Assembly: GCF_020685205.1 (NCBI RefSeq)
Contig: NZ_JAJERB010000002.1
Location: 558,001 to 622,000 of the forward strand
Direction: 5' to 3'
Length of the DNA: 64,000 nucleotides
Origin: Hymenobacter translucens
Lineage (GTDB): Bacteria; Bacteroidota; Bacteroidia; Cytophagales; Hymenobacteraceae
The notes below the pieces were generated by a model that saw only the letters and a program-made list of their open reading frames with translations, was not told where the DNA came from and did not search any database. Shown piece after piece: positions 1 through 64,000 of this stretch. Position numbers and translations under genes: made by a program. Numbering within the stretch: position 1 is the stretch's first letter; every line of letters starts with the position of its first letter.

Positions 1-2
1 AG

Positions 3-53
3 GAGCAGGCCCCGGTTTTCCGGATTCCGCTCACCCTGCAGCCCGCCGATTAA
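3..53 (+). CDS. C-terminal end of an upstream gene (partial)
   Basis: An open frame enters from the left edge and stops at TAA 51-53, giving a 16-residue tail that ends LTLQPAD. Codon use fits the high-GC neighbours. It could be the last gene before, or part of, the tubulin/actin/motor set that follows, but too little is present to assign a family. The only evidence is frame and position, so this may be chance. Confidence 0.3.
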   Translation, partial: EQAPVFRIPLTLQPAD

Positions 54-174
54 GGATAACGCAACCCGCCGAACCCGCGTAACGACGCCCTAAAGGCACG
101 TTTCTTGCGGCCCCGCCCACCTTCGACTTTCCACCGACCCGCGAAGCATCCGCTTTCGCGCCATTTCCTGACCC

Positions 175-567
175 ATGAAAGGCTTCTTCCGCTTTCTCTA
201 CGAGCTGATTGGCTCGCCCCAGCCCCCCTCCGAAACGCCCGTGTACCGGGAGGTGATTTTCCCGAATGTGGGTTTGCTTACCCTGGGTTTGTCCCTGGCG
301 CTGGTGCTGATTTTCTACTACCTGATCAACCGCGCCATGGGCGTCGCCACGTTCAACAAGGTGCGGCACTGGGTGATTTTCCTGGTTATCAGCGCGGTGC
401 TGTCCTTTCTGATCGGTATCTGGCAGGCTAACTCCCAGGCCGTGGCTTCTCACTCCTACATCTACTGGATGTCGACCTGGAACGCCATCCTCGGCATGGT
501 CTGGTTTTTTCTGTTCTCCATCATTCTCAAGCGCGGCTCCACCAACGCCAGCACGACTCCTTTTTAG
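175..567 (+). CDS. Small three-TM membrane protein, first visible gene of the motor-like set
   Basis: A 130-residue protein with three hydrophobic segments at about residues 34-54, 68-86 and 105-122, a short basic N-terminus and a polar C-terminal tail. I recognise no family. It is co-directional with the tubulin-like gene that starts 145 bases downstream, and its position suggests a membrane component of the same set, which is inference from order only. The ATG at 175 follows directly on a non-coding stretch, and no better start is visible. It could instead be an unrelated inner-membrane protein. Confidence 0.7.
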   Translation: MKGFFRFLYELIGSPQPPSETPVYREVIFPNVGLLTLGLSLALVLIFYYLINRAMGVATFNKVRHWVIFLVISAVLSFLIGIWQANSQAVASHSYIYWMSTWNAILGMVWFFLFSIILKRGSTNASTTPF

Positions 568-570
568 GGG

Positions 571-712
571 CTCGGGGTCCTGGGTGCTTAGGGTCTTAGC
601 TGATGTTCTGATGACTGGCAAGAATCATTATTGTCAGCGACTAACGTCCAAGACCCCAAAACCCGGAAAAATCCAAGACCCCAGGTTCCCAAGATCTTAA
701 GAACCCAATTCC
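571..712 (+). repeat. Intergenic low-complexity inverted/direct repeats
   Basis: The spacer holds word-like repeats. CCAAGACCCC occurs at 648-657 and again at 673-682, and GGGGTCCTGGG/AGGGTCTTAG at 574-599 is their approximate complement. A long, imperfect hairpin is possible. It resembles in style, but not in sequence, the other intergenic inverted repeats in this window. Confidence 0.45.
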
Positions 713-2161
713 ATGGCTAAACTCTTTTTATTCGGCATTGGCGGCACGGGCTCCCGCGTGATTCGCTCCCTGACCATGCTGCTGGCTTCGGGCGTGAAGC
801 TCGCCAACTGCGACCGGGTGGTGCCCATCATCATCGACCCTGACGCCCACAACGGCGACATGAACCGCACAGTGGACATGCTGAAAAGCTACCAGCAGAT
901 CTACCAGCGCCTGGGCAAGCGGGAAGACGGCTTCTTCCAGACCGACATCAGCACCCTGAGCAGCATCTCGGCCGATACCAACGGGGGCGTGAAGGACACG
1001 TTCGTGTTCGATTTCGGTGGCATCAACCAAAGCTTCCGGCAGTACCTGAGCTACGACCAGCTTTCGGTCGACTCCAAGGGCCTCGTGGAGCTGCTCTTCA
1101 CCCAGGACAACCTGGAAAGCCCGCTGACCATCGGCTTCCGCGGCTCGCCCAACGTGGGCAGCATCGTGCTGAACAAAGTGGTGGAGTCGCCGGAAATCCG
1201 GTTTTTCGCCGACAACTTCCAGGCCGGGGACCGGGTGTTTTTCGTGTCGAGCATCTTCGGCGGCACCGGCGCGGCCGGCTTCCCGCTTTTGCTCAAAAAC
1301 CTCAAGGACCCGAACACCCGCCTCAGCAACGCCCGTTACCTGCGCGACGCCCTGACGGGGGCCGTGACGGTGATGCCCTACTTCGCGCTGCAGAGCGAGG
1401 ACAACTCGGTTATCGACTCGAACTCCTTTCTAACCAAGACCAAGGCCGCGCTCAGCTACTACGAGCACAACCTGCAGGGCCTTGACGCGCTGTACTACCT
1501 GGCCGACACGCCCGACACGCCCTACGAAAACCAGCCCGGCGGCACCGCTCAGCGCAACAAGGCCCACCTGATCGAGCTGCTGGCCGCGCTGAGCATCGTG
1601 GACTTCATGCAGTACTCCGAGTCGGAGCTGCGCAACGGCGGGCCCCACTTCCACGAGTACGGGCTGGGCGTGGACTCGCAGGAGCTGAACTTCAGCCATA
1701 TGCCCGACGAAAGCCGGGAGCTGATTGCCAAGCACCTCACCCAGCTGCTGTACTTCACCCGCTACCACAAGCAGCACCTGCCCACCGACAAGGCGCCCTA
1801 CCACGACAACCTGAACCTGGACCACGCCCTGCGCAACGAGCCCATCTTCAAGGAGCTCAACAACTTCCTGCACAGCCCCGAGTACGGCGTGGACGAGTGG
1901 CTCAAGGAGCTAAGCCAGAACCGCCGCTCCTTCCGCCCCTTCGACCTGACCACCGACGACTTCAACGCCATGATTGCGGGCAAGCCGGTGGAAAAGAAGT
2001 GGAACGACTTCTTCAACAAGGGCCTCAGCCAGAACTATTTTCTCAATCAGCTTAACGACGCCGCCAAGTCCATTCAGGAGCCCGACGCCTTCAAAAAGCT
2101 CGTCGCCCTGTTCGACAGCGTGACCGACAAGGCCTTTGAGGAAAAGGTGAAAGTGGTGTAG
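713..2161 (+). CDS. Tubulin/FtsZ-like putative GTPase
   Basis: A 482-residue soluble protein with no signal peptide or TM segment. The N-terminus after a hydrophobic strand reads GIGGTGSR (residues 8-15), like the first nucleotide loop of FtsZ/tubulin. A second glycine loop, FGGTGAAG (about 182-189), follows a hydrophobic strand ending VSS, as in the tubulin signature GGTGSG. The pattern matches the bacterial tubulin-like families distinct from FtsZ, best the one Pfam calls Tubulin_2. The C-terminal half is mainly helical by composition. The partners are the downstream actin/Hsp70-like protein and MotA/MotB-like pair, so a role as a cytoplasmic assembly or switch factor in a membrane machine is inferred. 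GTP binding is not shown. A Rossmann-like NTPase of another family is the main alternative. Confidence 0.6.
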   Translation: MAKLFLFGIGGTGSRVIRSLTMLLASGVKLANCDRVVPIIIDPDAHNGDMNRTVDMLKSYQQIYQRLGKREDGFFQTDISTLSSISADTNGGVKDTFVFDFGGINQSFRQYLSYDQLSVDSKGLVELLFTQDNLESPLTIGFRGSPNVGSIVLNKVVESPEIRFFADNFQAGDRVFFVSSIFGGTGAAGFPLLLKNLKDPNTRLSNARYLRDALTGAVTVMPYFALQSEDNSVIDSNSFLTKTKAALSYYEHNLQGLDALYYLADTPDTPYENQPGGTAQRNKAHLIELLAALSIVDFMQYSESELRNGGPHFHEYGLGVDSQELNFSHMPDESRELIAKHLTQLLYFTRYHKQHLPTDKAPYHDNLNLDHALRNEPIFKELNNFLHSPEYGVDEWLKELSQNRRSFRPFDLTTDDFNAMIAGKPVEKKWNDFFNKGLSQNYFLNQLNDAAKSIQEPDAFKKLVALFDSVTDKAFEEKVKVV

Positions 2162-2175
2162 GAAACCGTTAACCT

Positions 2176-2220
2176 AGAACGTCATGCTGAGCTTGTCGAA
2201 GCATCTCTACCGCTTCGTTG
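2176..2220 (+). repeat. 45-bp terminal inverted repeat, left copy of cassette 1
   Basis: This matches the complement of 2585-2629 at 42 of 45 positions, with core GTCATGCTGAGC then GAAGCATCTCTACCGCTTCG. The same sequence recurs at 9938-9980 and 10161-10203. It is a REP-like dispersed element, and with its partner it brackets the ORF at 2240-2623. Confidence 0.85.
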
Positions 2221-2239
2221 CAATCAAGCTTCAACCTCA

Positions 2240-2623
2240 ATGATGGATGCTAGCGAATACAAGCGTCGGAAGCAGCAAGACAATGTTCTCCACTTCTCCG
2301 CGCTCAATGCCACCCGTACGCTTCTCATAAAAGCTGAGCACTTCGATTTGGTGCGGCACATTGACGAAGCTATTGCAGCTGGTGAAATCGATAAGCCAAG
2401 TCAGCATCACAATCCCGGCGCATACACCAGCTTCTACCGCGTAGGTCTGGCTAGCAACAACATTGAGGTTATCATTGAGATGCTCATCGATCTAGAAGCC
2501 GGTGCAGTTGATAAGGATGGCCAAACAACTGCGCTGGCTTCGTTTTACGCGTCATTGCTGGATGAATGGCATGACTTGCTTCTTCAACGAATCGGTAGAG
2601 ATGCTTCGGCACGCTCAGCATGA
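2240..2623 (+). CDS. Hypothetical 127-residue protein inside an inverted-repeat cassette
   Basis: A soluble, mildly acidic protein of unknown family, with no signal peptide or TM segment and a helical composition. It starts 20 bases after one 45-bp repeat (ATG at 2240 or 2243), and its last 11-12 codons and stop (TGA 2621-2623) lie inside the inverted partner repeat, so its tail RIGRDASARSA is translated repeat. Base composition is visibly less GC-rich than the two flanking large genes. It interrupts the tubulin-like and actin-like genes and is probably a later insertion rather than part of the machine. The ORF is intact, but expression is unproven. Confidence 0.55.
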   Translation: MMDASEYKRRKQQDNVLHFSALNATRTLLIKAEHFDLVRHIDEAIAAGEIDKPSQHHNPGAYTSFYRVGLASNNIEVIIEMLIDLEAGAVDKDGQTTALASFYASLLDEWHDLLLQRIGRDASARSA

Positions 2624-2629
2624 CGTTCT
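2585..2629 (-). repeat. 45-bp terminal inverted repeat, right copy of cassette 1
   Basis: Inverted partner of 2176-2220 with three mismatches. It encodes the C-terminus and stop of the ORF ending at 2623. Confidence 0.85.
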
Positions 2630-2706
2630 TTTCCTGAAATCCTTTCCCTGCTCTCCCGCCGTCCTTTCCTTTTGCGGGTTAGATTAACAAAGACAAACTC
2701 CCGACA

Positions 2707-5700
2707 ATGCCCAAAGTCCTTCGTCTTCATAACAACGGCTCCCAGCAGGTGCAGGGCTGGCAGAAAACTGCCCCTATCACCAGCACCGAAATCAACACCG
2801 TCACCGACCCCACCGGTGGGCGGGCCAAGAACGTGGCAGTGAGCATCCCGACGCCGTTTGCGCGGATGCACCTGTTCGAAACGGCCTTCGACTTCCTGGC
2901 CCGGGAAGGGCAGCGCAACCCCGGCTCGGTGTACCACGAGCTGGTGTCGCACTTCTGGGATTTGTTTGAAATCCTCTACAACTACAACCTCTACACCCAG
3001 GCGGGCCGCAAAATCACGCTGCGCCGCTGGAATGCCGAGACAGAGCTGCGGAAGATGCGGTCCGACGAAGGCACCCGCCTGCTGGGCGAAACGCTGCAGC
3101 TGTTTTTGCAGGACGAGCGGTTCCGTGACTTCTCCGACATGTACCTCGTGTTCTACGAGTCGCCCGAGCTGCCCGGTGGGCCCCAGCTGCTGGGCGGCAC
3201 CTCCCCGCTGACGCTGCTGTTCACGGCTCCGGCCGTGAAAACGCTGGAATTGGAGCGCGCCCAGGCCAAGGGCCGTTACTTCGACAACCAAGTGGTGCTG
3301 CTCGAAGACCGTTCCCCGGCTTTCCGCGACTTCATGTACGAGCTATTCCTTGCGTATCCGCAGCTGCAGCGCCGCGAGTTTGCCGGCAGCGTATTTGCCG
3401 GCCTCGACCGCGCCCGTATCAACCAGATGCAGATGCAGGGTGAGCACACGGCTCAGCAGTTTGCCGCCAAGTATCCGGCCCTGAGTGACTTCCAGGGCAA
3501 CCTGGTCAGCGTAAAGCACGTGCCTCTGCCCGGCCGGGCCGACCAGTCGGCGGTGATGAGCTCCGACCTGTTCATTGCCCCGACGCGGAGCGAAAGCAAC
3601 GGCCGGCCCCGTCCACTGGTGCTGCGTCCCAACCTGACCATGCAGGGCGCCAACTACCTCAACGGCCAGCCCTGGGACGACCGCACCACGGTGCCCTACG
3701 CCGACGAGCTGACGCTAGAAAACCGCGTGCTGCCCGGCAAAGGCTTTAAATACCCTTACCTCACCGTAGGCGACTTCCTGGAAGATGCCCTGGTCGAGCT
3801 GCCGTATGAGCTGAACACGCAGCGTTTTCACACCGGAAAGGTAACGTTCCAGTACGGCGCTGATACGCAGGGCCGGGCCCGGTTTCCGTATCTGCTGCCC
3901 TTGCGGCAGGCCTTCTTCGAGTACTTCACCGAGCACGACCTCGCCGAGCTGGTCACCTTTACCATCGACCTGAACCACGTGCGGGTGCTGGTGCGGATTC
4001 CGGTGCAGGCCGGGCGCTTTATCACCTTTGAGCGCAGCTACTACCAGAACCCCCAGAACCCCAAGGACGCCCAGGGCCGCGAGATTCCGGAGAAGGGCCG
4101 CATCGTAAAGGCCAACATCGGCCTGGGCGTGTTTCCGTTCTACAAGATGCGCCAGCAGCCCGAGTACAACGACTTCTACAAAGTCATGCTCGTGGACGCC
4201 GACAACAGCCCCACCATGCTGCAGCGCCGCTACGACCTGAACTTTTTCGTGGGCGGGGAGCGGCTCACCGACCAGGGCGCAGCCCGCAAGGCCACCAAGT
4301 TTGAGCGGACGCAGAAAAGCGTAGCCACGGCCGGCAGCACCTACTACGAAATCACCGGTACCCACTTCGACCTGGCCGAGCTGACCTGCCCGCCGGCTTT
4401 CCACGGCGCGCCCCCGGCCCGGGGCCTGATCGTGCCGCGCTGGCGGGAGCTGGACCGGGGTACCCGGCGCTTCACCTTCGCCGTCGACTTTGGCACCAGC
4501 AACACCCACGTGGCCTACGCCAACGGTCCGGCCGCTCACCCCGTTCCCTTCACCATTGGCGAGGCCGATCTGCAGGTTGAGCTGCTCAACGCGCCCCTGC
4601 CCGACACCGGCTACTCGGCGTTTCAGCGCTACATGCGCGGCCCGGGTCAGCTGATCGACGTGCCCCTGATTCAGAACCGGGAGTTTATTCCGAGCATCAT
4701 CGGGGAACAGCAGTCGGTGTATGAGTTTCCGATCCGGACGGCGGTGTGCGAGACCAACTCCTACGCCAACGAGCCGAGCAAAGTGCTCAGCAACATCAAC
4801 ATTGGCTTCAGCATTAACACCGAAACCGGGCAGCCGCCCCAGAACCGCTTCGTGACCAACCTGAAGTGGAGCGCCGAGCTGGACCCCCAGGGCGTAAACC
4901 GCATTGCGGCCTTCTTCAAGGAGATTCTGCTGTTGATGAAGCACAAGGCGGCCATGCAGGGCGGGGTGCTCGAAGACACCCGCGTGGTGTGGTTTGCTCC
5001 GCTGAGCTTCGACATGTTCCTGCGCAACCAGTTTCAGCAGGTCTGGGACGAAGCCTTCCAGCAGGTGTTCCGGGCCCGCCGACCCACTCAGTGCATTTCG
5101 GAGTCGGTGGCCCCGTACTACTACCTCACGGCTACCAACCAGGTGGTGCCCAACCGCGACGAGAACGTCATCAACATTGACATCGGCGGCGGCACCACCG
5201 ACCTGCTGATCTTCGCCGACCAGAAGCCTTCGTTCAGCTCCTCGTTCCGCTTTGCCGGCGACGACCTGTGGGGCGACGGCTACGCCCGCGTGCAGGGCGC
5301 GCCCAAGCAGAACGGCCTGCTCCGCCTCGGCGTGCAGTATGTGGAAAGCCTGCCCGACTCCGAGGAAAACCAGGAGTACAAAGGCTACCTGCGCGCGGCC
5401 CTACAGAACCCCGACTTCGGCTCGGCTGATGTAACCAGCCTGCTGTTCACCTACAACGAGGCACTACGCTTTACGCAAAGCCTGGGCCTGGGCAAGGGGC
5501 GGCAGCTACGGGTGCTGTTCTACCTGCACTACACCGCCATTGTGTACCACGTGGCCCAGCTCGTGCAGCACCTCGGCCTGAAGCCCCCGCGCTACCTGTG
5601 CTTCTCGGGCAAGGGCAGCCTGTACCTGCGTCTGCTCAGCGGCGGCGCCAGCATGGCCGCCATTGAGAAGATCAGCAAAGCCGTATTCAAGGCCGCTTCG

Positions 5701-6177
5701 GGGCAGGAGGCGCCGCACAACTTCCGCGTGATTCTGGCCGATAACCCCAAGGAAGCCACCACCAACGGCGGCGTGCTGTTCGAGGAAAGCGCCACCAGCG
5801 CCGCCGACTTCGACCAGATCCGGACAGTAAAGCTCAACGGCGCTATGGAAGGGCAGGACATTGACGCAGCCCGCCTGAAAATGCCCCAGGTGGACGCCGA
5901 CCTCAAACAGAGCGTCATCGACAACACCCGCCGCTTCCTCGACATCGTGCTCGACAGCGACGACGTGGCCCCGCTGATGCGCGAAGTCGGCGTCGACATC
6001 GACCGGACCCGGGTCAAGGAGTTTCTGCTCCGCGAAATCGAGGACAGCCTCAGCCTGGGTCTGCACCAGATTGGCCGCAACCTGAGTCAGGGCGAAACGC
6101 TGCCCGAAACCCTGTTCTTCTACCCGCTCAAGCAGGCCCTCTATAACCTGAGCCGGGAGTTGATTTCCAACGGGTAG
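2707..6177 (+). CDS. Large protein with C-terminal actin/Hsp70-like ATPase domain
   Basis: 1156 residues. The first 585 or so match no family I recognise. An actin/Hsp70 fold starts at about 589: the phosphate-1 loop is AVDFGTSNTHVAY (592-604) and the phosphate-2 loop INIDIGGGTTDLL (822-834), both textbook for ASKHA ATPases. A probable adenosine-binding segment (FSGKGSLYLR) lies near 965-975. There is no TM or signal peptide, so it is cytoplasmic. The length and N-terminal extension recall SrfB-type proteins rather than DnaK, with no substrate-binding domain. It sits between the tubulin-like and MotA-like genes, so ATP-driven assembly or regulation of the same machine is inferred. The C-terminal 200 residues are helical. 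The start at 2707 is the first ATG after the repeat cassette. The ATPase fold is clear; the function is not. Confidence 0.75.
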   Translation: MPKVLRLHNNGSQQVQGWQKTAPITSTEINTVTDPTGGRAKNVAVSIPTPFARMHLFETAFDFLAREGQRNPGSVYHELVSHFWDLFEILYNYNLYTQAGRKITLRRWNAETELRKMRSDEGTRLLGETLQLFLQDERFRDFSDMYLVFYESPELPGGPQLLGGTSPLTLLFTAPAVKTLELERAQAKGRYFDNQVVLLEDRSPAFRDFMYELFLAYPQLQRREFAGSVFAGLDRARINQMQMQGEHTAQQFAAKYPALSDFQGNLVSVKHVPLPGRADQSAVMSSDLFIAPTRSESNGRPRPLVLRPNLTMQGANYLNGQPWDDRTTVPYADELTLENRVLPGKGFKYPYLTVGDFLEDALVELPYELNTQRFHTGKVTFQYGADTQGRARFPYLLPLRQAFFEYFTEHDLAELVTFTIDLNHVRVLVRIPVQAGRFITFERSYYQNPQNPKDAQGREIPEKGRIVKANIGLGVFPFYKMRQQPEYNDFYKVMLVDADNSPTMLQRRYDLNFFVGGERLTDQGAARKATKFERTQKSVATAGSTYYEITGTHFDLAELTCPPAFHGAPPARGLIVPRWRELDRGTRRFTFAVDFGTSNTHVAYANGPAAHPVPFTIGEADLQVELLNAPLPDTGYSAFQRYMRGPGQLIDVPLIQNREFIPSIIGEQQSVYEFPIRTAVCETNSYANEPSKVLSNINIGFSINTETGQPPQNRFVTNLKWSAELDPQGVNRIAAFFKEILLLMKHKAAMQGGVLEDTRVVWFAPLSFDMFLRNQFQQVWDEAFQQVFRARRPTQCISESVAPYYYLTATNQVVPNRDENVINIDIGGGTTDLLIFADQKPSFSSSFRFAGDDLWGDGYARVQGAPKQNGLLRLGVQYVESLPDSEENQEYKGYLRAALQNPDFGSADVTSLLFTYNEALRFTQSLGLGKGRQLRVLFYLHYTAIVYHVAQLVQHLGLKPPRYLCFSGKGSLYLRLLSGGASMAAIEKISKAVFKAASGQEAPHNFRVILADNPKEATTNGGVLFEESATSAADFDQIRTVKLNGAMEGQDIDAARLKMPQVDADLKQSVIDNTRRFLDIVLDSDDVAPLMREVGVDIDRTRVKEFLLREIEDSLSLGLHQIGRNLSQGETLPETLFFYPLKQALYNLSRELISNG

Positions 6178-6231
6178 AGAGAAAATGCGGGGTGAACTGA
6201 TTTGAATCGTTTCACCCCGCATTTTCTCTCT
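6176..6231 (+). terminator. Strong hairpin after the actin-like gene
   Basis: A perfect 21-bp stem (6176-6196 with 6211-6231) and a 14-base loop, overlapping the last base of the stop codon. The lower part of the right arm is TTTTCTCTCT. It probably terminates or attenuates transcription before the lipoprotein gene. The stem also rules out an upstream TTG at 6202 as that gene's start. Confidence 0.7.
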
Positions 6232-6240
6232 ATTACCGGT

Positions 6241-6681
6241 ATGATGCTAATGAGGATAATCCCGCGCGTTTTACTTCTGTTGACAGTTTTGCCCTTAGGC
6301 TCATGCTTCTGGGGGTCGGAATGGGACGAGAAAGAAATAGTTGGTAACTATTGGGCAACGACGATTAGTGGAGGAAGAAAGTATTACCTGTACTATGACA
6401 ATGAGGGTGAACTTAGTACTCCTTTGATTCAAGCTCAAGTTACTGAGACAGGCCACAATGACCGAGTGATAATTGTTAAATCATGCACTGAGTACTACAT
6501 ACTTCCCATTAGGAGTATCCAGTACAGACAACCACTTAAAGGGGAGTACCACAACGTCCATGAAGAGATTCGGAAGAAAGTTCTGGGCCCTTTCAACAGA
6601 GCGACATTTTACCAAACCCTGACCGCTATGGGCGAAGACTCTCTGATGAGCTTCGATCAAGAAATAGCCGACTGCCAATAG
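6241..6681 (+). CDS. Small putative lipoprotein in the motor-like set
   Basis: 146 residues from ATG 6241 (ATGs at 6244 and 6253 are alternatives). There is a signal peptide with a lipobox LGSC near residues 19-22, so it should be anchored in the envelope. The mature part has alternating polar and aromatic residues suggesting a small beta-rich domain (WATTISGGRKYYLYY). I recognise no family. The gene is clearly richer in A+T than its neighbours and follows a strong hairpin, so it may be an insertion into the set. It could also be a true subunit that contacts the periplasmic side of the MotB-like protein. It ends 12 bases before the next frame opens. Confidence 0.6.
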   Translation: MMLMRIIPRVLLLLTVLPLGSCFWGSEWDEKEIVGNYWATTISGGRKYYLYYDNEGELSTPLIQAQVTETGHNDRVIIVKSCTEYYILPIRSIQYRQPLKGEYHNVHEEIRKKVLGPFNRATFYQTLTAMGEDSLMSFDQEIADCQ

Positions 6682-6711
6682 CCGAAGTATTGCATGCTGA
6701 AACTCCTGCCC

Positions 6712-8223
6712 ATGAATCGTTTTTCCCTTTCCGGTGCCTTGCTGTTTGCCGGCCTGCTGCTTTCCGTCACTTTCGCCTCGGCCCAGACCACGCCCGGCCA
6801 GCCCACGCTCGATGAGCAAAAGGCCCAGATCTGGTGTGCTACGGTTCGGTTTATCTACGACGAAGCGGGCAAGTCTGACCTGAAAAACTCCGTCCGCTGC
6901 GGAGGCTCGCTCAAGGAATTCGAAAGCAGCATCAAAGCGGATAGTCAGAAGGTGTATAGCCTGCTGTATGCGCCGCTGGAAGCCCGGGGAACGATGTACA
7001 GCGGACTGGGCTCGGATAAGTCCAGGCTGCAGAAGCTGGCGACGGAAATTATCAACAAGCTGAAATCCTCGCCCTCCCGCCGCAAGGACCCGGCCCGGAT
7101 GCAGGGCGTGCAGGACCTTGACGCCCAGCTGAAAGGCTACGTTGAAAACGGCACTCCACCCACCGACGTTGGCGCCAGCCTGGCCGCGGCGCAGACCCCG
7201 CAGCTGGATACGACGGCAACCGATGAGGAAATGGCCGCCACTGAAACAGCCGGCACCGACCCCGTTGACAATTCCTATGCGGCAACCAGCCGCAGCGCAG
7301 GAAGTGGTGAAAGCATGATGAGCAAGCTGTTCGCGCCCATTGCCCTGATTCTGTCCCTGCTGAGCCTGTTTCTGTATGTGCTGCTGCGCCGTAGCATCAG
7401 CGCCCTCGGCAGCCGTGCCGACCGGCACCGCAGTGAGCTGGAATCGGTGAAAGCTACGGCCGGAGGCTTTGGCGGTGGGGGAGGAGGAGTTGCTGCCGGC
7501 CTGACGCCAGACGTGCAGCGCGAGATTGAGCGAATCGTGCAGCAGCGCGTGGCCGCGGAGGTAGCCCGCCTGCAGTCGGGCAACGCCGGACAAAGCCAGC
7601 ACCAGCCCCGGAAAGAAGGACAGTCGAACAAGCAGCAGCGTCAGCAGCAGAATGCCCCGCGTCCGGCCCCGGCCGCTGCCCCGCCAGCGGCGGCTCCTGC
7701 AGCGGCAGAGGCTCCCACCAGCTACGCTCCCCCCGCCCCGATGCGGGAAACCGAGCCCGCCCCTGCCGCTATGCCCCTGGGCTCCCCCGCCACCGAAAAC
7801 CGCGACGAGTTCGATAGCCTGATTCCGCCCGTCCAGCTGCCGGCTACGGATTGGTCGGCCGCAACGGCTCCCGTGCAGCCAGCCGCCGCGCCGGCTCCGC
7901 CCGCCAATCAGCGGTTCTATGTGAAAGTGCCCGTGAACGGGGGATTCAGCGAATACGACCTGCAGGACCAGCCCCAGCACGATAGCATCTACGAAATCAC
8001 CCTCGACCCCCAGCGCCCCGGCCGGGCGTCGTTCCGAATCACGTCGAACACCGCTGTCCACGCCTACGCCATTCAGAGCGCCCAGTACTCGCTGCGTGAT
8101 GCCTGCCAGTACCAGCAGCCCACCGGCCCCGTTTCGCGCATCGTCACCGACAAGGACGGCGTGCTGAACAAGGCCAACGGCGCCTGGCAGGTCGAGCAGA
8201 AAGCCGCCATTCACTTCGAGTAG
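6712..8223 (+). CDS. Single-pass envelope protein with Pro/Ala-rich linker
   Basis: 503 residues from ATG 6712, chosen because the N-terminus then forms a normal signal peptide ending ASAQ; an in-frame ATG at 6694 is possible. Predicted order: periplasmic domain with two Cys (about residues 30-195), one TM helix at about 206-226 followed by RR, a Gly-run and coiled-coil segment to about 300, a low-complexity Pro/Ala/Gln linker to about 400, then a compact C-terminal domain (401-503). The topology puts the C-terminal domain in the cytoplasm. The gene lies directly upstream of the MotA-like gene. A link between a periplasmic sensor and the cytoplasmic NTPases is an inference. I recognise no family. 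Confidence 0.65.
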   Translation: MNRFSLSGALLFAGLLLSVTFASAQTTPGQPTLDEQKAQIWCATVRFIYDEAGKSDLKNSVRCGGSLKEFESSIKADSQKVYSLLYAPLEARGTMYSGLGSDKSRLQKLATEIINKLKSSPSRRKDPARMQGVQDLDAQLKGYVENGTPPTDVGASLAAAQTPQLDTTATDEEMAATETAGTDPVDNSYAATSRSAGSGESMMSKLFAPIALILSLLSLFLYVLLRRSISALGSRADRHRSELESVKATAGGFGGGGGGVAAGLTPDVQREIERIVQQRVAAEVARLQSGNAGQSQHQPRKEGQSNKQQRQQQNAPRPAPAAAPPAAAPAAAEAPTSYAPPAPMRETEPAPAAMPLGSPATENRDEFDSLIPPVQLPATDWSAATAPVQPAAAPAPPANQRFYVKVPVNGGFSEYDLQDQPQHDSIYEITLDPQRPGRASFRITSNTAVHAYAIQSAQYSLRDACQYQQPTGPVSRIVTDKDGVLNKANGAWQVEQKAAIHFE

Positions 8224-8267
8224 CCTTTGTGGCTATTAGCTGATGGCTTGTAGCGGTTAGCTTAATC

Positions 8268-8356
8268 CTTTGTCTGCGAAGGACCTTCTCACGTTAGAGC
8301 GACATTGAAGACAATGGCTCGTTTTAACCTGATAAGGTCCTTCCTTTGTCAGGATA
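8268..8356. repeat. REP-like palindromic element
   Basis: Inverted words GAAGGACCTT (8278-8287) and AAGGTCCTTC (8334-8343) lie in a spacer between co-directional genes. The same GAAGGACCTT word forms the arms of the element at 60687-60787, so this is a dispersed family distinct from the GTCATGCTGAGC family. Confidence 0.6.
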
Positions 8357-8445
8357 ACAGAACATCGAGAACCCATCCGTGAGAACTCCGGACCAGTCAC
8401 TTCCTGAAAAACGGGAGCTGGTTTTCTAGCAGTAGCTTTACCCCG

Positions 8446-9906
8446 ATGCTTGAAATTATACTCGAAATAGTCGTTGTCCTGATTGTGGTGGGGCTGCAGA
8501 TCCGTGTGTTTCTGCAAACCCGTAGCAACGCGCAGCGGCTGGGTCAGCTGTACCCGGCCAAAAATGCGTTGCGGGTAGAGCGGCGCATGGTGCTGCCCGA
8601 CGGTACCGATCTGCCCGAATATGCCGCCAACGCCCCGGACGGCTCGTTCGTGGTCGATATCATCAAGGCGGAAAAAGTATCCGAAGACTTCCGGGAAATT
8701 CTGGTCGACACCAACGACTACCTGCGGCACAACAAAGGCGCCGCGTCCGACTTCGGCATTCTGAAAGACATTTCGGAGCGACAGTCCCAGGTGCTTGACA
8801 CGGCCGTGCAGGCCAACGTGGCGACGCCGCTGTACCTGGGCTTGCTGGGTACGTTTATGGGCGTGATTCTGGGCCTGGTGGGCATCGCCCGCAACGGGGT
8901 GTCGGATGAAGATGCGCTGACGCCCTTCCTGACCGGCGTGCTCATTGCCATGACCGGCTCCTTCGTGGGTTTACTGCTCACGATGCTCGGCAACAGCGAA
9001 GTCCGCAAAGCCCGGCAGCGGCTCGAGCAGCTCAAAAACGCCTACTACACCTTCCTGCAGGCCCGCCTGCTGCCGGTGCTGCACAACGACATGGCCAACA
9101 GCCTGTCGACGCTGAAGGGCGTGCTCGATGCCTTCAACCAGGATTTCATCGGCAAGGTCACCGTATTCGAGCCCATCATCGGCACGCTCACCGAGAACGT
9201 GAAGGTGCAGCGCGACTTCCTGACCCGGCTCAACGAAATCGGGTTCGACCAGATGGCCAGCGCCAACGTGGCCGTGTTTGAGAAGGTCAGTCAGTCGGCC
9301 GAGCTGTTTGCGCAGTTTATGGGCTACCAGCAGCGGCTCAACCAGATGCTGGAAGATGGCACCGCCACCGCCCGGGCCGTGAGCAGCATTCTGGACCGGC
9401 TGGTCGGCTTCGAGCGGGGCATCAACAACGTAGGCCAGTACATCGGGCAGCACGACAATGTTATCCAGCACCAGCTCGACTTTTTCCAGCGCCACCAGCA
9501 GGAGATGAGCAACCTCGCGGCCCGCACCGAGCAGTACTTCGACCAGGCCGCCGGCCGCCTCACCGACCTGATGCAGCAGCGCCTGAGCTACCACGAGCGC
9601 GACGCCCAGCAGGCCTACGAGAAGTGGGGGCAGTATTTCCAGAAGCTCAACGAGGACAACGTGTTTGAGCGCATCACCCGCTACCTGGAGCCGTTCCAGA
9701 ACCTGAATGCCCAGCAGGAGGCCCTGGGCCGCGACGTGACGGCCACCCAGCGGGAGCTTTTGCGCAAAGTCGAGCTGGACTCCCAGATTCAGGCCAAGCT
9801 GCTCGCCGAGCTGTCGAACCTGAACACGGTGCTGGTGAAAGCCACGTCGAAAAACCGGTTTCAGCGGTTTATGGACAAGCTGTTTGGCGGCGTACAGCCC
9901 CAGTAG
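8446..9906 (+). CDS. MotA/TolQ/ExbB-like channel protein with long cytoplasmic tail
   Basis: 486 residues. TM1 lies at about 4-25, a cytoplasmic domain at about 30-125, TM2 at 128-150 (LGLLGTFMGVILGL) and TM3 at 161-182 (GVLIAMTGSFVGLLLTML). The TM2-TM3 pair carries the small-residue and threonine pattern of the MotA/TolQ/ExbB family. Three TM helices with the first at the extreme N-terminus is the TolQ/ExbB/ZorA topology, not the four-helix MotA one. Residues 183-486 form a long Gln/Leu-rich helical tail, as in ZorA of the Zorya defence system. With the MotB-like gene at 10278 it should form a proton- or sodium-driven rotary stator; this follows from family knowledge and is not tested here. 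The start at 8446 gives an immediate TM helix. Confidence 0.85.
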   Translation: MLEIILEIVVVLIVVGLQIRVFLQTRSNAQRLGQLYPAKNALRVERRMVLPDGTDLPEYAANAPDGSFVVDIIKAEKVSEDFREILVDTNDYLRHNKGAASDFGILKDISERQSQVLDTAVQANVATPLYLGLLGTFMGVILGLVGIARNGVSDEDALTPFLTGVLIAMTGSFVGLLLTMLGNSEVRKARQRLEQLKNAYYTFLQARLLPVLHNDMANSLSTLKGVLDAFNQDFIGKVTVFEPIIGTLTENVKVQRDFLTRLNEIGFDQMASANVAVFEKVSQSAELFAQFMGYQQRLNQMLEDGTATARAVSSILDRLVGFERGINNVGQYIGQHDNVIQHQLDFFQRHQQEMSNLAARTEQYFDQAAGRLTDLMQQRLSYHERDAQQAYEKWGQYFQKLNEDNVFERITRYLEPFQNLNAQQEALGRDVTATQRELLRKVELDSQIQAKLLAELSNLNTVLVKATSKNRFQRFMDKLFGGVQPQ

Positions 9907-9914
9907 CCAGTAGC

Positions 9915-9932
9915 GCGAACTTTGTAGTTCGC
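9915..9932. repeat. Short palindrome after the MotA-like gene
   Basis: GCGAAC, six bases, GTTCGC forms a small hairpin immediately before cassette 2. There is no U-tract, so it is not a convincing terminator. Confidence 0.5.
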
Positions 9933-9937
9933 CTACC

Positions 9938-9980
9938 AGAACGTCATGCTGAGCTTGTCGAAGCATCTCTACCGCTTCGT
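9938..9980 (+). repeat. 43-bp terminal inverted repeat, left copy of cassette 2
   Basis: Identical over 43 bases to the left repeat of cassette 1 (2176-2218), and inverted relative to 10161-10203. Confidence 0.85.
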
Positions 9981-10000
9981 CACAATGGAACTGCTTTCCA

Positions 10001-10198
10001 ATGTTTGAGAATCAAAGCCATATCATTGCCAGGATACTAAATTCTGAAGTTGTGCTTCAGCACTTTGGCTATTGGCCGGATTTTGATGATGCCGAAGTGA
10101 ATAAGGTCATTTTCGAAGCGCATTATTGCCGAAGAAGCATTTGTAATGAGCCTCACCTCAACGAAGCGGTAGAGATGCTTCGACTTTGCTCAGCATGA
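10001..10198 (+). CDS. Imm50-like fragment inside an inverted-repeat cassette
   Basis: 65 residues. The segment ILNSEVVLQHFGYWPDF followed by DDAEV resembles the N-terminal region of Imm50-type immunity proteins (established family, recognised by eye). Those proteins are roughly twice as long, so this is probably a truncated remnant. The last 12 codons and the stop (TGA 10196-10198) are read from the right-hand repeat, giving a tail EAVEMLRLCSA that is unrelated to the family. No toxin gene is adjacent. It lies between the MotA-like and MotB-like genes and is richer in A+T than either. A chance ORF is possible but less likely given the match. Confidence 0.45.
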   Translation: MFENQSHIIARILNSEVVLQHFGYWPDFDDAEVNKVIFEAHYCRRSICNEPHLNEAVEMLRLCSA

Positions 10199-10203
10199 CG
10201 TTC
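10161..10203 (-). repeat. 43-bp terminal inverted repeat, right copy of cassette 2
   Basis: Inverted partner of 9938-9980, differing by a short substitution/indel in the middle (GACTTTGCTC against GACAAGCTC). It supplies the end of the 65-codon ORF. Confidence 0.85.
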
Positions 10204-10224
10204 CATTTACAACAACATCAGCAC

Positions 10225-10254
10225 GCGAGATTCCTCGACTTCGCTCGGAATGAC
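10225..10254. repeat. Second REP-like word next to cassette 2
   Basis: GAGATTCCTCGACTTCGCTCGGAATGAC has the layout of a REP half-element (TCCTCGACTTCGCTCGGA is nearly palindromic). Only one copy is visible in this window. Confidence 0.4.
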
Positions 10255-10277
10255 CGGCCGATAGTATAAGAGTTATT

Positions 10278-10961
10278 ATGAACGACACCACCACGAACAA
10301 CCGCTCTTCCAACGACTTCTTCTGGCCCAGCTACGTGGACCTGATGACGTCCTTGTTCGTGGTGATGCTGGTCTTGTTCGTGTATAGCTTCAAGCTGTTC
10401 AAGGACCGGGAAAACGACCTGAAAAAGGCCAACGGGGAGCTCAAGGCCAAGGCCGAGGAGCTGGAGCAGATTACCAAGATCCGCCGCTCCCTGCAGCGCC
10501 TCGAAGGCCGGTACTTTAAGTACGACCCCGGCCTGGAGCGGCACGAGCTGCTGGTGCCGGTACAGTTCAAGGCCGGGCGCGACGAAATCCAGGATGCCTA
10601 TAAGCCCGCCCTGCTCCAGGCCGGGCAGACGCTCCGCTCAGTGCTCAAAACTATTCGGACCGAGCAGCCCGTGCGCTACCTCGTGATTGTGGAAGGTATG
10701 GCCGCCCGCTACGCCGGCAACGACCCGCGCAACCGCGCCGAAGAGCAGCTCACCTACCAGCTCAGCTACCGCCGGGCCCTGAATCTTCTCAACTTCTGGA
10801 AGCAGAACGGCCTTGATTTCAGCCAGGACTCCGGCATCGAGCTGATTATCGGGGGCAGCGGCTTTTTCGGCACCGGGCGCTACCGTGGGGCCCGCGAAGG
10901 CCAGAACAAGCGGTTCCTGATTCAGGTTATCCCCAAAATCGGGCGGATTACCAGTCGGTAA
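10278..10961 (+). CDS. MotB/ZorB-like protein with OmpA-like C-terminal domain
   Basis: 227 residues. A short cytoplasmic N-terminus is followed by one TM helix (about 18-40) with Asp21 at its start (PSYVDLMTSLF), matching the ion-carrying Asp of MotB/TolR/ExbD/ZorB. A coiled-coil stalk spans about 42-70, then an OmpA-like domain to the C-terminus. The OmpA helix motif (YQLSYRRALNLL) is visible, though the usual NxxLSxxRA Asn is replaced. In known relatives this domain binds peptidoglycan and anchors the stator. It pairs with the MotA-like gene upstream, separated only by repeat cassette 2. A MotB of a flagellum is unlikely, as no flagellar genes are nearby and this group glides or is non-motile. 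Confidence 0.85.
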   Translation: MNDTTTNNRSSNDFFWPSYVDLMTSLFVVMLVLFVYSFKLFKDRENDLKKANGELKAKAEELEQITKIRRSLQRLEGRYFKYDPGLERHELLVPVQFKAGRDEIQDAYKPALLQAGQTLRSVLKTIRTEQPVRYLVIVEGMAARYAGNDPRNRAEEQLTYQLSYRRALNLLNFWKQNGLDFSQDSGIELIIGGSGFFGTGRYRGAREGQNKRFLIQVIPKIGRITSR

Positions 10962-10964
10962 GTC

Positions 10965-11034
10965 GTTGTCAGTTGTTCGTTGTTAGTTGTCCGGTTATTC
11001 TGCTACTGACAACTGACAACGAACAACCGACAAC
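10965..11034. repeat. Long intergenic hairpin of repeated words
   Basis: 27-base arms (10965-10991 and 11008-11034) pair with two mismatches around a 16-base loop. Each arm is made of tandem GTTGTC/AGTTGTT-like words. It closes the motor-like set and lies before the prolyl oligopeptidase gene. There is no T-run after the stem. A near-identical word set recurs at 61489-61565. Confidence 0.8.
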
Positions 11035-11059
11035 TAAAAACTATCAACACCTTTGCGCT

Positions 11060-13294
11060 ATGAACAAAACCTACCTGTCTTTGCTGACCGTGGCCTCGGT
11101 GGCTGCTGTGGCCGCCTGCCGCTCCAGCCAACCGCCCAAAAGCCTGGCCGGCAACGCCTCCGCCACCGAAACGCCCATCATCGAGCAGAACGCCCCGGCC
11201 CGTACTGCTCCCGAAACGCCCCGCCTCACCGTGGACTACCCGAAAACCCGTAAATCCGACCACACCGACGACTACCACGGCACCAAGGTAGCCGACCCCT
11301 ACCGGTGGCTCGAAGACCTCGACTCGCCCGAAACCAAAGCCTGGGTGGAAGCCCAGAACAAGGTTACCTTCGGCTATCTGGAGCAGATTCCGTTTCGCAA
11401 CCGTATCAAGGAGCGCCTCACCAAGATCTGGAACTACGAGCGGTTCAGTATCCCGCAGGAAGAAGGCGGGCGCCTGTACTATTCCCGCAACGACGGTTTG
11501 CAGAACCAGGGGGTGATGTACACCCAGCAAAGCGGGCAGGAAGGTCAGCCCGACCTGCTGCTGGACCCCAACAAGCTTTCCGCCGACGGCACCACCGCCC
11601 TGGCCGGCACCTATTTCTCCCACGACCACCGCTACATGGCGTTTGCTACGTCCGGCGGCGGTTCCGACTGGCAGAAGCTAAAGGTGATGGACCTGAAAAC
11701 CCGGCAGCCGCTCAAAGACGAGCTCCAGTGGGTGAAGGTATCGGGGGCGGCCTGGTACAAGGACGGCTTCTTCTACAGCCGCTACGATGCGCCCAAGGCC
11801 GGCGAAAACCAGCTTTCGGGCAAAAACGAGTTCCACAAGGTCTACTACCACAAGCTCGGTACGCCGCAATCGGCCGACAAGCTCACGTACGAGGACAAGA
11901 CCATGCCCCTGGGCTTCCGGACCGTGGGCACCACCGAAGATGAGCGTTTCCTGCTGCTTTACCTGACCGATGGCAAGGCGGATGGCAACCGCATCATGGC
12001 CCGTGACCTGACCGACCCCAAGCAGGCCGGCAAGTTCACCACGCTGATTTCCAGCTACGAGTACAACAACTCGGTGGTCGGCAACGTGGGTGGGGAGCTG
12101 CTCGTGCTCACCAACTACAAGGCCCCGCGCTACCGCGTCGTCCGCATCGACCCGAAAAAGCCCGCCGAGACCAACTGGAAAGTGGTGCTGCCCGAAACCG
12201 AGAACAAGCTCGACGACGTGAATCACGTGGGCGGCAAGCTGATCGTGAGCTACCTCAAGGATGCCAGCAGCCAGGTAAAGGTGTATTCCGAGAAGGGGGT
12301 ACTGGAAAATGAGGTGGAGCTGCCCGCCATCGGCACCGCCACCGGCTTTGGCGGGCACCGCGACGCCAAGGCCGTGTACTACGCCTTCACCTCGTTTACC
12401 TACCCCACCACCATCTACCGCTACGACCTGGCCACCAAGCAAAGCACGGTGTTCCGGGCTCCGAAGGTAGACGTGGACCCGGCCGACTACGTGACCACCC
12501 AGGTGTTCTACGCCAGCAAGGACGGCACCAAGGTTCCGATGTTCATCACCCACAAGAAAGGCGTGAAGCTCGACGGGCAGAACCCAACGTACCTGTACGC
12601 CTACGGGGGCTTTAACATCTCCCTGACGCCCGGCTTCAGCGTAGCGCGGATGCTGTGGCTGGAAAACGGCGGCATCCTGGCCGTGGCCAACCTGCGCGGG
12701 GGCGGGGAATACGGCGAGGCCTGGCACCAGGCCGGCATGACGCCCAACAAGCAGAACGTGTTCGACGACTTTATTGCCGCTGCCGAGTATCTGACGGTGC
12801 AGAACTACACCAACCCCCAGCGCCTGGCTATTGCCGGTGGCTCCAACGGTGGCCTGCTAGTCGGTGCCATCATGACCCAGCGCCCCGACGTGGCCCACGT
12901 AGCGTTGCCCGCCGTGGGCGTGATGGACATGCTGCGCTACCAGAAGTTTACCATCGGCTGGAACTGGGCCCCGGAGTACGGCACGTCCGACAATTACGCC
13001 CAGTTTCAGAACCTGGTGAAGTTTTCGCCCCTGCACAACCTGAAGGCCGGCACCACCTACCCGGCCACCATGATTACCACCGCCGACCACGACGACCGGG
13101 TGGTGCCCGCGCACTCGTTTAAGTTTGCGGCCACGCTGCAGGAAAAGAACGGCGGGCCTAACCCCCAACTGATTCGCGTGGATGTGAATGCCGGCCACGG
13201 GGCGGGCAAAAGCACGGCGCTGCAGATCCAGGAGTGGGCCGACATCTGGTCGTTCTGCTACCAGAACATGGGCGTGAGCCCGTACGGAAAGTAG
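11060..13294 (+). CDS. Prolyl oligopeptidase family lipoprotein (S9A)
   Basis: 744 residues from ATG 11060. An earlier in-frame start would run through the intergenic hairpin, and this start gives a signal peptide with lipobox AAC near residue 18-20. Peptidase S9 N-terminal beta-propeller spans about 60-490 (opening with DYHGTKVADPYRWLEDL), and the alpha/beta-hydrolase catalytic domain follows. Ser595 lies in GGSNGG, the acid is Asp678 or Asp679 in DHDDRVVPAHS, and the base is His713 in AGHGAGK. It cleaves after proline in short peptides, and a periplasmic or surface location is expected from the lipobox. It appears monocistronic. Confidence 0.93.
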   Translation: MNKTYLSLLTVASVAAVAACRSSQPPKSLAGNASATETPIIEQNAPARTAPETPRLTVDYPKTRKSDHTDDYHGTKVADPYRWLEDLDSPETKAWVEAQNKVTFGYLEQIPFRNRIKERLTKIWNYERFSIPQEEGGRLYYSRNDGLQNQGVMYTQQSGQEGQPDLLLDPNKLSADGTTALAGTYFSHDHRYMAFATSGGGSDWQKLKVMDLKTRQPLKDELQWVKVSGAAWYKDGFFYSRYDAPKAGENQLSGKNEFHKVYYHKLGTPQSADKLTYEDKTMPLGFRTVGTTEDERFLLLYLTDGKADGNRIMARDLTDPKQAGKFTTLISSYEYNNSVVGNVGGELLVLTNYKAPRYRVVRIDPKKPAETNWKVVLPETENKLDDVNHVGGKLIVSYLKDASSQVKVYSEKGVLENEVELPAIGTATGFGGHRDAKAVYYAFTSFTYPTTIYRYDLATKQSTVFRAPKVDVDPADYVTTQVFYASKDGTKVPMFITHKKGVKLDGQNPTYLYAYGGFNISLTPGFSVARMLWLENGGILAVANLRGGGEYGEAWHQAGMTPNKQNVFDDFIAAAEYLTVQNYTNPQRLAIAGGSNGGLLVGAIMTQRPDVAHVALPAVGVMDMLRYQKFTIGWNWAPEYGTSDNYAQFQNLVKFSPLHNLKAGTTYPATMITTADHDDRVVPAHSFKFAATLQEKNGGPNPQLIRVDVNAGHGAGKSTALQIQEWADIWSFCYQNMGVSPYGK

Positions 13295-13380
13295 ACCCGA
13301 GTGCTGGCCGGGCGCTGACAAGAGGGCGAAACCGGGCCTGGGCAAGCTTCACCCTCGGCGCCCGCCTTAAACCAGAGGAT

Positions 13381-13388
13381 TATCTTTC
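13381..13388 (+). promoter_or_regulatory. Possible -7 box TATCTTTC
   Basis: Close to the Bacteroidota -7 consensus TAnnTTTG, 60 bases upstream of the small lipoprotein start. No clear -33 element is visible. Confidence 0.35.
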
Positions 13389-13447
13389 GCGGCCTGCGTT
13401 GTATCTTGCCGCCCCAAACCCAAATGCCCGTCTTATTTCGGCTTATT

Positions 13448-13678
13448 ATGAAGAAAATGATTCTGCTCGGTCTGCTGGCCGGCGCTTCCCTAACGCTGAG
13501 CCTAGCCTCCTGCAGCAATCCTGACAACATGCGGGATGAAGATGTGGCCGTGAAGCCCCTGCCCCAGCTGCCCCCTCCCTCGGATACGACCGGCGGCAAG
13601 GCCGACGCTAACCTGCCCCGGGAAATCAACGCGGTCAACGCCACCGAGGACATCAAGAAAATGCAGCCTCAGATGTAG
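13448..13678 (+). CDS. Small lipoprotein
   Basis: 76 residues from ATG 13448. The signal peptide with lipobox LASC is followed by a short Pro-rich, charged mature part of about 55 residues with no recognisable domain. An upstream in-frame ATG (13406) would bury the signal peptide and is rejected. It is followed at once by a good terminator, so it is probably a single-gene unit. The function is unknown. Confidence 0.7.
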   Translation: MKKMILLGLLAGASLTLSLASCSNPDNMRDEDVAVKPLPQLPPPSDTTGGKADANLPREINAVNATEDIKKMQPQM

Positions 13679-13704
13679 TTTTGGCCTTCCGGCTACCATA
13701 CGCC

Positions 13705-13743
13705 AGCGCCCGACTGCCCCGCGCAGCCGGGCGCTGCTTTTTT
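13705..13743 (+). terminator. Rho-independent terminator
   Basis: Stem AGCGCCCG/CGGGCGCT followed by GCTTTTTTG. Confidence 0.8.
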
Positions 13744-13803
13744 GACCGGCGCTACTCTTGTTCGATTTACCTTACCAGGCACTAACCCCCAAGCACTAAA
13801 ACC

Positions 13804-14337
13804 ATGCGCTCTGCCAACATCACCATCCGCCGCGGCGTGGAAGCCGACCTGCCCCAGGTCCTGGGTCTGATTCAGGAGCTGGCCGAGTACGAGCGGGCTC
13901 CCCAGGAAGTCACCAACACGCTGGCCGACATGCAGCGCGACGGATTCGGTCCCGAACCCATTTTCAAGTTTGTGGTGGCTGAGCGGGCGGCGGATGAAAT
14001 CGTGGGGCTGGCTTTGTTTTACACGGCCTATTCCACCTGGAAGGGTAAGATGCTTTACCTCGAAGACCTGGTGGTGACGGAACAGGAGCGGGGCACCGGC
14101 CTGGGCCGCCTGCTGTTCGATGCCGTGGTGGCCGAGGCCCGGGTAAGCGGAGCCAACCGCCTGAAGTGGCAGGTGCTGGAGTGGAACGAGCCGGCCATCG
14201 GCTTCTACAAAAAGATTGGCGCCAACCTCGACCCCGAGTGGCACAACGGCAACATGACCGCCGAGCAGCTTCAGGCGTACGCCTGCGACCCGACCGTAGC
14301 GGCCGTCATGGGCGCGAACACCTTGCGGAACGAGTAA
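13804..14337 (+). CDS. GNAT-family N-acetyltransferase
   Basis: 177 residues. The acetyl-CoA loop is QERGTGLGR (94-102), preceded by strand YLEDLVV and followed by WNEPAIGFYKKIGA, the usual GNAT C-terminal motif. The pattern is closest to the spermidine/thialysine N-acetyltransferase (SSAT-like) group, so a polyamine or diamine substrate is plausible but unproven. It is convergent with the minus-strand desaturase-family gene, and the two coding regions overlap by 67 bases at their 3' ends. Confidence 0.88.
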   Translation: MRSANITIRRGVEADLPQVLGLIQELAEYERAPQEVTNTLADMQRDGFGPEPIFKFVVAERAADEIVGLALFYTAYSTWKGKMLYLEDLVVTEQERGTGLGRLLFDAVVAEARVSGANRLKWQVLEWNEPAIGFYKKIGANLDPEWHNGNMTAEQLQAYACDPTVAAVMGANTLRNE

Positions 14338-15524
14338 ACCCAGGCCAGGGAAGCAACCAGCCACGCCGCTCCGGCCATTGCCGCCACGGCAAAGTGGGGC
14401 GAGGTGCGTAGCGTCAGCAGCAGCAACCCGACCGAGGCGAGCAGACGCACGGGCTCCAGCAGAAAGGCGCCACGGCGAGCTTCAAATAATGCTCCGCAGG
14501 CCAGGGCCGCCCACACGCACCACGCGGCCACGAGGTAGCGCACCAGCGGCTCCATGTTCTTCTGCGTGAACATAAACACAGCCGCGGCGCCCATCAGCGC
14601 CACGTACTGGCTGAACACGAACCAGTTCACGGTCTTGGGCGCGCTGGTGGTGTATTTCTGATAATTGCCCGGGTCGACTTCCGGAATCTGGTAGGGGCCG
14701 CCCAACTCAGCCGGGCGCCAGCCGGGCCGCCCGACGACCACCCGGACCTTGTTCCAGAAGCCGGGCGTCTGCCGCAGCTGCTCGCGCATCTGGAAGTAGT
14801 GGCCGAAGTTGGCCCAGACCGGATTCCAGGAGTTCAATGGAGTGGTGATGCCATACACCGGCGTTTCCTCTTCCTGCTGGAAGGTGCCGAACATCCGGTC
14901 CCAGATGATAAAGGTGCCGGCGTAGTTCTTGTCGATGTACTTGGGGTTGCGGCCGTGGTGGACGCGGTGATGCGAAGGCGTGTTCAGCACCCACTCCAGC
15001 GGGCCCAGCTTGCCGATAAACTCCGTGTGAATCCAGAACTGGTAGAGCGTGACCAGGGCTGAGGTGTACACAAACCACTCCGTCTCGAAGCCGAGCACAG
15101 CCAGGGGCAGGTAAAACAGAAACGTGAACATGCCCTGAAACGAGCTCTGCCGCAGCGCCACCGACAGGTTGTAGTCCTCGCTTTGGTGGTGTACCACGTG
15201 CCCGCCCCAGAAAAAGTTGATTTCGTGACTGTAGCGGTGGGCAAAGTAGTAGCACAGATCCGCCAGCACAAACAGCAGCAGCCCCGTAGCCCAGGTGCGG
15301 GGCACGTCGAACAGCCGGGCGTGGGTGTACAGCAGCTCGTACACGCCCACGACCCCCACCTTCAGAAAGACGCCCGCAATCTGCGAGGTCATGCCGCAGC
15401 TGATGTTGGTGATGGCGTCGTGAAACCGGTACCGCTCGGTGTGCTGCAGGCGCTCCACCAGCAGCTCCACGCCAATCAGCGCGAAGTAGATCGGGATGGA
15501 CAGGACGATGGGGTTCAGGCTCAT
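14271..15524 (-). CDS. Sterol desaturase / fatty acid hydroxylase family membrane protein
   Basis: 417 residues with several TM helices. The three histidine boxes of the di-iron integral membrane oxygenases are intact: HRYSH (96-100), HVVHH (109-113) and HRVHH (186-190), with an extra His166 between. The catalytic domain ends near 260. The C-terminal 120 residues add about four TM helices (ending near the stop), an extension common in the bacterial branch. It inserts a hydroxyl group or desaturates a lipid substrate, and the substrate cannot be read from sequence. The 3' end overlaps the GNAT gene on the other strand. Confidence 0.88.
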   Translation of the reverse strand: MSLNPIVLSIPIYFALIGVELLVERLQHTERYRFHDAITNISCGMTSQIAGVFLKVGVVGVYELLYTHARLFDVPRTWATGLLLFVLADLCYYFAHRYSHEINFFWGGHVVHHQSEDYNLSVALRQSSFQGMFTFLFYLPLAVLGFETEWFVYTSALVTLYQFWIHTEFIGKLGPLEWVLNTPSHHRVHHGRNPKYIDKNYAGTFIIWDRMFGTFQQEEETPVYGITTPLNSWNPVWANFGHYFQMREQLRQTPGFWNKVRVVVGRPGWRPAELGGPYQIPEVDPGNYQKYTTSAPKTVNWFVFSQYVALMGAAAVFMFTQKNMEPLVRYLVAAWCVWAALACGALFEARRGAFLLEPVRLLASVGLLLLTLRTSPHFAVAAMAGAAWLVASLAWVYSFRKVFAPMTAATVGSQAYA

Positions 15525-15636
15525 GGAAGAAGAGGTAACCGAAGCAGGTCTTCGGCGGGAAAGGTAATGCCAACGGAGGCAGGCGGGCTTTTCAGAGGGT
15601 CTGCTACCGCAGGCCGCGTGAAGGAAAGATAAAAAG

Positions 15637-15666
15637 AAAAGGCCGCTTCGGAAGAAGCGGCCTTTT
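15637..15666 (-). terminator. Terminator for the DUF4286 gene
   Basis: AAAAGGCCGCTTC and GAAGCGGCCTTTT form a 13-bp stem with a short loop. It is symmetric, so it could act in both directions; it lies 45 bases past the minus-strand DUF4286 stop. Confidence 0.8.
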
Positions 15667-15710
15667 ACCGTGTTTGCAGCCGGGCCGGTCAGCTCCGGCT
15701 TTACAGAAGC

Positions 15711-16013
15711 TTAGGCCACTACTTCCAGCATGGTGCGGAAGGAGGCGTAGCGGCCACCAAAGTGCTTGTCGATTTCCCGGATCAGGGCCGGGGCGGCCAC
15801 TTTCCGGTACTCTTCGAGCTGTTCCAGGCTGACGCAGTAATACTGAGAGGCGTAGGTGACGCCGTTATCTTCCTCGTTGAGCAGGCGGCAAAGCTGGCTT
15901 TTCACGAAAAAGCCGGTTGCCATAACCTCCGGGATGTGTACGTCGCGCATGTAGGCAACCCACTGGTCCTCAATTTCCGGATCAAGGCTCGAAGTGACGT
16001 TGTATAGAATCAT
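15711..16013 (-). CDS. DUF4286 family protein
   Basis: 100 residues, starting MILYNVT and carrying VHIPEVMATGFF and QYYCVSLEQLEEY, which are typical of the DUF4286 family (alpha/beta, related to the dimeric ferredoxin-like barrels). There is no signal peptide. The function is unknown in the family, and the gene is single with its own terminator. Confidence 0.85.
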   Translation of the reverse strand: MILYNVTSSLDPEIEDQWVAYMRDVHIPEVMATGFFVKSQLCRLLNEEDNGVTYASQYYCVSLEQLEEYRKVAAPALIREIDKHFGGRYASFRTMLEVVA

Positions 16014-16201
16014 CTGGTAGGGTCTTGGTTGTGGGGAGCCTAGGCTCCTGGATTTTTGGATCTGGCTTGCTGCCGTAAAAGTCGGCGCAGGTCAGGACAA
16101 CACAAAAGTTGCCGAAAAAATCGTGACGCCGCTTTATCTGTCAGCAGGCCGGCGCGCAGTTAACTGCTGACAGGAAATTCAAGACCCCAAGGCCCCGGAA
16201 A
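16014..16201. other. Intergenic region with low-complexity words
   Basis: GGGTCTTGGTTGTGGGG near 16019 and CAAGACCCCAAGGCCCC near 16183 are approximate complements about 160 bases apart, in the same style as 571-712. No gene is supported. Confidence 0.4.
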
Positions 16202-16651
16202 TCATACCCGCAGATAATCGAACTGGAAATCCTGAATGCGGGCCTGAATATCCTTGGAGCTCAGCTTTTCCTTGATGGCTGCCTGGACCAGGGCGGGCAG
16301 CTCGGCGTCGCCGGCAAAGCGCAGTCCCATAATCTGGCTGAGCGTGAGCTGGGCTTCGAGGGGGCGCAGGCTCTGCCCGGTGAGCTCGAAGTAGCGCTGC
16401 CGCACCTCCAGCCGGATGATGCGGTCCTGCAGCTCCAGGGCGTAGTGCTGGCGCAGCATCCACAGCACGCCCAAGCCTACCACGGCCAGCAGCATCACGG
16501 TAAACCAGAGCCGCGAAATCTCGTCGTCGTTGCCGGCCACGTTCACGTAGCGCCGGATGCCGTAGATGGCCAGAATAAGGGCGGCGGGCAGCAGCACGAA
16601 GTGGTGCCACGGGTAAAACATCTGCTTGTTTTTGGTGGGCTGGTCAGCCAT
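16202..16651 (-). CDS. DUF6526-like two-TM protein
   Basis: 149 residues beginning with a basic, aromatic segment (MFYPWHHFVLLP), then two TM helices at about 16-33 and 49-64, then a cytoplasmic helical region (EVRQRYFELTGQSLRPLE). The arrangement matches the DUF6526 family as I know it. The function is unknown. The gene stands alone between the DUF4286 gene and a terminator. Confidence 0.7.
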   Translation of the reverse strand: MADQPTKNKQMFYPWHHFVLLPAALILAIYGIRRYVNVAGNDDEISRLWFTVMLLAVVGLGVLWMLRQHYALELQDRIIRLEVRQRYFELTGQSLRPLEAQLTLSQIMGLRFAGDAELPALVQAAIKEKLSSKDIQARIQDFQFDYLRV

Positions 16652-16688
16652 TGGACAAGGAAAAAGAAGTGAGGGGGCAAGAATACAA

Positions 16689-16716
16689 AAAACTCCGGCC
16701 CAGGGGCCGGAGTTTT
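16689..16716 (-). terminator. Terminator for the Lys/Glu/Gln-rich secreted protein gene
   Basis: AAAACTCCGGCC and GGCCGGAGTTTT form a 12-bp stem with a 4-base loop, just past the minus-strand stop at 16743. It is symmetric. Confidence 0.8.
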
Positions 16717-16742
16717 GACATAACAGCGAAACGGACGAGCAG

Positions 16743-17105
16743 CTAGCTGGCTTTGGCCGCTTTCTTGGCTTCCTTGGCGCGGCGCTTCTCCTCGCGGGCC
16801 AGCTTCTGCGCTTCCTTTTCCTTGCGCTTGGCTTCCTTGGCCTGGGCCTGCTGCTCTTTCAGCTGGCGCTTCTGCTCCTTAAGCTGCTGCTGCTGCTCTT
16901 TCAGCTGCGCCTTGCTGTCCTTTACCGCGCTGGCGCTGGCATCGGACTGCTGCTTCTGGGCATTCAGCGCGGCCTTTGATTCGGCAGCGCGCTGCTGGAG
17001 CATCTGCACCCGGGCCTGGGCAGTATCGGTTGGAGTGGTCGACTGGGCCTGCGCCGTGCTGATGAACAGGGTGGCAACGGCGAGTATGGCGAGAATCTTT
17101 TTCAT
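16743..17105 (-). CDS. Secreted Lys/Glu/Gln-rich coiled-coil protein
   Basis: 120 residues from the ATG at 17105 (complement). This start gives a standard signal peptide ending AQAQ; a longer frame reads through non-coding sequence. The mature protein is almost entirely heptad-like, with QLKEQ repeats then KEAKRKEK-type basic/acidic repeats, predicting one long helix in the periplasm. The low-complexity composition prevents assignment. Such proteins are common in this group and of unknown function. Confidence 0.7.
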   Translation of the reverse strand: MKKILAILAVATLFISTAQAQSTTPTDTAQARVQMLQQRAAESKAALNAQKQQSDASASAVKDSKAQLKEQQQQLKEQKRQLKEQQAQAKEAKRKEKEAQKLAREEKRRAKEAKKAAKAS

Positions 17106-17175
17106 GACGAACGGAGAGGTTATGGTACGGTTGGGCCTGTAACGTAACCGGTGCGCCATAGTTGGTGTGCCCGCT

Positions 17176-18447
17176 CTATTCCTCAAGGTAGTCCAGGTCC
17201 TTGCCGTAGCTTTCCGGCAGGGTAGTTACGGCCCAGAAAGCAATGAGCAGCGACACCACCCCGATGATGGCCGCGCTGCCGATAATGCCCAGCGCGTGCC
17301 CGCCTACGTCCAGGCCCGAAAGTCCCTTGAACAGCGGCACGAGCAGCACTACCGAGCCCCGGGCAAAGTTCGGGGCCGTGGTGGCGACGGTGGCCCGCAG
17401 GTTGGTGCCGAACTGCTCGGCCGCCACGGTCACGAACAGCGCCCAGAACCCTACGGTGATGCCGAGCACAAAGCAAACGGCGTAGAACGCCGTAGGTGAG
17501 GCTCCCCGGATGGCAAACAGATACACCCCGCACAGCAGCCCGCACAGGATCAGGAACAGCTGCAGGGCCCGGTTGCGGCTGCGCAGCAGCTGACTGAGCG
17601 TGCCGCTGGCAAAGTCGCCGAACACCAGCCCGAAGTAGCACCAGAACACGCCCAGCCCCGCCGAAACCGGGCCGGTGATACCTAGGGCCCGGCCAAACTC
17701 AGGAGCCAGCGTTATCAGGATGCCGACCACAAACCAGAGCGGCACGCCGATGAGCAGGCACTTCAGGTAGCGGGTCAGGCGGGGGGCGTTAGTAAACAGG
17801 CTGAGGAAGTTGCCACGCGCCGCACCGGTCGATTTCGTGTGCTCAAACATGCCCGACTCGTACACGCCCACCCGCAGCGCCAGCAGGGCCAGTCCGAGGC
17901 CGCCGCCCACGAAATAGGCATTGCGCCAGCCCAGGGCTTCGCCCACCCAGTAGGCCAGCATGGCGCCCGATACGCCCACGGTGGCCACAATCATGGTACC
18001 GTAGCCCCGCTTTTCCTTGGGCAGTGTTTCCGAAACCAGCGTGATGCCCGCGCCCAGCTCCCCGGCCAGGCCTATGCCCGCAATCAGCCGCAGCCAGGCG
18101 TACTGGTCGATGGTCTGCACCAGGCCGTTGGCAATGTTAGCCAGGGAATACAGCAGGATGGAGCCGAACAGCACCGACAGCCGCCCCCGCTTGTCGCCCA
18201 GAATACCCCACAGTACGCCGCCAAGCAGCATTCCGCCCATCTGCATGTTGATTAGGTACAAACCCTGGTTGGTCACGGCGTCGGGGTCGGTAATGCCCAG
18301 GGACTTCAGACTTTCGACCCGCACGATGCTGAACAGAATCAGGTCGTAGATATCGACGAAGTACCCAAGCGAGGCCACGATGACGATGGCACTGAACAGC
18401 GAGGCGGTTTTGGGAGCCGGTGAGGCGGGACCAGTGGTGATGGCCAT
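17176..18447 (-). CDS. Major facilitator superfamily transporter
   Basis: 423 residues with 12 predicted TM helices. The loop 2-3 motif is GDKRGR (residues about 84-89), and a sugar/metabolite-porter-like GIGLAGELGAG lies in TM4. Closest in style to the MHS/sialic-acid and aromatic acid permease branch, so an organic acid or sugar substrate is possible, unproven. The start gives a 16-residue cytoplasmic tail before TM1. The downstream gene in transcription order is the coiled-coil protein, and the upstream CDF gene starts 39 bases before it on the same strand, so the two transporters may be co-transcribed. Confidence 0.88.
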   Translation of the reverse strand: MAITTGPASPAPKTASLFSAIVIVASLGYFVDIYDLILFSIVRVESLKSLGITDPDAVTNQGLYLINMQMGGMLLGGVLWGILGDKRGRLSVLFGSILLYSLANIANGLVQTIDQYAWLRLIAGIGLAGELGAGITLVSETLPKEKRGYGTMIVATVGVSGAMLAYWVGEALGWRNAYFVGGGLGLALLALRVGVYESGMFEHTKSTGAARGNFLSLFTNAPRLTRYLKCLLIGVPLWFVVGILITLAPEFGRALGITGPVSAGLGVFWCYFGLVFGDFASGTLSQLLRSRNRALQLFLILCGLLCGVYLFAIRGASPTAFYAVCFVLGITVGFWALFVTVAAEQFGTNLRATVATTAPNFARGSVVLLVPLFKGLSGLDVGGHALGIIGSAAIIGVVSLLIAFWAVTTLPESYGKDLDYLEE

Positions 18448-18485
18448 AGGAGAGTAGGAGCGAAGCAGCGGATGGAAGCCGAATA

Positions 18486-19460
18486 TTAGGCAGATTTCGC
18501 TGATGTTGCCGGCATGGCCTCCCCCGCGTCGCAGCAGCCGTGCTGTCCGGGCAGCGGCGCATCCTGCTCAATCTGTACCGTACAGTGACCAATGTTGAAC
18601 TCGTGCACAAGGTCGTGCTGCAGGTTCTGCAGGAACTGGTTGCCGTCGGAACCCACGCCGGGGCGGACGAGGTGGGCCGTGAGAGCGGTTTCGTTGGTGC
18701 TGAGTGGCCACACGTGCAGGTCGTGGACCTGCGTCACGCCGGGCCGGGCCAGCAGGAAAGTGCGCACGGCCTCCAGGTCGATGCCGGCAGGAACGGCCTG
18801 CAGGCTGAGCTGCACGGTTTCGCGCAGCAGGCCCCACGAGCCGTAGGCAATCAGCCCGAGGATGCCGAAGCTGATGGCCGGGTCGAGCCAGTGCCAGCCC
18901 GTCCAGTACACTACCGCTCCGCCTACCACTACACCCGCCGACACCAGTGCGTCGGTGAGCATGTGCAGGTAGGCACCGCGCACGTTTACATCGCCCTTCT
19001 GCCCGCTACTGAAAAGCCAGGCCGTAAAGCCATTCACCGCAATGCCCAGGCCCGCCAGCAGCATCACTGCCTTGCCGTTTACCGGCTCGGGGCTGCGCAG
19101 GTGGTGCAGCGTATCCCAGAGAATAAAGCCCAGCGCCAGGTACAGCAGCGCGGCATTCAGCAGCGCCGCCTGAATCGTGGCGCTTTTCAGGCCGTAGGTG
19201 TACCGCTTCGACGACGGCCGCCCCGCCAGCCAGGCGGCACCCCAGGCCAGGGCTAGGCTCAGCACGTCGCTCAGGTTATGGCCCGCGTCGGACAGCAGGG
19301 CCGAGGAGTTGGCCCACAGCCCGCCCGCAACCTCGCCGGCCACGAACAGCAGATTCAGTCCGATGCCCACGCCAAACGCGCGGCCGTAGTGCATCGGGCC
19401 GTGGTCGTGCGCGTGGCCGTGGGAGTGCCCGTGAGAATGGTGGGAATGGTTGTGCGCCAT
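18486..19460 (-). CDS. CDF-family divalent cation efflux protein (ZitB/CzcD-like)
   Basis: 324 residues. The His-rich N-terminus (HNHSHHSHGHSHGHAHDH) is typical of zinc-binding CDF proteins. Six TM helices follow, with metal site residues in TM2 (SDAGHNLSD) and TM5 (HMLTDALVS), then the ferredoxin-like cytoplasmic domain (VTQVHDLHVWPLS). It exports Zn2+ or a similar ion in exchange for protons. The His-rich C-terminal half site and a terminal CCD may add metal ligands. Shares the strand with the MFS gene 39 bases downstream. Confidence 0.93.
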   Translation of the reverse strand: MAHNHSHHSHGHSHGHAHDHGPMHYGRAFGVGIGLNLLFVAGEVAGGLWANSSALLSDAGHNLSDVLSLALAWGAAWLAGRPSSKRYTYGLKSATIQAALLNAALLYLALGFILWDTLHHLRSPEPVNGKAVMLLAGLGIAVNGFTAWLFSSGQKGDVNVRGAYLHMLTDALVSAGVVVGGAVVYWTGWHWLDPAISFGILGLIAYGSWGLLRETVQLSLQAVPAGIDLEAVRTFLLARPGVTQVHDLHVWPLSTNETALTAHLVRPGVGSDGNQFLQNLQHDLVHEFNIGHCTVQIEQDAPLPGQHGCCDAGEAMPATSAKSA

Positions 19461-20033
19461 AAAAGCTGAATCGTCGGACCCTGGCTAAACGCAGCGGAGC
19501 GACTTTGGGTGCCGGCGGCAGGACCTCATCACAACGCTAGGCATGGAGGAGCTACCAGTTTAAGAAGCAGCAGAGGCGAAGGTAAACGAAACCCGTTGGT
19601 GAGGGCTATAGGCTGATTTAAGAAAAGAAAGTTGCGTTTGGAAGTAATGAAAGCGTAACGGGTTGAAGACGTGGCGGTAATAGGCTATGCAGAGATTTGG
19701 GCGGTTGAATTATATACCTAAATCCCCTGCTCCATGAAAGCCCTGACCCGCCGCCTGTTGCGCCAGTTTGCCGCCCTCGTCAAGCCTATTGCCCGCCCCG
19801 CTGCCGACGAAAACGAAACCCTGTTCGTGTGAGCAGCCCAACTCAGCGGCGGCAAGGCTACCGCCCGGCAGCCTTTGGGTACCGGCTGGCCGCAAAGGCT
19901 CCCGGGCGCTGTCAAACTGACAGCCGGATGGAGGCTGGAATAGGTTTTGAAACACCCGCTCCGACGATGCCCGCCCCGGTTAGGCAGGCATTTCGTCCGG
20001 TTTTTACGTTTCTAACCCTTCAGCCAACGCGCT
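19461..20033. other. 573-base intergenic region
   Basis: It separates the minus-strand CDF gene from htpG. Apart from the 32-codon ORF at 19734-19832, no gene is convincing. The stretch 19600-19730 is A+T-rich for this genome (GATTTAAGAAAAGAAAG, AATTATATACC) and probably contains the regulatory DNA for htpG and the CDF gene. I see no clear heat-shock operator (CIRCE). Confidence 0.5.
19734..19832 (+). CDS. Possible 32-residue basic microprotein
   Basis: ATG 19734 to TGA 19830-19832 encodes a peptide beginning MKALTRRLLRQFAALVKP and ending NETLFV. It is amphipathic and basic at the N-terminus and acidic at the C-terminus. GC-rich third positions match real genes here, and A+T-rich, promoter-like DNA precedes it. 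No homologue is recognised, and it could be chance. Confidence 0.3.
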   Translation: MKALTRRLLRQFAALVKPIARPAADENETLFV

Positions 20034-21866
20034 ATGCAAGAGAAAGGCAGCATCTCGATTCACACCGAGAATATCTTTCCCATCATTAAGAAATTCCTGT
20101 ACTCCGACCACGAAATCTTCCTGCGGGAGCTGGTGTCCAACGCCGTCGACGCCACCCAGAAGCTGAAAAGTCTGGGCCAGCTGGGCGAGTTCAAAGGAGA
20201 GCTGGGCGAGCTGAAAGTAAAGGTGAGCGTGGACAAGGAAGCGCGCACCATCACTGTGTCGGACCGTGGCCTGGGCATGACGGGCGAGGAAATCAAGAAG
20301 TACATCAACCAGATTGCCTTTTCCGGTGCCACCGAGTTCGTCGAGAAGTACAAGGATTCCGACTCCGGCGCCAAAGACCAGATTATCGGGCAGTTCGGCC
20401 TGGGCTTCTACTCGGCCTTTATGGTAGCCAAAGAGGTTGAAATCTTCTCGAAGAGCTACAAGGACGACACCGAAGGCGCCCACTGGACCTGCGACGGCAG
20501 CACCGAGTTCAGCCTCGAAACCACCGACAAGCAGGACCGCGGTACCGACGTGGTGCTGCACGTCGCCGAGGACTCCGATGAGTTTCTGGAGGAAGCGCGT
20601 CTGCGTACTATCCTGACCAAGTACTGCAAGTTCCTGCCCATCGAAATCGAGTTCGGGGGTGAGGTCATCAACCAGACCCAGCCGATCTGGGCCAAGCAGC
20701 CCGCCGAGCTGACCGACGAGGACTACCAGAGCTTCTACCAGGAGCTGTACCCGATGTCGGAGCCGCCCCTGTTCTGGATTCACCTGAACGTGGACTATCC
20801 GTTCAACCTGACGGGCATCCTGTACTTCCCCAAGGTGAAGGACGAGCTGCAGTTCTCGCGCAACAAGATTCAGCTCTATTCCCGCCAGGTGTTTATCACC
20901 GACGAGGTGAAGGATGTAGTGCCCGAGTTCCTGATGCTGCTCCACGGCGTCATCGACTCGCCCGACATTCCGCTGAACGTGTCGCGCTCTTTCCTGCAGG
21001 CCGACGCCAACGTCAAGAAAATCAACTCCTACATCACCAAGAAAGTCGCCGACAAGCTGAGTGAGCTGTTCCGCAAGGACCGGGCGGGCTACGAGGAGAA
21101 GTGGTCTGACATCGGCCTGTTCATCAAGTACGGCATGCTGTCGGACGAGAAGTTCTACGACAAGGCCAAGGACTTCGTGCTGGTGCAGAACACCGCCGGC
21201 AAAGCCTTCACGCTGACCGAGTACACGGAGTCAGTGCAGGCCAACCAGAAAGACAAGAACGAGCAGACCGTGATGCTCTACACCACTGACCCCGAGGCCC
21301 AGCACTCCTTTGTGCAGGCGGCCCTCGACCGGGGCTACGACGTGCTCAGGCTTGACGCCGTGCTCGACTCCCACTTTATCGGGCAGCTCGAGCAGAAGCT
21401 GGAGAAAACCACCTTCAAGCGCGTCGATGCCGACACCATCGGCAAGCTGATCGAGAAAGAGGAAGCCACCGAGAGCGTACTCAGCGACGACGACAAGACG
21501 CGGGTGCAGGAGCTGTACACCAAGGCCATCAGCAACCAGCACATGCACGTGCAGGTGGAGGCGCTGTCACCCCAGGATGCGCCGGTTATCATCACCCTGC
21601 CCGAGTTTATGCGCCGAATGAAGGATATGCAGCGTGTGGGCGGCGGGGGCGGCATGTCCTTTATGGGCAACTTCCCCGACTCTTACACCGTGAGCGTGAA
21701 TGCCAACCACCCCATCACCCAGCGCGTGCTCAGCGCCGAGGGGGAGGCGGGCGAGCAGCTGGCCCGTCAGGCCTTCGACTTGGCTCTGCTGGCCCAGAAC
21801 CTGCTGAAAGGGGAGGCTCTTACCGCCTTCGTGAAGCGCAGCGCTGACCTGCTGGCTGCCGGCTAG
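20034..21866 (+). CDS. htpG: Molecular chaperone HtpG (Hsp90)
   Basis: 610 residues, full length. The GHKL ATPase domain has helix LRELVSNAVDA (about 27-37), DRGLGMTGEE (about 80-89) and the lid/GQFGLGFYS (about 120-128). The middle domain has the Hsp90 motif GVIDSPDIPLNVSRSFLQ with catalytic Arg. The C-terminal dimerisation domain carries a Gly-run insert (GGGGGM) shortly before the end. It is an ATP-driven cytoplasmic folding chaperone. Start ATG 20034 agrees with the family N-terminus. Monocistronic, closed by the terminator at 21887-21923. Confidence 0.97.
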   Translation: MQEKGSISIHTENIFPIIKKFLYSDHEIFLRELVSNAVDATQKLKSLGQLGEFKGELGELKVKVSVDKEARTITVSDRGLGMTGEEIKKYINQIAFSGATEFVEKYKDSDSGAKDQIIGQFGLGFYSAFMVAKEVEIFSKSYKDDTEGAHWTCDGSTEFSLETTDKQDRGTDVVLHVAEDSDEFLEEARLRTILTKYCKFLPIEIEFGGEVINQTQPIWAKQPAELTDEDYQSFYQELYPMSEPPLFWIHLNVDYPFNLTGILYFPKVKDELQFSRNKIQLYSRQVFITDEVKDVVPEFLMLLHGVIDSPDIPLNVSRSFLQADANVKKINSYITKKVADKLSELFRKDRAGYEEKWSDIGLFIKYGMLSDEKFYDKAKDFVLVQNTAGKAFTLTEYTESVQANQKDKNEQTVMLYTTDPEAQHSFVQAALDRGYDVLRLDAVLDSHFIGQLEQKLEKTTFKRVDADTIGKLIEKEEATESVLSDDDKTRVQELYTKAISNQHMHVQVEALSPQDAPVIITLPEFMRRMKDMQRVGGGGGMSFMGNFPDSYTVSVNANHPITQRVLSAEGEAGEQLARQAFDLALLAQNLLKGEALTAFVKRSADLLAAG

Positions 21867-21886
21867 TAACTGGTCTTTCGTAAGTG

Positions 21887-21923
21887 AAACGCCTGTTGGG
21901 TCTTCGGATGCGGCAGGCGTTTT
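21887..21923 (+). terminator. htpG terminator
   Basis: AAACGCCTG and CAGGCGTTTT pair, followed by CGATTTC. Confidence 0.7.
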
Positions 21924-21993
21924 CGATTTCACGACCCGGCTGACCAGCTTCTTCCCCAATTCACAACTTCACGGCCCGGGCACCAAATCCCTA

Positions 21994-22002
21994 TATCTTT
22001 AC
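21994..22002 (+). promoter_or_regulatory. -7 box TATCTTTAC
   Basis: Close to the Bacteroidota consensus TAnnTTTG, about 32 bases before the lipoprotein ATG at 22035. No -33 element is obvious. Confidence 0.4.
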
Positions 22003-22034
22003 GTTCGAGGTTGCAACTATTGCCCGTCCGCTTA

Positions 22035-22997
22035 ATGCTCACCTGCCGCTCCCTGTTCTTTCTGCTCGTCTGCCTGGCTGCCGGGCTCGGCTCCTGCTCG
22101 AAGAAGACCGTTTCCTTCAACAGCCGGCCGGAGTCGGGCCTCACGGCGGGCACCATTAGCCGCGACTCGCTGACCACGGCCCGCGACACCACCAATGCGC
22201 CCTCCCTGGTGGCCAAGCAGGTGGTGATGACCAAAGAGCAGGAGCGGGCTGCCAAGGAAAAGGAAAAGGAAAGCCAGCGGAAGGTCAAAAAGAAGAAAAA
22301 CGTCTTTCTGGGCGAGCGGATCAAGAAGGGCATTACCAAGTCGGGGCCCAAGGGACGCAACCAGGTCATTGAGATTTTCTACTACCTCAAGTTTTTCAAG
22401 CAGCCCAGCACCTACGCCACCACCGTTTACTATTTCAGTCCCAAGAAGCGCAAGATCTTCTCGGCCCGCACCGAACTGAACCCGGCCACCGACAAGGTGA
22501 TGCATGGTCCCTACAAAAAGCTCGTGGGTGGCAAGGTGGTCGAAACCGGCTACTACGCCTTTGGCACCAAGCACCTGCGCTGGGAGAAATTTACGAATAC
22601 CAACATCCTGGTCAGCAAGCTGCACTACGAAATGGGCTTCCCGCGCGACGCCAACGTGTCGTACTACGATGCCGACCGTAAGCTCGTGAAGGAAGTAATT
22701 CCCTTCGTCGACGGCAAAACCGAGGGCGACTACGTGCGCTACCTCGAAAACGGGCAGCGCGACTGGGAGGGGCAGTTCGAGAATGGCAAGAAAATCGGCG
22801 TCTGGACCAAGTACTGGGGTTTCCGGACCCGCAACCACCGCCGCTACGAGTTCCAGTATGGGGAATCGGGCTCAGACCCGGAAGTTACCGAGCCGGTGCT
22901 TATCCGCGAATACAACCGCAACGGTGGCCTGATCTACGACAAGGAAAAGGGCATCGACAAGCGGGATGTCACCGCTGAGCGGCCGGGCTCCAAGTGA
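22035..22997 (+). CDS. YwqK-like (MORN-type repeat) lipoprotein
   Basis: 320 residues from ATG 22035. The signal peptide has lipobox LGSC. A Lys/Glu-rich stretch (about 75-100) precedes two or more antitoxin YwqK/MORN-like repeats, visible as KVVETGYYAFG then FVDGKTEGDYVRYLENGQ and QFENGKKIGVWTKYW. Despite the family's historical name, such Bacteroidota lipoproteins are not shown to be antitoxins; the repeats form a beta-strand ladder. It is expected at the outer membrane. An earlier frame start at 22011 would precede the promoter-proximal leader and is not preferred. Confidence 0.75.
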   Translation: MLTCRSLFFLLVCLAAGLGSCSKKTVSFNSRPESGLTAGTISRDSLTTARDTTNAPSLVAKQVVMTKEQERAAKEKEKESQRKVKKKKNVFLGERIKKGITKSGPKGRNQVIEIFYYLKFFKQPSTYATTVYYFSPKKRKIFSARTELNPATDKVMHGPYKKLVGGKVVETGYYAFGTKHLRWEKFTNTNILVSKLHYEMGFPRDANVSYYDADRKLVKEVIPFVDGKTEGDYVRYLENGQRDWEGQFENGKKIGVWTKYWGFRTRNHRRYEFQYGESGSDPEVTEPVLIREYNRNGGLIYDKEKGIDKRDVTAERPGSK

Positions 22998-23050
22998 AAG
23001 CTGAAGTTGATGGGTAATTGCTGATTGTTGTAAAAAGCATTCTAGCAGGG

Positions 23051-23077
23051 GCCTGCTCCATCCGGGGCAGGCTTTTT
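23051..23077 (+). terminator. Terminator after the YwqK-like gene
   Basis: GCCTGC, ten-base loop, GCAGGC followed by TTTTT. The surrounding spacer (22998-23123) also holds a weak long inverted repeat (GCTGATTGTTG near 23020 with CAACAATCAAC near 23108). Confidence 0.7.
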
Positions 23078-23123
23078 CGTGGGCCCCTCCGGAAAATAAT
23101 CCGCTTTCAACAATCAACAACCA

Positions 23124-23483
23124 TCAGTAAAACGCGTCCTCGAAATGCTCGACGCGGAATCCCTGGCGGAGCGGAGTCAGCGCCAGAATGTCGAAGCGGA
23201 TGTCGCCCTGCCAGCCGGTTTCTTCCTGGAACTGCTCGGCAGCCTGCCGGAAGAGCTGCCGCTTCCGCTCAGTTACAAATTCCTCCGGGTTGCCAAACTG
23301 GCTGGAGGAGCGCGCCTTGACTTCCACGAACACCAGCAGGCAGTGCTCCTGCCGAACGATTATATCGACTTCGGCCCGGCGGTGCCGGTAGTTGCGCTGT
23401 ACCAGCTCGTACCCCTTGCCAACAAGATATTCCGCGGCAGCATCTTCACCGGCACGGCCGAGCTCATGATGGGCAGGAGGCAT
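23124..23483 (-). CDS. yraN: YraN family (UPF0102) endonuclease-like protein
   Basis: 119 residues. The opening GRAGEDAAAEYL is the family signature. A restriction-endonuclease-like core is formed by Glu38-x-Asp40 (RRAEVDII) and FVEVKARSS (53-61). The family resembles Holliday junction resolvases; the precise role is unsettled. It is full length, with only the C-terminal tail variable. Divergent from lipB, so the two promoters share the spacer 23484-23656. Confidence 0.92.
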   Translation of the reverse strand: MPPAHHELGRAGEDAAAEYLVGKGYELVQRNYRHRRAEVDIIVRQEHCLLVFVEVKARSSSQFGNPEEFVTERKRQLFRQAAEQFQEETGWQGDIRFDILALTPLRQGFRVEHFEDAFY

Positions 23484-23523
23484 AGGATATGGGGGCTGAG
23501 GGAAAGGTTGGAGCCAAATCTAG

Positions 23524-23531
23524 TACCTTTG
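23524..23531 (+). promoter_or_regulatory. -7 box TACCTTTG upstream of lipB
   Basis: Exact match to TAnnTTTG, leaving a leader of about 120 bases before the lipB ATG. No convincing -33 element. Confidence 0.45.
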
Positions 23532-23656
23532 TGCACCTGGTTAGCTGCCGCGGCTGTGTCCGGCGCGTCAGGTTTTTGCCAGCTCCACAACAACAGGATG
23601 GCCGGCAGCGCGTAGCACTCTTCGGCAGCCGGCTTTTCTTTTACACGTACTGCGTT

Positions 23657-24436
23657 ATGCATTCTGGTTTGTCTACATCTGCTGCTTTGGGTACTGTTGC
23701 AGCCCCCGGGCTTGCGCTGCCCAACCGGCGGGTGCAGGTAGAGCGGCTGGGGCTGGTAAACTACGAAGCCGCCTGGGCCTACCAGGAAAAGCTCTTGGCC
23801 GATACTTTGGTCGTCAAAACCCGGAACCGGCTGGCGGCCGAAGCCGGCACACCCCTCGAACCCACGCCCAACTACCTGCTGCTCTGTGAGCATCCGCACG
23901 TGTATACCCTGGGCAAAAGCGGGAAGCCCGAGCACCTGCTGCTCGACGAGGCCGGGCTGAGCCGGTATGGCGCCACGTTCCACCGCATCAACCGCGGCGG
24001 CGACATCACCTACCACGGTCCCGGCCAGCTGGTAGGCTACCCCATTCTCGACCTCGACAACTTCTTCAACGACATTCACCGCTACCTCCGCGTACTGGAG
24101 GAAGCCATAATTCTGACCCTGGCCGACTACGGCGTGGCGGCCGGCCGGATTGCGGGCCTGACCGGCGTGTGGATCGATTTTGAGGACGGAGCACCCAACC
24201 CACGCAAGATCTGCGCTATGGGGGTGAAGTGCAGCCGCTGGGTGACCATGCATGGCTTCGCCTTCAACGTCAGCCCCGACCTTTCCTATTTCGGCCACAT
24301 CGTACCCTGCGGCATTACCGACAAGGCCGTGACTTCCCTGGAGCGGGAGCTGGGCCGGGCTGTATCCATGCCGGAAGTGCAGGAGCGGGTCGTGCGGCAC
24401 CTAGCGGCCCAGCTTCCGGCCGAACTCGTCAGCTGA
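23657..24436 (+). CDS. lipB: Octanoyltransferase LipB
   Basis: 259 residues from ATG 23657; longer frames run into the leader. The motif GGDITYHGPGQLVGYPI is the LipB signature. The catalytic pair is Lys190 and Cys192 in GVKCSRW, followed by HGFAFNV. It transfers octanoyl from acyl carrier protein to lipoyl domains, starting protein lipoylation; lipA is not seen in the window. A roughly 25-residue N-terminal extension precedes the usual family start. Eight bases separate it from the following gene, suggesting co-transcription. Confidence 0.95.
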   Translation: MHSGLSTSAALGTVAAPGLALPNRRVQVERLGLVNYEAAWAYQEKLLADTLVVKTRNRLAAEAGTPLEPTPNYLLLCEHPHVYTLGKSGKPEHLLLDEAGLSRYGATFHRINRGGDITYHGPGQLVGYPILDLDNFFNDIHRYLRVLEEAIILTLADYGVAAGRIAGLTGVWIDFEDGAPNPRKICAMGVKCSRWVTMHGFAFNVSPDLSYFGHIVPCGITDKAVTSLERELGRAVSMPEVQERVVRHLAAQLPAELVS

Positions 24437-24444
24437 TTCTTGCT

Positions 24445-24861
24445 ATGAAAAACGATATTGTCTTTGACCCGGTGGAAGGAGTGTCGGTGGCCATTGTACC
24501 CGCCGAAGATGTGGCGCTGGAAGATGGTCAGCCCGGCTGGCAGGTGTATTTGCTCAACCACAACTCGTTTAACCTCGAGAACGTCATTGTGAGCTCGAAC
24601 GGCTATGGGCTCGACAGGCACGGCGAAACCGTGCGAACCTCTACGCTGCGGCACGTGTTTCCGCTCGTCGAGGCCCACAGCGTAGTGCCCATCGAGCCCA
24701 TCGACCCGGGCGTGTTCCACCTCAACAACCAATACTGGGTTAGCTACTACCGGGGCTCTCAGATATTTGACAAGAAGTTCATCTTTGTGCCCGATTCCAT
24801 TATTGAGGCCAATCTGACTCCCATTGCCCTGCTTGGCCGCGACGGGATCCTGCATAGTTAG
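24445..24861 (+). CDS. Conserved hypothetical soluble protein
   Basis: 138 residues, start ATG 24445, 8 bases after lipB. No signal peptide or TM segment. The sequence alternates hydrophobic and polar residues (WQVYLLNHNSFNLENVIV), suggesting a beta-sandwich. I recall similar proteins in Bacteroidota without a function, sometimes misnamed after a tRNA synthetase. Position next to lipB is conserved only by inference. Function unassigned. Confidence 0.75.
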   Translation: MKNDIVFDPVEGVSVAIVPAEDVALEDGQPGWQVYLLNHNSFNLENVIVSSNGYGLDRHGETVRTSTLRHVFPLVEAHSVVPIEPIDPGVFHLNNQYWVSYYRGSQIFDKKFIFVPDSIIEANLTPIALLGRDGILHS

Positions 24862-24903
24862 CGGCCAGCCGGCCGGCTCTTCGTGGGTTCGCGCCTATTT
24901 GCT

Positions 24904-24911
24904 TAATTTTG
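24904..24911 (+). promoter_or_regulatory. -7 box TAATTTTG
   Basis: Exact TAnnTTTG match about 10 bases before the ATG at 24921, implying a very short leader for the glycosyl-phosphate transferase gene. No -33 TTTG at the right distance. Confidence 0.4.
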
Positions 24912-24920
24912 AGGCAGTAT

Positions 24921-25994
24921 ATGATGACAAATACACTCGCAATTTCCTTGGCCCTGTCTTTCTTCTGGGCCTTTCTGGTGGCCCTGTTCGCGGTGCCTTC
25001 TATCATCTACATTGCCCATCTGAAGAACATGCTCGACACGCCCAACGTGCGGACTGTGCATGAGTCGCTGACGCCCCGCCTGGGTGGCGTAGCAGTATTC
25101 GCCGGCTTTATGTCGGCCCTTACCATCTTCGCCCCAATGGGCAACGGCCTGCAGCAGCTGCTGGCCGGCTGCATCGTGCTCTTCTTCGTAGGCCTTAAGG
25201 ACGACCTGGTCAGTATCTCCGTTTCCAAGAAGTTTGTGGGCCAGTTGCTGGCTACAGGCATTGTCATGATTATGGCTGATATCCGGGTTACCAGCTTCCA
25301 GGGTATTCTCGGGATTTACGAGCTGCCCATCGGCATCAGCTACGCCTTTACATTTCTGGCCATTGTCGGCATCACCAACGCCATCAACCTGATCGACGGC
25401 CTTGATGGCTTGGCCGGTACCATCACCCTGATCATCGTCAGCACCTTCGGCTACTACTTCTACGCCTACGGTGGGGAGAACTACCAGAACTACGTCTACG
25501 TCGCCGTGTGCGTCATCGGGGGCATGCTGGGTTTTCTGCGCTACAACTTTCACCGGGCCACCATCTTCATGGGTGACACCGGCTCCCTGCTGTGCGGCTT
25601 TATTGTGTCCATTCTGACCATCCAGTTTATCGAGATGGGGAAGAACGTGGGCGGAGCTTTCGGCTCCTCGTCGCCGGCCGTGGCGCTGGGCATTCTGTTC
25701 GTGCCGCTCTTCGATACGCTGCGCGTATTTACTGTCCGCATGATGGCCGGCCGCTCACCTTTCTCCCCGGATAAGAACCACATCCACCACCGTATCCTGG
25801 CCATGGGCTTTCAGCAGATCAGCACCGTTATGCTCCTGGGGTTGCTTAATCTGGTGGTGATTCTGTTTGTTATCAACTTCGCCTATCTGGGCAATATCCT
25901 GCTGATTGCAGCCCTGGCGGTGTTTTCCGTAGTACTGAGCGTGTTTCTGGGCGTGTACCAGAACCGCAGCGCCCAGCAGCGGGTAGCATCCTGA
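24921..25994 (+). CDS. WecA/TagO/MraY-family polyprenyl-phosphate sugar-1-phosphate transferase
   Basis: 357 residues from ATG 24921 (a TTG at 24909 is less likely because it overlaps the promoter-like box). Ten to eleven TM helices. Family motifs: LKDDLVSIS (aspartate-rich loop), NAINLIDGLDGLAG, FMGDTGSLL and the HIHHRI motif that marks the WecA/TagO branch rather than MraY. It moves GlcNAc-1-phosphate or a related sugar to undecaprenyl phosphate, beginning a surface glycan at the inner membrane. The next gene starts 16 bases downstream, so they probably share an mRNA. Confidence 0.9.
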   Translation: MMTNTLAISLALSFFWAFLVALFAVPSIIYIAHLKNMLDTPNVRTVHESLTPRLGGVAVFAGFMSALTIFAPMGNGLQQLLAGCIVLFFVGLKDDLVSISVSKKFVGQLLATGIVMIMADIRVTSFQGILGIYELPIGISYAFTFLAIVGITNAINLIDGLDGLAGTITLIIVSTFGYYFYAYGGENYQNYVYVAVCVIGGMLGFLRYNFHRATIFMGDTGSLLCGFIVSILTIQFIEMGKNVGGAFGSSSPAVALGILFVPLFDTLRVFTVRMMAGRSPFSPDKNHIHHRILAMGFQQISTVMLLGLLNLVVILFVINFAYLGNILLIAALAVFSVVLSVFLGVYQNRSAQQRVAS

Positions 25995-26010
25995 TTACGG
26001 CGACATACAA

Positions 26011-27186
26011 GTGAGACAGGCTGGGGTTCGGACGCTGGTACTGCTGGGGTGGCTTTGGCTGCTGGCTGGTCGCGTCGCGGCCGCTGAGTATCGCCCCCTG
26101 CCGCCCGCGCCCCGGGCCGGCCTAACTTCCGACTGGCTGATTTTCGATGCGCCGCGGAACCGCCTGATCCTGTTTCTGCCCGATTATCACACGCCGGCCC
26201 GGGCCTATTACCAGTGGATCAGCTTCCGCCCCAGCCAGGCCCTACCCATCAGCTTTCCGGCCCGCAAGGACCTGAGCTTGTTTCTGGACAACCGGTTGGT
26301 GTTCACCGCAACCAGCACGGCATCCTACTCGCTCGATCTAAGCCGGCTAATCCCGCCTGGCACCCCGCCGGGACCCCATTTGCTGTGCGTCTGGCACCCG
26401 GAAGTGCCCCCGGCCATTTCCTCGTTTTCAAACGCAGCTGGCGCTACCGCTGCCAAGCCCGGCGTGGTAGCCGGCTCTCCCCTGCAGGTGATGCCCCGGG
26501 TGCGCGGGCACCAGGGCCAAAACGTCTTTGTCTGCTTTCTACTGATCATCGGCCTGCTGTACGGTGGCATCCGCATTGCCTACCAACCTGGCTTTGCCCG
26601 CATCTATCAGCTGGAACGGCTCTGGAGCAACAGCCCTGACGACCAGGATTTTCTGACCAAGCCCACCATCACCTGGCTGAATCTACTGCTCGTCCTGGTT
26701 TTCTCGCTGTCCCTGGCGTTACTGCTGGTAGCCATCCATACCAACATTCAAAGCATTGTGATTCTGCGTCGCCTGTTCGATGTGCCCGAGTCCGCCATTG
26801 TAGTCCGGATACTGTTCTACGCTGCGCTGGTTGCCACATTTATCCTGGGTAAATATTTGTTCCTGGAACTGATGGGCTACATTTTCGACGTGACACCCCT
26901 GGTAATAGTACAATATCGGGAGTTTGTTCGCACTATTCTGTTTATGGGTTTGTTCCTGCCTGCGGTTATGGTCCTCTATCTGGGCCTGAACCAGAAACTG
27001 CCCGAGACGGTGCTTTGGATATCCAATGGGGTGGTTTCCTTTATGTTGATTGCCACGGTTGTCCGCACAGCCCGCACGCTGCAGCGTAGGACCTCCCTCC
27101 TCAATCTGCATTTGTTTTCTTACCTTTGCGCCACAGAAGTAATTCCACTGGTCATTTTGCTTAAAGTGGTCGTTTTCACCTTCTAA
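26011..27186 (+). CDS. DUF4271 membrane protein
   Basis: 391 residues from GTG 26011. Signal-like first helix, a periplasmic N-terminal part of about 150 residues, TM helix at about 173-190, then a C-terminal block of six TM helices typical of DUF4271. The pairing of DUF4271 followed by hemD is a recurrent Bacteroidota arrangement, and hemD starts 78 bases downstream here. Function unknown. The GTG start is chosen because it places the first hydrophobic helix correctly and lies close to the upstream stop. Confidence 0.85.
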   Translation: MRQAGVRTLVLLGWLWLLAGRVAAAEYRPLPPAPRAGLTSDWLIFDAPRNRLILFLPDYHTPARAYYQWISFRPSQALPISFPARKDLSLFLDNRLVFTATSTASYSLDLSRLIPPGTPPGPHLLCVWHPEVPPAISSFSNAAGATAAKPGVVAGSPLQVMPRVRGHQGQNVFVCFLLIIGLLYGGIRIAYQPGFARIYQLERLWSNSPDDQDFLTKPTITWLNLLLVLVFSLSLALLLVAIHTNIQSIVILRRLFDVPESAIVVRILFYAALVATFILGKYLFLELMGYIFDVTPLVIVQYREFVRTILFMGLFLPAVMVLYLGLNQKLPETVLWISNGVVSFMLIATVVRTARTLQRRTSLLNLHLFSYLCATEVIPLVILLKVVVFTF

Positions 27187-27264
27187 GGTATCCCGTACTC
27201 TTCTCCGGACAGTACTTCCCACAAACCCTCCTTATTGACCTAGATTTACCCTTTTTCTTACTTT

Positions 27265-28095
27265 ATGGCCGAGAGCAAAGACAAACCGGGGACGGGCCGC
27301 CATGCCAAGCGCATCTCCAGCATTCTTGTCACCCAGCCCAAGCCGACCACTGATGTCTCTCCCTACTTCGCAATTGCCGATAAATACGGCATTAAAGTAG
27401 ATTTTCGCGAGTTCATCCAGGTCGAGCCGGTTTCCTACAAGGACTTCCGCAAGGAAAAGGTCAATATCGCAGAGCATACGGCTATCATCTTCACCAGCCG
27501 GAACGCCGTCGACCACTTCTTTCGCATCTGCCAAGAAGCCAAGCTGGAAATGCCGGCTGAGATGAAGTACTTCTGTATATCGGAGCAAACTGCCAACTAC
27601 CTGCAGAAGTACATTGTACTGCGCAAGCGCAAGCTTTTCGTAGGCCAGCGTACGGCTTCTGATTTATTCGAAGTAATCAAGAAGCATAAGAATGAGAAGT
27701 TCCTGTACCCCTGCTCTGATATTCGGAAGGATGATATTCCGGTGTTCATGCGGGCCAACAATTTCAAGTTCACGGAGGCTGTCATTTACCGCACCGTAGC
27801 TAGCGACTTATCCGACCTGTCGGATGTTAAGTACGACTGCATCGCGTTTTTCAGTCCTTCCGGCATCACGTCGCTTTTTATCAACTTCCCCGACTTCGTG
27901 CAGGACGGTACCCGGATTGCCGCTTTTGGCCCAACTACGGCCAAAGCTGTACTCGACGCGGGTCTGGAACTGGATATCGAAGCACCCCAGCCGAATGCCC
28001 CGTCCATGACCGGGGCTATCGAGCAGTACATCCGCTACCACCACGGAGCCGATGTCGGAAAAGAGAAAAACAAGACCGGCAAACAGAGCGCCTAA
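27265..28095 (+). CDS. hemD: Uroporphyrinogen-III synthase
   Basis: 276 residues. HemD fold signs: ILVTQPKP near the start, TAIIFTSRNAVDHFF (about 76-90), KFLYPCSDIR, YRTVASDLSDL and FFSPSGITSLF. It converts hydroxymethylbilane to uroporphyrinogen III in heme synthesis, in the cytoplasm. HemD is poorly conserved in general, so the DUF4271-hemD order adds support. Ends at a strong terminator. The basic C-terminal tail (KEKNKTGKQ) is unusual but not meaningful by itself. Confidence 0.9.
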   Translation: MAESKDKPGTGRHAKRISSILVTQPKPTTDVSPYFAIADKYGIKVDFREFIQVEPVSYKDFRKEKVNIAEHTAIIFTSRNAVDHFFRICQEAKLEMPAEMKYFCISEQTANYLQKYIVLRKRKLFVGQRTASDLFEVIKKHKNEKFLYPCSDIRKDDIPVFMRANNFKFTEAVIYRTVASDLSDLSDVKYDCIAFFSPSGITSLFINFPDFVQDGTRIAAFGPTTAKAVLDAGLELDIEAPQPNAPSMTGAIEQYIRYHHGADVGKEKNKTGKQSA

Positions 28096-28102
28096 AGATT
28101 CA

Positions 28103-28141
28103 CAGGCGGCGAGGCAAAAAAGCTTCGCCGCCTGTTTTTTT
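28103..28141 (+). terminator. hemD terminator
   Basis: CAGGCGGCGAGGC and GCTTCGCCGCCTG stem, six-A loop, followed by TTTTTTTT. Confidence 0.9.
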
Positions 28142-28148
28142 ATGCGGA

Positions 28149-28179
28149 TTTGTTGCCGAGGGTTTTTTGCATACATTTG
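28149..28179 (+). promoter_or_regulatory. Consensus Bacteroidota promoter of the porP-like gene
   Basis: TTTG (28149-28152), 19-base spacer, TACATTTG (28172-28179): a full match to the -33/-7 consensus. The leader is about 50 bases. Confidence 0.8.
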
Positions 28180-28234
28180 GAAACACTTACGCTGTTCCAC
28201 CCAACTCGTAACGAACCCCAAATCAGACGCTTCC

Positions 28235-29230
28235 ATGAAGGGAACTCTACTCTCCACCCTATTATTATCGGCAATTGCCGGTTCCGCCCTAGCTCAGCAG
28301 CAGCCCCAGTTCAGCCATTATGGCTTCAACGGCATGTATCTGAATCCTGCTTTCGCAGGCATCAAAGGTCAGGGCGAAATCACAACGCTGGTACGTGAAC
28401 AGTACTACAACTACAACGCTACCTTCGATGGCGGCGGGGCCCCCAGAACCTTCATGCTGACAGGCTCCCTGCCGATTGCGGCAATCGGTGGTGGCGTCGG
28501 CCTCACCGTATACCGGGACCAGATTGCTCAGTCAAACATCACGAATGCCCAGCTTTCGTACTCCAAGCACTTCAAGGTAGGTGAAGGCCGCCTTGGGGTA
28601 GGAGTACAGGGTATCTACAACCACCTCAGCAAAGGCATGTACCGCCCCGTCGATCAGGGGGATGGCAGCGTGCCGCGGGAGGGTTCCGACATGAAGTTTG
28701 ATGCCGGTGCCGGCGTATGGTACGAGTCGCCCACTTTCTACGCGGGCCTCAGTGCCAACAACCTGTTTCGTAACGAATACAAGTTTCGAAGCGAGGGCGC
28801 CGGTAACCCCGAGTCGGCGCAGGTGATTGGTGAAAACCACGCTTACCTGACCGCTGGATATAATATCGAAGCTTCGTCATCCGTTGTTGTCACGCCTACC
28901 GTATTGGTGAAAATGGTTATGCCCGGCAAGTTCGGAGATAACAATAAATTCACCTTTAAAAACAATTCGTATGAAGGTGGCGTACGGGCAACACTCAATG
29001 ACAAGTTCTGGGGCGGTGTAGGATATCGATATGATGAGTCGTTTACTGGTCTACTCGGCATGAGCTTTGCTAAAGACAACGCTCTCCGGGTTGGATATGC
29101 ATTCGATCTGATTGCATTCAACCAGGATGCTCGTGCATTCAGCTCGCACGAGATCATGCTCTCCTACCGCTTGCCCAAACCTGGGCTGGCTATCCGTCCG
29201 GCTGTCCGGACGCCGCGCTACAGCTTCTAA
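28235..29230 (+). CDS. porP: PorP/SprF family type IX secretion outer membrane protein
   Basis: 331 residues from ATG 28235, chosen for its signal peptide (ending ALAQ); upstream starts overlap hemD and its terminator. The mature start QQPQFSHYGFNGMYLNPAFAG is nearly the family signature, and the rest is an outer-membrane beta-barrel (alternating strands, C-terminal SF). Immediately upstream of gldK, the order seen for porP in Porphyromonas. Members bind the C-terminal sorting domain of T9SS cargo or support adhesin secretion. It has its own promoter, and gldKLMN has another. Confidence 0.93.
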   Translation: MKGTLLSTLLLSAIAGSALAQQQPQFSHYGFNGMYLNPAFAGIKGQGEITTLVREQYYNYNATFDGGGAPRTFMLTGSLPIAAIGGGVGLTVYRDQIAQSNITNAQLSYSKHFKVGEGRLGVGVQGIYNHLSKGMYRPVDQGDGSVPREGSDMKFDAGAGVWYESPTFYAGLSANNLFRNEYKFRSEGAGNPESAQVIGENHAYLTAGYNIEASSSVVVTPTVLVKMVMPGKFGDNNKFTFKNNSYEGGVRATLNDKFWGGVGYRYDESFTGLLGMSFAKDNALRVGYAFDLIAFNQDARAFSSHEIMLSYRLPKPGLAIRPAVRTPRYSF

Positions 29231-29373
29231 ACGGTTGCCCGACTGCGGCGGATCACCTCAATACCCGGTTTTCTAGGTAGCTTCACTTAGAGCATTCACT
29301 TGAAGCAAATTCGTTTACTGCCCTAAACTGCACGGTTTGCCAGAGGCAAATTTTGTAAGTGAGTAGTAAGCAG

Positions 29374-29405
29374 TTTGCGTACAATCAAATGAATGCCTAA
29401 ATTTG
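29374..29405 (+). promoter_or_regulatory. Consensus Bacteroidota promoter of gldKLMN
   Basis: TTTG (29374-29377), 20-base spacer, TAAATTTG (29398-29405). It lies 61 bases before the gldK ATG. Confidence 0.8.
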
Positions 29406-29465
29406 TAGGCTGTTAATAGTGTAATCATGGGGTATTGCCGCCTGAACAGTCTTTTCTTCTTTAAC

Positions 29466-30491
29466 ATGAACAAGTATCTCTTATTGCCTCTCTTCGCCTT
29501 CTCGGCGGTACTGTTAGGGGGGTGTGGTTTTGGCAAAGGACCCCAGGGTGACTTGGTCGGGGCGGAGGACCGCCCTGAGTTCAACCCCCAGGAGGTTCCC
29601 TATGGTATGGTGCCATGCCCCGGAGGAACGTTCCACATGGGACAGACCGACCAGGATATCTCGGCCTCAATGGTCAACATGAACAAGCAGGTTTCTATTG
29701 CCGGCTTCTACATGGACGAGACGGAAATCACCAACAACGAGTACCGCCAGTTTACCAACGCTCTGTTGCAGGACTCGGTTGAAGCGCCGGGCCCTGGGTA
29801 CGCAGTTATCATGGATCAGTATTATCCGGATACGGCTGTGTGGAAGACGGACTTCACGTATCACATGGGTGATCCGCTGATGGAGTACTACTACAAACAC
29901 CCCGCCTTCGACGACTACCCGGTAGTTGGCGTGACGTGGTGGGCTGCCAAGGAGTTCTGCAAGTGGCGCACTAACCACAAGAATGCTGCTAACGCCGAGG
30001 CTGGAATTGCTCCGACCCCTAACTTCCGCCTGCCTTCGGAGGCTGAGTGGGAATATGCCGCTCGTGGAGGCCGCGACCTTGCTACCTATCCCTGGGGCGG
30101 TCCTTACCTGCGTAACTCGAAAGGGTGCATGCTTGCCAACTTTAAGCCCGGCCGTGGCGACTACGCCAGTGATGGGTATGCTTACACTGCTCCGGTAGGC
30201 GCTTTCTTCCCGAACGACTTTGGTCTGTACGATATGTCGGGCAACGTTTCGGAATGGTGCGATGATGCCTATATGGAGGCATCGGTACCGGTGGTATGGG
30301 ACCTGAACCCGACCAACCCCGACGAAACTGAGCCCCGCAAGGTGGTTCGGGGCGGTTCCTGGAAGGACATTGCCTTCTTCCTCGAAACCGGCACGCGTAA
30401 CTTTGAACACCAAGATTCTGCCCGTTCCTATATCGGCTTCCGCACCTCAATGATTCAGATTGGTATGGGTACCAACAGCTCATTGAACTAA
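29466..30491 (+). CDS. gldK: Gliding motility/T9SS lipoprotein GldK
   Basis: 341 residues from ATG 29466; lipobox LLGGC at about residues 15-19. The rest is an FGE-sulfatase/SUMF1-like domain with MVPCPGGTFHMGQTDQD, VGVTWWAAKEFCKWR, RLPSEAEWEYAARGG and MSGNVSEWCDD. In GldK/PorK this fold is structural, forming the periplasmic ring with GldN at the outer membrane. First gene of gldKLMN, with 53 bases to gldL. Confidence 0.95.
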   Translation: MNKYLLLPLFAFSAVLLGGCGFGKGPQGDLVGAEDRPEFNPQEVPYGMVPCPGGTFHMGQTDQDISASMVNMNKQVSIAGFYMDETEITNNEYRQFTNALLQDSVEAPGPGYAVIMDQYYPDTAVWKTDFTYHMGDPLMEYYYKHPAFDDYPVVGVTWWAAKEFCKWRTNHKNAANAEAGIAPTPNFRLPSEAEWEYAARGGRDLATYPWGGPYLRNSKGCMLANFKPGRGDYASDGYAYTAPVGAFFPNDFGLYDMSGNVSEWCDDAYMEASVPVVWDLNPTNPDETEPRKVVRGGSWKDIAFFLETGTRNFEHQDSARSYIGFRTSMIQIGMGTNSSLN

Positions 30492-30544
30492 TCCCCCTTC
30501 ACCCAATCACGTCCAACCCTCTTCTTTCTCAACACTCAAGTAAA

Positions 30545-31345
30545 ATGGCAGCAAAAGGCGGTAGTTTCCTGTACGATGTACTGATGCCCAAGATCTATGG
30601 TATCGGCGCAGCAGTAGTAATCATTGGGGCATTGTTTAAGATCGAGCACTTGCCCGGCGCAAGCTACATGCTCATTGTAGGCCTCGGAGTAGAAGCTCTT
30701 ATCTTCTTCCTTAGCGCCTTCCAGCCCCAGCACAAAGAGCCCGACTGGGCTCTCGTTTACCCCCAGCTTTCCGAAGGATACGATCCTTCGACCGGCGACA
30801 ACAGTCTGAACAACAACGGTGTGGGCCTGACCCGCAAGCTTGATGATATGCTGAAGGATGCAAACGTAACGCCGGAAGCCATTTCTTCGCTCGGCGAAGG
30901 TCTGAACCGGCTGAGCACGACCACCCAGCAGCTGTCGACCCTGGGTGACGCTACCAATGCCACGGAAGAGTACACCACGAAGGTGCGCACCGCTGCCCAG
31001 TCGCTCGAGCGCATCAATGACGCTTACTCTAACACGGTAGAAGCTATTTCGGCCATGTCGAATGCTACTTCGGATGCCCGTGAGTACCACCTGCAGGTGC
31101 AGAACGTGACCAAGAACCTCGGCGCGCTGAATGCAGTGTACGAAATGGAACTGCAGGATGCCAACACGCACCTGAAGTCGATGAATAAGTTCTACGGCAC
31201 CCTGAGCCAGGCTATGGAAAACATGGCCAACGCCAGCAAGGACACCGAGCAGTTCAAGGATGAGGTGGGCAAGCTCACCATTAACCTGAACTCGCTGAAC
31301 CGCGTGTACGGCAACATGCTGAACGCGATGCGCACCACTGCTTAA
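30545..31345 (+). CDS. gldL: T9SS motor protein GldL
   Basis: 266 residues. Two N-terminal TM helices (about 14-32 and 42-60); TM2 contains Glu50 (VGLGVEALIFF), matching the functionally required glutamate of GldL. The rest is a cytoplasmic coiled coil with many Thr/Asn/Gln heptads. GldL5-GldM2 is the proton-driven motor powering gliding and T9 secretion. 58 bases before gldM, same operon. Confidence 0.96.
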   Translation: MAAKGGSFLYDVLMPKIYGIGAAVVIIGALFKIEHLPGASYMLIVGLGVEALIFFLSAFQPQHKEPDWALVYPQLSEGYDPSTGDNSLNNNGVGLTRKLDDMLKDANVTPEAISSLGEGLNRLSTTTQQLSTLGDATNATEEYTTKVRTAAQSLERINDAYSNTVEAISAMSNATSDAREYHLQVQNVTKNLGALNAVYEMELQDANTHLKSMNKFYGTLSQAMENMANASKDTEQFKDEVGKLTINLNSLNRVYGNMLNAMRTTA

Positions 31346-31403
31346 TCGCAGCACTGTTCATCCAACTGTTCCCGTTCCATAAAAACTGATTAGGAAATAG
31401 ACA

Positions 31404-32993
31404 ATGGCAGGAGCAAATGAGACTCCAAGGCAGAAGATGATTGGCATGATGTACTTGGTACTGACTGCTCTTCTGGCCCTTCAAGTGAACTCAGCAATTC
31501 TTCAAAAATTCAAGTTTCTGGACGAGAGCCTTATGGGCGTCAACTCCAAAACTGACAAAGCCAATACGGATGCAGTAAAAGGCATTCAGGCTACGGTTGA
31601 GAAGAACCGGAATCAAGCCCGTGACTTGGCTATTCTGAAACAAAGCCAGGAGGTACGCCAGCGTACGTCTGAGATGGTAAGCTACCTCCAGGGTATCCGG
31701 GAGAAGCTGCTCCAGAAAACGGAGAATACCCAGGGAGCTCAGGGCATTTACGCCAACATGAGCGCTGAGGACAAGGTTGCTGAGCTGATGATCGGAGCTA
31801 CCAAGAATGGGGTGGCTTACGATATGAAAAACAAGCTCAACGGTTACTCGGAGTACATCTCCAAGATTATCCCTGGCGTTAAGCCGTTGGCACTTGATGC
31901 CAAAGATGATCCGGGTGTGATCGACAAAGAGCAGAAAAACAAGAACTTCGCTGAACTCAGCTTCGAGAATACGCCAGTGGTTGCTGCCATGGCCGTCCTG
32001 TCGCAGAAAGAGGCCGAAGTTCTGAAGTACGAAGCTGATGCCCTCAGCAAGCTGGGTGCTTCGGTAGGTGCTCAAACCATCATCTTCGATAAGGTTGGGG
32101 CTTTCGCCAGTGCCGAGTCGAACACGGTGGCAGCCGGCACCAAGTACAAAGCAGAACTGTTCCTGACGGCTTCGGCCAGCAGCCTGCGTCCGACGATGAC
32201 TTTGAACGGCAGCCCGCTGTCTGTTGACCCGGCAACGGGTAAAGGTAAAATCGAGTTTACGGCTCGCCCCGGCAACTTCGATGCTGCCGGCAACGCCAAG
32301 GCTACCTGGACCGGCACGATCCGCTTCAAGCAGAACGGCCGCGATACCACCTTTAAAGTAACGGTTCCCTACACGGTTACCAAGCCGGTAATGCAAGTGC
32401 AGTCCGCTTCGGTTAACGCACTTTACTTTAAGTGTGGCAACAAGCTGAGTGTACAGGTTCCTGCGCTGGGTGCCCAGTACCAGCCCAGCTTCTCGGCTTC
32501 CGGTGCATCAGCTATCAAAGGCTCCAAAGTTGGTGAGGTTACGCTGGTACCGAATTCAAAAGAAGTAACTCTGAACGTTAGTAGCGGTGGCAACGCCATT
32601 GGTTCGCAGGTGTTCCAGGTTCGTCTGATTCCCAAGCCCGAAATCAAGTGCATCGTGGGTGGCCGCGAAGCCAACGAGAAGCAGGGTACCCCCATTACTG
32701 CTGTTCGGAACATGAGCCTACGGGCTATTCCGGATGCCAGCTTTGCTGCCTTCCTGCCTGAGGACGCCCGTTACCGGGTAACCCGCTACGAGGTAACCCT
32801 CGTGCGTGGCAACCGTCCCGCTATTCCCACGATCACGTCGAATGACCCGGACCTGCGTCTTGACAACGTTGTAAACAGCGCCCGTTCCGGTGACCGTCTG
32901 TACATCGAAGTGAAAGAGGTTCGCCGCCTGAATTTCCAGGATCAGCAAGAAGAGGTAAAAGTGTCCAAGCAGTTCAATATTCCGCTGCTGTAA
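31404..32993 (+). CDS. gldM: T9SS motor shaft protein GldM
   Basis: 529 residues, full length. Start MAGANETPRQKMIGMMYLVLTALLAL: cytoplasmic tail of about ten residues then a single TM helix (about 13-32) that inserts in the GldL ring. Four periplasmic domains follow: helical D1 (to about 225), then three beta-rich domains (for example KYKAELFLTASASSLRP and PVMQVQSASVNALYF). It transmits torque to GldK/GldN. Between gldL and gldN in the standard order. Confidence 0.96.
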   Translation: MAGANETPRQKMIGMMYLVLTALLALQVNSAILQKFKFLDESLMGVNSKTDKANTDAVKGIQATVEKNRNQARDLAILKQSQEVRQRTSEMVSYLQGIREKLLQKTENTQGAQGIYANMSAEDKVAELMIGATKNGVAYDMKNKLNGYSEYISKIIPGVKPLALDAKDDPGVIDKEQKNKNFAELSFENTPVVAAMAVLSQKEAEVLKYEADALSKLGASVGAQTIIFDKVGAFASAESNTVAAGTKYKAELFLTASASSLRPTMTLNGSPLSVDPATGKGKIEFTARPGNFDAAGNAKATWTGTIRFKQNGRDTTFKVTVPYTVTKPVMQVQSASVNALYFKCGNKLSVQVPALGAQYQPSFSASGASAIKGSKVGEVTLVPNSKEVTLNVSSGGNAIGSQVFQVRLIPKPEIKCIVGGREANEKQGTPITAVRNMSLRAIPDASFAAFLPEDARYRVTRYEVTLVRGNRPAIPTITSNDPDLRLDNVVNSARSGDRLYIEVKEVRRLNFQDQQEEVKVSKQFNIPLL

Positions 32994-33041
32994 GCGTTAG
33001 CAGACTGAACTAACGCCCCTCAATTTTTGCTTACTACGATT

Positions 33042-33920
33042 ATGAACAAGTTCTTTTCCTTTGCCGCTCTGGCGGCCAGCCTAACACTGTCGGTGACAGC
33101 GTCGGCCCAGGAGCAGGCTACTACGGCCAGCAGCACGGGTTCGTATCGCCCGATTCCCCCGTCCGACATTTTGTTCCGCAAAACCGTGTGGCGTCAGATC
33201 GACCTGCGCGAAAAGCAGAACAAGCCGATGTTCTCAGCCGGCAAGGAAATCAGCCGGGTGATATTTGAGGCCGTAAAGCGTGGGGAGCTGCAGGCATATA
33301 AAAACGACTCGCTGACGTCCACTCTGACCGCCCCTGAGGTAAGCGCCAACATGTCTTCTTCGGAAGCGGCTGCCGGCTTGACGGATGAGGAAAAAGCGCT
33401 GGGCTTCACGGCCGACGACGACGCTGCCTGGGATAAGCCCAAAAAAGGTCAGAAAGGCAAAAAGCCTGAGCCGAAAAAGCCCGCTGCTCCCGTTACGAAC
33501 GAGTACCGGTACGTGGATCTGTACCAGATGGAAATGAAGGAGGATATGGTCTTCGACAAGAAACGGTCGCGGATGTATCACGACATCAAGAGCCTGGGAT
33601 TCTTTGTTCCCGCTACCTTGGGTGACAACACTTCCGGTATCGAAAAGCCGATTGCCTACTTTAAGTACAGCGACCTGGTGCGCGTGTTCCGGGCTAACCC
33701 GGACCGGGCTGTGTGGTTTAACCCCCAGAACGATGCCCAGCACAAGAACCTTGCTGATGCTTTCGAGCTGTGGCTGTTCAACTCGTACATCGTGAAGATT
33801 TCCAACCCGAACGATGACCGTCTGGATGTAGTATACGGCAGCCGTCAGCAGGGTATTCTGGCTGCTCAGCAGGCTGCCTCGGACCTCATCGAGTACGAGT
33901 ACAACCTCTGGAGCTTCTAG
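33042..33920 (+). CDS. gldN: Gliding motility/T9SS protein GldN
   Basis: 292 residues from ATG 33042 (an upstream TTG at 33027 is less likely). Signal peptide ends ASAQ. The conserved opening RPIPPSDILFRKTVWRQIDL is the GldN signature, and the C-terminal half (YRYVDLYQMEMKEDMVFDKKR) is typical. A Lys-rich insertion (KPKKGQKGKKPEPKK, about 143-158) is lineage-specific. Forms the periplasmic ring with GldK. Last gene of the operon, ending at a strong terminator. Confidence 0.95.
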   Translation: MNKFFSFAALAASLTLSVTASAQEQATTASSTGSYRPIPPSDILFRKTVWRQIDLREKQNKPMFSAGKEISRVIFEAVKRGELQAYKNDSLTSTLTAPEVSANMSSSEAAAGLTDEEKALGFTADDDAAWDKPKKGQKGKKPEPKKPAAPVTNEYRYVDLYQMEMKEDMVFDKKRSRMYHDIKSLGFFVPATLGDNTSGIEKPIAYFKYSDLVRVFRANPDRAVWFNPQNDAQHKNLADAFELWLFNSYIVKISNPNDDRLDVVYGSRQQGILAAQQAASDLIEYEYNLWSF

Positions 33921-33942
33921 TACTTACCAGCTTACTTTCTAC

Positions 33943-33981
33943 AACAAAAAACCCCTACCAGAGCGGTAGGGGTTTTTTGTT
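33943..33981. terminator. Bidirectional terminator between gldN and uvrC
   Basis: AACAAAAAACCCCTACC, five bases, GGTAGGGGTTTTTTGTT. It serves gldN on the plus strand and uvrC on the minus strand. Confidence 0.92.
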
Positions 33982-33992
33982 GGCGGCGACTA

Positions 33993-35810
33993 CTAGACAT
34001 CAGCTGAAGCGGCACCTGACTGGGCAAAGTGATTGAGCAGCACCCGGGCCTTGGCCTGCCCGACTTCGGCGACGAGTTCTGCTTCGCTCAGTTCCCGGAT
34101 TTTCTTAACTGACTTGAATTTGCTTAGCAGCTTATCAGCAGTGACCGGACCCAGACCTTTCACATCCGTCAGCTCAGTCTTGAGCGTAGCGGCATCGCGG
34201 CGACTCCGGTGGAAGGTGATGCCGAAGCGGTGTACTTCGTCGCGCATGCGCTGAAAAAGGCGTAGCGACTCGCTTTTCTTGTCGATATAAAGGGGCAGCG
34301 GGTCATTGGGGACGTAGATTTCTTCCAGCCGCTTGGCAATGCCGATGACGGCCATCTGCCCCCAAAGGTTGAGGTCCTTGATGGCTTTCACAGCCATGCT
34401 CAGCTGCCCTTTGCCGCCATCGACAATAACCAGCTGGGGCAGGGATGCCCCTTCATCAACCAGGCGGCGGTAGCGGCGGGTAACCACCTCGTACATCGAG
34501 TCGAAGTCGTTGGGGCCCACGACGGTCTTGATGTGGTAGTGCCGGTAGTCTTTCTTGCTGGGCTTAGCGTTGCGGAAACACACCATGGCGGCCACCGGGT
34601 TGTCGCCCTGGAAGTTGGAGTTGTCGAAGCATTCGATATGCTTAGGCAGCTCCGTAAGGCGCAAATCCCGCTTGATGCCTTCCATGATCCGGACTTCGTT
34701 GACGTCCTTGGACCGGTCGTTCATGCTTTCCTTTTCCTTGCGCAGGTACAGCACGTTTTTCAACGACAGCTCCAGCAGCTTCCGCTTATCCCCAATCTGG
34801 GGCACCGTCAGGCTGACGCCGGGCAGGGGCAGCTCCGGCAGGGCAATGTTGGTCAGCACCTCTTTGGACTCACTTTCAAACTCCTCCCGCATCTGCATGA
34901 CCAGAGGTGCCAAAATCTCTGCATCGGGCTCGTCCAGCTTCTTCTGTACTTCGACCGATTGCGTCAGGATAATCGAGCCGTTCATCACCTTGAGGTAGTT
35001 GATGAAGCTGTTCTTTTCGTTGGACGCAATGGAAAAGACGTCGATGTTGGACAGTGAAGCGTTGACAACCGTAGACTTGGCCTGGAAGTCGTCGAGGCGG
35101 TCGAGCTTTTGCTTGATGCTGTGCGCCAACTCGTACTGCTGGTCCTGCGCCGCCGCCATCATCCGTTCCCGGAAGTAAGCTTTGGCGACCGTCAGGTTCC
35201 CGTTCAGAATGTTCCGGATCTGGACAATGTGCTGGTTATAGGTAGTTTCGTCAATGAGCCCTTCGCACGGGCCTTTGCAGTTGCCAAGGTGGTACTCCAG
35301 GCAGACTTTGAACTTGCCGGCCTCCACGTTTTCGGGCGCTAGGTTGTAGGTGCAGGTCCGCAGCGGGTACAGGGCCCGAATCAGTTCCAGCACAATGTTC
35401 ATGGCCGTGACGTTGGCGTAGGGGCCGTAGTAACGGGAGCCGTCGTTCAGCTTGTTGCGGGTGGGCAGCAGGCGCGGAAAACGCTCATTGGTCAGGCAGA
35501 GGTAAGGGTAGGTCTTGCCGTCCTTCAGCAGGATGTTGTACTTGGGCTGGTTCTGCTTGATCAGGTTGTTCTCGAGCAGAAAGGCATCCGACTCCGAGTC
35601 CACGATGGTGAACTCGATGCGCTGAATGTTCTTGACCAGCTGCTGGGTTTTCTTGTTGTGGTCCTGCTTGGTGAAGTAGCTGCTGACCCGCTTACGGATG
35701 TCAATGGCCTTACCCACGTAGATGATGCCCTCATCGTCGAAGAACTTGTAGATGCCGGGCCGGTGGGGGAGGTGACGGATTTGCTCTTGCAGATGGGCTT
35801 TGGCAGCCAT
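33993..35810 (-). CDS. uvrC: Excinuclease ABC subunit C
   Basis: 605 residues, full length. N-terminal GIY-YIG nuclease (GIYKFFDDEGIIYVGKA, about 18-34), Cys-containing segment (CLEYHLGNCKGPCEG), UVR motif (about 205-240), the RNase H-like C-terminal nuclease (HIECFDNSNFQGDNPVAAM and DGGKGQLS), and tandem helix-hairpin-helix (LTDVKGLGPVTADKLL) at the end. It makes the two incisions flanking a lesion in nucleotide excision repair. uvrA/uvrB are not in the window. Single gene, convergent with gldN. Confidence 0.97.
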   Translation of the reverse strand: MAAKAHLQEQIRHLPHRPGIYKFFDDEGIIYVGKAIDIRKRVSSYFTKQDHNKKTQQLVKNIQRIEFTIVDSESDAFLLENNLIKQNQPKYNILLKDGKTYPYLCLTNERFPRLLPTRNKLNDGSRYYGPYANVTAMNIVLELIRALYPLRTCTYNLAPENVEAGKFKVCLEYHLGNCKGPCEGLIDETTYNQHIVQIRNILNGNLTVAKAYFRERMMAAAQDQQYELAHSIKQKLDRLDDFQAKSTVVNASLSNIDVFSIASNEKNSFINYLKVMNGSIILTQSVEVQKKLDEPDAEILAPLVMQMREEFESESKEVLTNIALPELPLPGVSLTVPQIGDKRKLLELSLKNVLYLRKEKESMNDRSKDVNEVRIMEGIKRDLRLTELPKHIECFDNSNFQGDNPVAAMVCFRNAKPSKKDYRHYHIKTVVGPNDFDSMYEVVTRRYRRLVDEGASLPQLVIVDGGKGQLSMAVKAIKDLNLWGQMAVIGIAKRLEEIYVPNDPLPLYIDKKSESLRLFQRMRDEVHRFGITFHRSRRDAATLKTELTDVKGLGPVTADKLLSKFKSVKKIRELSEAELVAEVGQAKARVLLNHFAQSGAASADV

Positions 35811-35902
35811 AGGCGGGAAAGTAGGGAAGCCGAAAGATGTAGGTGTTTAACTGGCAAAACAACCGCGGGGTTGGCTTAATTCAGCCGGAGGCCAGGTTAA
35901 CG

Positions 35903-35930
35903 AAAAAGGGCAGCCAACTTCTGGCTGCCC
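35903..35930 (-). terminator. Terminator of the PBP1A/sprE unit
   Basis: On the minus strand GGGCAGCC, seven bases, GGCTGCCC then TTTTT, starting 23 bases after the PBP1A stop. Confidence 0.85.
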
Positions 35931-35952
35931 TGCGTGCGCGGAGTTCAAGGGG

Positions 35953-38286
35953 TTAAATGTCCTGGTCCTGGATGTCTTTCAGGTCGGTCTGGTTGAGCTT
36001 CTGCTCATACGGAATCGTGTCGCGCTGCCCGCCGTAGTAGCGGCTGCAGTCAATTTCGATGGACAGGGGCTGCGCCGGCTTGGGAAAGGGGCCAGTGCTG
36101 ATGCCAATGCTCTTGTCGGCGTACACCTTGCGCATAAACAGGCCATAGATAGGCAGCGCCAGGCGGGAACCCTGCCCGTAGGAGCCGTTGCGGAAGTGGA
36201 TGCTGCGGTCTTCTCCGCCTACCCAGGTACCGCATACCAGGTCGGGCGTGATGCCCATAAACCAGCCGTCGGAATAGTTGCTGGTCGTGCCGGTCTTGCC
36301 GCCCATCTCATAGGGAAACTTAAAGCCGTTTTTCAGGATGATGGACGTGCCGCCGGGCTCGGTGGTCGAGGCCTGCAGCATATACGTCATCAGGTAGGCT
36401 GTTTCCTCATTGAGGGCGTCCCGGGTCTGGGGCACAAACTCCCGCAGCACGTTGCCATTCTTGTCCTCAATGCGCGTTACCATCATCGGCGCCGTCCATA
36501 CGCCGTGGTTGACGAAGGTGCTGTACGCCCCGCACAGCTCGTAGATGCTGACGTCGCTCGAGCCGAAGCCCACGGAAGGAACCGCCTCAATCTCGGAGGT
36601 AATACCCAGCAGCTTGGCGTACTTGACTACAGTGTCCGGCCCGATTTTCTTCACCAGGAAAGCCGTAATCGAGTTCATGGACCGGGCCAGGGCCTGGCGA
36701 ATGGTGAACGTACGGCCCGAGAAGCCGCCCTCGAAGTTTTTGGGCGTATAAGCGGCCCGTCCGGCTACCGGCGGGAACGTCACGGCCAGATCCTGCACCT
36801 GGTAGCAGGGCGAGTAGCCCTGGTCGATGGCAGCCGTGTACACAATGGGCTTGAAGGCCGAGCCCGGCTGGCGGCGACCCTGCTTGACGTGATCGTACTT
36901 GAAGTACTTGAAGTTGGTGCCGCCGACCCAGGCTTTGATCTGCCCGTTCAGCGGGTTCATGGCCATAAAGCCGGCGTGCAGGTAGCGCTTGTAGTACGCC
37001 AGCGAATCCAGCGGCGACATCAGCACTTCCTTTTCCCCCTGCCACGAGAAGACCGTCATCTTGTACTTCTTGCGCAGGTAGTAGTTGATGGAGTCCTTAT
37101 TGCCCTCGTACCGGTTCGAAAGGGACTTATAGCGTTCCGTGCGCCGGATGGCGAAGTTCAGGAAGTTGGGAATCACCTTGCCGTTTTCGTCGCGCCAGGG
37201 CAGCTGACCTTTCCAGTGGGCCTCAAACCAGCGCTGCTGCAGCTTCATGTGCTCGGCAATGGCTGCTTCGGCATACTTCTGCATCCGCGAGTCGATGGTC
37301 GTATAGATCTTCAGGCCGTCGGCGAAAAGGTCGTGGTCGGTTTCGCGGCTCCACTGCACCAGCGCTTTGCTGAGCTCGGTACGGAAGTAGGGCGCAATGC
37401 CCTTGTTCACGTTCTCGACGCTGTAGTGGAGCACAATCGGCTTGGCCGCCGTCTTCTCGAAGGTGGCCTGGTCGATGTAGTTGTTTTTGTGCATCTGGCC
37501 CAGCACCCAGTTGCGGCGGCGCTTCGAGCGTTCGGGGTTGCGGACGGGGTTAAACCACGAAGGCCCGTTTACCAGCCCGGCCAGCAGGGCCGACTCTTCC
37601 AGGGTCAGGTTTTTGGGCTGCTTGTTAAAGAAGGTTTTGGCCGCTACGTTGATGCCAAACGCGTTGGAACCGAACTCCGTCGTGTTCAGGTACATGCGCA
37701 GAATCTCGCGTTTGGTATAGTTGCGCTCCAGGCGCACCGCCATGATCCACTCCTTGGTTTTGATGATAATCATCCGCAGGCCCGGCACGTTGCTCAGGCG
37801 GCCGTCGTTGAGGTCGTCGCGGGTGCGGAACAAAAGCTTGGCCAGCTGCTGGGTAAGGGTAGAGCCCCCGCCGCCCTTGCTGCCGGTCAGAATGCCGCTT
37901 ACTACCCGGCCCATGGCCTTAAGGTCGACGCCCGAATGGTCTTCGAAGCGGACGTCCTCGGTGGCAATGAGGGCGTCAATCAGGTTCTGAGGCAGGTCCT
38001 TGTAATCGACCGGGGTGCGGTTCTCGCGGAAGTACTTGCCCATGAGCACCCCGTCGGCCGAATAGACTTCCGATGCCAGCTCGCTTCGCGGGTTTTCCAG
38101 GGTTTTCAGGTTGGGCATCCGCCCGAACAGGTTCAGAAAGTTGATGCTGACGGCCAGGATGTAGACGACAAACAACACCACGCCGCCCCCGAACATCAGC
38201 CACAGGGTGCGGGTAATACCTTCGAAACGACCGGCGCGCTGGGGCTTGCGGGAAGAAGAGCGGTTCTTGGTGGCAGGGTTAGCCAT
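35953..38286 (-). CDS. Class A penicillin-binding protein (PBP1A type)
   Basis: 777 residues. TM helix at about 30-50. Glycosyltransferase 51 domain with catalytic Glu110 in ATEDVRFEDHSG. Transpeptidase domain with SAFK (Ser near 473), SMN (about 537) and KTGT (about 664). It polymerises glycan and crosslinks peptidoglycan in the periplasm. Downstream of sprE/porW on the same strand, with 84 bases between, so probably one transcript. Bacteroidota PBP1A is often next to sprE. The final Asp-rich tail (DLKDIQDQDI) is disordered. Confidence 0.96.
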   Translation of the reverse strand: MANPATKNRSSSRKPQRAGRFEGITRTLWLMFGGGVVLFVVYILAVSINFLNLFGRMPNLKTLENPRSELASEVYSADGVLMGKYFRENRTPVDYKDLPQNLIDALIATEDVRFEDHSGVDLKAMGRVVSGILTGSKGGGGSTLTQQLAKLLFRTRDDLNDGRLSNVPGLRMIIIKTKEWIMAVRLERNYTKREILRMYLNTTEFGSNAFGINVAAKTFFNKQPKNLTLEESALLAGLVNGPSWFNPVRNPERSKRRRNWVLGQMHKNNYIDQATFEKTAAKPIVLHYSVENVNKGIAPYFRTELSKALVQWSRETDHDLFADGLKIYTTIDSRMQKYAEAAIAEHMKLQQRWFEAHWKGQLPWRDENGKVIPNFLNFAIRRTERYKSLSNRYEGNKDSINYYLRKKYKMTVFSWQGEKEVLMSPLDSLAYYKRYLHAGFMAMNPLNGQIKAWVGGTNFKYFKYDHVKQGRRQPGSAFKPIVYTAAIDQGYSPCYQVQDLAVTFPPVAGRAAYTPKNFEGGFSGRTFTIRQALARSMNSITAFLVKKIGPDTVVKYAKLLGITSEIEAVPSVGFGSSDVSIYELCGAYSTFVNHGVWTAPMMVTRIEDKNGNVLREFVPQTRDALNEETAYLMTYMLQASTTEPGGTSIILKNGFKFPYEMGGKTGTTSNYSDGWFMGITPDLVCGTWVGGEDRSIHFRNGSYGQGSRLALPIYGLFMRKVYADKSIGISTGPFPKPAQPLSIEIDCSRYYGGQRDTIPYEQKLNQTDLKDIQDQDI

Positions 38287-38370
38287 TGGTTTCGGTGAAC
38301 GGGAATCAGAATGGAAGGCCTGATCAGTGGTGCGTACGCGCCAGAGCAGGGCCGCGGCAGCATTCCAGAG

Positions 38371-41340
38371 TTACTTCGGGTAGGTTTGCTGGTAAAAGCG
38401 CTTGTACTCCTCGATATCCTGGCTTTGCAGCAGCAGCGGCAGGTTATCCATACCAATAAGCAGGGTTTGGTAACCCACGCCTCGGAGGCGACTCATGGGC
38501 GACTGCGCCGTGCGGAGCTTAAGGGCGTAGGTCTGGGCCGCCTTCACGCCCGGCAGCGCCTGCACCACCACCAGCACCAGGGAGTCGCGCATCGGGGTCG
38601 CCTGCACCTGCAGCTTGGCATCCCGAAACAGGCGGGCGTGGTAACCGTTCAGCTGGGCGGGCAGCCCGCCTACCACCGGCGAGGCGGCCGGAAACACCAG
38701 CACCACCGCGTGGGGAGAGTTGGAGTTGGCTGTATAGGCAGTGGCTGGCTTCGCTGGCGCCGGCACAGGGCCTGATGAGCCTCCGGCCGGAGCCGGTACA
38801 GCGGCGGGCTCCACCGTCTTGCTTGCAGGCGCCTCTTTTGCCGGGGCCGACTTGGGAGCCGGGGTCTTGGGGCTGGACTCAGCGGAAGGCGTGGCGGGCT
38901 GCTTGTCGGGAACCGCTGCTTTGGGCTCGGGCTGTTTGGGCTGGGCTGGGGACAGGGCTACGGCCGGGGACTCGTTCTCGCTGTACAGAATGCGGATGCG
39001 GTTGTCGACTTCCCCGGGACGGAACATCGACACCACCGGTTTCTCGGTCGAAGCCAACGCCCCGGCAATCTGCCCGGCATCGTACTTCCGGAAAGCCTCC
39101 ATGAAAAGCGACGCATTGCTGTTCAGCGGGCTGTCGGGAAAGTCTTTTTTAAACTGCAGCACCACTTCTTTTGCCTTGACCGGCGGCAGGGTTCGGATAG
39201 CCACCAGCGTTTTCAGGAAGCCGACGCGGTCCGCCATGTCATTCTCGGGGTAGGCCTTGCTGACCCGGGCCAGGACGGCCGTAGCTTTCTTAAACTCCTG
39301 CTTCTTGTAGAAAGTAAAGGCCGAGTCAAGCCGCAGCGTAACCTGCTCGTTTACCAGCGAGGCGCGCCGCAGGTATTCCGGATCGGCCACCAGCTTGGCG
39401 TACGACGACTTGGGGAACTCCGTGCGCAGCTTCTGGGCGTAGGTTTCGGCCTTGCCGTCGCCCTTTTCTTTGTAAAGCAGGTAGAGGCTATAGTACGTTT
39501 CGGCTACATGGGTGCCGGCCGGAAAGCGGGTTAGTAGCTTCTCGTACGTTTCAATGGCCCGGTCCTGCTCCCGCAGCTGCTGGTTATAGATGGCGCCCAG
39601 GGCAAACAGGGCTTCCTCCACCTGCTGCTGCGAGGTTTTCAGCTGGGACTCCGTCAGTGGCAGGCTCAGGCGGTATTTGCCCACCAGGGCCTGGGTCTGA
39701 ACAGCCGGGTCCGCGGCGGCCGGGTCGTCTTTCGGCGGATTCACGCTGGTACCGCTGGTTCCGGCTACCGACAGGGGCACGTTGCCGCCCTGGCTGGTAA
39801 CGGGTGACGAACTGGACTGGCTCGTAACGCGCCAGTTGTCCTGCAGAGGCCGGTCGCCCCAGCGGCGAATAAAGTCGGCGCGGGCCGTGCCCAGGGAATT
39901 AGGGTTGTCGAAGTACCACTGCGCGCCGGTCGAGCTGTTGGCAAACGCCAGCGGGTCCATGTCCGCGGCATTGCCGGTGGTGGTAGGGCTGCCGTTAATG
40001 GCGGCCTGTTGCCGCCGGGCGTCCTGCTCGCGCAGGGCCAGCTGCTTTTCCTCCTGTTTGCGCCGGGCTTCCAGCTCTGCCGTGGCGTAGGCGGTCAGGC
40101 GGGCTTCCAGGGTAGGGGCGTCGAGGCGGGCCAGGGCCTGGAGGCTGTCCTGGGTTTCGACGATGGTAAGCTGGGTAGTAAAGTCCTTCAGAATGCCGGC
40201 CCGCTCCGCGGTGGCGGCGTACTCCGGGGCTTCCTTGGGCATGTTCTGCACCGTGCTGTCGTAATAAGCCGCGGCCAGCCGGTACTTCTGCAGGTTCTCG
40301 TAGTAGATGCGGCCCGCCAGCAGATAGGTGTAGGACTTCTGCGCCTTGTTGGTCGTCGTGGCCCGGGCCGACTTCCGCAGCAGGGCCAATGCCTGATCAT
40401 AGCGCTGCTGCCGGTAGTCGATGCGCGCCATCTCATAATAGATCTTGTCGGTGTACTCCTTGTTTTTCTCATCCTTGATGAGCTTGGCGAAGTACTTGTC
40501 GAGGCGGGCCCGGTCGGTGGCATCAAGGTTGGACACCTGGCCCAGCATCAGCTTCGAGAAGAAGTCGAGCTCGTAGGGCGGGTTACGCTTCAGAATCCGG
40601 TTGAGCTGGGCGTAGGCTTCCTTGTCCTGGCCCTGGGCCTGGTAGAGCTGGGCCAGAATGTAGCGGGTGCGCGACTGCTCGTTCTTGGGGGTGATGTAGG
40701 GAATAGCCCGGTTTAGGTTCTCGATGGCGAGCTTCTGGTCGCCGGTAGCCAGGTAATACTCCGCCCGGGTCAGGAACAGCTCCCGGGCATTGGCCTCGGT
40801 GCCTTGCTCCTTATCGAGCAGGGCAGACACTGCCGCGGCGTTGTCGTACTCCTTCGTGGTCACGAAGGTGCGCATCAGCCAGATCAGGGCTGCGTGCCGG
40901 GTGTTGGCGTCCTTGCTGGTAGTGTTGGCGTACTTAAAGGTCTTGGCCGCGTCCTCGTATTCCCGCTTGTAATAGCGGGCCTTGCCGATCAGCAGGTAGC
41001 TGTCGTCGGTCCAGTCGGAGCCGGGGCGGTGCTGAATCGGAATGGAAGCCTTCTTGATGATGTCCTCTAGGTCGGCCGCAATCCGGGTGGCCGTCGCATC
41101 GTCCAGGACGGGCGACAGCGCCAGAATGCGGTTGTAGTCGTTGGGCCGCTCCTTATATAAGGCGGCTTCGGTGGCGCGCAGCTTCTCCCGGGCCAGAAAG
41201 TAGCCATTGTCGCGGGCCGCTACGTTGTTATAGGTACGACCCAGCAGGGACTGACGCTCGGAGGAGCAGGCTTCCAGGCCCAGGGCCACGAGCAGCACGG
41301 CCAGGGCCGAAAGCAGACGAAGAGAGGAATGCTTGGTCAA
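38371..41340 (-). CDS. sprE: TPR lipoprotein SprE/PorW of the type IX secretion system
   Basis: 989 residues. Lipobox ALGLEAC gives a lipidated N-terminus, then repeated helical TPR units (for example YYKREYEDAAKTFKYAN and YRQQRYDQALALLRKSAR) to about 640, then a second TPR block with tail domain near 700-800, a Pro/Ala/Lys-rich linker (about 810-875) and a small C-terminal domain. The early segment SRTYNNVAARDNGYF matches the SprE/PorW family. PorW bridges PorN/GldN and the secretion channel. The match rests on family memory plus the presence of gldKLMN and porP nearby, so it is strong but not proven. The low-complexity linker is longer than I would expect. Confidence 0.88.
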   Translation of the reverse strand: MTKHSSLRLLSALAVLLVALGLEACSSERQSLLGRTYNNVAARDNGYFLAREKLRATEAALYKERPNDYNRILALSPVLDDATATRIAADLEDIIKKASIPIQHRPGSDWTDDSYLLIGKARYYKREYEDAAKTFKYANTTSKDANTRHAALIWLMRTFVTTKEYDNAAAVSALLDKEQGTEANARELFLTRAEYYLATGDQKLAIENLNRAIPYITPKNEQSRTRYILAQLYQAQGQDKEAYAQLNRILKRNPPYELDFFSKLMLGQVSNLDATDRARLDKYFAKLIKDEKNKEYTDKIYYEMARIDYRQQRYDQALALLRKSARATTTNKAQKSYTYLLAGRIYYENLQKYRLAAAYYDSTVQNMPKEAPEYAATAERAGILKDFTTQLTIVETQDSLQALARLDAPTLEARLTAYATAELEARRKQEEKQLALREQDARRQQAAINGSPTTTGNAADMDPLAFANSSTGAQWYFDNPNSLGTARADFIRRWGDRPLQDNWRVTSQSSSSPVTSQGGNVPLSVAGTSGTSVNPPKDDPAAADPAVQTQALVGKYRLSLPLTESQLKTSQQQVEEALFALGAIYNQQLREQDRAIETYEKLLTRFPAGTHVAETYYSLYLLYKEKGDGKAETYAQKLRTEFPKSSYAKLVADPEYLRRASLVNEQVTLRLDSAFTFYKKQEFKKATAVLARVSKAYPENDMADRVGFLKTLVAIRTLPPVKAKEVVLQFKKDFPDSPLNSNASLFMEAFRKYDAGQIAGALASTEKPVVSMFRPGEVDNRIRILYSENESPAVALSPAQPKQPEPKAAVPDKQPATPSAESSPKTPAPKSAPAKEAPASKTVEPAAVPAPAGGSSGPVPAPAKPATAYTANSNSPHAVVLVFPAASPVVGGLPAQLNGYHARLFRDAKLQVQATPMRDSLVLVVVQALPGVKAAQTYALKLRTAQSPMSRLRGVGYQTLLIGMDNLPLLLQSQDIEEYKRFYQQTYPK

Positions 41341-41539
41341 AATAAGTAAGTCAGGGCAGGAGGGTTTTCAGCAAAACGCCGCCCCCGGGTCAATTCGTTC
41401 GACGGGGCAGCCAGCCTTGCGTACAACGCAGCACTTCGGGTAAAATTACGCTTTTTCCCTGCTCCGCCCGGCACCGGGAAGCCCGGGGCCGATGGGCCGA
41501 CCCGAAAATCAATACTTTCGCACCCCAATCCGCCGCGCT
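41341..41539. promoter_or_regulatory. Divergent promoter region sprE / atp operon
   Basis: A 199-base region between divergent transcripts. On the plus strand TACTTTCG (41513-41520) is a near -7 box 20 bases before atpZ; on the minus strand TAATTTTAC near 41440 is a near -7 box for sprE. -33 elements are not clear. Confidence 0.4.
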
Positions 41540-41788
41540 ATGCCCACCGATGCTGCTCCCCGCCCCGACAAGCCTACCGACTCCGGTGCCGACCGGCTGC
41601 GTAACTTTGCCAAGTATTCGGGGCTGGGCTTTCAGATGCTGGCTACCATCGGGCTCTGCGCCTGGGGCGGGCTGAAGCTCGACGCCCACTTCCAGAACAA
41701 GAACCCCTGGTACACCATCGGGCTGATGGTGCTCGGGCTGGTAGCGGCTACCTATCAGGTTATCCGGACCCTCACCCGCAACGAGTAG
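41540..41788 (+). CDS. atpZ: AtpZ/AtpI-family ATP synthase accessory protein
   Basis: 82 residues from ATG 41540, the only start that removes a Pro/Arg-rich false N-terminus. Motif RNFAKYSGLGFQMLATIGLCAWGGLKLD and a second TM helix (WYTIGLMVLGLVAATYQVI) give the two-TM AtpZ/AtpI layout. These proteins help assemble the c-ring or transport Mg2+/Ca2+ in relatives. First gene of the F-ATPase operon. Confidence 0.85.
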   Translation: MPTDAAPRPDKPTDSGADRLRNFAKYSGLGFQMLATIGLCAWGGLKLDAHFQNKNPWYTIGLMVLGLVAATYQVIRTLTRNE

Positions 41789-41820
41789 GCTGCGCTTTTC
41801 TTTCTCCTGTTTCCTTCCTT

Positions 41821-42216
41821 GTGACGCGCTTTCTTCGCAATCTGGCTTTCTTCTGTGTCGTGCTGTGGGCCATCATGTACGGCCTGCACCTGCAGTTCGG
41901 CGCAGCCGTCATTCACCGGCTCGCCTACTTTATCCTCGGCTTCTTCGCCCTGCTCACGGCCTTCACCTACTGGCTGACCGCCCGACTAGTAAAAGCCGAC
42001 GCCGACAACTTCATGGCGGCGTACTTCGGGTCGATGGTGGCGCGCCTGTTAATCTCGGTTGGTTTGATCCTGGTGTACTTCTACCGGGGGGGCGCCAAAG
42101 AAGGGCCGGGCACCTGGGCGTTCCTGGGTAGCTTCTTTCTGCTGTATTTTCTTTTCGCCGGGTTTGAAGTCTGGAGCATCCTGACTAACTTGCGCCCGTT
42201 TTCAAAACCGGCTTAA
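41821..42216 (+). CDS. AtpI-like four-TM protein
   Basis: 131 residues from GTG 41821. Four TM helices at about 7-25, 29-50, 66-86 and 99-116. The position between atpZ and atpB is where many Bacteroidota carry a small AtpI-like protein, so a role in F0 assembly is inferred. I cannot match it firmly to a family. The GTG start is the first codon that keeps the first TM helix intact. Confidence 0.7.
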   Translation: MTRFLRNLAFFCVVLWAIMYGLHLQFGAAVIHRLAYFILGFFALLTAFTYWLTARLVKADADNFMAAYFGSMVARLLISVGLILVYFYRGGAKEGPGTWAFLGSFFLLYFLFAGFEVWSILTNLRPFSKPA

Positions 42217-42260
42217 TCCAATTTTCATCTTGGGTCCGGTAGCCACCTAAATTACTCTGA

Positions 42261-43331
42261 ATGAAGCGTTTACTGATAGCTCTCTTTTGCATTCTTTCGC
42301 TTCCCGTTTTTGCAAACGAACCAGCTTCGACGCAGGCGGAGGCTACCGACAAGGAGGCTTTCAGCCCGGGGGAGATGATTCTGCACCACATCAGCGATTC
42401 GCACGAGTGGCATTTCGCGACGCTGGGCGACGAAGAGCACGGCACCCACCTAACGCTTCCGCTTCCCGTTATTGCGTATCAACCCACGAAAGGGCTGAGT
42501 GTTTTCTCGTCCTCCCGCCTGGCCCACGGTCAGTCGTACAACGGTCTGAAGCTGGAGCACGAGCACCTGGTAGCCGAGGATGGCGGCCACGTCTATGACT
42601 TCTCGATTACCAAAAACGTCGCGTCCCTGCTGCTGAGCGCCCTGCTGCTGCTGCTGGTCTTCACGGCGGTGGCCCGGGGCTACGGCAAGAACCGCAACGG
42701 CGCCCCCCGCGGCATTCAGTCGTTTTTCGAGCCGATTATCGTTTTCGTTCGCGACGAGGTAGCCAAAAAGTCGATTGGCCCGAAGTATGAGCGGTACATG
42801 CCCTATCTGCTCACCATCTTCTTCTTTATCTGGTTCAACAACCTGCTCGGCCTGATGCCCGGCGGCGCGAACCTGACCGGTAACATTGCCGTTACCCTCA
42901 CCCTGGCCGTGCTGACCCTCATCATTACGCTGGCCAGCTCCAACAAGTACTACTGGAGCCACATCTTCGCCACGCCTGGCGTACCCAAGGCCCTGCTGCC
43001 CATCATGATTCCGGTGGAGCTGATCGGCGTGGTGGTAAAGCCGTTCTCCCTGATGGTGCGTCTGTTCGCCAACATCACGGCCGGCCACATTGTAATCCTG
43101 AGCTTCATCAGCCTGATCTTCATCTTCCGCAGCGCCGCCGTTAGCCCGGTTTCAATTGCCTTCGGCTTGTTTATCAACGTGCTGGAGCTGCTGGTTGCCA
43201 TTCTGCAGGCCTATATCTTCACCCTGCTCACCGCCATGTACATCGGCGGCGCAGTGGAGGAGCATCACGATGCCGACCACCAGATTGGGGGCGACAACGC
43301 TGCGGCCCCGGCCCACGGCCACGCCCACTAA
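42261..43331 (+). CDS. atpB: F0F1 ATP synthase subunit a
   Basis: 356 residues. A signal-peptide-like N-terminus (MKRLLIALFCILSLPVFA) and a periplasmic region of about 90 residues precede the usual subunit a; this extension is typical of Bacteroidota. TM helices include the essential Arg in FSLMVRLFANITAGH. C-terminal tail is His-rich (AHGHAH). It forms the half-channels for proton flow next to the c-ring. 53 bases before atpE. Confidence 0.95.
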   Translation: MKRLLIALFCILSLPVFANEPASTQAEATDKEAFSPGEMILHHISDSHEWHFATLGDEEHGTHLTLPLPVIAYQPTKGLSVFSSSRLAHGQSYNGLKLEHEHLVAEDGGHVYDFSITKNVASLLLSALLLLLVFTAVARGYGKNRNGAPRGIQSFFEPIIVFVRDEVAKKSIGPKYERYMPYLLTIFFFIWFNNLLGLMPGGANLTGNIAVTLTLAVLTLIITLASSNKYYWSHIFATPGVPKALLPIMIPVELIGVVVKPFSLMVRLFANITAGHIVILSFISLIFIFRSAAVSPVSIAFGLFINVLELLVAILQAYIFTLLTAMYIGGAVEEHHDADHQIGGDNAAAPAHGHAH

Positions 43332-43384
43332 GCTTTTTCTGTTTCTGACTTTTTCGTTTTTCACTTCCCACAAATTCCTTTTTT

Positions 43385-43645
43385 ATGTTCCTTTCTCTGT
43401 TGTTGCAGGCTGTTGCTAATTCTGTTGGTCTGGCCGTAATGGGTGCCGGTATCGGTGCTGGTCTGGTTGCTCTTGGTGCTGGTCTGGGTATCGGTCGCAT
43501 CGGTGGTAGCGCCATGGAAGCCATTGGCCGTCAGCCGGAAGCTTCGGGCAAGATCCAAACTGCTATGCTGATCGTAGCCGCTCTGATCGAAGGTCTGGCG
43601 CTGTTCGCAGTAGTAGTCTGCCTGCTGATTTCCTTCAACCTCTAG
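43385..43645 (+). CDS. atpE: F0F1 ATP synthase subunit c
   Basis: 86 residues with two TM helices. TM1 is a Gly/Ala-rich zipper (GMGAGIGAGLVALGAGLGIGRIG) and TM2 carries the ion-binding Glu in ALIEGLALFAVV. The loop is RQPEAS. Glu instead of Asp and no Na+-binding Gln/Ser/Thr pattern in TM1 suggest proton coupling. Followed by a hairpin, so atpE-level transcripts may be boosted relative to downstream genes. Confidence 0.96.
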   Translation: MFLSLLLQAVANSVGLAVMGAGIGAGLVALGAGLGIGRIGGSAMEAIGRQPEASGKIQTAMLIVAALIEGLALFAVVVCLLISFNL

Positions 43646-43665
43646 AGATAGGGGCTCCGCTCGGG

Positions 43666-43707
43666 CAGCCCGCTGCGCGTCGCTTCGGCGCACGGTGCAG
43701 CGGGCTG
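43666..43707 (+). terminator. Hairpin after atpE, possible attenuator
   Basis: CAGCCCGCTGC and GCAGCGGGCTG (11 bp) around a 20-base loop that itself can pair (GCGTCGCTTCGGCGC). The downstream T-run (CTTTTTGG) starts 9 bases later, so it would be a weak terminator. Confidence 0.55.
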
Positions 43708-43837
43708 ACTTGGCTTTTTGGAATCAAGTAGTTCGGGCCGGGCAATACCTAAGTGAGACGTGGCGCCCCCGGGCCGTTGGCGGCTCACTTTTCGAGAGCC
43801 GCGGTCTTCTGCTCACTGCTAACCCATCCTACCCACT

Positions 43838-44332
43838 ATGGATCTGATAACCCCAAATCTTGGCCTCATTTTCTGGCAGCTGGTTGTTTTCCTGCTGGTC
43901 CTGTTTCTGCTGGCCAAGTTTGCCTGGAAGCCCATCCTGACCTCGCTCCGCGAGCGGGAAGATTCCATCGAAAGCGCGCTGCGCATGGCCGACCAGGCCA
44001 AGCTTGAAATGCAGCAGCTGAAAGCCGGCAACGAGAAGCTGCTGACCGAAGCCCGGCAGGAGCGTGACAAGATCATGCAGGAAGCCGGTCAGATGGCTAA
44101 CCAGCTGATTGAGCAGGCCAAGAACAAGGCCACTGAAGAGGGCAGCCGCATGATCATGCAGGCCCGCGAAGCCATTCAGAACGAGAAGAACTCGGCCCTG
44201 GCCGAAGTGAAGAACACGGCCGCCAAGCTGTCGATCGACATTGCCGAGCGCATTCTGCGCCGGGAGCTGACCGATCCGACCGCCCAGCAGCAGCTCGTGA
44301 ACTCGTATCTGCAGGAAGTAAAGTTGAACTAA
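43838..44332 (+). CDS. atpF: F0F1 ATP synthase subunit b
   Basis: 164 residues. One N-terminal TM helix (LGLIFWQLVVFLLVLFLLAKF) then a long amphipathic helix (Glu/Lys/Gln-rich) to the end, as in the b-type peripheral stalk. It links F0 to the alpha/delta subunits. 192 bases separate it from atpE, longer than usual. Confidence 0.95.
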   Translation: MDLITPNLGLIFWQLVVFLLVLFLLAKFAWKPILTSLREREDSIESALRMADQAKLEMQQLKAGNEKLLTEARQERDKIMQEAGQMANQLIEQAKNKATEEGSRMIMQAREAIQNEKNSALAEVKNTAAKLSIDIAERILRRELTDPTAQQQLVNSYLQEVKLN

Positions 44333-44410
44333 GGAGCTAGGAGCTAGGAGCTGGGAGTCAGGAGAAGGAATTCTCGACTCCTGGCTCCTGTCTCCTGTCT
44401 TCTAACTCCT
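44332..44410. repeat. Intergenic inverted repeat of GGAGCTA-type words
   Basis: Arms 44332-44364 and 44378-44410 (33 bases each) pair imperfectly around a 13-base loop; each is built from AGGAGCTAGGAGC-like words. Located in the 85-base gap between atpF and atpH, with no T-run. Confidence 0.75.
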
Positions 44411-44417
44411 TAAAAGA

Positions 44418-44978
44418 ATGTCTGAACAACGAGCCGCTTCCCGCTACGCGAAGTCCCTGCTGGACCTGGCCAAGGAGCGTGGTACGCTGGCGGAGGTGAA
44501 GGCCGACATGGACTTGTTTGCCAAAACCCTCGACCAGAACCGCGACCTGCGCCTTTTGCTCCGGAACCCTATCGTCAAGCACGATAAGAAACTGGCCATT
44601 CTGCGTGCCATCTTCGGTGGCAAGGTAACGGAGGTGACGGAGAAGTTCTTCACCATCATCACCCAGCACAACCGCGAAAGCGCGCTGGAATGGGTGGCCA
44701 CTGAGTTCCAGAGCCAGTACGAGCTGATGCAGGGAATTCAGGTAGCTCAGGTAACCACGGCCATGCCCCTGTCGGCAGAGCTGCGGGAGCACGTTACCCG
44801 CCTTGTAAAAGCCCAGACGGGCCTGGAGCAGGTAACGCTGAGCGAGAAAGTGGATCCGTCGCTGATCGGCGGCTTTATCCTGCGCACCGGTGACCGTCAG
44901 ATCGACGACTCGGTGCGGAACAGCCTGCGCAAGCTGCGCAACACGTTTAAAGAGAACCCCTACCAACCCCACATATAA
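44418..44978 (+). CDS. atpH: F0F1 ATP synthase subunit delta
   Basis: 186 residues. N-terminal helical bundle ([18 protein letters not shown]) and C-terminal ending [17 protein letters not shown] are typical. The [20 protein letters not shown] motif near the end is the family signature. It joins the peripheral stalk to F1. Four bases before atpA. Confidence 0.95.
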
Positions 44979-44982
44979 TATC

Positions 44983-46566
44983 ATGGCAGAAGTACGTCCG
45001 GATGAAGTATCCGCCATCCTGCGGGAGCAGCTGTCCAACTTTAAGACCGAAGCCGAACTCGACGAGGTAGGCACGGTCCTGCAGGTTGGCGACGGCGTGG
45101 CCCGCATCTACGGCCTGGGCAACGCCCAGGCGGGGGAACTGATTGAATTCGAAAACGGCCTGCAGGCCCTGGTTCTGAACCTCGAGGAAGACAACGTAGG
45201 TGCCGTAATGCTCGGCGACTACAGCGAAATCCGCGAAGGCGCCACGGTCCGCCGCACGAATAAGATTGCTTCTATCAAAGTCGGTGAAGGCATCATCGGC
45301 CGCGTGGTAAACACGCTCGGTCAGCCCATCGACGGCCGCGGCCCCATTGCCGGCGACGTGTACGAGATGCCCCTGGAGCGTAAGGCTCCCGGCGTAATCT
45401 ACCGTCAGCCGGTAAACGAGCCCCTGCAGACCGGTATCAAGGCTATCGACGCCATGATTCCAATCGGCCGGGGTCAGCGCGAACTGATCATTGGTGACCG
45501 TCAGACGGGTAAGTCGACGGTTGCGCTTGACACCATCCTCAACCAGCGCGAGTACTTCGAGGCCGGCCAGCCGGTTTTCTGCATCTACGTTGCCGTAGGT
45601 CAGAAAGCCTCGACCGTAGCCCAGGTAGTAAACGCCCTGCAGCGCGGTGGTGCTATGGATTACACCGTGGTAGTAGCCGCTTCGGCTTCCGACCCGGCTC
45701 CGATGCAGTTCTTTGCTCCCTTCACGGGTGCCGCCATCGGCGAGTTCTTCCGCGACACGGGCCGTCCGGCCCTGGTGGTATACGACGACCTTTCCAAGCA
45801 GGCCGTAGCCTACCGCGAGGTATCGCTGCTGCTGCGTCGTCCCCCGGGCCGTGAGGCATATCCCGGCGACGTATTCTACCTGCACAGCCGCCTGCTCGAG
45901 CGTGCCGCCAAAATCAACGCCTCGGACGAAATCGCCCGGGACATGAACGACCTGCCCGCCTCCATCAAGCACATGGTGAAAGGTGGCGGCTCGCTGACGG
46001 CTCTGCCCCTGATTGAAACCCAGGCCGGTGACGTTTCGGCGTATATCCCCACGAACGTAATCTCGATTACGGACGGACAGATCTTCCTCGAAACCAACCT
46101 CTTCAACTCCGGTGTGCGCCCCGCCATCAACGTCGGTATCTCGGTATCGCGCGTGGGTGGTAACGCCCAGATCAAGTCGATGAAGAAGGTGGCCGGTACG
46201 CTGAAGCTCGACCAGGCTCAGTTCCGCGAGCTGGAAGCCTTCGCCAAGTTCGGCTCCGACCTAGATGCCTCGACCAAGCTCACCATCGAGCGTGGCCGTC
46301 GCAACCTCGAGATCCTGAAGCAGCCCCAGTTCTCGCCCCAGAAGGTAGAGGATCAGGTTGCCATGATCTACGCTGCTACCAACGGTCTGCTCGACCAGGT
46401 GCCGGTAAACCGGGTGCGCGAGTTCGAAAAGGAGTTCACCCAAGTGATGAACGCCCGTTACCCCGAGGTGCTCAAGTCGCTGAAGGCCGGTAAGCTGGAC
46501 GACACGATTACCAACGCCATCCGCGAGGTAGCCAAGGATCTGTCGGCCGTTTACGCTAACAAGTAA
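44983..46566 (+). CDS. atpA: F0F1 ATP synthase subunit alpha
   Basis: 527 residues from ATG 44983; a longer frame starting inside atpH is not real. N-terminal beta-barrel, Walker [10 protein letters not shown], and a C-terminal helical domain. The alpha subunit binds ATP without hydrolysis and forms the F1 hexamer with beta, whose gene is absent here. Start lies 4 bases after atpH. Confidence 0.97.
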
Positions 46567-46665
46567 TTAATAATTAAGAATTAGTAATTAAGAATTGAGG
46601 GTTGCCGCCCCGGACGTTAGTGTCTGATCGGCAATGCTTAATTCTTACTTACTAATTACTAATTC
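46564..46665. repeat. Intergenic inverted repeat of AATTAAG-type words
   Basis: TAATTAATAATTAAGAATTA-type words at 46564-46596 and their complement at 46637-46665. It starts within the stop codon of atpA and ends 8 bases before atpG. AT-rich in a GC-rich genome. Confidence 0.75.
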
Positions 46666-46672
46666 AACGCCA

Positions 46673-47563
46673 ATGGCTAGCTTAAAAGAAGTCCGCAACC
46701 GCATCGTATCGGTGCAAAGCACGCAGCAGATCACCAAAGCCATGAAGATGGTGGCGGCGGCCAAGCTGCGTCGGGCCCAGGACAACATCCTGCGGATGCG
46801 CCCCTATGCCCAGCGGCTGAACAGCATTCTGGGTAACCTGACTGCCCAGGTCGGCGACAACGTGGTGAGCGAGTACAGCGTGCAGCGCGACGTGCGGCGG
46901 GTGCTCATCATTGCCGTTACCTCCGACCGTGGTCTGGCCGGTGCCTTCAACAGCAACATCTTCAAGGGCGTCAACCAGCTGATCCAGGAGCGCTACAGCA
47001 TCCAGGCCGCCGCCGGTGCCATCACGGTGCTGGCCATTGGCAAACGCTCCCACGACTTCTTCTCGAAGCGCTTCCCCATGCTGGGCAACTACACCCACGT
47101 GTTCGGGCAGCTGTCGTTCGACACCGTTCGGGCAGCGGCTGAAGAGGCCATGGACGGCTTCCGCGCCGGTCAGTTCGACGAGGTGACGGTGGTGTACAAC
47201 GAGTTCAAAAACGTCGCCACGCAGATCGTGCGGGCCGAGCAGCTGCTGCCCCTGGTTCCGGCCGCGGCTCCTGCTGCCGGCACGGCTACCTCGAACACTG
47301 ACTACATCTTCGAGCCCTCGAAAGAGGAAATCGTGCAGACCCTGATTCCGCAGTCGGTGAAGGTGCAGCTCTATAAGGCAGTGCTGGAAAGCAACGCTTC
47401 GGAGCACGGCGCCCGCATGACGGCAATGGACAAGGCCACCGAAAACGCAGGTGAGCTGCTCAAGTCGCTTAAGCTGACGTACAACCGCACCCGTCAGGCG
47501 GCTATTACCACTGAGATTCTCGAAATCGTAGGTGGAGCCGAGGCCCTGGCGTCGACGCGCTAA
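46673..47563 (+). CDS. atpG: F0F1 ATP synthase subunit gamma
   Basis: 296 residues from ATG 46673; an earlier ATG at 46634 would read through the repeat and is rejected. N-terminal helix LKEVRNRIVSVQSTQQITKAMKMV and C-terminal RTRQAAITTEILEIVGGAEAL are the gamma signatures. It is the rotating central shaft. Last gene of the operon, closed by a strong terminator. Confidence 0.96.
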   Translation: MASLKEVRNRIVSVQSTQQITKAMKMVAAAKLRRAQDNILRMRPYAQRLNSILGNLTAQVGDNVVSEYSVQRDVRRVLIIAVTSDRGLAGAFNSNIFKGVNQLIQERYSIQAAAGAITVLAIGKRSHDFFSKRFPMLGNYTHVFGQLSFDTVRAAAEEAMDGFRAGQFDEVTVVYNEFKNVATQIVRAEQLLPLVPAAAPAAGTATSNTDYIFEPSKEEIVQTLIPQSVKVQLYKAVLESNASEHGARMTAMDKATENAGELLKSLKLTYNRTRQAAITTEILEIVGGAEALASTR

Positions 47564-47582
47564 GCCCGGTACATAAAGCTCT

Positions 47583-47618
47583 AAAAAGGCCCGTCTCCAG
47601 CTGGAGGCGGGCCTTTTT
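47583..47618 (+). terminator. atp operon terminator
   Basis: AAAAAGGCCCGTCTCCAG paired with CTGGAGGCGGGCCTTTTT. Nearly the same sequence is used at 54177-54212. Confidence 0.93.
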
Positions 47619-47847
47619 GCTTGTAGCTGTAGCCCTGGCCTTCAACGTCCGGAGCGTCTGGGTTAAAAAAGAACCTTCATGGCCGGAGCCAGGCTGCTGC
47701 CCGGGTCCGGCCGCTGCACCGTCAAACAGCAGCCCGAGCAACCAAAGGCTGCGTTTCCTTTCTAACTTACCGACTGCCGCACCTGCCCCGCGGCCGTATC
47801 CGTTGCACCGGATAGCTTGTCCGTTCCTCGCTTCTGAACTTTTGTCG

Positions 47848-49734
47848 GTGCCCAAATACGTCTGCCTGCTACTTATACTGTTGTTTGCCGGCACGCTGCA
47901 GGTCGGAGCGCAGCGTGCCGACGGGCGGGCCATTTCGGCGCCCATCGTTATGGAGCAGGTGGGCGTACTGCCCGACCGGGATTACAGCTGGGAGCGAATC
48001 CGCACCGACACCACACTGGCCTTCCGGCCCGCTGACTCGCTGCGGCCCGTGCAGACCCGCCGGTTCTGGCTGAAAATAGCGCTGGGCAACCGCAGCCGCT
48101 ACACCCAGGCCGTGCAGCTAACGGTACTGCCAAACCTCGACAACACGCTTTTCTATTTTAATGAGGATACCCGGACCTGGCGGACCCGGCGAGCGGGCGT
48201 GGCGGTAGCCGCCGACAGCCAGCGGCTAAAAGGGGCGCTGCCATTGCTGCTGCCGGGGCAGGCAACCACTACGGCTTACGTGCTGGTAAACCTGGGCCAC
48301 CGGGCAGCGCTGCCGGCAGCGGTTCGCCTGAAGGTGAGCCTGGAGCCGACTGCGGTAACCCAGCAAGCCAACACGTTTTTCGGCACTGCCTGGGCCGTAT
48401 CGGTGGCCGTGCTGGCGCTGCTGCTGCTCACCAACCTGCCCACCTACGCCCATTTCCGCGACCGTACCAGCCTTTACTACCTCTGTACCCAGGTTGGCGC
48501 CGTGCTGTACATTACAGCCTTCCGGGGCTACTTCAAGGCGTGGTTTCCGGCGCCGGTTTTCAGCCAGCTGGTGCTGCCCAACGGCATGAGCTATGCCTAC
48601 ACGCTGAACAACGTGCTGATGCACCTGAGCGTGGTGCTGCTGCTTACGGGCTTCGTCCAGATGACCCGGACCTACCTGCCCGTCCAGGCCCACCTGCCCC
48701 GGCTCGATAGGGCACTGCGCGTTGCGCTGCGAGGCTATGCCGCGTTTACCGTGGTGGTGGGGCTGGTGAACATGAGCGGGTTTTACCTGAACCACTACAC
48801 CCTGCTGTTCGATAACCTGCTGGTGCTGGGCGTGATGGTGCTGTTACTGGTTACCATCACGGTGGCCTACCGGCAGCGGCTGCCGCTGGCCCGTATTTAT
48901 CTGCTGGCGAATGCGCTGCCGCTGCTTCTGGTCTTGGTCATGGCGGTGTACCACGTCGTGTTCGGCTTCGACAACAACGGCAATCTGCTGCTGCCCGACC
49001 TGGCCATCATTTCGCACGCGCTGGGCTTTTCGGCCGCCATCAGCATTCGCCTGCAAAGCGTACAGCAGACCCTGCTGACGAAAGAAACCGAAGCCGAGCG
49101 CCTGGCCCTGGACATCCGGCAGCAGGAGCTGCGCCACCGCGAGATCGTGCTCAAAAATCAACACATCCAGACGGCGCTGCTGGAGCTGGAGCGTCGGCAG
49201 CAGGCCCGCGAGCAGCAGACCCGGCAGCTGAGTGCCGACAACGAGCAACACCAGGCTGCCAACCAGGACCTGCAGGCGCAGCTGGAAGCCAACCAGCGCG
49301 AGCTGGCTTCCACGAGTCTCTACGTACAGCAGAAGAACGCCCTGCTGGCCGAGCTCAAGCAGCAGATTCAGGGGCTGAACGCATCGGATCCGGGCAGGCA
49401 AAATGAGCTGGCGGGTATGAAGTCCATTCTGCAAACCAACCTCTACCTTGACGAGGACTGGGGCAAGTTCAAGCTCCACTTCGAGCAGGTGCACCCGCGC
49501 TTTTTCGAGGAGCTGCAGGCCCGCTACCCGGCTCTCACCAAAAACGAGCAGCGGCTTTACTGCTATTTCCACATCAATCTGTCGACCAAGGAAATTGCTG
49601 CCCTGCTCAACATCGACCCGGGCAGCGTGCGGCGGGCCAAGTCGCGGCTCTACAAAAAGATTACTGCTGCCGACGTGGCGGCCGGCCGGGCCCCATCAGC
49701 TGCCGGGTCCGAGAACCCGCAGGCTGACCAGTAG
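47848..49734 (+). CDS. 7TM-DISM receptor fused to a LuxR-like HTH regulator
   Basis: 628 residues from GTG 47848, giving a signal peptide that ends VGAQ (a TTG at 47842 is an alternative). Extracellular DISM-type domain (about 25-170), seven TM helices (about 180-390), a long coiled coil (about 400-520) and a C-terminal helical domain with helix-turn-helix LSTKEIAALLNIDPGSVRRAKSRL (about 575-600, preceded by LTKNEQRLYCYF). The receptor family is established; the end-fused HTH is the membrane-tethered form common in Bacteroidota. Binding at the membrane, or release, is unknown. Downstream secreted proteins are candidate targets only by position. Confidence 0.8.
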   Translation: MPKYVCLLLILLFAGTLQVGAQRADGRAISAPIVMEQVGVLPDRDYSWERIRTDTTLAFRPADSLRPVQTRRFWLKIALGNRSRYTQAVQLTVLPNLDNTLFYFNEDTRTWRTRRAGVAVAADSQRLKGALPLLLPGQATTTAYVLVNLGHRAALPAAVRLKVSLEPTAVTQQANTFFGTAWAVSVAVLALLLLTNLPTYAHFRDRTSLYYLCTQVGAVLYITAFRGYFKAWFPAPVFSQLVLPNGMSYAYTLNNVLMHLSVVLLLTGFVQMTRTYLPVQAHLPRLDRALRVALRGYAAFTVVVGLVNMSGFYLNHYTLLFDNLLVLGVMVLLLVTITVAYRQRLPLARIYLLANALPLLLVLVMAVYHVVFGFDNNGNLLLPDLAIISHALGFSAAISIRLQSVQQTLLTKETEAERLALDIRQQELRHREIVLKNQHIQTALLELERRQQAREQQTRQLSADNEQHQAANQDLQAQLEANQRELASTSLYVQQKNALLAELKQQIQGLNASDPGRQNELAGMKSILQTNLYLDEDWGKFKLHFEQVHPRFFEELQARYPALTKNEQRLYCYFHINLSTKEIAALLNIDPGSVRRAKSRLYKKITAADVAAGRAPSAAGSENPQADQ

Positions 49735-50099
49735 CCCCCGGAGCCGGGCGCCCGGCCTGTGGCAGGTAGCCCCGGCGGAACTACCGACATACGTCAGAAG
49801 CAAGAAATAAACTGCTTTCCTGCAGTGGAATGGGACTCGCTCGTGCGTTGTCCATACTTTGTCCATGCCTCATTTTAGGATAACCTGATGGAATAGGTGG
49901 ACTTTTACGAAGCTCCCAGGAGGGGCAGGCGACGCGCCCGGGTCAGAGGTTGGCCCTCGGCTCCGGCGCTACGGACAGGAGGCCGGGGGACTGTAAAGCC
50001 TCCCGGCAGCCTTCCCCTCCGCCGGCGGCTTCCGGCAAACGCCGGGCAGCATCGACTGCCGGCCGCGCCTCCTTCTTCGCCATTCTGTCTTCGCTGCTT
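49735..50099. other. 365-base intergenic region
   Basis: No gene supported. Contains ACTTTGTCCATG after TTGTCCATA near 49848-49867 (two tandem TTGTCCAT words), and the following GC-rich leader up to the next gene at 50100. The -7-like TACTTTG is one base short of consensus. Confidence 0.45.
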
Positions 50100-51653
50100 A
50101 TGCTGAACCGTTACCTCCTCACCCTGCTGACTGCCCTGCTGCTGGCAACGGCTTCCCTCACCGCGCAGGCCCAGACCGGGGGCGTGGGCGTCGGCACCAC
50201 CACCCCCAACAGCTCGGCTATACTCGACGTGAGCAGCACCAGCAAGGGCCTGCTGCCTCCGCGCCTGACGCAGACGCAGCGCGACGCCATTGCCAGCCCG
50301 GCCGCCGGCCTGACCATCTACAACACCACCACCGGCAAGCTTAACACCTGGAACGGCACGAGCTGGGACGCCGCCCTGAGTAGCACCGAGCAACCCTACG
50401 GGCCGGCCGGCACGACCTTCACCTACACCGGGTCCGCGCAAACCTACTCCGTGCCGCTCGGCGTGACCAGCCTGCTGGTGGACGCCAGCGGCGCGCAGGG
50501 CGGCGGCGCGGCCTCGGCCAGCGGCGGGGCCGGCGGCCGGGTGCAAACCACCCTGGCCGTGACGCCCGGCGAGGTGCTCACCGTGTACGTGGGGGGCCAG
50601 GGCAGCCGGGCCACGGCCAGCACCAACCCCCCGGAAGGGGGCGGCTACAACGGCGGCGGCCACGGCCGTTCTTTTAACTACGGCGGCGGCGGCGCCACCG
50701 ACCTGCGGCGCGGCGCCGCCCTGGTCGACCGCCTTGTGGTGGCCGGCGGCGGCGGCGGCGCGGCTTCGGCGGCCGGCGGAGCAGGGGGCGGGCTGACCGG
50801 AGCGGCGGGCGGAGGCACCTTTCCCGGCCAGGGCGGCACGCAGAGCGCGGGCGGAGCGGGCGGCCAGGGCGTGGGCACGGGCAGCCTGGGGCAGGGCGGC
50901 ACGGGCAACTTCTCGGGCGGTGGTGGCGGCTACTACGGTGGCGGGGGCGGGGGCGGCGGCAGCGGCTCCAACGGTGGCGGGGGAGGCGGCTCATCGTTCG
51001 TGGCGGCGGCCGGCAGCAGCGCCACCACCCACACCCCGGGCTACCGCAGCGGCAATGGTACGGTAACCCTCACGCCCGTGCCCACCTACGCCGCCCCGGT
51101 GCTGAGCGGGGTGAACTTCGTGAACGTGCCCGGCACCTTCGACAACCTGGGCAACCACACCGCCACCCAGGGCCTGCAGCTCAACGGCCATGTGCTCTCG
51201 AACAACGGCACCGGCGGCGTGCGCATCGACAACAGCGGCAACGTGGGCATTGGTACCACTCCCGCCCAGAAGCTCGACGTGGACGGCACCGTGCGCCTGG
51301 GCACCAGCACCGCGCCGGGCGCCGTGCTTACCCGCACCACCGGCGCCCACAACATGCTGCCCGTGGCCTACGGCAAGTTCAGCGCCGATGGCCTCGGGGT
51401 TACTTCCGGCAACTTCACGTTTACCTATACCAGCCCGGGAACCTACGTCCTCACCTTCCCCGCTGCCAGCGGCCTGAGCAACTACAACTTCTCCAGTGCC
51501 GTCGCGAACGTCAGCATCTACGGCGGCAGGGGCGTAGCCGCCAACGCCTTCGTGAGCTGGCAAGGCGCAACAGGCATCGTCCGCCTGTATGTGACCGACG
51601 GCGTGGGCAACTTAATCGACCGGGATGTTTCCTTCGTGGTATACCAGCCCTGA
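50100..51653 (+). CDS. Secreted glycine-rich protein with GNVGIGT motif
   Basis: 517 residues from ATG 50100. Signal peptide ends AQAQ, then a conserved Bacteroidota start (VGVGTTTPNSSAILDVSSTS, about 28-47), a beta-rich part, a glycine-rich region (about 131-300, with runs of up to eight or more Gly), a NLGNHTATQGLQLNG segment and GNVGIGTTPAQKLDVDG (about 378-394), similar to phage tail-fibre-like repeats, and a C-terminal beta domain. The function is unknown; surface or extracellular adhesion is plausible. No T9SS sorting domain. Paralogous to the next gene. Confidence 0.75.
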   Translation: MLNRYLLTLLTALLLATASLTAQAQTGGVGVGTTTPNSSAILDVSSTSKGLLPPRLTQTQRDAIASPAAGLTIYNTTTGKLNTWNGTSWDAALSSTEQPYGPAGTTFTYTGSAQTYSVPLGVTSLLVDASGAQGGGAASASGGAGGRVQTTLAVTPGEVLTVYVGGQGSRATASTNPPEGGGYNGGGHGRSFNYGGGGATDLRRGAALVDRLVVAGGGGGAASAAGGAGGGLTGAAGGGTFPGQGGTQSAGGAGGQGVGTGSLGQGGTGNFSGGGGGYYGGGGGGGGSGSNGGGGGGSSFVAAAGSSATTHTPGYRSGNGTVTLTPVPTYAAPVLSGVNFVNVPGTFDNLGNHTATQGLQLNGHVLSNNGTGGVRIDNSGNVGIGTTPAQKLDVDGTVRLGTSTAPGAVLTRTTGAHNMLPVAYGKFSADGLGVTSGNFTFTYTSPGTYVLTFPAASGLSNYNFSSAVANVSIYGGRGVAANAFVSWQGATGIVRLYVTDGVGNLIDRDVSFVVYQP

Positions 51654-51843
51654 GCCGGCGGGCCCCGCCCCCAAACGGCCGCCCGCACCAGCAACCGGGC
51701 CGGCTGTCGGCCATACGGCCCCGCCCGACCCTCAGGCCCCGGCCACTACCGGCTTCAAGGCCCGCCTGCGCGCCCTGGAAGCCGGTGGCCGACAAGCAAG
51801 ACAGTAACTCACATTTCCTTTCCGCTCCCCATTACCCACGCCT

Positions 51844-54081
51844 ATGTTGCACCGCTACCTCTTTGCCCCGCTCGCCGTCCTGCTGCTGGTCGCCGCCCCC
51901 CGCCTCACCCACGCCCAGACCACCGGCTCAGTGGGCATCGGCACCACAGCTCCCGATGCCTCGGCCGCGCTCGACATCGTGAGCACCAGCAAGGGCCTAC
52001 TGCTGCCGCGCGTAGTCAGTGCCGCCGCCATTGCTACCCCGGCCACCGGCCTGCTCGTGTACCAGACCGGCGCCCCGGCCGGCTTCTACTACAACAGCGG
52101 CACGCCCGCCTCCCCGGCCTGGGTGCTGCTCGGCGCCAGCAGCGGCAGCGGGGGCGACAACCTAGGCAACCATACGGCCACCCAATCCCTGACGCTTAAC
52201 GGCAACACGCTCTCCAACAATGGCACCGGCGGCCTGCGCGTGGACAACAGCGGCAACGTGGGCATCGGCACCGCCAGCCCGGCCGGCCCTTTGCAGGTAA
52301 ACGGGGAGCGGATCAACGCAGCCGGCGTGGGCGTCGACCAGGAGCAGGGGCAGAGCTCCGGCTCCGATTTCAAGGTAGGGGCCAGTCAGTCCTTCACGGC
52401 GGGCAGCAGCAACCGGCTGGTGCGGGTCGAAATTGGTATGCACGATTTCGGCGCCGGCCAGGCTACCTTCAACCTGTACCAGGGGGCGGGCACCGGCGGC
52501 ACGCGGCTGAGCACGCAGGTGTTTACCATCACCAACCTCAGCTACAGCTCGACGCTGGTGTACGAGAGTATCGTGCTGCCCACGCCGATACAGCTGACGG
52601 CCGGCCAAGTGTACACCTTGAACGTGGAAACGACCTCGGGCCGGGTCTATTTCTTTTTCCAGAGCAACAACCCCTACGCCGGGGGCACGGCCATCCCCCA
52701 GGGCTTTCCGGGCACCGACGTCGACCTGGCCTTTAAAACCTACATGACCACGCCCTCGGCGGTGGTGTCGGTGCCGGCCCTTACGGTGCTGCCCTCCACC
52801 AACGTGGGCATCGGTACGGCCAGCCCCGCCTACCCGCTGGAAGTGGCTGGTACGGTGTATAGCAGCACCGGCGGCTTCCGCTTCCCGGACGGCACTACCC
52901 AGACCACGGCCGCCGCTACTCCGAACGCCATTCTCAACCAGACCACCCCGCAAAGCGGGGCCAGCTTCAACATCGCAGGCAGCGGTACCATCGGCGGCAG
53001 CAGCTATGTGGCGGGCAACGTGGGCATCGGGACGACTTCTCCCACGCAGAAGCTGGATGTGCGCGGCAACGTGCGCCTGGGCGAGGACGGCAACGGTGCG
53101 GGTGCGGGCCCGGCCATCGAGTGGGTAGGCCCCGGCGTAAGCTCGGACCCGGTAGGCATCTACCGCCTCAACCCCGCTGCCGACCAGAGTGAGCTGCGCG
53201 TGGTAGTGGGCGACGTGCCCGACCTCAGCGACAAGTTCGTGGTGGGCCGCATGGGCGGCACCAGCACCGAGGGCGGCATCCCCACGGGTACCTTCACGCC
53301 TACCTTCAGTGTGAGCAGCACGGGTCAGGTGCAGGCGCCCGGCCTGGCCGGCACCGGTACCCGCGTGGTGACGGCTGATGCCGCCGGCAACCTGGCCACC
53401 CAGGCCCTGCCTGCCGACGCCCAGCAGCTGAGTATTAGCGGCAGCACCCTGGCCATCAGCGGGGGCAACAGCGTGACGCTGCCCACCGCCGCCGGCGACA
53501 ACCTCGGCAACCACACCGCCACCCAGGCCCTCAAACTGGGCACGAATGCTCTGGTGGGCAACGGCGGCACCACCGGCCTTTCGGTAACCAGCACCGGCGA
53601 TGCCCGACTGCCTGCTGCCAATGCCTACACCTACGCCGCGGCCAAAACCTATAACATAACGTACGGCATCAGCGACGTGCAGCCCGAGCAGGAAGGGGCA
53701 GGGGCCTATAAAATTCGCGTCACCTTCGGCAGTGCTGAGTACGTGTACGCTACTTCTGCCCTGCGCATTCCCGTGCACCTGCCGCAGGGAGCCACCATCA
53801 CCGGCATCAAGTGCTACGGCCAGGATACCAACGCGTCCAATGACCTGCGGGTCTATTTCATCTCGGTGCTGCCCGCCGACGCGGGCATGGGTGCCCCCGG
53901 CTCCTATAATGACACCGCCTCTTCCTCGGGCACCCCAGGCTACTCGGTGTTTTCCTTCGTGCCCACCAACTCCCGCATCATCGACAACAACCGGGCGTAC
54001 TACGTGCTGATAAATGCGGCCAGCGAAGACTGTGCCTTTGGGGCCGTGCGTATAACCTACACCGTGACGCAGGCCGAGTAA
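51844..54081 (+). CDS. Secreted tail-fibre-like protein with GNVGIGT repeats
   Basis: 745 residues from ATG 51844. Signal peptide ends HAQT, then VGIGTTAPDASAALDIVSTS near 31-50 as in the preceding gene. NVGIGT motifs recur at about 138 (GNVGIGTASPAGPLQV), 320 (TNVGIGTASPAYPLEV) and 392 (GNVGIGTTSPTQKLDV). NLGNHTATQ segments occur near 105 and 555. The repeat pattern is like long-tail-fibre/adhesin stalks, each unit a beta element. The C-terminal 180 residues form a distinct beta domain (VTFGSAEYVY). No sorting domain. Probably surface-associated, function unknown. Confidence 0.75.
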   Translation: MLHRYLFAPLAVLLLVAAPRLTHAQTTGSVGIGTTAPDASAALDIVSTSKGLLLPRVVSAAAIATPATGLLVYQTGAPAGFYYNSGTPASPAWVLLGASSGSGGDNLGNHTATQSLTLNGNTLSNNGTGGLRVDNSGNVGIGTASPAGPLQVNGERINAAGVGVDQEQGQSSGSDFKVGASQSFTAGSSNRLVRVEIGMHDFGAGQATFNLYQGAGTGGTRLSTQVFTITNLSYSSTLVYESIVLPTPIQLTAGQVYTLNVETTSGRVYFFFQSNNPYAGGTAIPQGFPGTDVDLAFKTYMTTPSAVVSVPALTVLPSTNVGIGTASPAYPLEVAGTVYSSTGGFRFPDGTTQTTAAATPNAILNQTTPQSGASFNIAGSGTIGGSSYVAGNVGIGTTSPTQKLDVRGNVRLGEDGNGAGAGPAIEWVGPGVSSDPVGIYRLNPAADQSELRVVVGDVPDLSDKFVVGRMGGTSTEGGIPTGTFTPTFSVSSTGQVQAPGLAGTGTRVVTADAAGNLATQALPADAQQLSISGSTLAISGGNSVTLPTAAGDNLGNHTATQALKLGTNALVGNGGTTGLSVTSTGDARLPAANAYTYAAAKTYNITYGISDVQPEQEGAGAYKIRVTFGSAEYVYATSALRIPVHLPQGATITGIKCYGQDTNASNDLRVYFISVLPADAGMGAPGSYNDTASSSGTPGYSVFSFVPTNSRIIDNNRAYYVLINAASEDCAFGAVRITYTVTQAE

Positions 54082-54176
54082 GGCCGGGGCGGCCCCGGGT
54101 TTGCGTCGCCGTTACGCTTGCCTTGTCGGTACTTGAACCGTTGATACCTTACCCCGTGGTGACGGGTTCAATAAGC

Positions 54177-54212
54177 AAAAAGGCCCGTCTTCAGCTGAAG
54201 ACGGGCCTTTTT
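54177..54212. terminator. Bidirectional terminator
   Basis: AAAAGGCCCGTCTTCAG paired with CTGAAGACGGGCCTTTT. It serves the plus-strand gene ending at 54081 and the minus-strand lipoprotein ending at 54238. Confidence 0.9.
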
Positions 54213-54237
54213 GGGCTTTCGGGGCGGTATGGTTCGC

Positions 54238-54711
54238 TTAAAAGCTGGCCTGGAACGAGCCGTTGCTGATAACCTTTTCCGGGCCCGAGGTCTGGGTGGG
54301 GGGCGCCGTAAAGGAGAAGGTGCCACGCACGGAGTTATCGGTCACGCTGTTGACGATGATGCCCCCGCTGCCCTGGTTGTTGTTGGCGGCGTAGTTGGTG
54401 CCGTCGTTGTAGATGCCGCTGGCCTGGCCGGTGGAGCTGATCGGCTGCACCCCCACGACCCGCGGAAAGATAATCTGCAGCTTGCTGCCGGTGGCGCTGG
54501 TACCGGTAACGGCAACCAGTCCGGAGGCCGGCTGAAACTGGGCTGTAACGGAGGTAGCCTGCACGGGCGTACCGTCTACGGTCCAGGTCATGCTGGTCGG
54601 TTCCGGTTCATCGTCGCCGCAGGCACCCAGGCCCAGGGTTAAAGCCGCGAGAAGGAAAATGGAGGTAAGCGCCCGGGTTCGCCGGGCGAGGATAGCTAGG
54701 AGGGAGTTCAT
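54238..54711 (-). CDS. DUF6252-like lipoprotein
   Basis: 157 residues from the ATG at 54711 (complement). Signal peptide with lipobox LGAC. Mature protein starts GDDEPEP then MTWTVDGTPVQATSVTAQF, typical of small Bacteroidota calycin-like or DUF6252 lipoproteins. A longer frame exists upstream but breaks the signal peptide. The function is unknown. Confidence 0.75.
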   Translation of the reverse strand: MNSLLAILARRTRALTSIFLLAALTLGLGACGDDEPEPTSMTWTVDGTPVQATSVTAQFQPASGLVAVTGTSATGSKLQIIFPRVVGVQPISSTGQASGIYNDGTNYAANNNQGSGGIIVNSVTDNSVRGTFSFTAPPTQTSGPEKVISNGSFQASF

Positions 54712-55167
54712 CAGGCAAAAGCAATAAGAGATGGACGTATGGCCAAAGATAGGCTTTGACCTGCTGCTCAACACCGGCGCGTCGTTTTTCGCTCCGCGGG
54801 AAATGACCTTTGGCTACGCGTTCAACCAGAAGGTATTCCGCTCACCCGTGGCCTGAAGCGTAGGGCTTAAAAATCGAAGCGCCCGCCCGGCACGGGCCGG
54901 GGGGCGCTTCTTCTAGTTGCGATAGGCGTACTGGATAGCTAACGGGCCGGGGCGGGCATCTGTTGCGCCCCCCGCGGCCGGGGTACTAGGCGGGCAGCGT
55001 GTCCTTGTGGACTTCGGTCTGCCCGATCAGGCGTACGGACTCGTCGAAGATGAGCGTGAAGCTTTCTGGTCGACCCTCTATATCGGGGACGCCGGTTGTT
55101 TAAACCATTCGGGTCGGTTATGGTCTTACCGCTATTCTGATTCCAACTCTCAAAACCATTCTAGCGG
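54712..55167. other. 456-base region with apparent gene remnants
   Basis: A 41-codon frame at 54731-54856 (plus) encodes a beta-barrel-like end (TFGYAFNQKVF). On the minus strand, a stretch from about 55094 to the stop at 54986-54988 encodes FTLIFDESVRLIGQTEV and ends DTLPA; an in-frame stop precedes it. They could be debris of two genes. A GC-rich hairpin (GAAGCGCCC ... GGGGCGCTTC, about 54877-54911) lies between. Not annotated as genes. Confidence 0.4.
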
Positions 55168-56376
55168 ATGCGTACACGCCTACTTGTCTCGCTTGCGCTA
55201 CTGCTGACCCTACTGGTCCGCGGTGCCGTTGCGCAAACCTCCGTCACGCTCACCTGGCAAGGCCGGGTGCGTACCTACTTTGTGTACACGCCCTCGGCCT
55301 ACAATCCGGCCGGGCCCCGAATACCGGTCGTTATGTCGCTGCATCCGGGGCTGAGCAATGCGACCAACCACGCCCAGGCGGCCCGCTGGCAGGTGAAAGG
55401 CAACACCGAGAACTTTATTGCGGTGTATCCCAACGGCACCGCCACGCAGGCGGGAAGCACTAACTATTCCTGGAATGCCTACGAGCCCAGCACCGGGGCC
55501 AACGTCGACGATGTGGGGTTCCTGAATGCGGTGCTCAACCAGGTGATCCGACAATACAGCGTGGATACGACGCGCCTGTACTTGTCCGGTTTTTCCAACG
55601 GGGCCTGGATGACCTTCCGGATGGGCTGCGACTTTACCCGTCGGTTCGCCGCCCTCGGGCCTCTGTCCGGCTCATGGAAGTTCGGGGGCGATGGCCGCTG
55701 CGACCACGGTGGCTGCGACGGCAGCCCGATTCCCGGTACCAGTCCGCCCTCGGCCGAGGCCAGCGTGAACTGCGTACCCGACCGCACCATTCCCATCATG
55801 TACTACCGGGGGACCCGGGAAGCTAACCTGACTGACCGGGCCGTTACCGATCCCATGGTCCCGTACTTCTGGTCGCGCCGGAATCAGTGCCAGACCCTGG
55901 GCGTGCGTGACTCGCTTACGCGCAACGGCGACCTGATCCGCCGGGACCGGTACCCGGGCTGTAGCGGCAATTCGGAGGTGGTGGTGATGAGCGTGGTAGG
56001 TAACTCTCACGTTTGGCATGCCTCCGCTACGGATGAGTTCTGGGACTTCTTCCGGCGCTTTCGGCGCCTGCCTGCCGGTACGGTGCTGGGAGCGGCCAGT
56101 CAGAAACCGCAGGACGCTGCCGGGCTATCAGTGTACCCGAACCCAGCCAATGGCGATGCCTGTACCCTGCTTCTGACCCTGCCAACGGCCCAGCGCGTGA
56201 CCGTGGATCTGCGCGACCTGCAGGGCCGCCTGCTACGGCCGGTGTACGCTCAGGCCACGGCAGCCGGTACCCATACGCTGGCACTGCCCACGGCCGGACT
56301 GCCGGCAGGCCTATACCTGGTGCAGGTGCACACCGAAAGCGGCATCCAGGTAGCCCGGCTGCATCTGCAACGCTAA
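55168..56376 (+). CDS. Secreted CE1-type esterase (PHB depolymerase-like) with T9SS sorting domain
   Basis: 402 residues. Signal peptide ends AVAQ. Alpha/beta-hydrolase with nucleophile Ser143 in SGFSNGAW; a His near SHVWHA (His281 or His284) is the probable base; the CE1 family includes feruloyl and acetylxylan esterases and PHB depolymerases. Cys-rich loop (CDHGGCDGSP) suggests disulfides. C-terminal sorting domain from about 320 (LSVYPNPANG ... GLPAGLYLVQV) directs secretion through the T9SS found in this window. Divergence of substrate cannot be judged. 12 bases before the next gene, likely one transcript. Confidence 0.87.
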   Translation: MRTRLLVSLALLLTLLVRGAVAQTSVTLTWQGRVRTYFVYTPSAYNPAGPRIPVVMSLHPGLSNATNHAQAARWQVKGNTENFIAVYPNGTATQAGSTNYSWNAYEPSTGANVDDVGFLNAVLNQVIRQYSVDTTRLYLSGFSNGAWMTFRMGCDFTRRFAALGPLSGSWKFGGDGRCDHGGCDGSPIPGTSPPSAEASVNCVPDRTIPIMYYRGTREANLTDRAVTDPMVPYFWSRRNQCQTLGVRDSLTRNGDLIRRDRYPGCSGNSEVVVMSVVGNSHVWHASATDEFWDFFRRFRRLPAGTVLGAASQKPQDAAGLSVYPNPANGDACTLLLTLPTAQRVTVDLRDLQGRLLRPVYAQATAAGTHTLALPTAGLPAGLYLVQVHTESGIQVARLHLQR

Positions 56377-56388
56377 TTCTGTAGCTCT

Positions 56389-58020
56389 ATGCGCTTCTAT
56401 CTGATTCTAACGCTGCTGCTGACAAGCGGCTGGCGGCTCTTCGCTCAGCAGCCGGCATTCACCTGGGGCCGGGCCGTGGGCGGGACCGGTGAAGACGTGC
56501 TCCGCGGCATCGGCAACGACGCCCAGGGCAACACCTACCTGACCGGCACCTTCGAGCGGACGCTGTCGCTGGGCTCCACGAGCGTAGCCTCGGTCGGGGC
56601 CACCGACATCGTGCTGGCCAAGCTCACCCGTGCCGGACACGTGCGCTGGGTACGCGCTTTCGGGTCGCCTGGCTTCGACTATACCTTCGACCTCGACAGC
56701 GACGCCAGCGGCAACCTCTACGTTACGGGCGCGTTCCGCTCAGGCTTCACCCTGGGCGGCCAGACGTACACAAGCCGGGGGTCCGCTGATCTGTTTACGG
56801 CTAAGTTTGACAGCGCCGGTAGTGTGCAGTGGGTGCGCACCGGTGGTGGCACGGCCTTCGACAGTGGCAATGAAGTGGCCGTTTCTCCGGCCGGCGCAGT
56901 GCTGGTTATCGGCAACTACTACGGGCCTATGCAGCTGGGCACGGTCGCCCTGCCGCACCAGGACAGCTCAGAGGTGCTGGTAGCGAAATACTCTGACGCT
57001 GGCCAGCTGCAATGGGTGAACACGCTTACCGGGCCCGGCCACGCCCAGGGTCGCGGCATTTCGGCTGATGCTCAAGACAACGTGGTGGTGACGGGCGAAT
57101 TTACGGGCACCCTGCAGGTAGGTAATGTTACGTTGGTCAACCCCTCCACGACCACCCGCGACGTGTTCGTGGCCAAGTACACGCCCGGCGGGCAGCTGCT
57201 GTGGGCACGCCGCTACGGCGGCCCCGGCGAAGACTACGGTCGCGGCGTGGACTGCGACGCCCAGGGCAACCTGTACTGCAGCGGCGTATTTACGGGGGCG
57301 CTGGCCGTCGATGCGCTGGGGCTGAGCAGCACGGCGGGCTCCCGGGACCTGTACCTGTTGAAGCTCGATCCGGGCGGGGCCGCCACATGGGCGCGGCAGT
57401 TTGGCGGCCCCGGTTCCGATGAAGGCTGTGAAATCGAAGTCGACGCGGGCAGCGGGGCGGCTTACCTTTCCGGAGGCTTCTCGGCTACGGCGGCCTTTGG
57501 CTTCGTCTCCCTGACCGCAGTCGGGCAGCGCGACATCGTGGCTCTGAAGGTAGACCGCACCGGGGCCGTACAGTGGGCCCGGGCCAGCGGCGGCGCGGCC
57601 GACGACGTGGCCTACGCACTATGCCTGGACCGGTCACGAGAGGAACTTACGGCCGTGGGTACCTTCACGGGCACCTTTCGCCAGGACCAGACCACCTTCT
57701 CCAGCGCCGGCGGGGTCGACAGCTACGTCTCGCGTCTGGGGCCGATTACGCTCACGGCAACGCAGCCGGCCGTACCAGCAATGGCGTTCCAGGCATTTCC
57801 TAATCCCATAGCAGCCGGCCAGCCCCTGCACCTGCGGCTGCCGGCCGCGGTCGGTGGTACCTACGTGCTGCTCGACGGACTGGGCCAGGTCCGGGCCACC
57901 GGCGCATTGACGGGGACCGAGCCGCTCGTTTCCACAACAGGATTGGGGGCCGGCATGTACGTGCTGTGCCTTGCCCGGCCGGGCTGGGTGGCCGAGCGTC
58001 GCGTTATCGTCGTGCAATAA
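56389..58020 (+). CDS. SBBP-repeat beta-propeller protein with T9SS sorting domain
   Basis: 543 residues. Signal peptide ends FAQQ. Repeated blades of about 60 residues each contain GNTYLTGTF / GNLYVTGAF / NVVVTGEF then LAKL and VRWVR/VQWVR, the SBBP pattern. The C-terminal sorting domain (AFPNPIAAGQ ... GLGAGMYVLCL, about 466-543) targets it to the T9SS. Start ATG 56389 is 12 bases after the esterase gene, so the two are probably co-transcribed. Function unknown, perhaps surface-bound. Confidence 0.85.
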   Translation: MRFYLILTLLLTSGWRLFAQQPAFTWGRAVGGTGEDVLRGIGNDAQGNTYLTGTFERTLSLGSTSVASVGATDIVLAKLTRAGHVRWVRAFGSPGFDYTFDLDSDASGNLYVTGAFRSGFTLGGQTYTSRGSADLFTAKFDSAGSVQWVRTGGGTAFDSGNEVAVSPAGAVLVIGNYYGPMQLGTVALPHQDSSEVLVAKYSDAGQLQWVNTLTGPGHAQGRGISADAQDNVVVTGEFTGTLQVGNVTLVNPSTTTRDVFVAKYTPGGQLLWARRYGGPGEDYGRGVDCDAQGNLYCSGVFTGALAVDALGLSSTAGSRDLYLLKLDPGGAATWARQFGGPGSDEGCEIEVDAGSGAAYLSGGFSATAAFGFVSLTAVGQRDIVALKVDRTGAVQWARASGGAADDVAYALCLDRSREELTAVGTFTGTFRQDQTTFSSAGGVDSYVSRLGPITLTATQPAVPAMAFQAFPNPIAAGQPLHLRLPAAVGGTYVLLDGLGQVRATGALTGTEPLVSTTGLGAGMYVLCLARPGWVAERRVIVVQ

Positions 58021-58059
58021 GCATTATAAAAGCCGCCACTGGCCCGGGGGGCGGATGTG

Positions 58060-58782
58060 CTACAGCTTCATGTACTGCCGCTTGCCCATTTCCTTGTCGG
58101 GCCGGGGCGTTTTAGGATTCTGCTCCAGCAGCTCCCGCACTTGTTCGGGCCGGAGCTGGGTGAAGTCCTTGATAACCGCCATCGGAGCCTGAAACTGGCT
58201 TGGCTTGAGGCCGGAGCTGACGGCAATGACCCGCATCTTCGCCTTGTAGGCGGCCTGTTCGCCCAGCAGGGCATCCTCGAACACCACGCACCGCTCGGGC
58301 GGGATGCCCAGCTGCCGGGCTACCTCGGTGAAGGTGTCGGGGTGGGGCTTGCCTTTTTCTACGTCGGCCTTGCCTACGACCACGTCGAAATACCGGCGCA
58401 GGTCGAGGTGGTCGATGATGTAGCCGATGGTTTCGGGGGCCGAGCCGGTGCCCAGGCCAATCTTAAACCCGGCGTCGCGGGCGGCCTGCAGAAAAGCGCT
58501 GAGGCCCGGGGTTTCCTGGCGCTTGCTCCAGTACAGCACCCGGTACAGAAACTCGCGCTGGGTGGCGTACTCCTTGAGCTGCTTTTCGGGCACCGGGTGG
58601 CGGAATACGGTTTTCAGAATCTCGGTGGCGGGCATGCCGTTGAGGCGGGCCAGCAGGCGGCGGGCGTTGGTGGTCAGGCCCAGGTCGCGAAACAAGAGCT
58701 GGAAGGCGCGGGCCTGGTAGGGCGTGTTGTCAACCAGGACGCCGTCCATGTCGAAGATAAGCGCGTAGGGCTGGTCGGGCAT
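58060..58782 (-). CDS. HAD-superfamily hydrolase (beta-phosphoglucomutase-like)
   Basis: 240 residues. Motif I DMDGVLVDN (10-18), cap helices, motif II GTGS (near 117), motif III Lys in EKGKPHPD, motif IV VFEDALLGEQAA. Resembles beta-phosphoglucomutase and small sugar-phosphate phosphatases. Cytoplasmic. C-terminal tail is basic. The substrate is unknown; single gene, convergent with the propeller gene (39-base gap). Confidence 0.88.
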   Translation of the reverse strand: MPDQPYALIFDMDGVLVDNTPYQARAFQLLFRDLGLTTNARRLLARLNGMPATEILKTVFRHPVPEKQLKEYATQREFLYRVLYWSKRQETPGLSAFLQAARDAGFKIGLGTGSAPETIGYIIDHLDLRRYFDVVVGKADVEKGKPHPDTFTEVARQLGIPPERCVVFEDALLGEQAAYKAKMRVIAVSSGLKPSQFQAPMAVIKDFTQLRPEQVRELLEQNPKTPRPDKEMGKRQYMKL

Positions 58783-58876
58783 CGGAGAAGAGGATAGGGG
58801 AGGGGGTGGAACCGGCGAAGTGTACGCGGCACCAGCAATTTTGGCTGCCGGGACCCGGATTCCGGCGGCGCGGGCC

Positions 58877-58884
58877 TATCTTTG
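58877..58884 (+). promoter_or_regulatory. -7 box TATCTTTG
   Basis: Exact TAnnTTTG match followed by CGG, about 64 bases before the PafA-like gene start. A TTTG exists upstream but at 33 bases, too far. Confidence 0.5.
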
Positions 58885-58947
58885 CGGCCGCCTTCGCCCA
58901 GGGGGCCAGCCGGCCCACTGCACCGGGAGCTTAAACAGGATACCGAT

Positions 58948-60648
58948 TTGAAAAAGAGCTGCTTATTGTTGCTGGCCGCCGGCCTGGCTTTCCCGGCCCT
59001 GGCCCAGAAGGCCGGCAAGGCCCTGCCCCGGCCCAAGCTGGTGGTCGGCGTGGTCGTGGACCAGATGCGCTACGACTACCTGTACCGCTACTGGAGCAAG
59101 TACGGCAGCGGGGGCTTCCGCCGCCTGCTGGGCGAGGGATTCAGCTACGAGAACACCCAGTACAACTACGTACCTACCTATACCGGCCCGGGCCACGCCA
59201 GCATCTACACCGGCACTACGCCCTCGGGCCACGGCATCGTGGGCAACAACTGGTTTGTGCGCGAAGCCGGCAAGGGCACCTACGTGACGGAAGATAAATC
59301 CGTGCAGGGCGTGGGCAGCGCCTCGGCCGAGGGGCAGATGTCGCCCCGCCACATGCTCACCACCACCATCACCGATGAGCTGCGTCTGGCCACGAACTTC
59401 CAGGCCAAGACCATCGGCGTCTGCATCAAGGACCGGGGTTCCATCCTGCCCGCCGGCCACGCCGCCTCGGCCGCCTACTGGTTCGACAATGCCAACGGCG
59501 CCTTTATCACCAGCACCTTCTACACCAAGGAGCTGCCCGAGTGGGTCAAGCAGTTCAATGGCCGCAAGCTGACCGAGCAGTACCTGTCGAAGCCCTGGGA
59601 GACGCTGCTGCCCATCGGGCAGTACACCGAAAGCACGGCCGACGACGTGCCCTGGGAAAACGTATTTGCCGGCGAAGCCAAGCCGGTGTTCCCCCACGAC
59701 CTGCCCACGCTCAGCGGCTTTACGGCCAAGGGCACCGAGCACCAGCGCGCCGGAGCGGCGCCCACCGGCCCCAACTACGGCATTATCCGCTCCACGCCCT
59801 TCGGCAACTCCCTTACCCTGGACTTTGCCCTGGAGGCCATCCGGGCCGAGCAGCTGGGCCAGCGTGGGCAGACCGACTTTCTGGCCCTAAGCTTTTCCTC
59901 AACCGACTACGTCGGCCACCACTTCGGCGTCAACGCCATCGAAACCGAGGACACCTACCTGCGCCTCGACCAGGATATTGCCCGGCTGCTGACCTACCTC
60001 GACAAAACCGTGGGCAAGGGCAATGCCCTGGTGTTTTTGTCGGCCGACCACGGCGCGGCGCACTCCCCGGAGTTTCTGAAAGCCCAGCGGATTCCGGCCG
60101 GCTCGGTGGGCCCGCGGCTGTGGCGCGACTCGGTGCAGGCCCAGCTGGTGCGCCGCTACGGGGCCGGGCAGTGGGTGCTGACCTATGAAAACCAGCAGGT
60201 GTACCTGAACCGCCCTCTGATTCAGCAGAAAAAGCTGGACCTGGTGAAGATCCAGGAAGAGGTGGCTGCCATTGCGGTGCAGTTTACCGGCGTCACGCGC
60301 GCCATCACCGCCACCGACCTGATGAAGTCGCACTGGGAAAGCGGGCTGCTGATGGAACTGGAAAACGGCTACCTGCCCAAGCGCAGCGGCGACGTGATGG
60401 TGGTACTGGAGCCGGGCTGGCTGGAGTCCTATGCCTACCCGGTCAACAAAGGCACTACCCACGGCTCGGGCAGCGCCTACGACACCCACGTGCCCCTGGT
60501 GTTCTGGGGCTGGCACGTCCGGCACGGCGAGTCGCACGTCCGGGCCAACATCACCGACATCGCGCCCACTCTGGCCCGCTGGCTCCGCATTCAGGAGCCC
60601 GACGGCTGCACCGGGGAGCCGCTGCTGGAAGTTCTTTCGGGGAAATAG
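58948..60648 (+). CDS. PafA-like alkaline phosphatase
   Basis: 566 residues from TTG 58948, where a signal peptide (LKKSCLLLLAAGLAFPALAQ, the first codon read as Met) starts; no ATG is near. Metal and nucleophile region: VVVDQMRYDYL (metal Asp), PTYTGPGHASIYTG (catalytic Thr), STDYVGHHFG, SADHGAAHS and GSGSAYDTHVPLVFWG. These are the marks of the PafA phosphate-irrepressible monoesterase family with Thr nucleophile. It acts in the periplasm. The TTG start is an inference from the signal peptide. Confidence 0.85.
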   Translation: MKKSCLLLLAAGLAFPALAQKAGKALPRPKLVVGVVVDQMRYDYLYRYWSKYGSGGFRRLLGEGFSYENTQYNYVPTYTGPGHASIYTGTTPSGHGIVGNNWFVREAGKGTYVTEDKSVQGVGSASAEGQMSPRHMLTTTITDELRLATNFQAKTIGVCIKDRGSILPAGHAASAAYWFDNANGAFITSTFYTKELPEWVKQFNGRKLTEQYLSKPWETLLPIGQYTESTADDVPWENVFAGEAKPVFPHDLPTLSGFTAKGTEHQRAGAAPTGPNYGIIRSTPFGNSLTLDFALEAIRAEQLGQRGQTDFLALSFSSTDYVGHHFGVNAIETEDTYLRLDQDIARLLTYLDKTVGKGNALVFLSADHGAAHSPEFLKAQRIPAGSVGPRLWRDSVQAQLVRRYGAGQWVLTYENQQVYLNRPLIQQKKLDLVKIQEEVAAIAVQFTGVTRAITATDLMKSHWESGLLMELENGYLPKRSGDVMVVLEPGWLESYAYPVNKGTTHGSGSAYDTHVPLVFWGWHVRHGESHVRANITDIAPTLARWLRIQEPDGCTGEPLLEVLSGK

Positions 60649-60854
60649 GGCTTAGGGCTTAGTACCTGGATACACCAAACCCGCCCGTCATCCTGAGCTT
60701 TGCGAAGGACCTTATCAGAATTGAGCGACAAGCGTAACAACGAATCGTTCTGCGGTGCCAAGGACCTTCGCTTCGCCCCAGGATGACAATGCCCACCCAA
60801 CACCCAGTACCCCAACACCGAATATCCCCCAAACACTAAGCCCTAAGGCCCTAA
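60646..60854. repeat. Nested inverted repeats between the phosphatase and pyrophosphatase genes
   Basis: Outer arms TAGGGCTTAGGGCTTAG (60646-60662, overlapping the stop codon) and the complement at 60836-60854. Inside, a REP-like element at 60687-60787 has ends GTCATCCTGAGC and complement near-match, with GAAGGACCTT/AAGGACCTTCG words. It carries no ORF. Family shared with 8268-8356. Confidence 0.7.
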
Positions 60855-60892
60855 GGCCTAAAATCAACATTTCACACTCCTTTACCTATACA

Positions 60893-61477
60893 ATGTCTCA
60901 CTTTAACCCCTGGCACGACGTGCAGCGCGGCGAAAACGCCCCGGAAGTCGTTAACGCCATCATTGAAATTCCCAAAGGCTCGAAAGGCAAATACGAGCTC
61001 GACAAGGAAAGCGGCCTGCTCAAGCTGGACCGCGTGCTGTTCTCGGCCGTGCATTACCCGGCCGCCTACGGCTTTATTCCCCAGACCTACTGCGACGACA
61101 AGGACCCGCTGGACATCCTGGTGATCTGCTCGGTCGACGTGGTGCCCATGTGCCTGATCGAGGCCAAGGTGATTGGCGTGATGCAGATGATTGACCAGAA
61201 TGAGGAAGACGACAAAATCATTGCCGTGGCTGCCAACGACATTTCGGTCAACCACTTCAACGACATTGCCGACCTGCCCCCCCACACCCTGCGCGAGATG
61301 CAGCGCTTCTTCGAGGACTACAAGGCCCTCGAAAACAAAGAAGTGAGCGTGGAGCGCTTCATGGGCCGCGAGGATGCCTACCGCATCATCGAGGACAGCG
61401 TGAAGCTCTACAACGACACGTTCGGCAAAGGCTCGGAGTCGGCTACCAAAGGCCAGACGGCCGGCGTGGAGCTATAG
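60893..61477 (+). CDS. ppa: Inorganic pyrophosphatase, family I
   Basis: 194 residues from ATG 60893; an earlier frame start falls in the repeat. Active-site segment [11 protein letters not shown] with the Asp cluster, YELDKESG and [18 protein letters not shown]. It hydrolyses PPi to two phosphates in the cytoplasm. Followed by a long inverted repeat and terminator. Slightly longer C-terminal tail ([13 protein letters not shown]) than minimal family members. Confidence 0.96.
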
Positions 61478-61488
61478 GTTGTTGTTAG

Positions 61489-61565
61489 TTATCAGTTGAT
61501 AGTTGTTAGTTGTCCGTTGTCAGAACGATCCTAACAACGGACAACTAACAACTACCAACTGACAG
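61489..61565. repeat. Intergenic inverted repeat of GTTGTTAGT-type words
   Basis: 32-base arms 61489-61520 and 61534-61565 pair with about four mismatches and a 13-base loop. The word set (GTTAGTTGTC, CCGTTGTC) is very similar to that at 10965-11034 although the loci are unrelated. Confidence 0.8.
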
Positions 61566-61611
61566 CACAAAAAAGCCCCTGCTACCTTTCGGTAGTGGGG
61601 GCTTTTTTGTG
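61566..61611 (+). terminator. ppa terminator
   Basis: CACAAAAAAGCCCCTGCTACC, four bases, GGTAGTGGGGGCTTTTTTGTG, one of the clearest terminators in the window. Confidence 0.93.
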
Positions 61612-61676
61612 CGCGCTGCCGCCATCGGGCCTGGTGCCGGATTGATCCTTTTGCTGACCGGCTGCGTAGTGGGGGC

Positions 61677-62360
61677 ATGCCCAAGCAACCATCATCTTCG
61701 CCGCTGGTGCGGTTTCTGTACGAAAACAGTCTGCTGCTCGTCGTGCTGTTGCTCACTATCGGTGCCCTGATCGGGCAGGTGCTGACCGGCTGGCACGAGC
61801 ACAACCAGGAACTGGAGGACATGCAGCACGCACCCCTGGCGCTGGGGCAGTACCTGCAGTCGGGGCACTTCCTGGAAGCCACGTTCGAGAACTGGGAAAG
61901 CGAGTTTCTGCAGATGGGCCTCTTCGTGATGCTCAGCATCTGGCTGCGGCAGCGCGGCTCCTCTGAGTCGAAAAAGCTCTACGAGGAAGAGGAGGTAGAC
62001 CGGGAGCCCGATGCCGGCAAGAAGGATGCCCCCTGGCCGGTGCGGGCGGGCGGGCTGGTGCTGCGGCTGTACAAAAACTCTCTTAGCATCGCGTTCTTTC
62101 TGCTGTTCTTTGCTTCACTCTGGCTGCACGCCCACGGCGGGGCCAAGGTCTTCAGTCAGGAAGAGATGGACCAGGGCCGGGCGGCTGTGGACACCTGGGA
62201 GTACATGACCACGTCTCGGTTCTGGTTTGAGTCGTTCCAGAACTGGCAAAGCGAGTTTCTGAGCATCCTGAGCATCGTGGGGTTTTCCATCTTCCTGCGC
62301 CAGCACAAGTCGCCGCAGTCGAAGCCGGTGGACGCCAGCCACTCCGAGACGGGCGAGTAG
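61677..62360 (+). CDS. DUF6766-like membrane protein with internal duplication
   Basis: 227 residues, four TM helices in two similar halves. RFLYENSLLLVVLLLTIG then NWESEFLQMGLFVMLSIWLRQRGS in half 1; RLYKNSLSIAFFLLFFASL then NWQSEFLSILSIVGFSIFLRQHKS in half 2. The family has no known function. Start ATG 61677. The linker between halves is acidic (YEEEEVDREPDAGKK). Confidence 0.8.
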   Translation: MPKQPSSSPLVRFLYENSLLLVVLLLTIGALIGQVLTGWHEHNQELEDMQHAPLALGQYLQSGHFLEATFENWESEFLQMGLFVMLSIWLRQRGSSESKKLYEEEEVDREPDAGKKDAPWPVRAGGLVLRLYKNSLSIAFFLLFFASLWLHAHGGAKVFSQEEMDQGRAAVDTWEYMTTSRFWFESFQNWQSEFLSILSIVGFSIFLRQHKSPQSKPVDASHSETGE

Positions 62361-62389
62361 CCGGGCTCTGCCGGCAGCGTATATTTGCC

Positions 62390-62397
62390 GGCGGGCG
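62390..62397 (+). promoter_or_regulatory. -7 box TATATTTG
   Basis: Exact TAnnTTTG match, 36 bases before the UbiA-like ATG at 62433, in a 72-base spacer. Confidence 0.5.
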
Positions 62398-62432
62398 CAG
62401 CAAGGCGCTGCTTTCCCTTAGAGCCCGGAGCT

Positions 62433-63326
62433 ATGCCCCAAGTCAGCGACGAACAGCAGCCGGCGGCTTTTGCCTGGCGGGCCGGGCTGAAAAGCAGCAT
62501 CGACGCTATCCTCTACAGCAGCGGGCTGGTGGCCGTGGCCGCTACCGCGCTTACCTGGGCTTCGTTTCGGTACTGGCGGGTGGATATCCCGGCCTCCCTG
62601 GCCGCGCTGATTTTCACGGCGACCCTGTTTCTCTACAACCTCGACGGCGTGCTGCCCTACAAATACCGGCAGCAGGCGGTTCTGAGCGAGCGGAAGGTGT
62701 GGATGATCAGGCACCGCGGGCAGCTGCTGAAGCTGGCCGTGGGCTGCGCAGCCCTGGCTGCAGGACTGTTCTGGCTGGGCGGCTGGCAGTACCTGTTCCT
62801 GTTTCTAAGTCACCTGGCAGCTATTTCCCTGCTTTACTCCCTGCCCGTGGTGCGCGTCCGGGGCCGCTGGTGGGCCCTGCGCGACCTGCCCCTGCTCAAG
62901 GTGTTTCTGATTGCCTATGTGTGGTCGGCCGTCACCGTCTGGATTCCGGCCCTGCACCTGGGCCACGCGCCGGCATCGGCGGAGGTGGTGGTGCTGTTTG
63001 CCCGGCGGTTCTGCTTTATCCTGGCGCTGGCCTTCGTGTTCGACATCCGCGACTACACCAAGGACCGCCTGAGCGGCACCCGCACGTTCCCGGGGCTGCT
63101 CGGGGTGCAGGCCACCAAGGGGCTGGCCCTGCTGAGTCTGGCGCTGGCGGCCGTGCTGCTGCCGCCGGGGATTGATACGGCTCAGGCGCTGGTGCTGCTG
63201 GTGCCCACCGCGCTGGCCGGGGCCATTATCTGGTTTGCCGACGAAGCCCGCCCTGACTACTACTACGCCCTGCTCGCCGACGGTGTGATGCTGGTGCAGT
63301 TCCTGGCTGTGTACCTCGTAGTCTGA
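62433..63326 (+). CDS. UbiA-like membrane protein
   Basis: 297 residues from ATG 62433. Seven to nine TM helices. The pair NLDGVLP (after TM2, near residue 70) and DIRDYTKDR (after a TM helix, near residue 205) resembles the two Asp-rich motifs of UbiA prenyltransferases in a degenerate form: the first has only one Asp. A prenyltransferase role is possible but unproven. Functions of Bacteroidota members are unknown. Confidence 0.65.
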   Translation: MPQVSDEQQPAAFAWRAGLKSSIDAILYSSGLVAVAATALTWASFRYWRVDIPASLAALIFTATLFLYNLDGVLPYKYRQQAVLSERKVWMIRHRGQLLKLAVGCAALAAGLFWLGGWQYLFLFLSHLAAISLLYSLPVVRVRGRWWALRDLPLLKVFLIAYVWSAVTVWIPALHLGHAPASAEVVVLFARRFCFILALAFVFDIRDYTKDRLSGTRTFPGLLGVQATKGLALLSLALAAVLLPPGIDTAQALVLLVPTALAGAIIWFADEARPDYYYALLADGVMLVQFLAVYLVV

Positions 63327-63788
63327 AGCTTATCAGCCGTTCGGTGAGGACCGCTGAGGCAGCCCGTATCTTTCCGCTGCTGGGCGTGACCCTGGACTGA
63401 CCGGCTAGCTGACGGCGAAATGCAGGAAGTGCCGGGCTCTTGGAAAGCGGACTGCCCGACAAGAGCCCGGCATTTGCGTTTGGATTATTACCCGCCGTAT
63501 CCCGCTCATCAGCAGTTTCTTCAGGCTGCGGCCCTGAACTATCCACCCTGCCAGGACCACCGCTGAGCGGCCGACGTCGTAGATGCTGTTGACGTCGTCG
63601 GCGCGCCGGTAGCGGCCCTCGCGGCCCCGCTTGCAGGAGCTGCAAAGCTGGTTTCACCGCTTCGGGCTGCCCCGTGCTGCCGGGGAAGTGAAGGCACTGC
63701 TCAGCAAACCGCCATAACTTGCTGCCGGGGGAGGACTGAAACACATAATCCCCCTGCAAACAGAAATTAGTTTACGAACACACAGAAC
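63327..63788. other. 462-base region without supported gene
   Basis: Short open stretches are visible. One ends at TAA 63714-63716 with LQELQSWFHRFGLP, and another around 63480-63567 reads LDYYPPYPAHQQFLQAAALN. Both look like debris of a coding region, since they lack starts. An intergenic hairpin with CCGGGCTCTT/AAGAGCCCGG lies at 63432-63470. Confidence 0.35.
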
Positions 63789-64000
63789 ATGGCTTCAGGT
63801 TTTTTTGCGCTGTTGGATGATATCTCCGCTTTGGTAAAAGTAAGCGCGGCTAGCTTGGATGATGTGCCGGCCCAGGTAGCCAAGACGACCGGCAAGGTGT
63901 CGGGCATTGTCATCGACGACACGGCTGTTACCCCCAAGTACGTTGTAGGCCTCGACCCCTCCCGGGAGCTTTCCATTATCTACCAGATAGCGAAAAAGTC
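63789..64000 (+). CDS. DUF808 (YedI-like) membrane protein, truncated by window end
   Basis: The first 70 codons are present. The N-terminus MASGFFALLDDISALVKVSA, then LDDVPAQVAKTTGKVSG and GIVIDDTAVTPKYVVGLDPSREL, is typical of the DUF808/YedI family, membrane proteins of about 300 residues. The gene continues past base 64000. The start ATG at 63789 is at the family's usual first residue. Function in the family is unknown. Confidence 0.92.
   Translation, partial: MASGFFALLDDISALVKVSAASLDDVPAQVAKTTGKVSGIVIDDTAVTPKYVVGLDPSRELSIIYQIAKK

Follow-up and report, generated by a model that had tools for sequence, protein, structure and literature searches.

Which machine, if any, is encoded by a block of genes that sets a tubulin-type and an actin-type protein beside an ion motor? 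The stretch of DNA analysed here, referred to as the window, comprises 64,000 nt of Hymenobacter translucens (GCF_020685205.1, contig NZ_JAJERB010000002.1, positions 558,001-622,000, forward strand). An earlier note on this DNA had described a co-directional gene block, which we confirm, and had interpreted it as a single, undescribed envelope machine. That interpretation holds in part: the family names stand and the idea of one system passes the check proposed for it, while the novelty of the tubulin/vWA part, the integral place of the motor and the inclusion of a small lipoprotein do not stand. In our own reading, for which we estimate a probability of roughly 0.4, seven genes encode an inner-membrane force machine that joins a tubulin-actin pair to an ion-driven, wall-anchored motor. 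This reading is based on conserved gene order, an operon replacement in two genomes, predicted folds, homology of the motor family, and signal and transmembrane (TM) segments.

The conserved genes and their products

The conserved set consists, in this order and always on the (+) strand, of genes for a vWA-like lipoprotein, TM3, Tub, Act, TM1, MotA and MotB. Terminator and promoter scans of the locus gave no excess over shuffles. Only the 3' end of the first gene (1..53) is in the window; its start lies outside, and the gene for the ~458 aa product is found at G000:C21:556677-558053 (L004:16677-18053). We accept this product only as vWA-like. Pfam vWA matches were absent from all 18 family members, and a PDB profile search returned no vWA match. 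An hhalign comparison with 24 PF13519 proteins gave a probability of 82 (E 1.1e-5), against at most 0.8 for five control profiles, and the cyanobacterial homologues carry DGSGS and TDL motifs. Hydropathy reveals a lipoprotein signal segment only. The second gene (175..567) encodes TM3, a small conserved membrane protein with three TM segments.

Tub (713..2161, 482 aa) is an FtsZl1/Tubulin_2-type protein, predicted to adopt the nucleotide-binding fold of tubulin and FtsZ, including T1 and T4 loops rich in G; its structure model has a helical C-terminus. The window protein scores 15.2 bits against Pfam PF13809 (Tubulin_2), for which the curated cut-off is 27 bits, and a homologue (L037) exceeds this cut-off with 28.3 bits. 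Profile similarity to FtsZ is faint (hhalign E 0.03), and Tub is not FtsZ proper, as it does not reach the curated TIGR00065 cut-off. The TIGR00065 matches in G000 are one on C2 and a weak one on C1, and do not include the operon Tub on C21. Ordinary FtsZ was found at a separate location in all 20 genomes searched (19 above the model cut-off, G005 in two pieces), and thus the operon is not the divisome itself.

Act (2707..6177, 1156 aa) has a predicted actin/Hsp70-fold ATPase-type domain at about residues 586-1036, with two lobes, the phosphate-1, phosphate-2 and adenosine motifs of the superfamily, and invariant D594, D825, G827-829 and D832. The fold evidence covers residues 586-1036, which follow an N-terminal part of ~580 aa. 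Membership in the SrfB family (PF07520) was rejected, with 11.5 bits (E 0.072) against a curated cut-off of 27.1 bits. TM1 (6712..8223) is a single-pass envelope protein with a signal peptide, a periplasmic domain, one TM segment, a Pro/Ala/Gln-rich linker and a C-terminal domain that is predicted to be cytoplasmic.

The last two genes encode the motor pair, which has relatives among flagellar stators and in the motor of Zorya, a phage-defence system. MotA (8446..9906), a MotA/ExbB/ZorA-like channel, has three TM segments and a C-terminal tail of ~300 residues. Against PF01618 it scored 23.6 bits (cut-off 22.9) in a six-frame search and 21.3 bits in a second search, and its PDB profile matches are weak (TolQ, E 0.017; ZorA, E 0.033). 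MotB (10278..10961), a MotB/ZorB-like stator, has one TM segment bearing Asp21, a residue present in 12 of 12 sequences (A4), and an OmpA-like periplasmic domain; it thus has the stator Asp and the peptidoglycan-type domain of ZorB. Its profile matches ZorB of PDB 8vvn with E 2.7e-14 over positions 5-218 of 222. The earlier assignments as tubulin-, actin/Hsp70- and MotA/MotB-like were right. Both motor proteins stay below the curated NCBIfam cut-offs for Zorya: MotA scores 15.4 bits against the ZorA2 model (E 5e-5; cut-off 700), and MotB 24.3 bits against ZorB1 (E 5.7e-13; cut-off 400).

Two further (+) strand reading frames are interspersed. The frame between Tub and Act (2240..2623, 127 aa) has a profile match in only 2 of 77 loci; it was rejected as a machine part, and is probably accessory or no gene at all. 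The small lipoprotein (6232..6681), which had been counted as part of the system, is found at 6 of 77 loci and lies outside the conserved set. The prolyl oligopeptidase gene downstream (10973..13294, (+); PF02897/PF00326) is a marker of the chromosomal site and does not belong to the machine.

Conservation, distribution and exchange of the operon

The full gene order is present in 73 of 77 loci from Hymenobacter and relatives, and the motor pair in all 74 loci with a contig that extends past it. Tub is single-copy and present in all 37 members of the genus; in G003, G005 and L127, a frameshift or stop splits the gene. Among 395 genomes of the phylum, Act adjoins Tub in 12 of the 14 that have Tub. 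A match in G435 was removed from the Act count, because its reading frame has only 295 aa and looks Ppx/GppA-type by eye. The pair also occurs in Prevotella and on two cyanobacterial plasmids; outside Bacteroidota, the distribution reflects plasmid records and protein names only, not chromosomal context. In G415, the operon is tightly packed, with gaps of -11 to 8 bp. Since the order recurs across Hymenobacter loci, other Bacteroidota lineages and cyanobacterial plasmids, a chance arrangement can be rejected. The neighbourhood check thus favours one system, with an order that holds across families and a tubulin-actin core shared by two phyla.

The motor is joined to this core in Hymenobacteraceae, G415 and Salisaeta, and less clearly in G445 and G271. 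MotAB was not seen beside the core in G305, G427, G074, G241, G340, G056, Prevotella and the two cyanobacterial plasmids, and a genome-wide search at E <= 1e-3 found no MotB in G427, G305, G148 and G074. The core can therefore exist without the motor, which is a linked constituent in Hymenobacteraceae but an optional module overall. In G040, MotB is ~1.65 Mb away from Tub, and neither MotA nor Act was seen beside either gene (for Act, only these neighbourhoods were covered).

The idea of one system is also supported by G009 and G023, in which a divergent operon occupies the type-A site. All seven proteins are nearer to those of G020, G021 and G034 (67-93% for vWA, TM3, Tub, Act, MotA and MotB; 49-53% for TM1) than to type A (33-49%; 22-26% for TM1). 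In the FtsZ tree, however, both genomes fall within the type-A clade, together with G002 (100/99). Judged from these comparisons, the operon was exchanged as one block in these two genomes. Lone TM1 genes are carried by 11 other non-A genomes, either after loss of six genes or before later assembly; the FtsZ tree fixes the direction of change for G009 and G023 only. Upstream and/or downstream neighbours of the window operon are kept at 47 of 77 loci (43 on both sides), which indicates one fixed site among housekeeping-type genes.

Possible roles

If the seven genes encode a force machine, Tub would polymerize with GTP, and Act, which is FtsA/MreB/Hsp70-like, would bind Tub and ATP and act as an assembly factor. 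TM3 and TM1 would tether both at the membrane, TM1 with a ZipA-like layout of membrane helix, Pro-rich linker and C-terminal domain. MotA5:MotB2 would be a membrane complex in which MotB sits on peptidoglycan, Asp21 carries ions and the MotA tail touches the Tub/Act assembly. The vWA-like lipoprotein may serve as sensor or anchor in the periplasm or at the outer membrane. The motor would be placed and gated through GTP/ATP-driven assembly. TolQRA-Pal exerts an ion-driven push or pull on the envelope at the division septum; here, ion flow could likewise push or pull the envelope, for local remodelling apart from ordinary division.

A bolder version, which we consider doubtful, sees here a proton/ion-driven rotary motor of the MotAB type that is clamped to the wall and works directly on a pair of tubulin and actin polymers, as the first such machine in prokaryotes. 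It would amount to a second, motorized FtsZ-FtsA-like apparatus, with a tubulin-actin-vWA core old enough to be common to Bacteroidota and Cyanobacteria. If motor and filament do act on each other, bacteria would have a new way to generate force. MotB Asp21 and the nucleotide motifs of Tub and Act provide testable parts, and named, isolated hosts are at hand in Hymenobacter, where Tub is genus-wide and single-copy.

It is unlikely that the operon is instead a Zorya-like defence system, with a ZorAB-type motor that senses phage at the wall and a tubulin/actin pair in place of the effector nuclease or helicase, for example by caging or immobilizing phage DNA or by sealing the envelope. ZorB is the nearest relative of MotB, the MotA tail is long as in ZorA, the exchange at one site in two genomes resembles that of defence alleles, and DO-GTPase operons bearing tubulin or HSP70 have been proposed as conflict systems (PMC7159879). 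However, Tub is universal in the genus and the site mostly fixed, no ZorC/D/E/F/G match was found among eight window proteins at E <= 1 (the vWA-like protein left out), and Tub had no match in 50,697 phage records.

Somewhat less probable is a Ter/vWA-type system for stress or signalling. Tub, Act and vWA would then make up a membrane complex switched by nucleotides, and the motor would be one output module among several. In G241, Tub-Act has a TerD-domain gene nearby (PF02342, E 4e-51); in G427, G305 and G074, the core is followed not by the motor but by genes of 433-471 aa that look related by eye; and the cores of Prevotella and the cyanobacterial plasmids are motor-less. Yet the operon proteins of the window lack a TerD match, and the motor is constant in the loci of Hymenobacter and relatives with a long enough contig, and present in two further deep lineages.

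It seems improbable that MotAB powers movement on surfaces, adhesion or secretion, with a tubulin/actin track serving as the scaffold (compare GldLM and AglRQS). The motor family drives gliding and type 9 secretion (PMC11890865), and vWA proteins beside TolQ-like motors have been proposed as force transducers (PMC12204202), but no Pfam adhesin, secretin or outer-membrane channel scored above cut-off among the seven conserved proteins, and several lineages have the core alone. That core and motor are two neighbouring units with a common promoter region and no joint work would fit the gaps of ~100-550 bp in the window, the motor-less cores and the solitary MotB of G040, but is very improbable given their linkage across lineages and their joint move in G009 and G023.

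Comparison with known systems

The FtsZ-FtsA-ZipA divisome and TolQRA-Pal together have adjacent tubulin- and actin-type genes, a single-pass protein with a Pro-rich linker, an ion motor and a lipoprotein. The window operon has the same kinds of parts, which are distant relatives at best, and coexists with the ordinary FtsZ mentioned above. The operon shares with Zorya, as outlined in PMC11890865, a 3-TM channel with a long cytoplasmic tail and a stator with a conserved Asp and a peptidoglycan-type domain, and the best match of MotB is ZorB of PDB 8VVN. It differs in its sub-threshold motor, its genus-wide presence at a mostly fixed site, and its two proteins of predicted cytoskeletal fold, with no ZorC/D/E-type effector match among the eight window proteins scanned.

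The DO-GTPase/GAP1 conflict systems (Kaur et al. 2020, PMC7159879) also combine tubulin or HSP70 proteins with vWA and membrane proteins. They are defined by DO-GTPase and GAP1, which were not recognized in the operon, where general family models gave no P-loop GTPase match; in the themes outlined there, tubulin and HSP70 are separate. The motor-linked vWA force transducers (PMC12204202) resemble the operon in having a vWA gene next to a TolQ/MotA-type motor, but those outlined there have an SHLS or transpore-helix tether, in contrast to the lone lipoprotein signal here. Among the matches listed in a search of open-licence literature, none joined FtsZl1/tubulin-like, actin/Hsp70-like and MotA/ZorA-type genes.

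The machine had been called undescribed as a whole, but its tubulin/vWA part falls within the FtsZl1 systems reported by Makarova and Koonin in 2010 (PMC2875224). In their account, an FtsZl1-type tubulin is encoded beside a vWA protein, as it is here downstream of the vWA-like gene, and beside membrane proteins, with OmpA-family proteins in some genomes, and ordinary FtsZ coexists. Most members of the 2010 set have a long coiled coil and a helical C-terminal domain. The main text of that paper is without MotA, MotB, TolQ or Hsp70; its passages on these operons mention no actin-type partner and call the OmpA proteins porin-like, whereas here the OmpA-like protein is a MotB/ZorB stator beside a MotA. 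Since 2010, the FtsZl1 operons have stood as a cytoskeletal system without assigned function. One recurrent partner now turns out to be of the actin/Hsp70 type, and several Bacteroidota have, as an OmpA-like neighbour, the stator of a motor of the MotAB/ZorAB type.

Gene content and order of the block

All the ORFs named in the earlier note are present in the window at the positions reported there, but the gene list overlooked the first gene of the block, an ORF for a vWA-like lipoprotein that starts 1.3 kb upstream of the window and ends at base 53. It is followed by genes for a small 3-TM protein (TM3, 175..567), a tubulin-fold protein of FtsZl1/Tubulin_2 type (Tub, 713..2161), a predicted actin/Hsp70-fold protein (Act, 2707..6177), a single-pass envelope protein (TM1, 6712..8223), a MotA/ExbB/ZorA-like channel (MotA, 8446..9906) and a MotB/ZorB-like stator (MotB, 10278..10961). 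The block is flanked upstream by NTP-transferase, LemA and two TPM-domain genes, and downstream by a prolyl oligopeptidase (10973..13294).

A scan of species genomes with an Act profile yielded 383 relatives. Loci were analysed for the best 77 of these, and more distant relatives are therefore absent from the set. The complete order (vWA, TM3, Tub, Act, TM1, MotA, MotB) is found in 73 of the best 77 loci, one of them with a split Tub, and the remaining four break off at a contig end. The 77 best loci come from Hymenobacter, Solirubrum, Adhaeribacter, Pontibacter, Rufibacter and Sabulibacter. The ORF at 2240-2623, detected in 2 of the best 77 of 383 relatives, was dropped from the conserved set, and the lipoprotein gene at 6232-6681, previously taken as part of the system, was excluded with 6 of the same 77.

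Tub is encoded in all 37 genus members (the source genome and 36 relatives) and in 3 of 22 further genomes of the order. Among 395 genomes of the phylum, the Act profile gave 11 matches, 10 after removal of G435, which was judged by eye, and the Tub profile gave 14, with all 10 Act genomes among them. As a refined Act profile places Act next to Tub also in G241 and G340, the Tub-Act pair occurs in 12 of the 14 Tub genomes; with this profile, no pair was found in G445 and G271. For gene context, G223 was left out, and G148 runs into a contig end. Of the earlier idea of one system, the gene order and the Tub-Act pair are borne out across lineages; a motor beside the core in every lineage is not.

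In G003, G005 and H. glacialis (L051, L039 and L127), a frameshift or stop breaks Tub into pieces, with flanking genes complete by profile; this may reflect error, decay or recoding. In locus L037, a lone FtsZl1-type gene and a gene resembling, by eye, that of a contractile-tail sheath protein are some 8 kb apart (7089-8708 and 16990-18516).

Chromosomal site and operon replacement

The type-A site is defined as a block bearing the neighbours seen in the window. Among the best 77 of 383 loci, the upstream neighbours are present at 46 (LemA and TPM at 46, NTP-transferase at 45), with the peptidase also downstream at 43 of these; one locus has downstream neighbours only, and 30 have neither side. 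Tub proteins of genus members are either 81-100% or 36-54% identical to that of the window, pieces of split genes counted. With midpoint rooting, the Tub tree puts G012, G014 and G029 in one clade beside type A, separate from the other non-A genomes. Phylogenetically, the non-A operon versions are not a single group.

The peptidase site was inspected in 13 of the 18 non-A genomes (17 genus members and G129; left out were G005, G020, G028, G034 and G036). In all 11 other than G009 and G023, a lone TM1 relative adjoins the peptidase (L215-L225), with the NTP-transferase inside the fetched stretch in 7, in some several kb away. The lone proteins (270-413 aa) keep the periplasmic domain and TM segment and lack the C-terminal domain. 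Since they end before it, the C-terminal domain is suggested to be the part docking to the machine, and the periplasmic domain may have a function of its own. The lone genes are intact where the remaining type-A operon is absent.

G009 and G023 carry a divergent operon in inverted orientation, placed between the NTP-transferase and the peptidase and adjoined by a single type-A-like TM1 gene of full length. Further type-A genes were not seen at this site, and each genome has one Tub copy. Compared with G020, G021 and G034, the proteins match at 67-70% (vWA), 79-82% (TM3), 90-93% (Tub), 88-90% (Act), 68-73% (MotA), 68-79% (MotB) and 49-53% (TM1); against type A, values for the seven are lower (33-49%; TM1 22-26%). 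The FtsZ tree places both genomes inside the type-A clade with G002 (support 100/99), and the Tub tree groups them with G020, G021 and G034. Because the seven proteins and the Tub tree point to the latter group and FtsZ to type A, the operon arrived as a block and displaced the resident one.

The motor as a module

In G305, G427 and G074, a gene for 433-471 aa follows the core in place of the motor, and in G241 and G340 other genes do, including TerD-domain ones in G241. At L164:2172-4063 and L165:7877-8455, a TerD-domain gene matching PF02342 (E 4e-51) lies near a Tub-Act pair, along with ORFs that look TerD-like by eye; the L165 ORF has no Pfam match. Neighbours of this kind connect the core with stress genes of the Ter type in other Bacteroidota. 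The core also occurs without motor in G056, Prevotella sp. oral taxon 299 and two cyanobacterial plasmids. A genome-wide search (E <= 1e-3) found no MotB in G427, G305, G148 and G074. In G040, MotB-like and lipoprotein-like genes at 1.71 Mb (L162:7985-9224) are about 1.65 Mb away from vWA-TM3-Tub at 3.36 Mb (L035:10674-14494), and neither MotA nor Act was seen around either.

Motor genes are found with the core in G415, from another family of the class, where vWA, TM3, Tub and Act are followed by a TM gene of 271 aa and then by MotA and MotB, at intergenic distances of -11 to 8 bp. In Salisaeta longa, MotB (ZorB3 match, E 1.8e-27) precedes vWA, and a 542-aa MotA-like gene follows Act, with PF01618 at 22.3 bits, slightly below cut-off, and a ZorA match (E 1e-8) chiefly in the tail. 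G271 has a Tub-like protein of 1615 aa, accompanied by vWA-like, ZorA-like and MotB-like genes; the locus (L166:548-10381) lacks an actin-like gene. Its ZorA-like matches are confined to the coiled tail, and the MotB-like gene, assigned from a TM motif only, has no PADLOC match; a motor here is weakly indicated. G445 holds a broken remnant (L163:6925-12067), with Tub in two pieces, short MotA and MotB, and Act missing.

Putative function and known systems

The predicted tubulin–actin pair, FtsZ–FtsA-like, would be held at the membrane by two tethers, next to an ion motor anchored to the wall and with the vWA-like lipoprotein in the periplasm. Nucleotide-driven assembly would gate force, which the putative machine probably exerts locally on the envelope. 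All 20 genomes searched carry ordinary FtsZ at another place (19 above cut-off), and the machine is therefore an apparatus additional to the divisome. The main rival is a Zorya-like defence role; kinship with ZorB and the allele-like operon replacement count in its favour, and the genus-wide presence, mostly at a fixed site, and the absence of a known effector among the eight window proteins scanned count against it.

FtsZl1–vWA operons that also encode OmpA-family proteins were reported by Makarova & Koonin 2010 (PMC2875224), who suggested a role in membrane remodelling. Searching the main text of that paper for the terms MotA, MotB, TolQ and Hsp70 gave no match; additional associated families are given in its supplements. 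Tubulin or HSP70 has been reported in DO-GTPase systems (Kaur et al. 2020, PMC7159879), and vWA force transducers beside TolQ-like motors have been proposed (2025 paper, PMC12204202). In a full-text literature search, no paper among the matches listed joined FtsZl1/tubulin-like, actin/Hsp70-like and MotA/ZorA-type genes.
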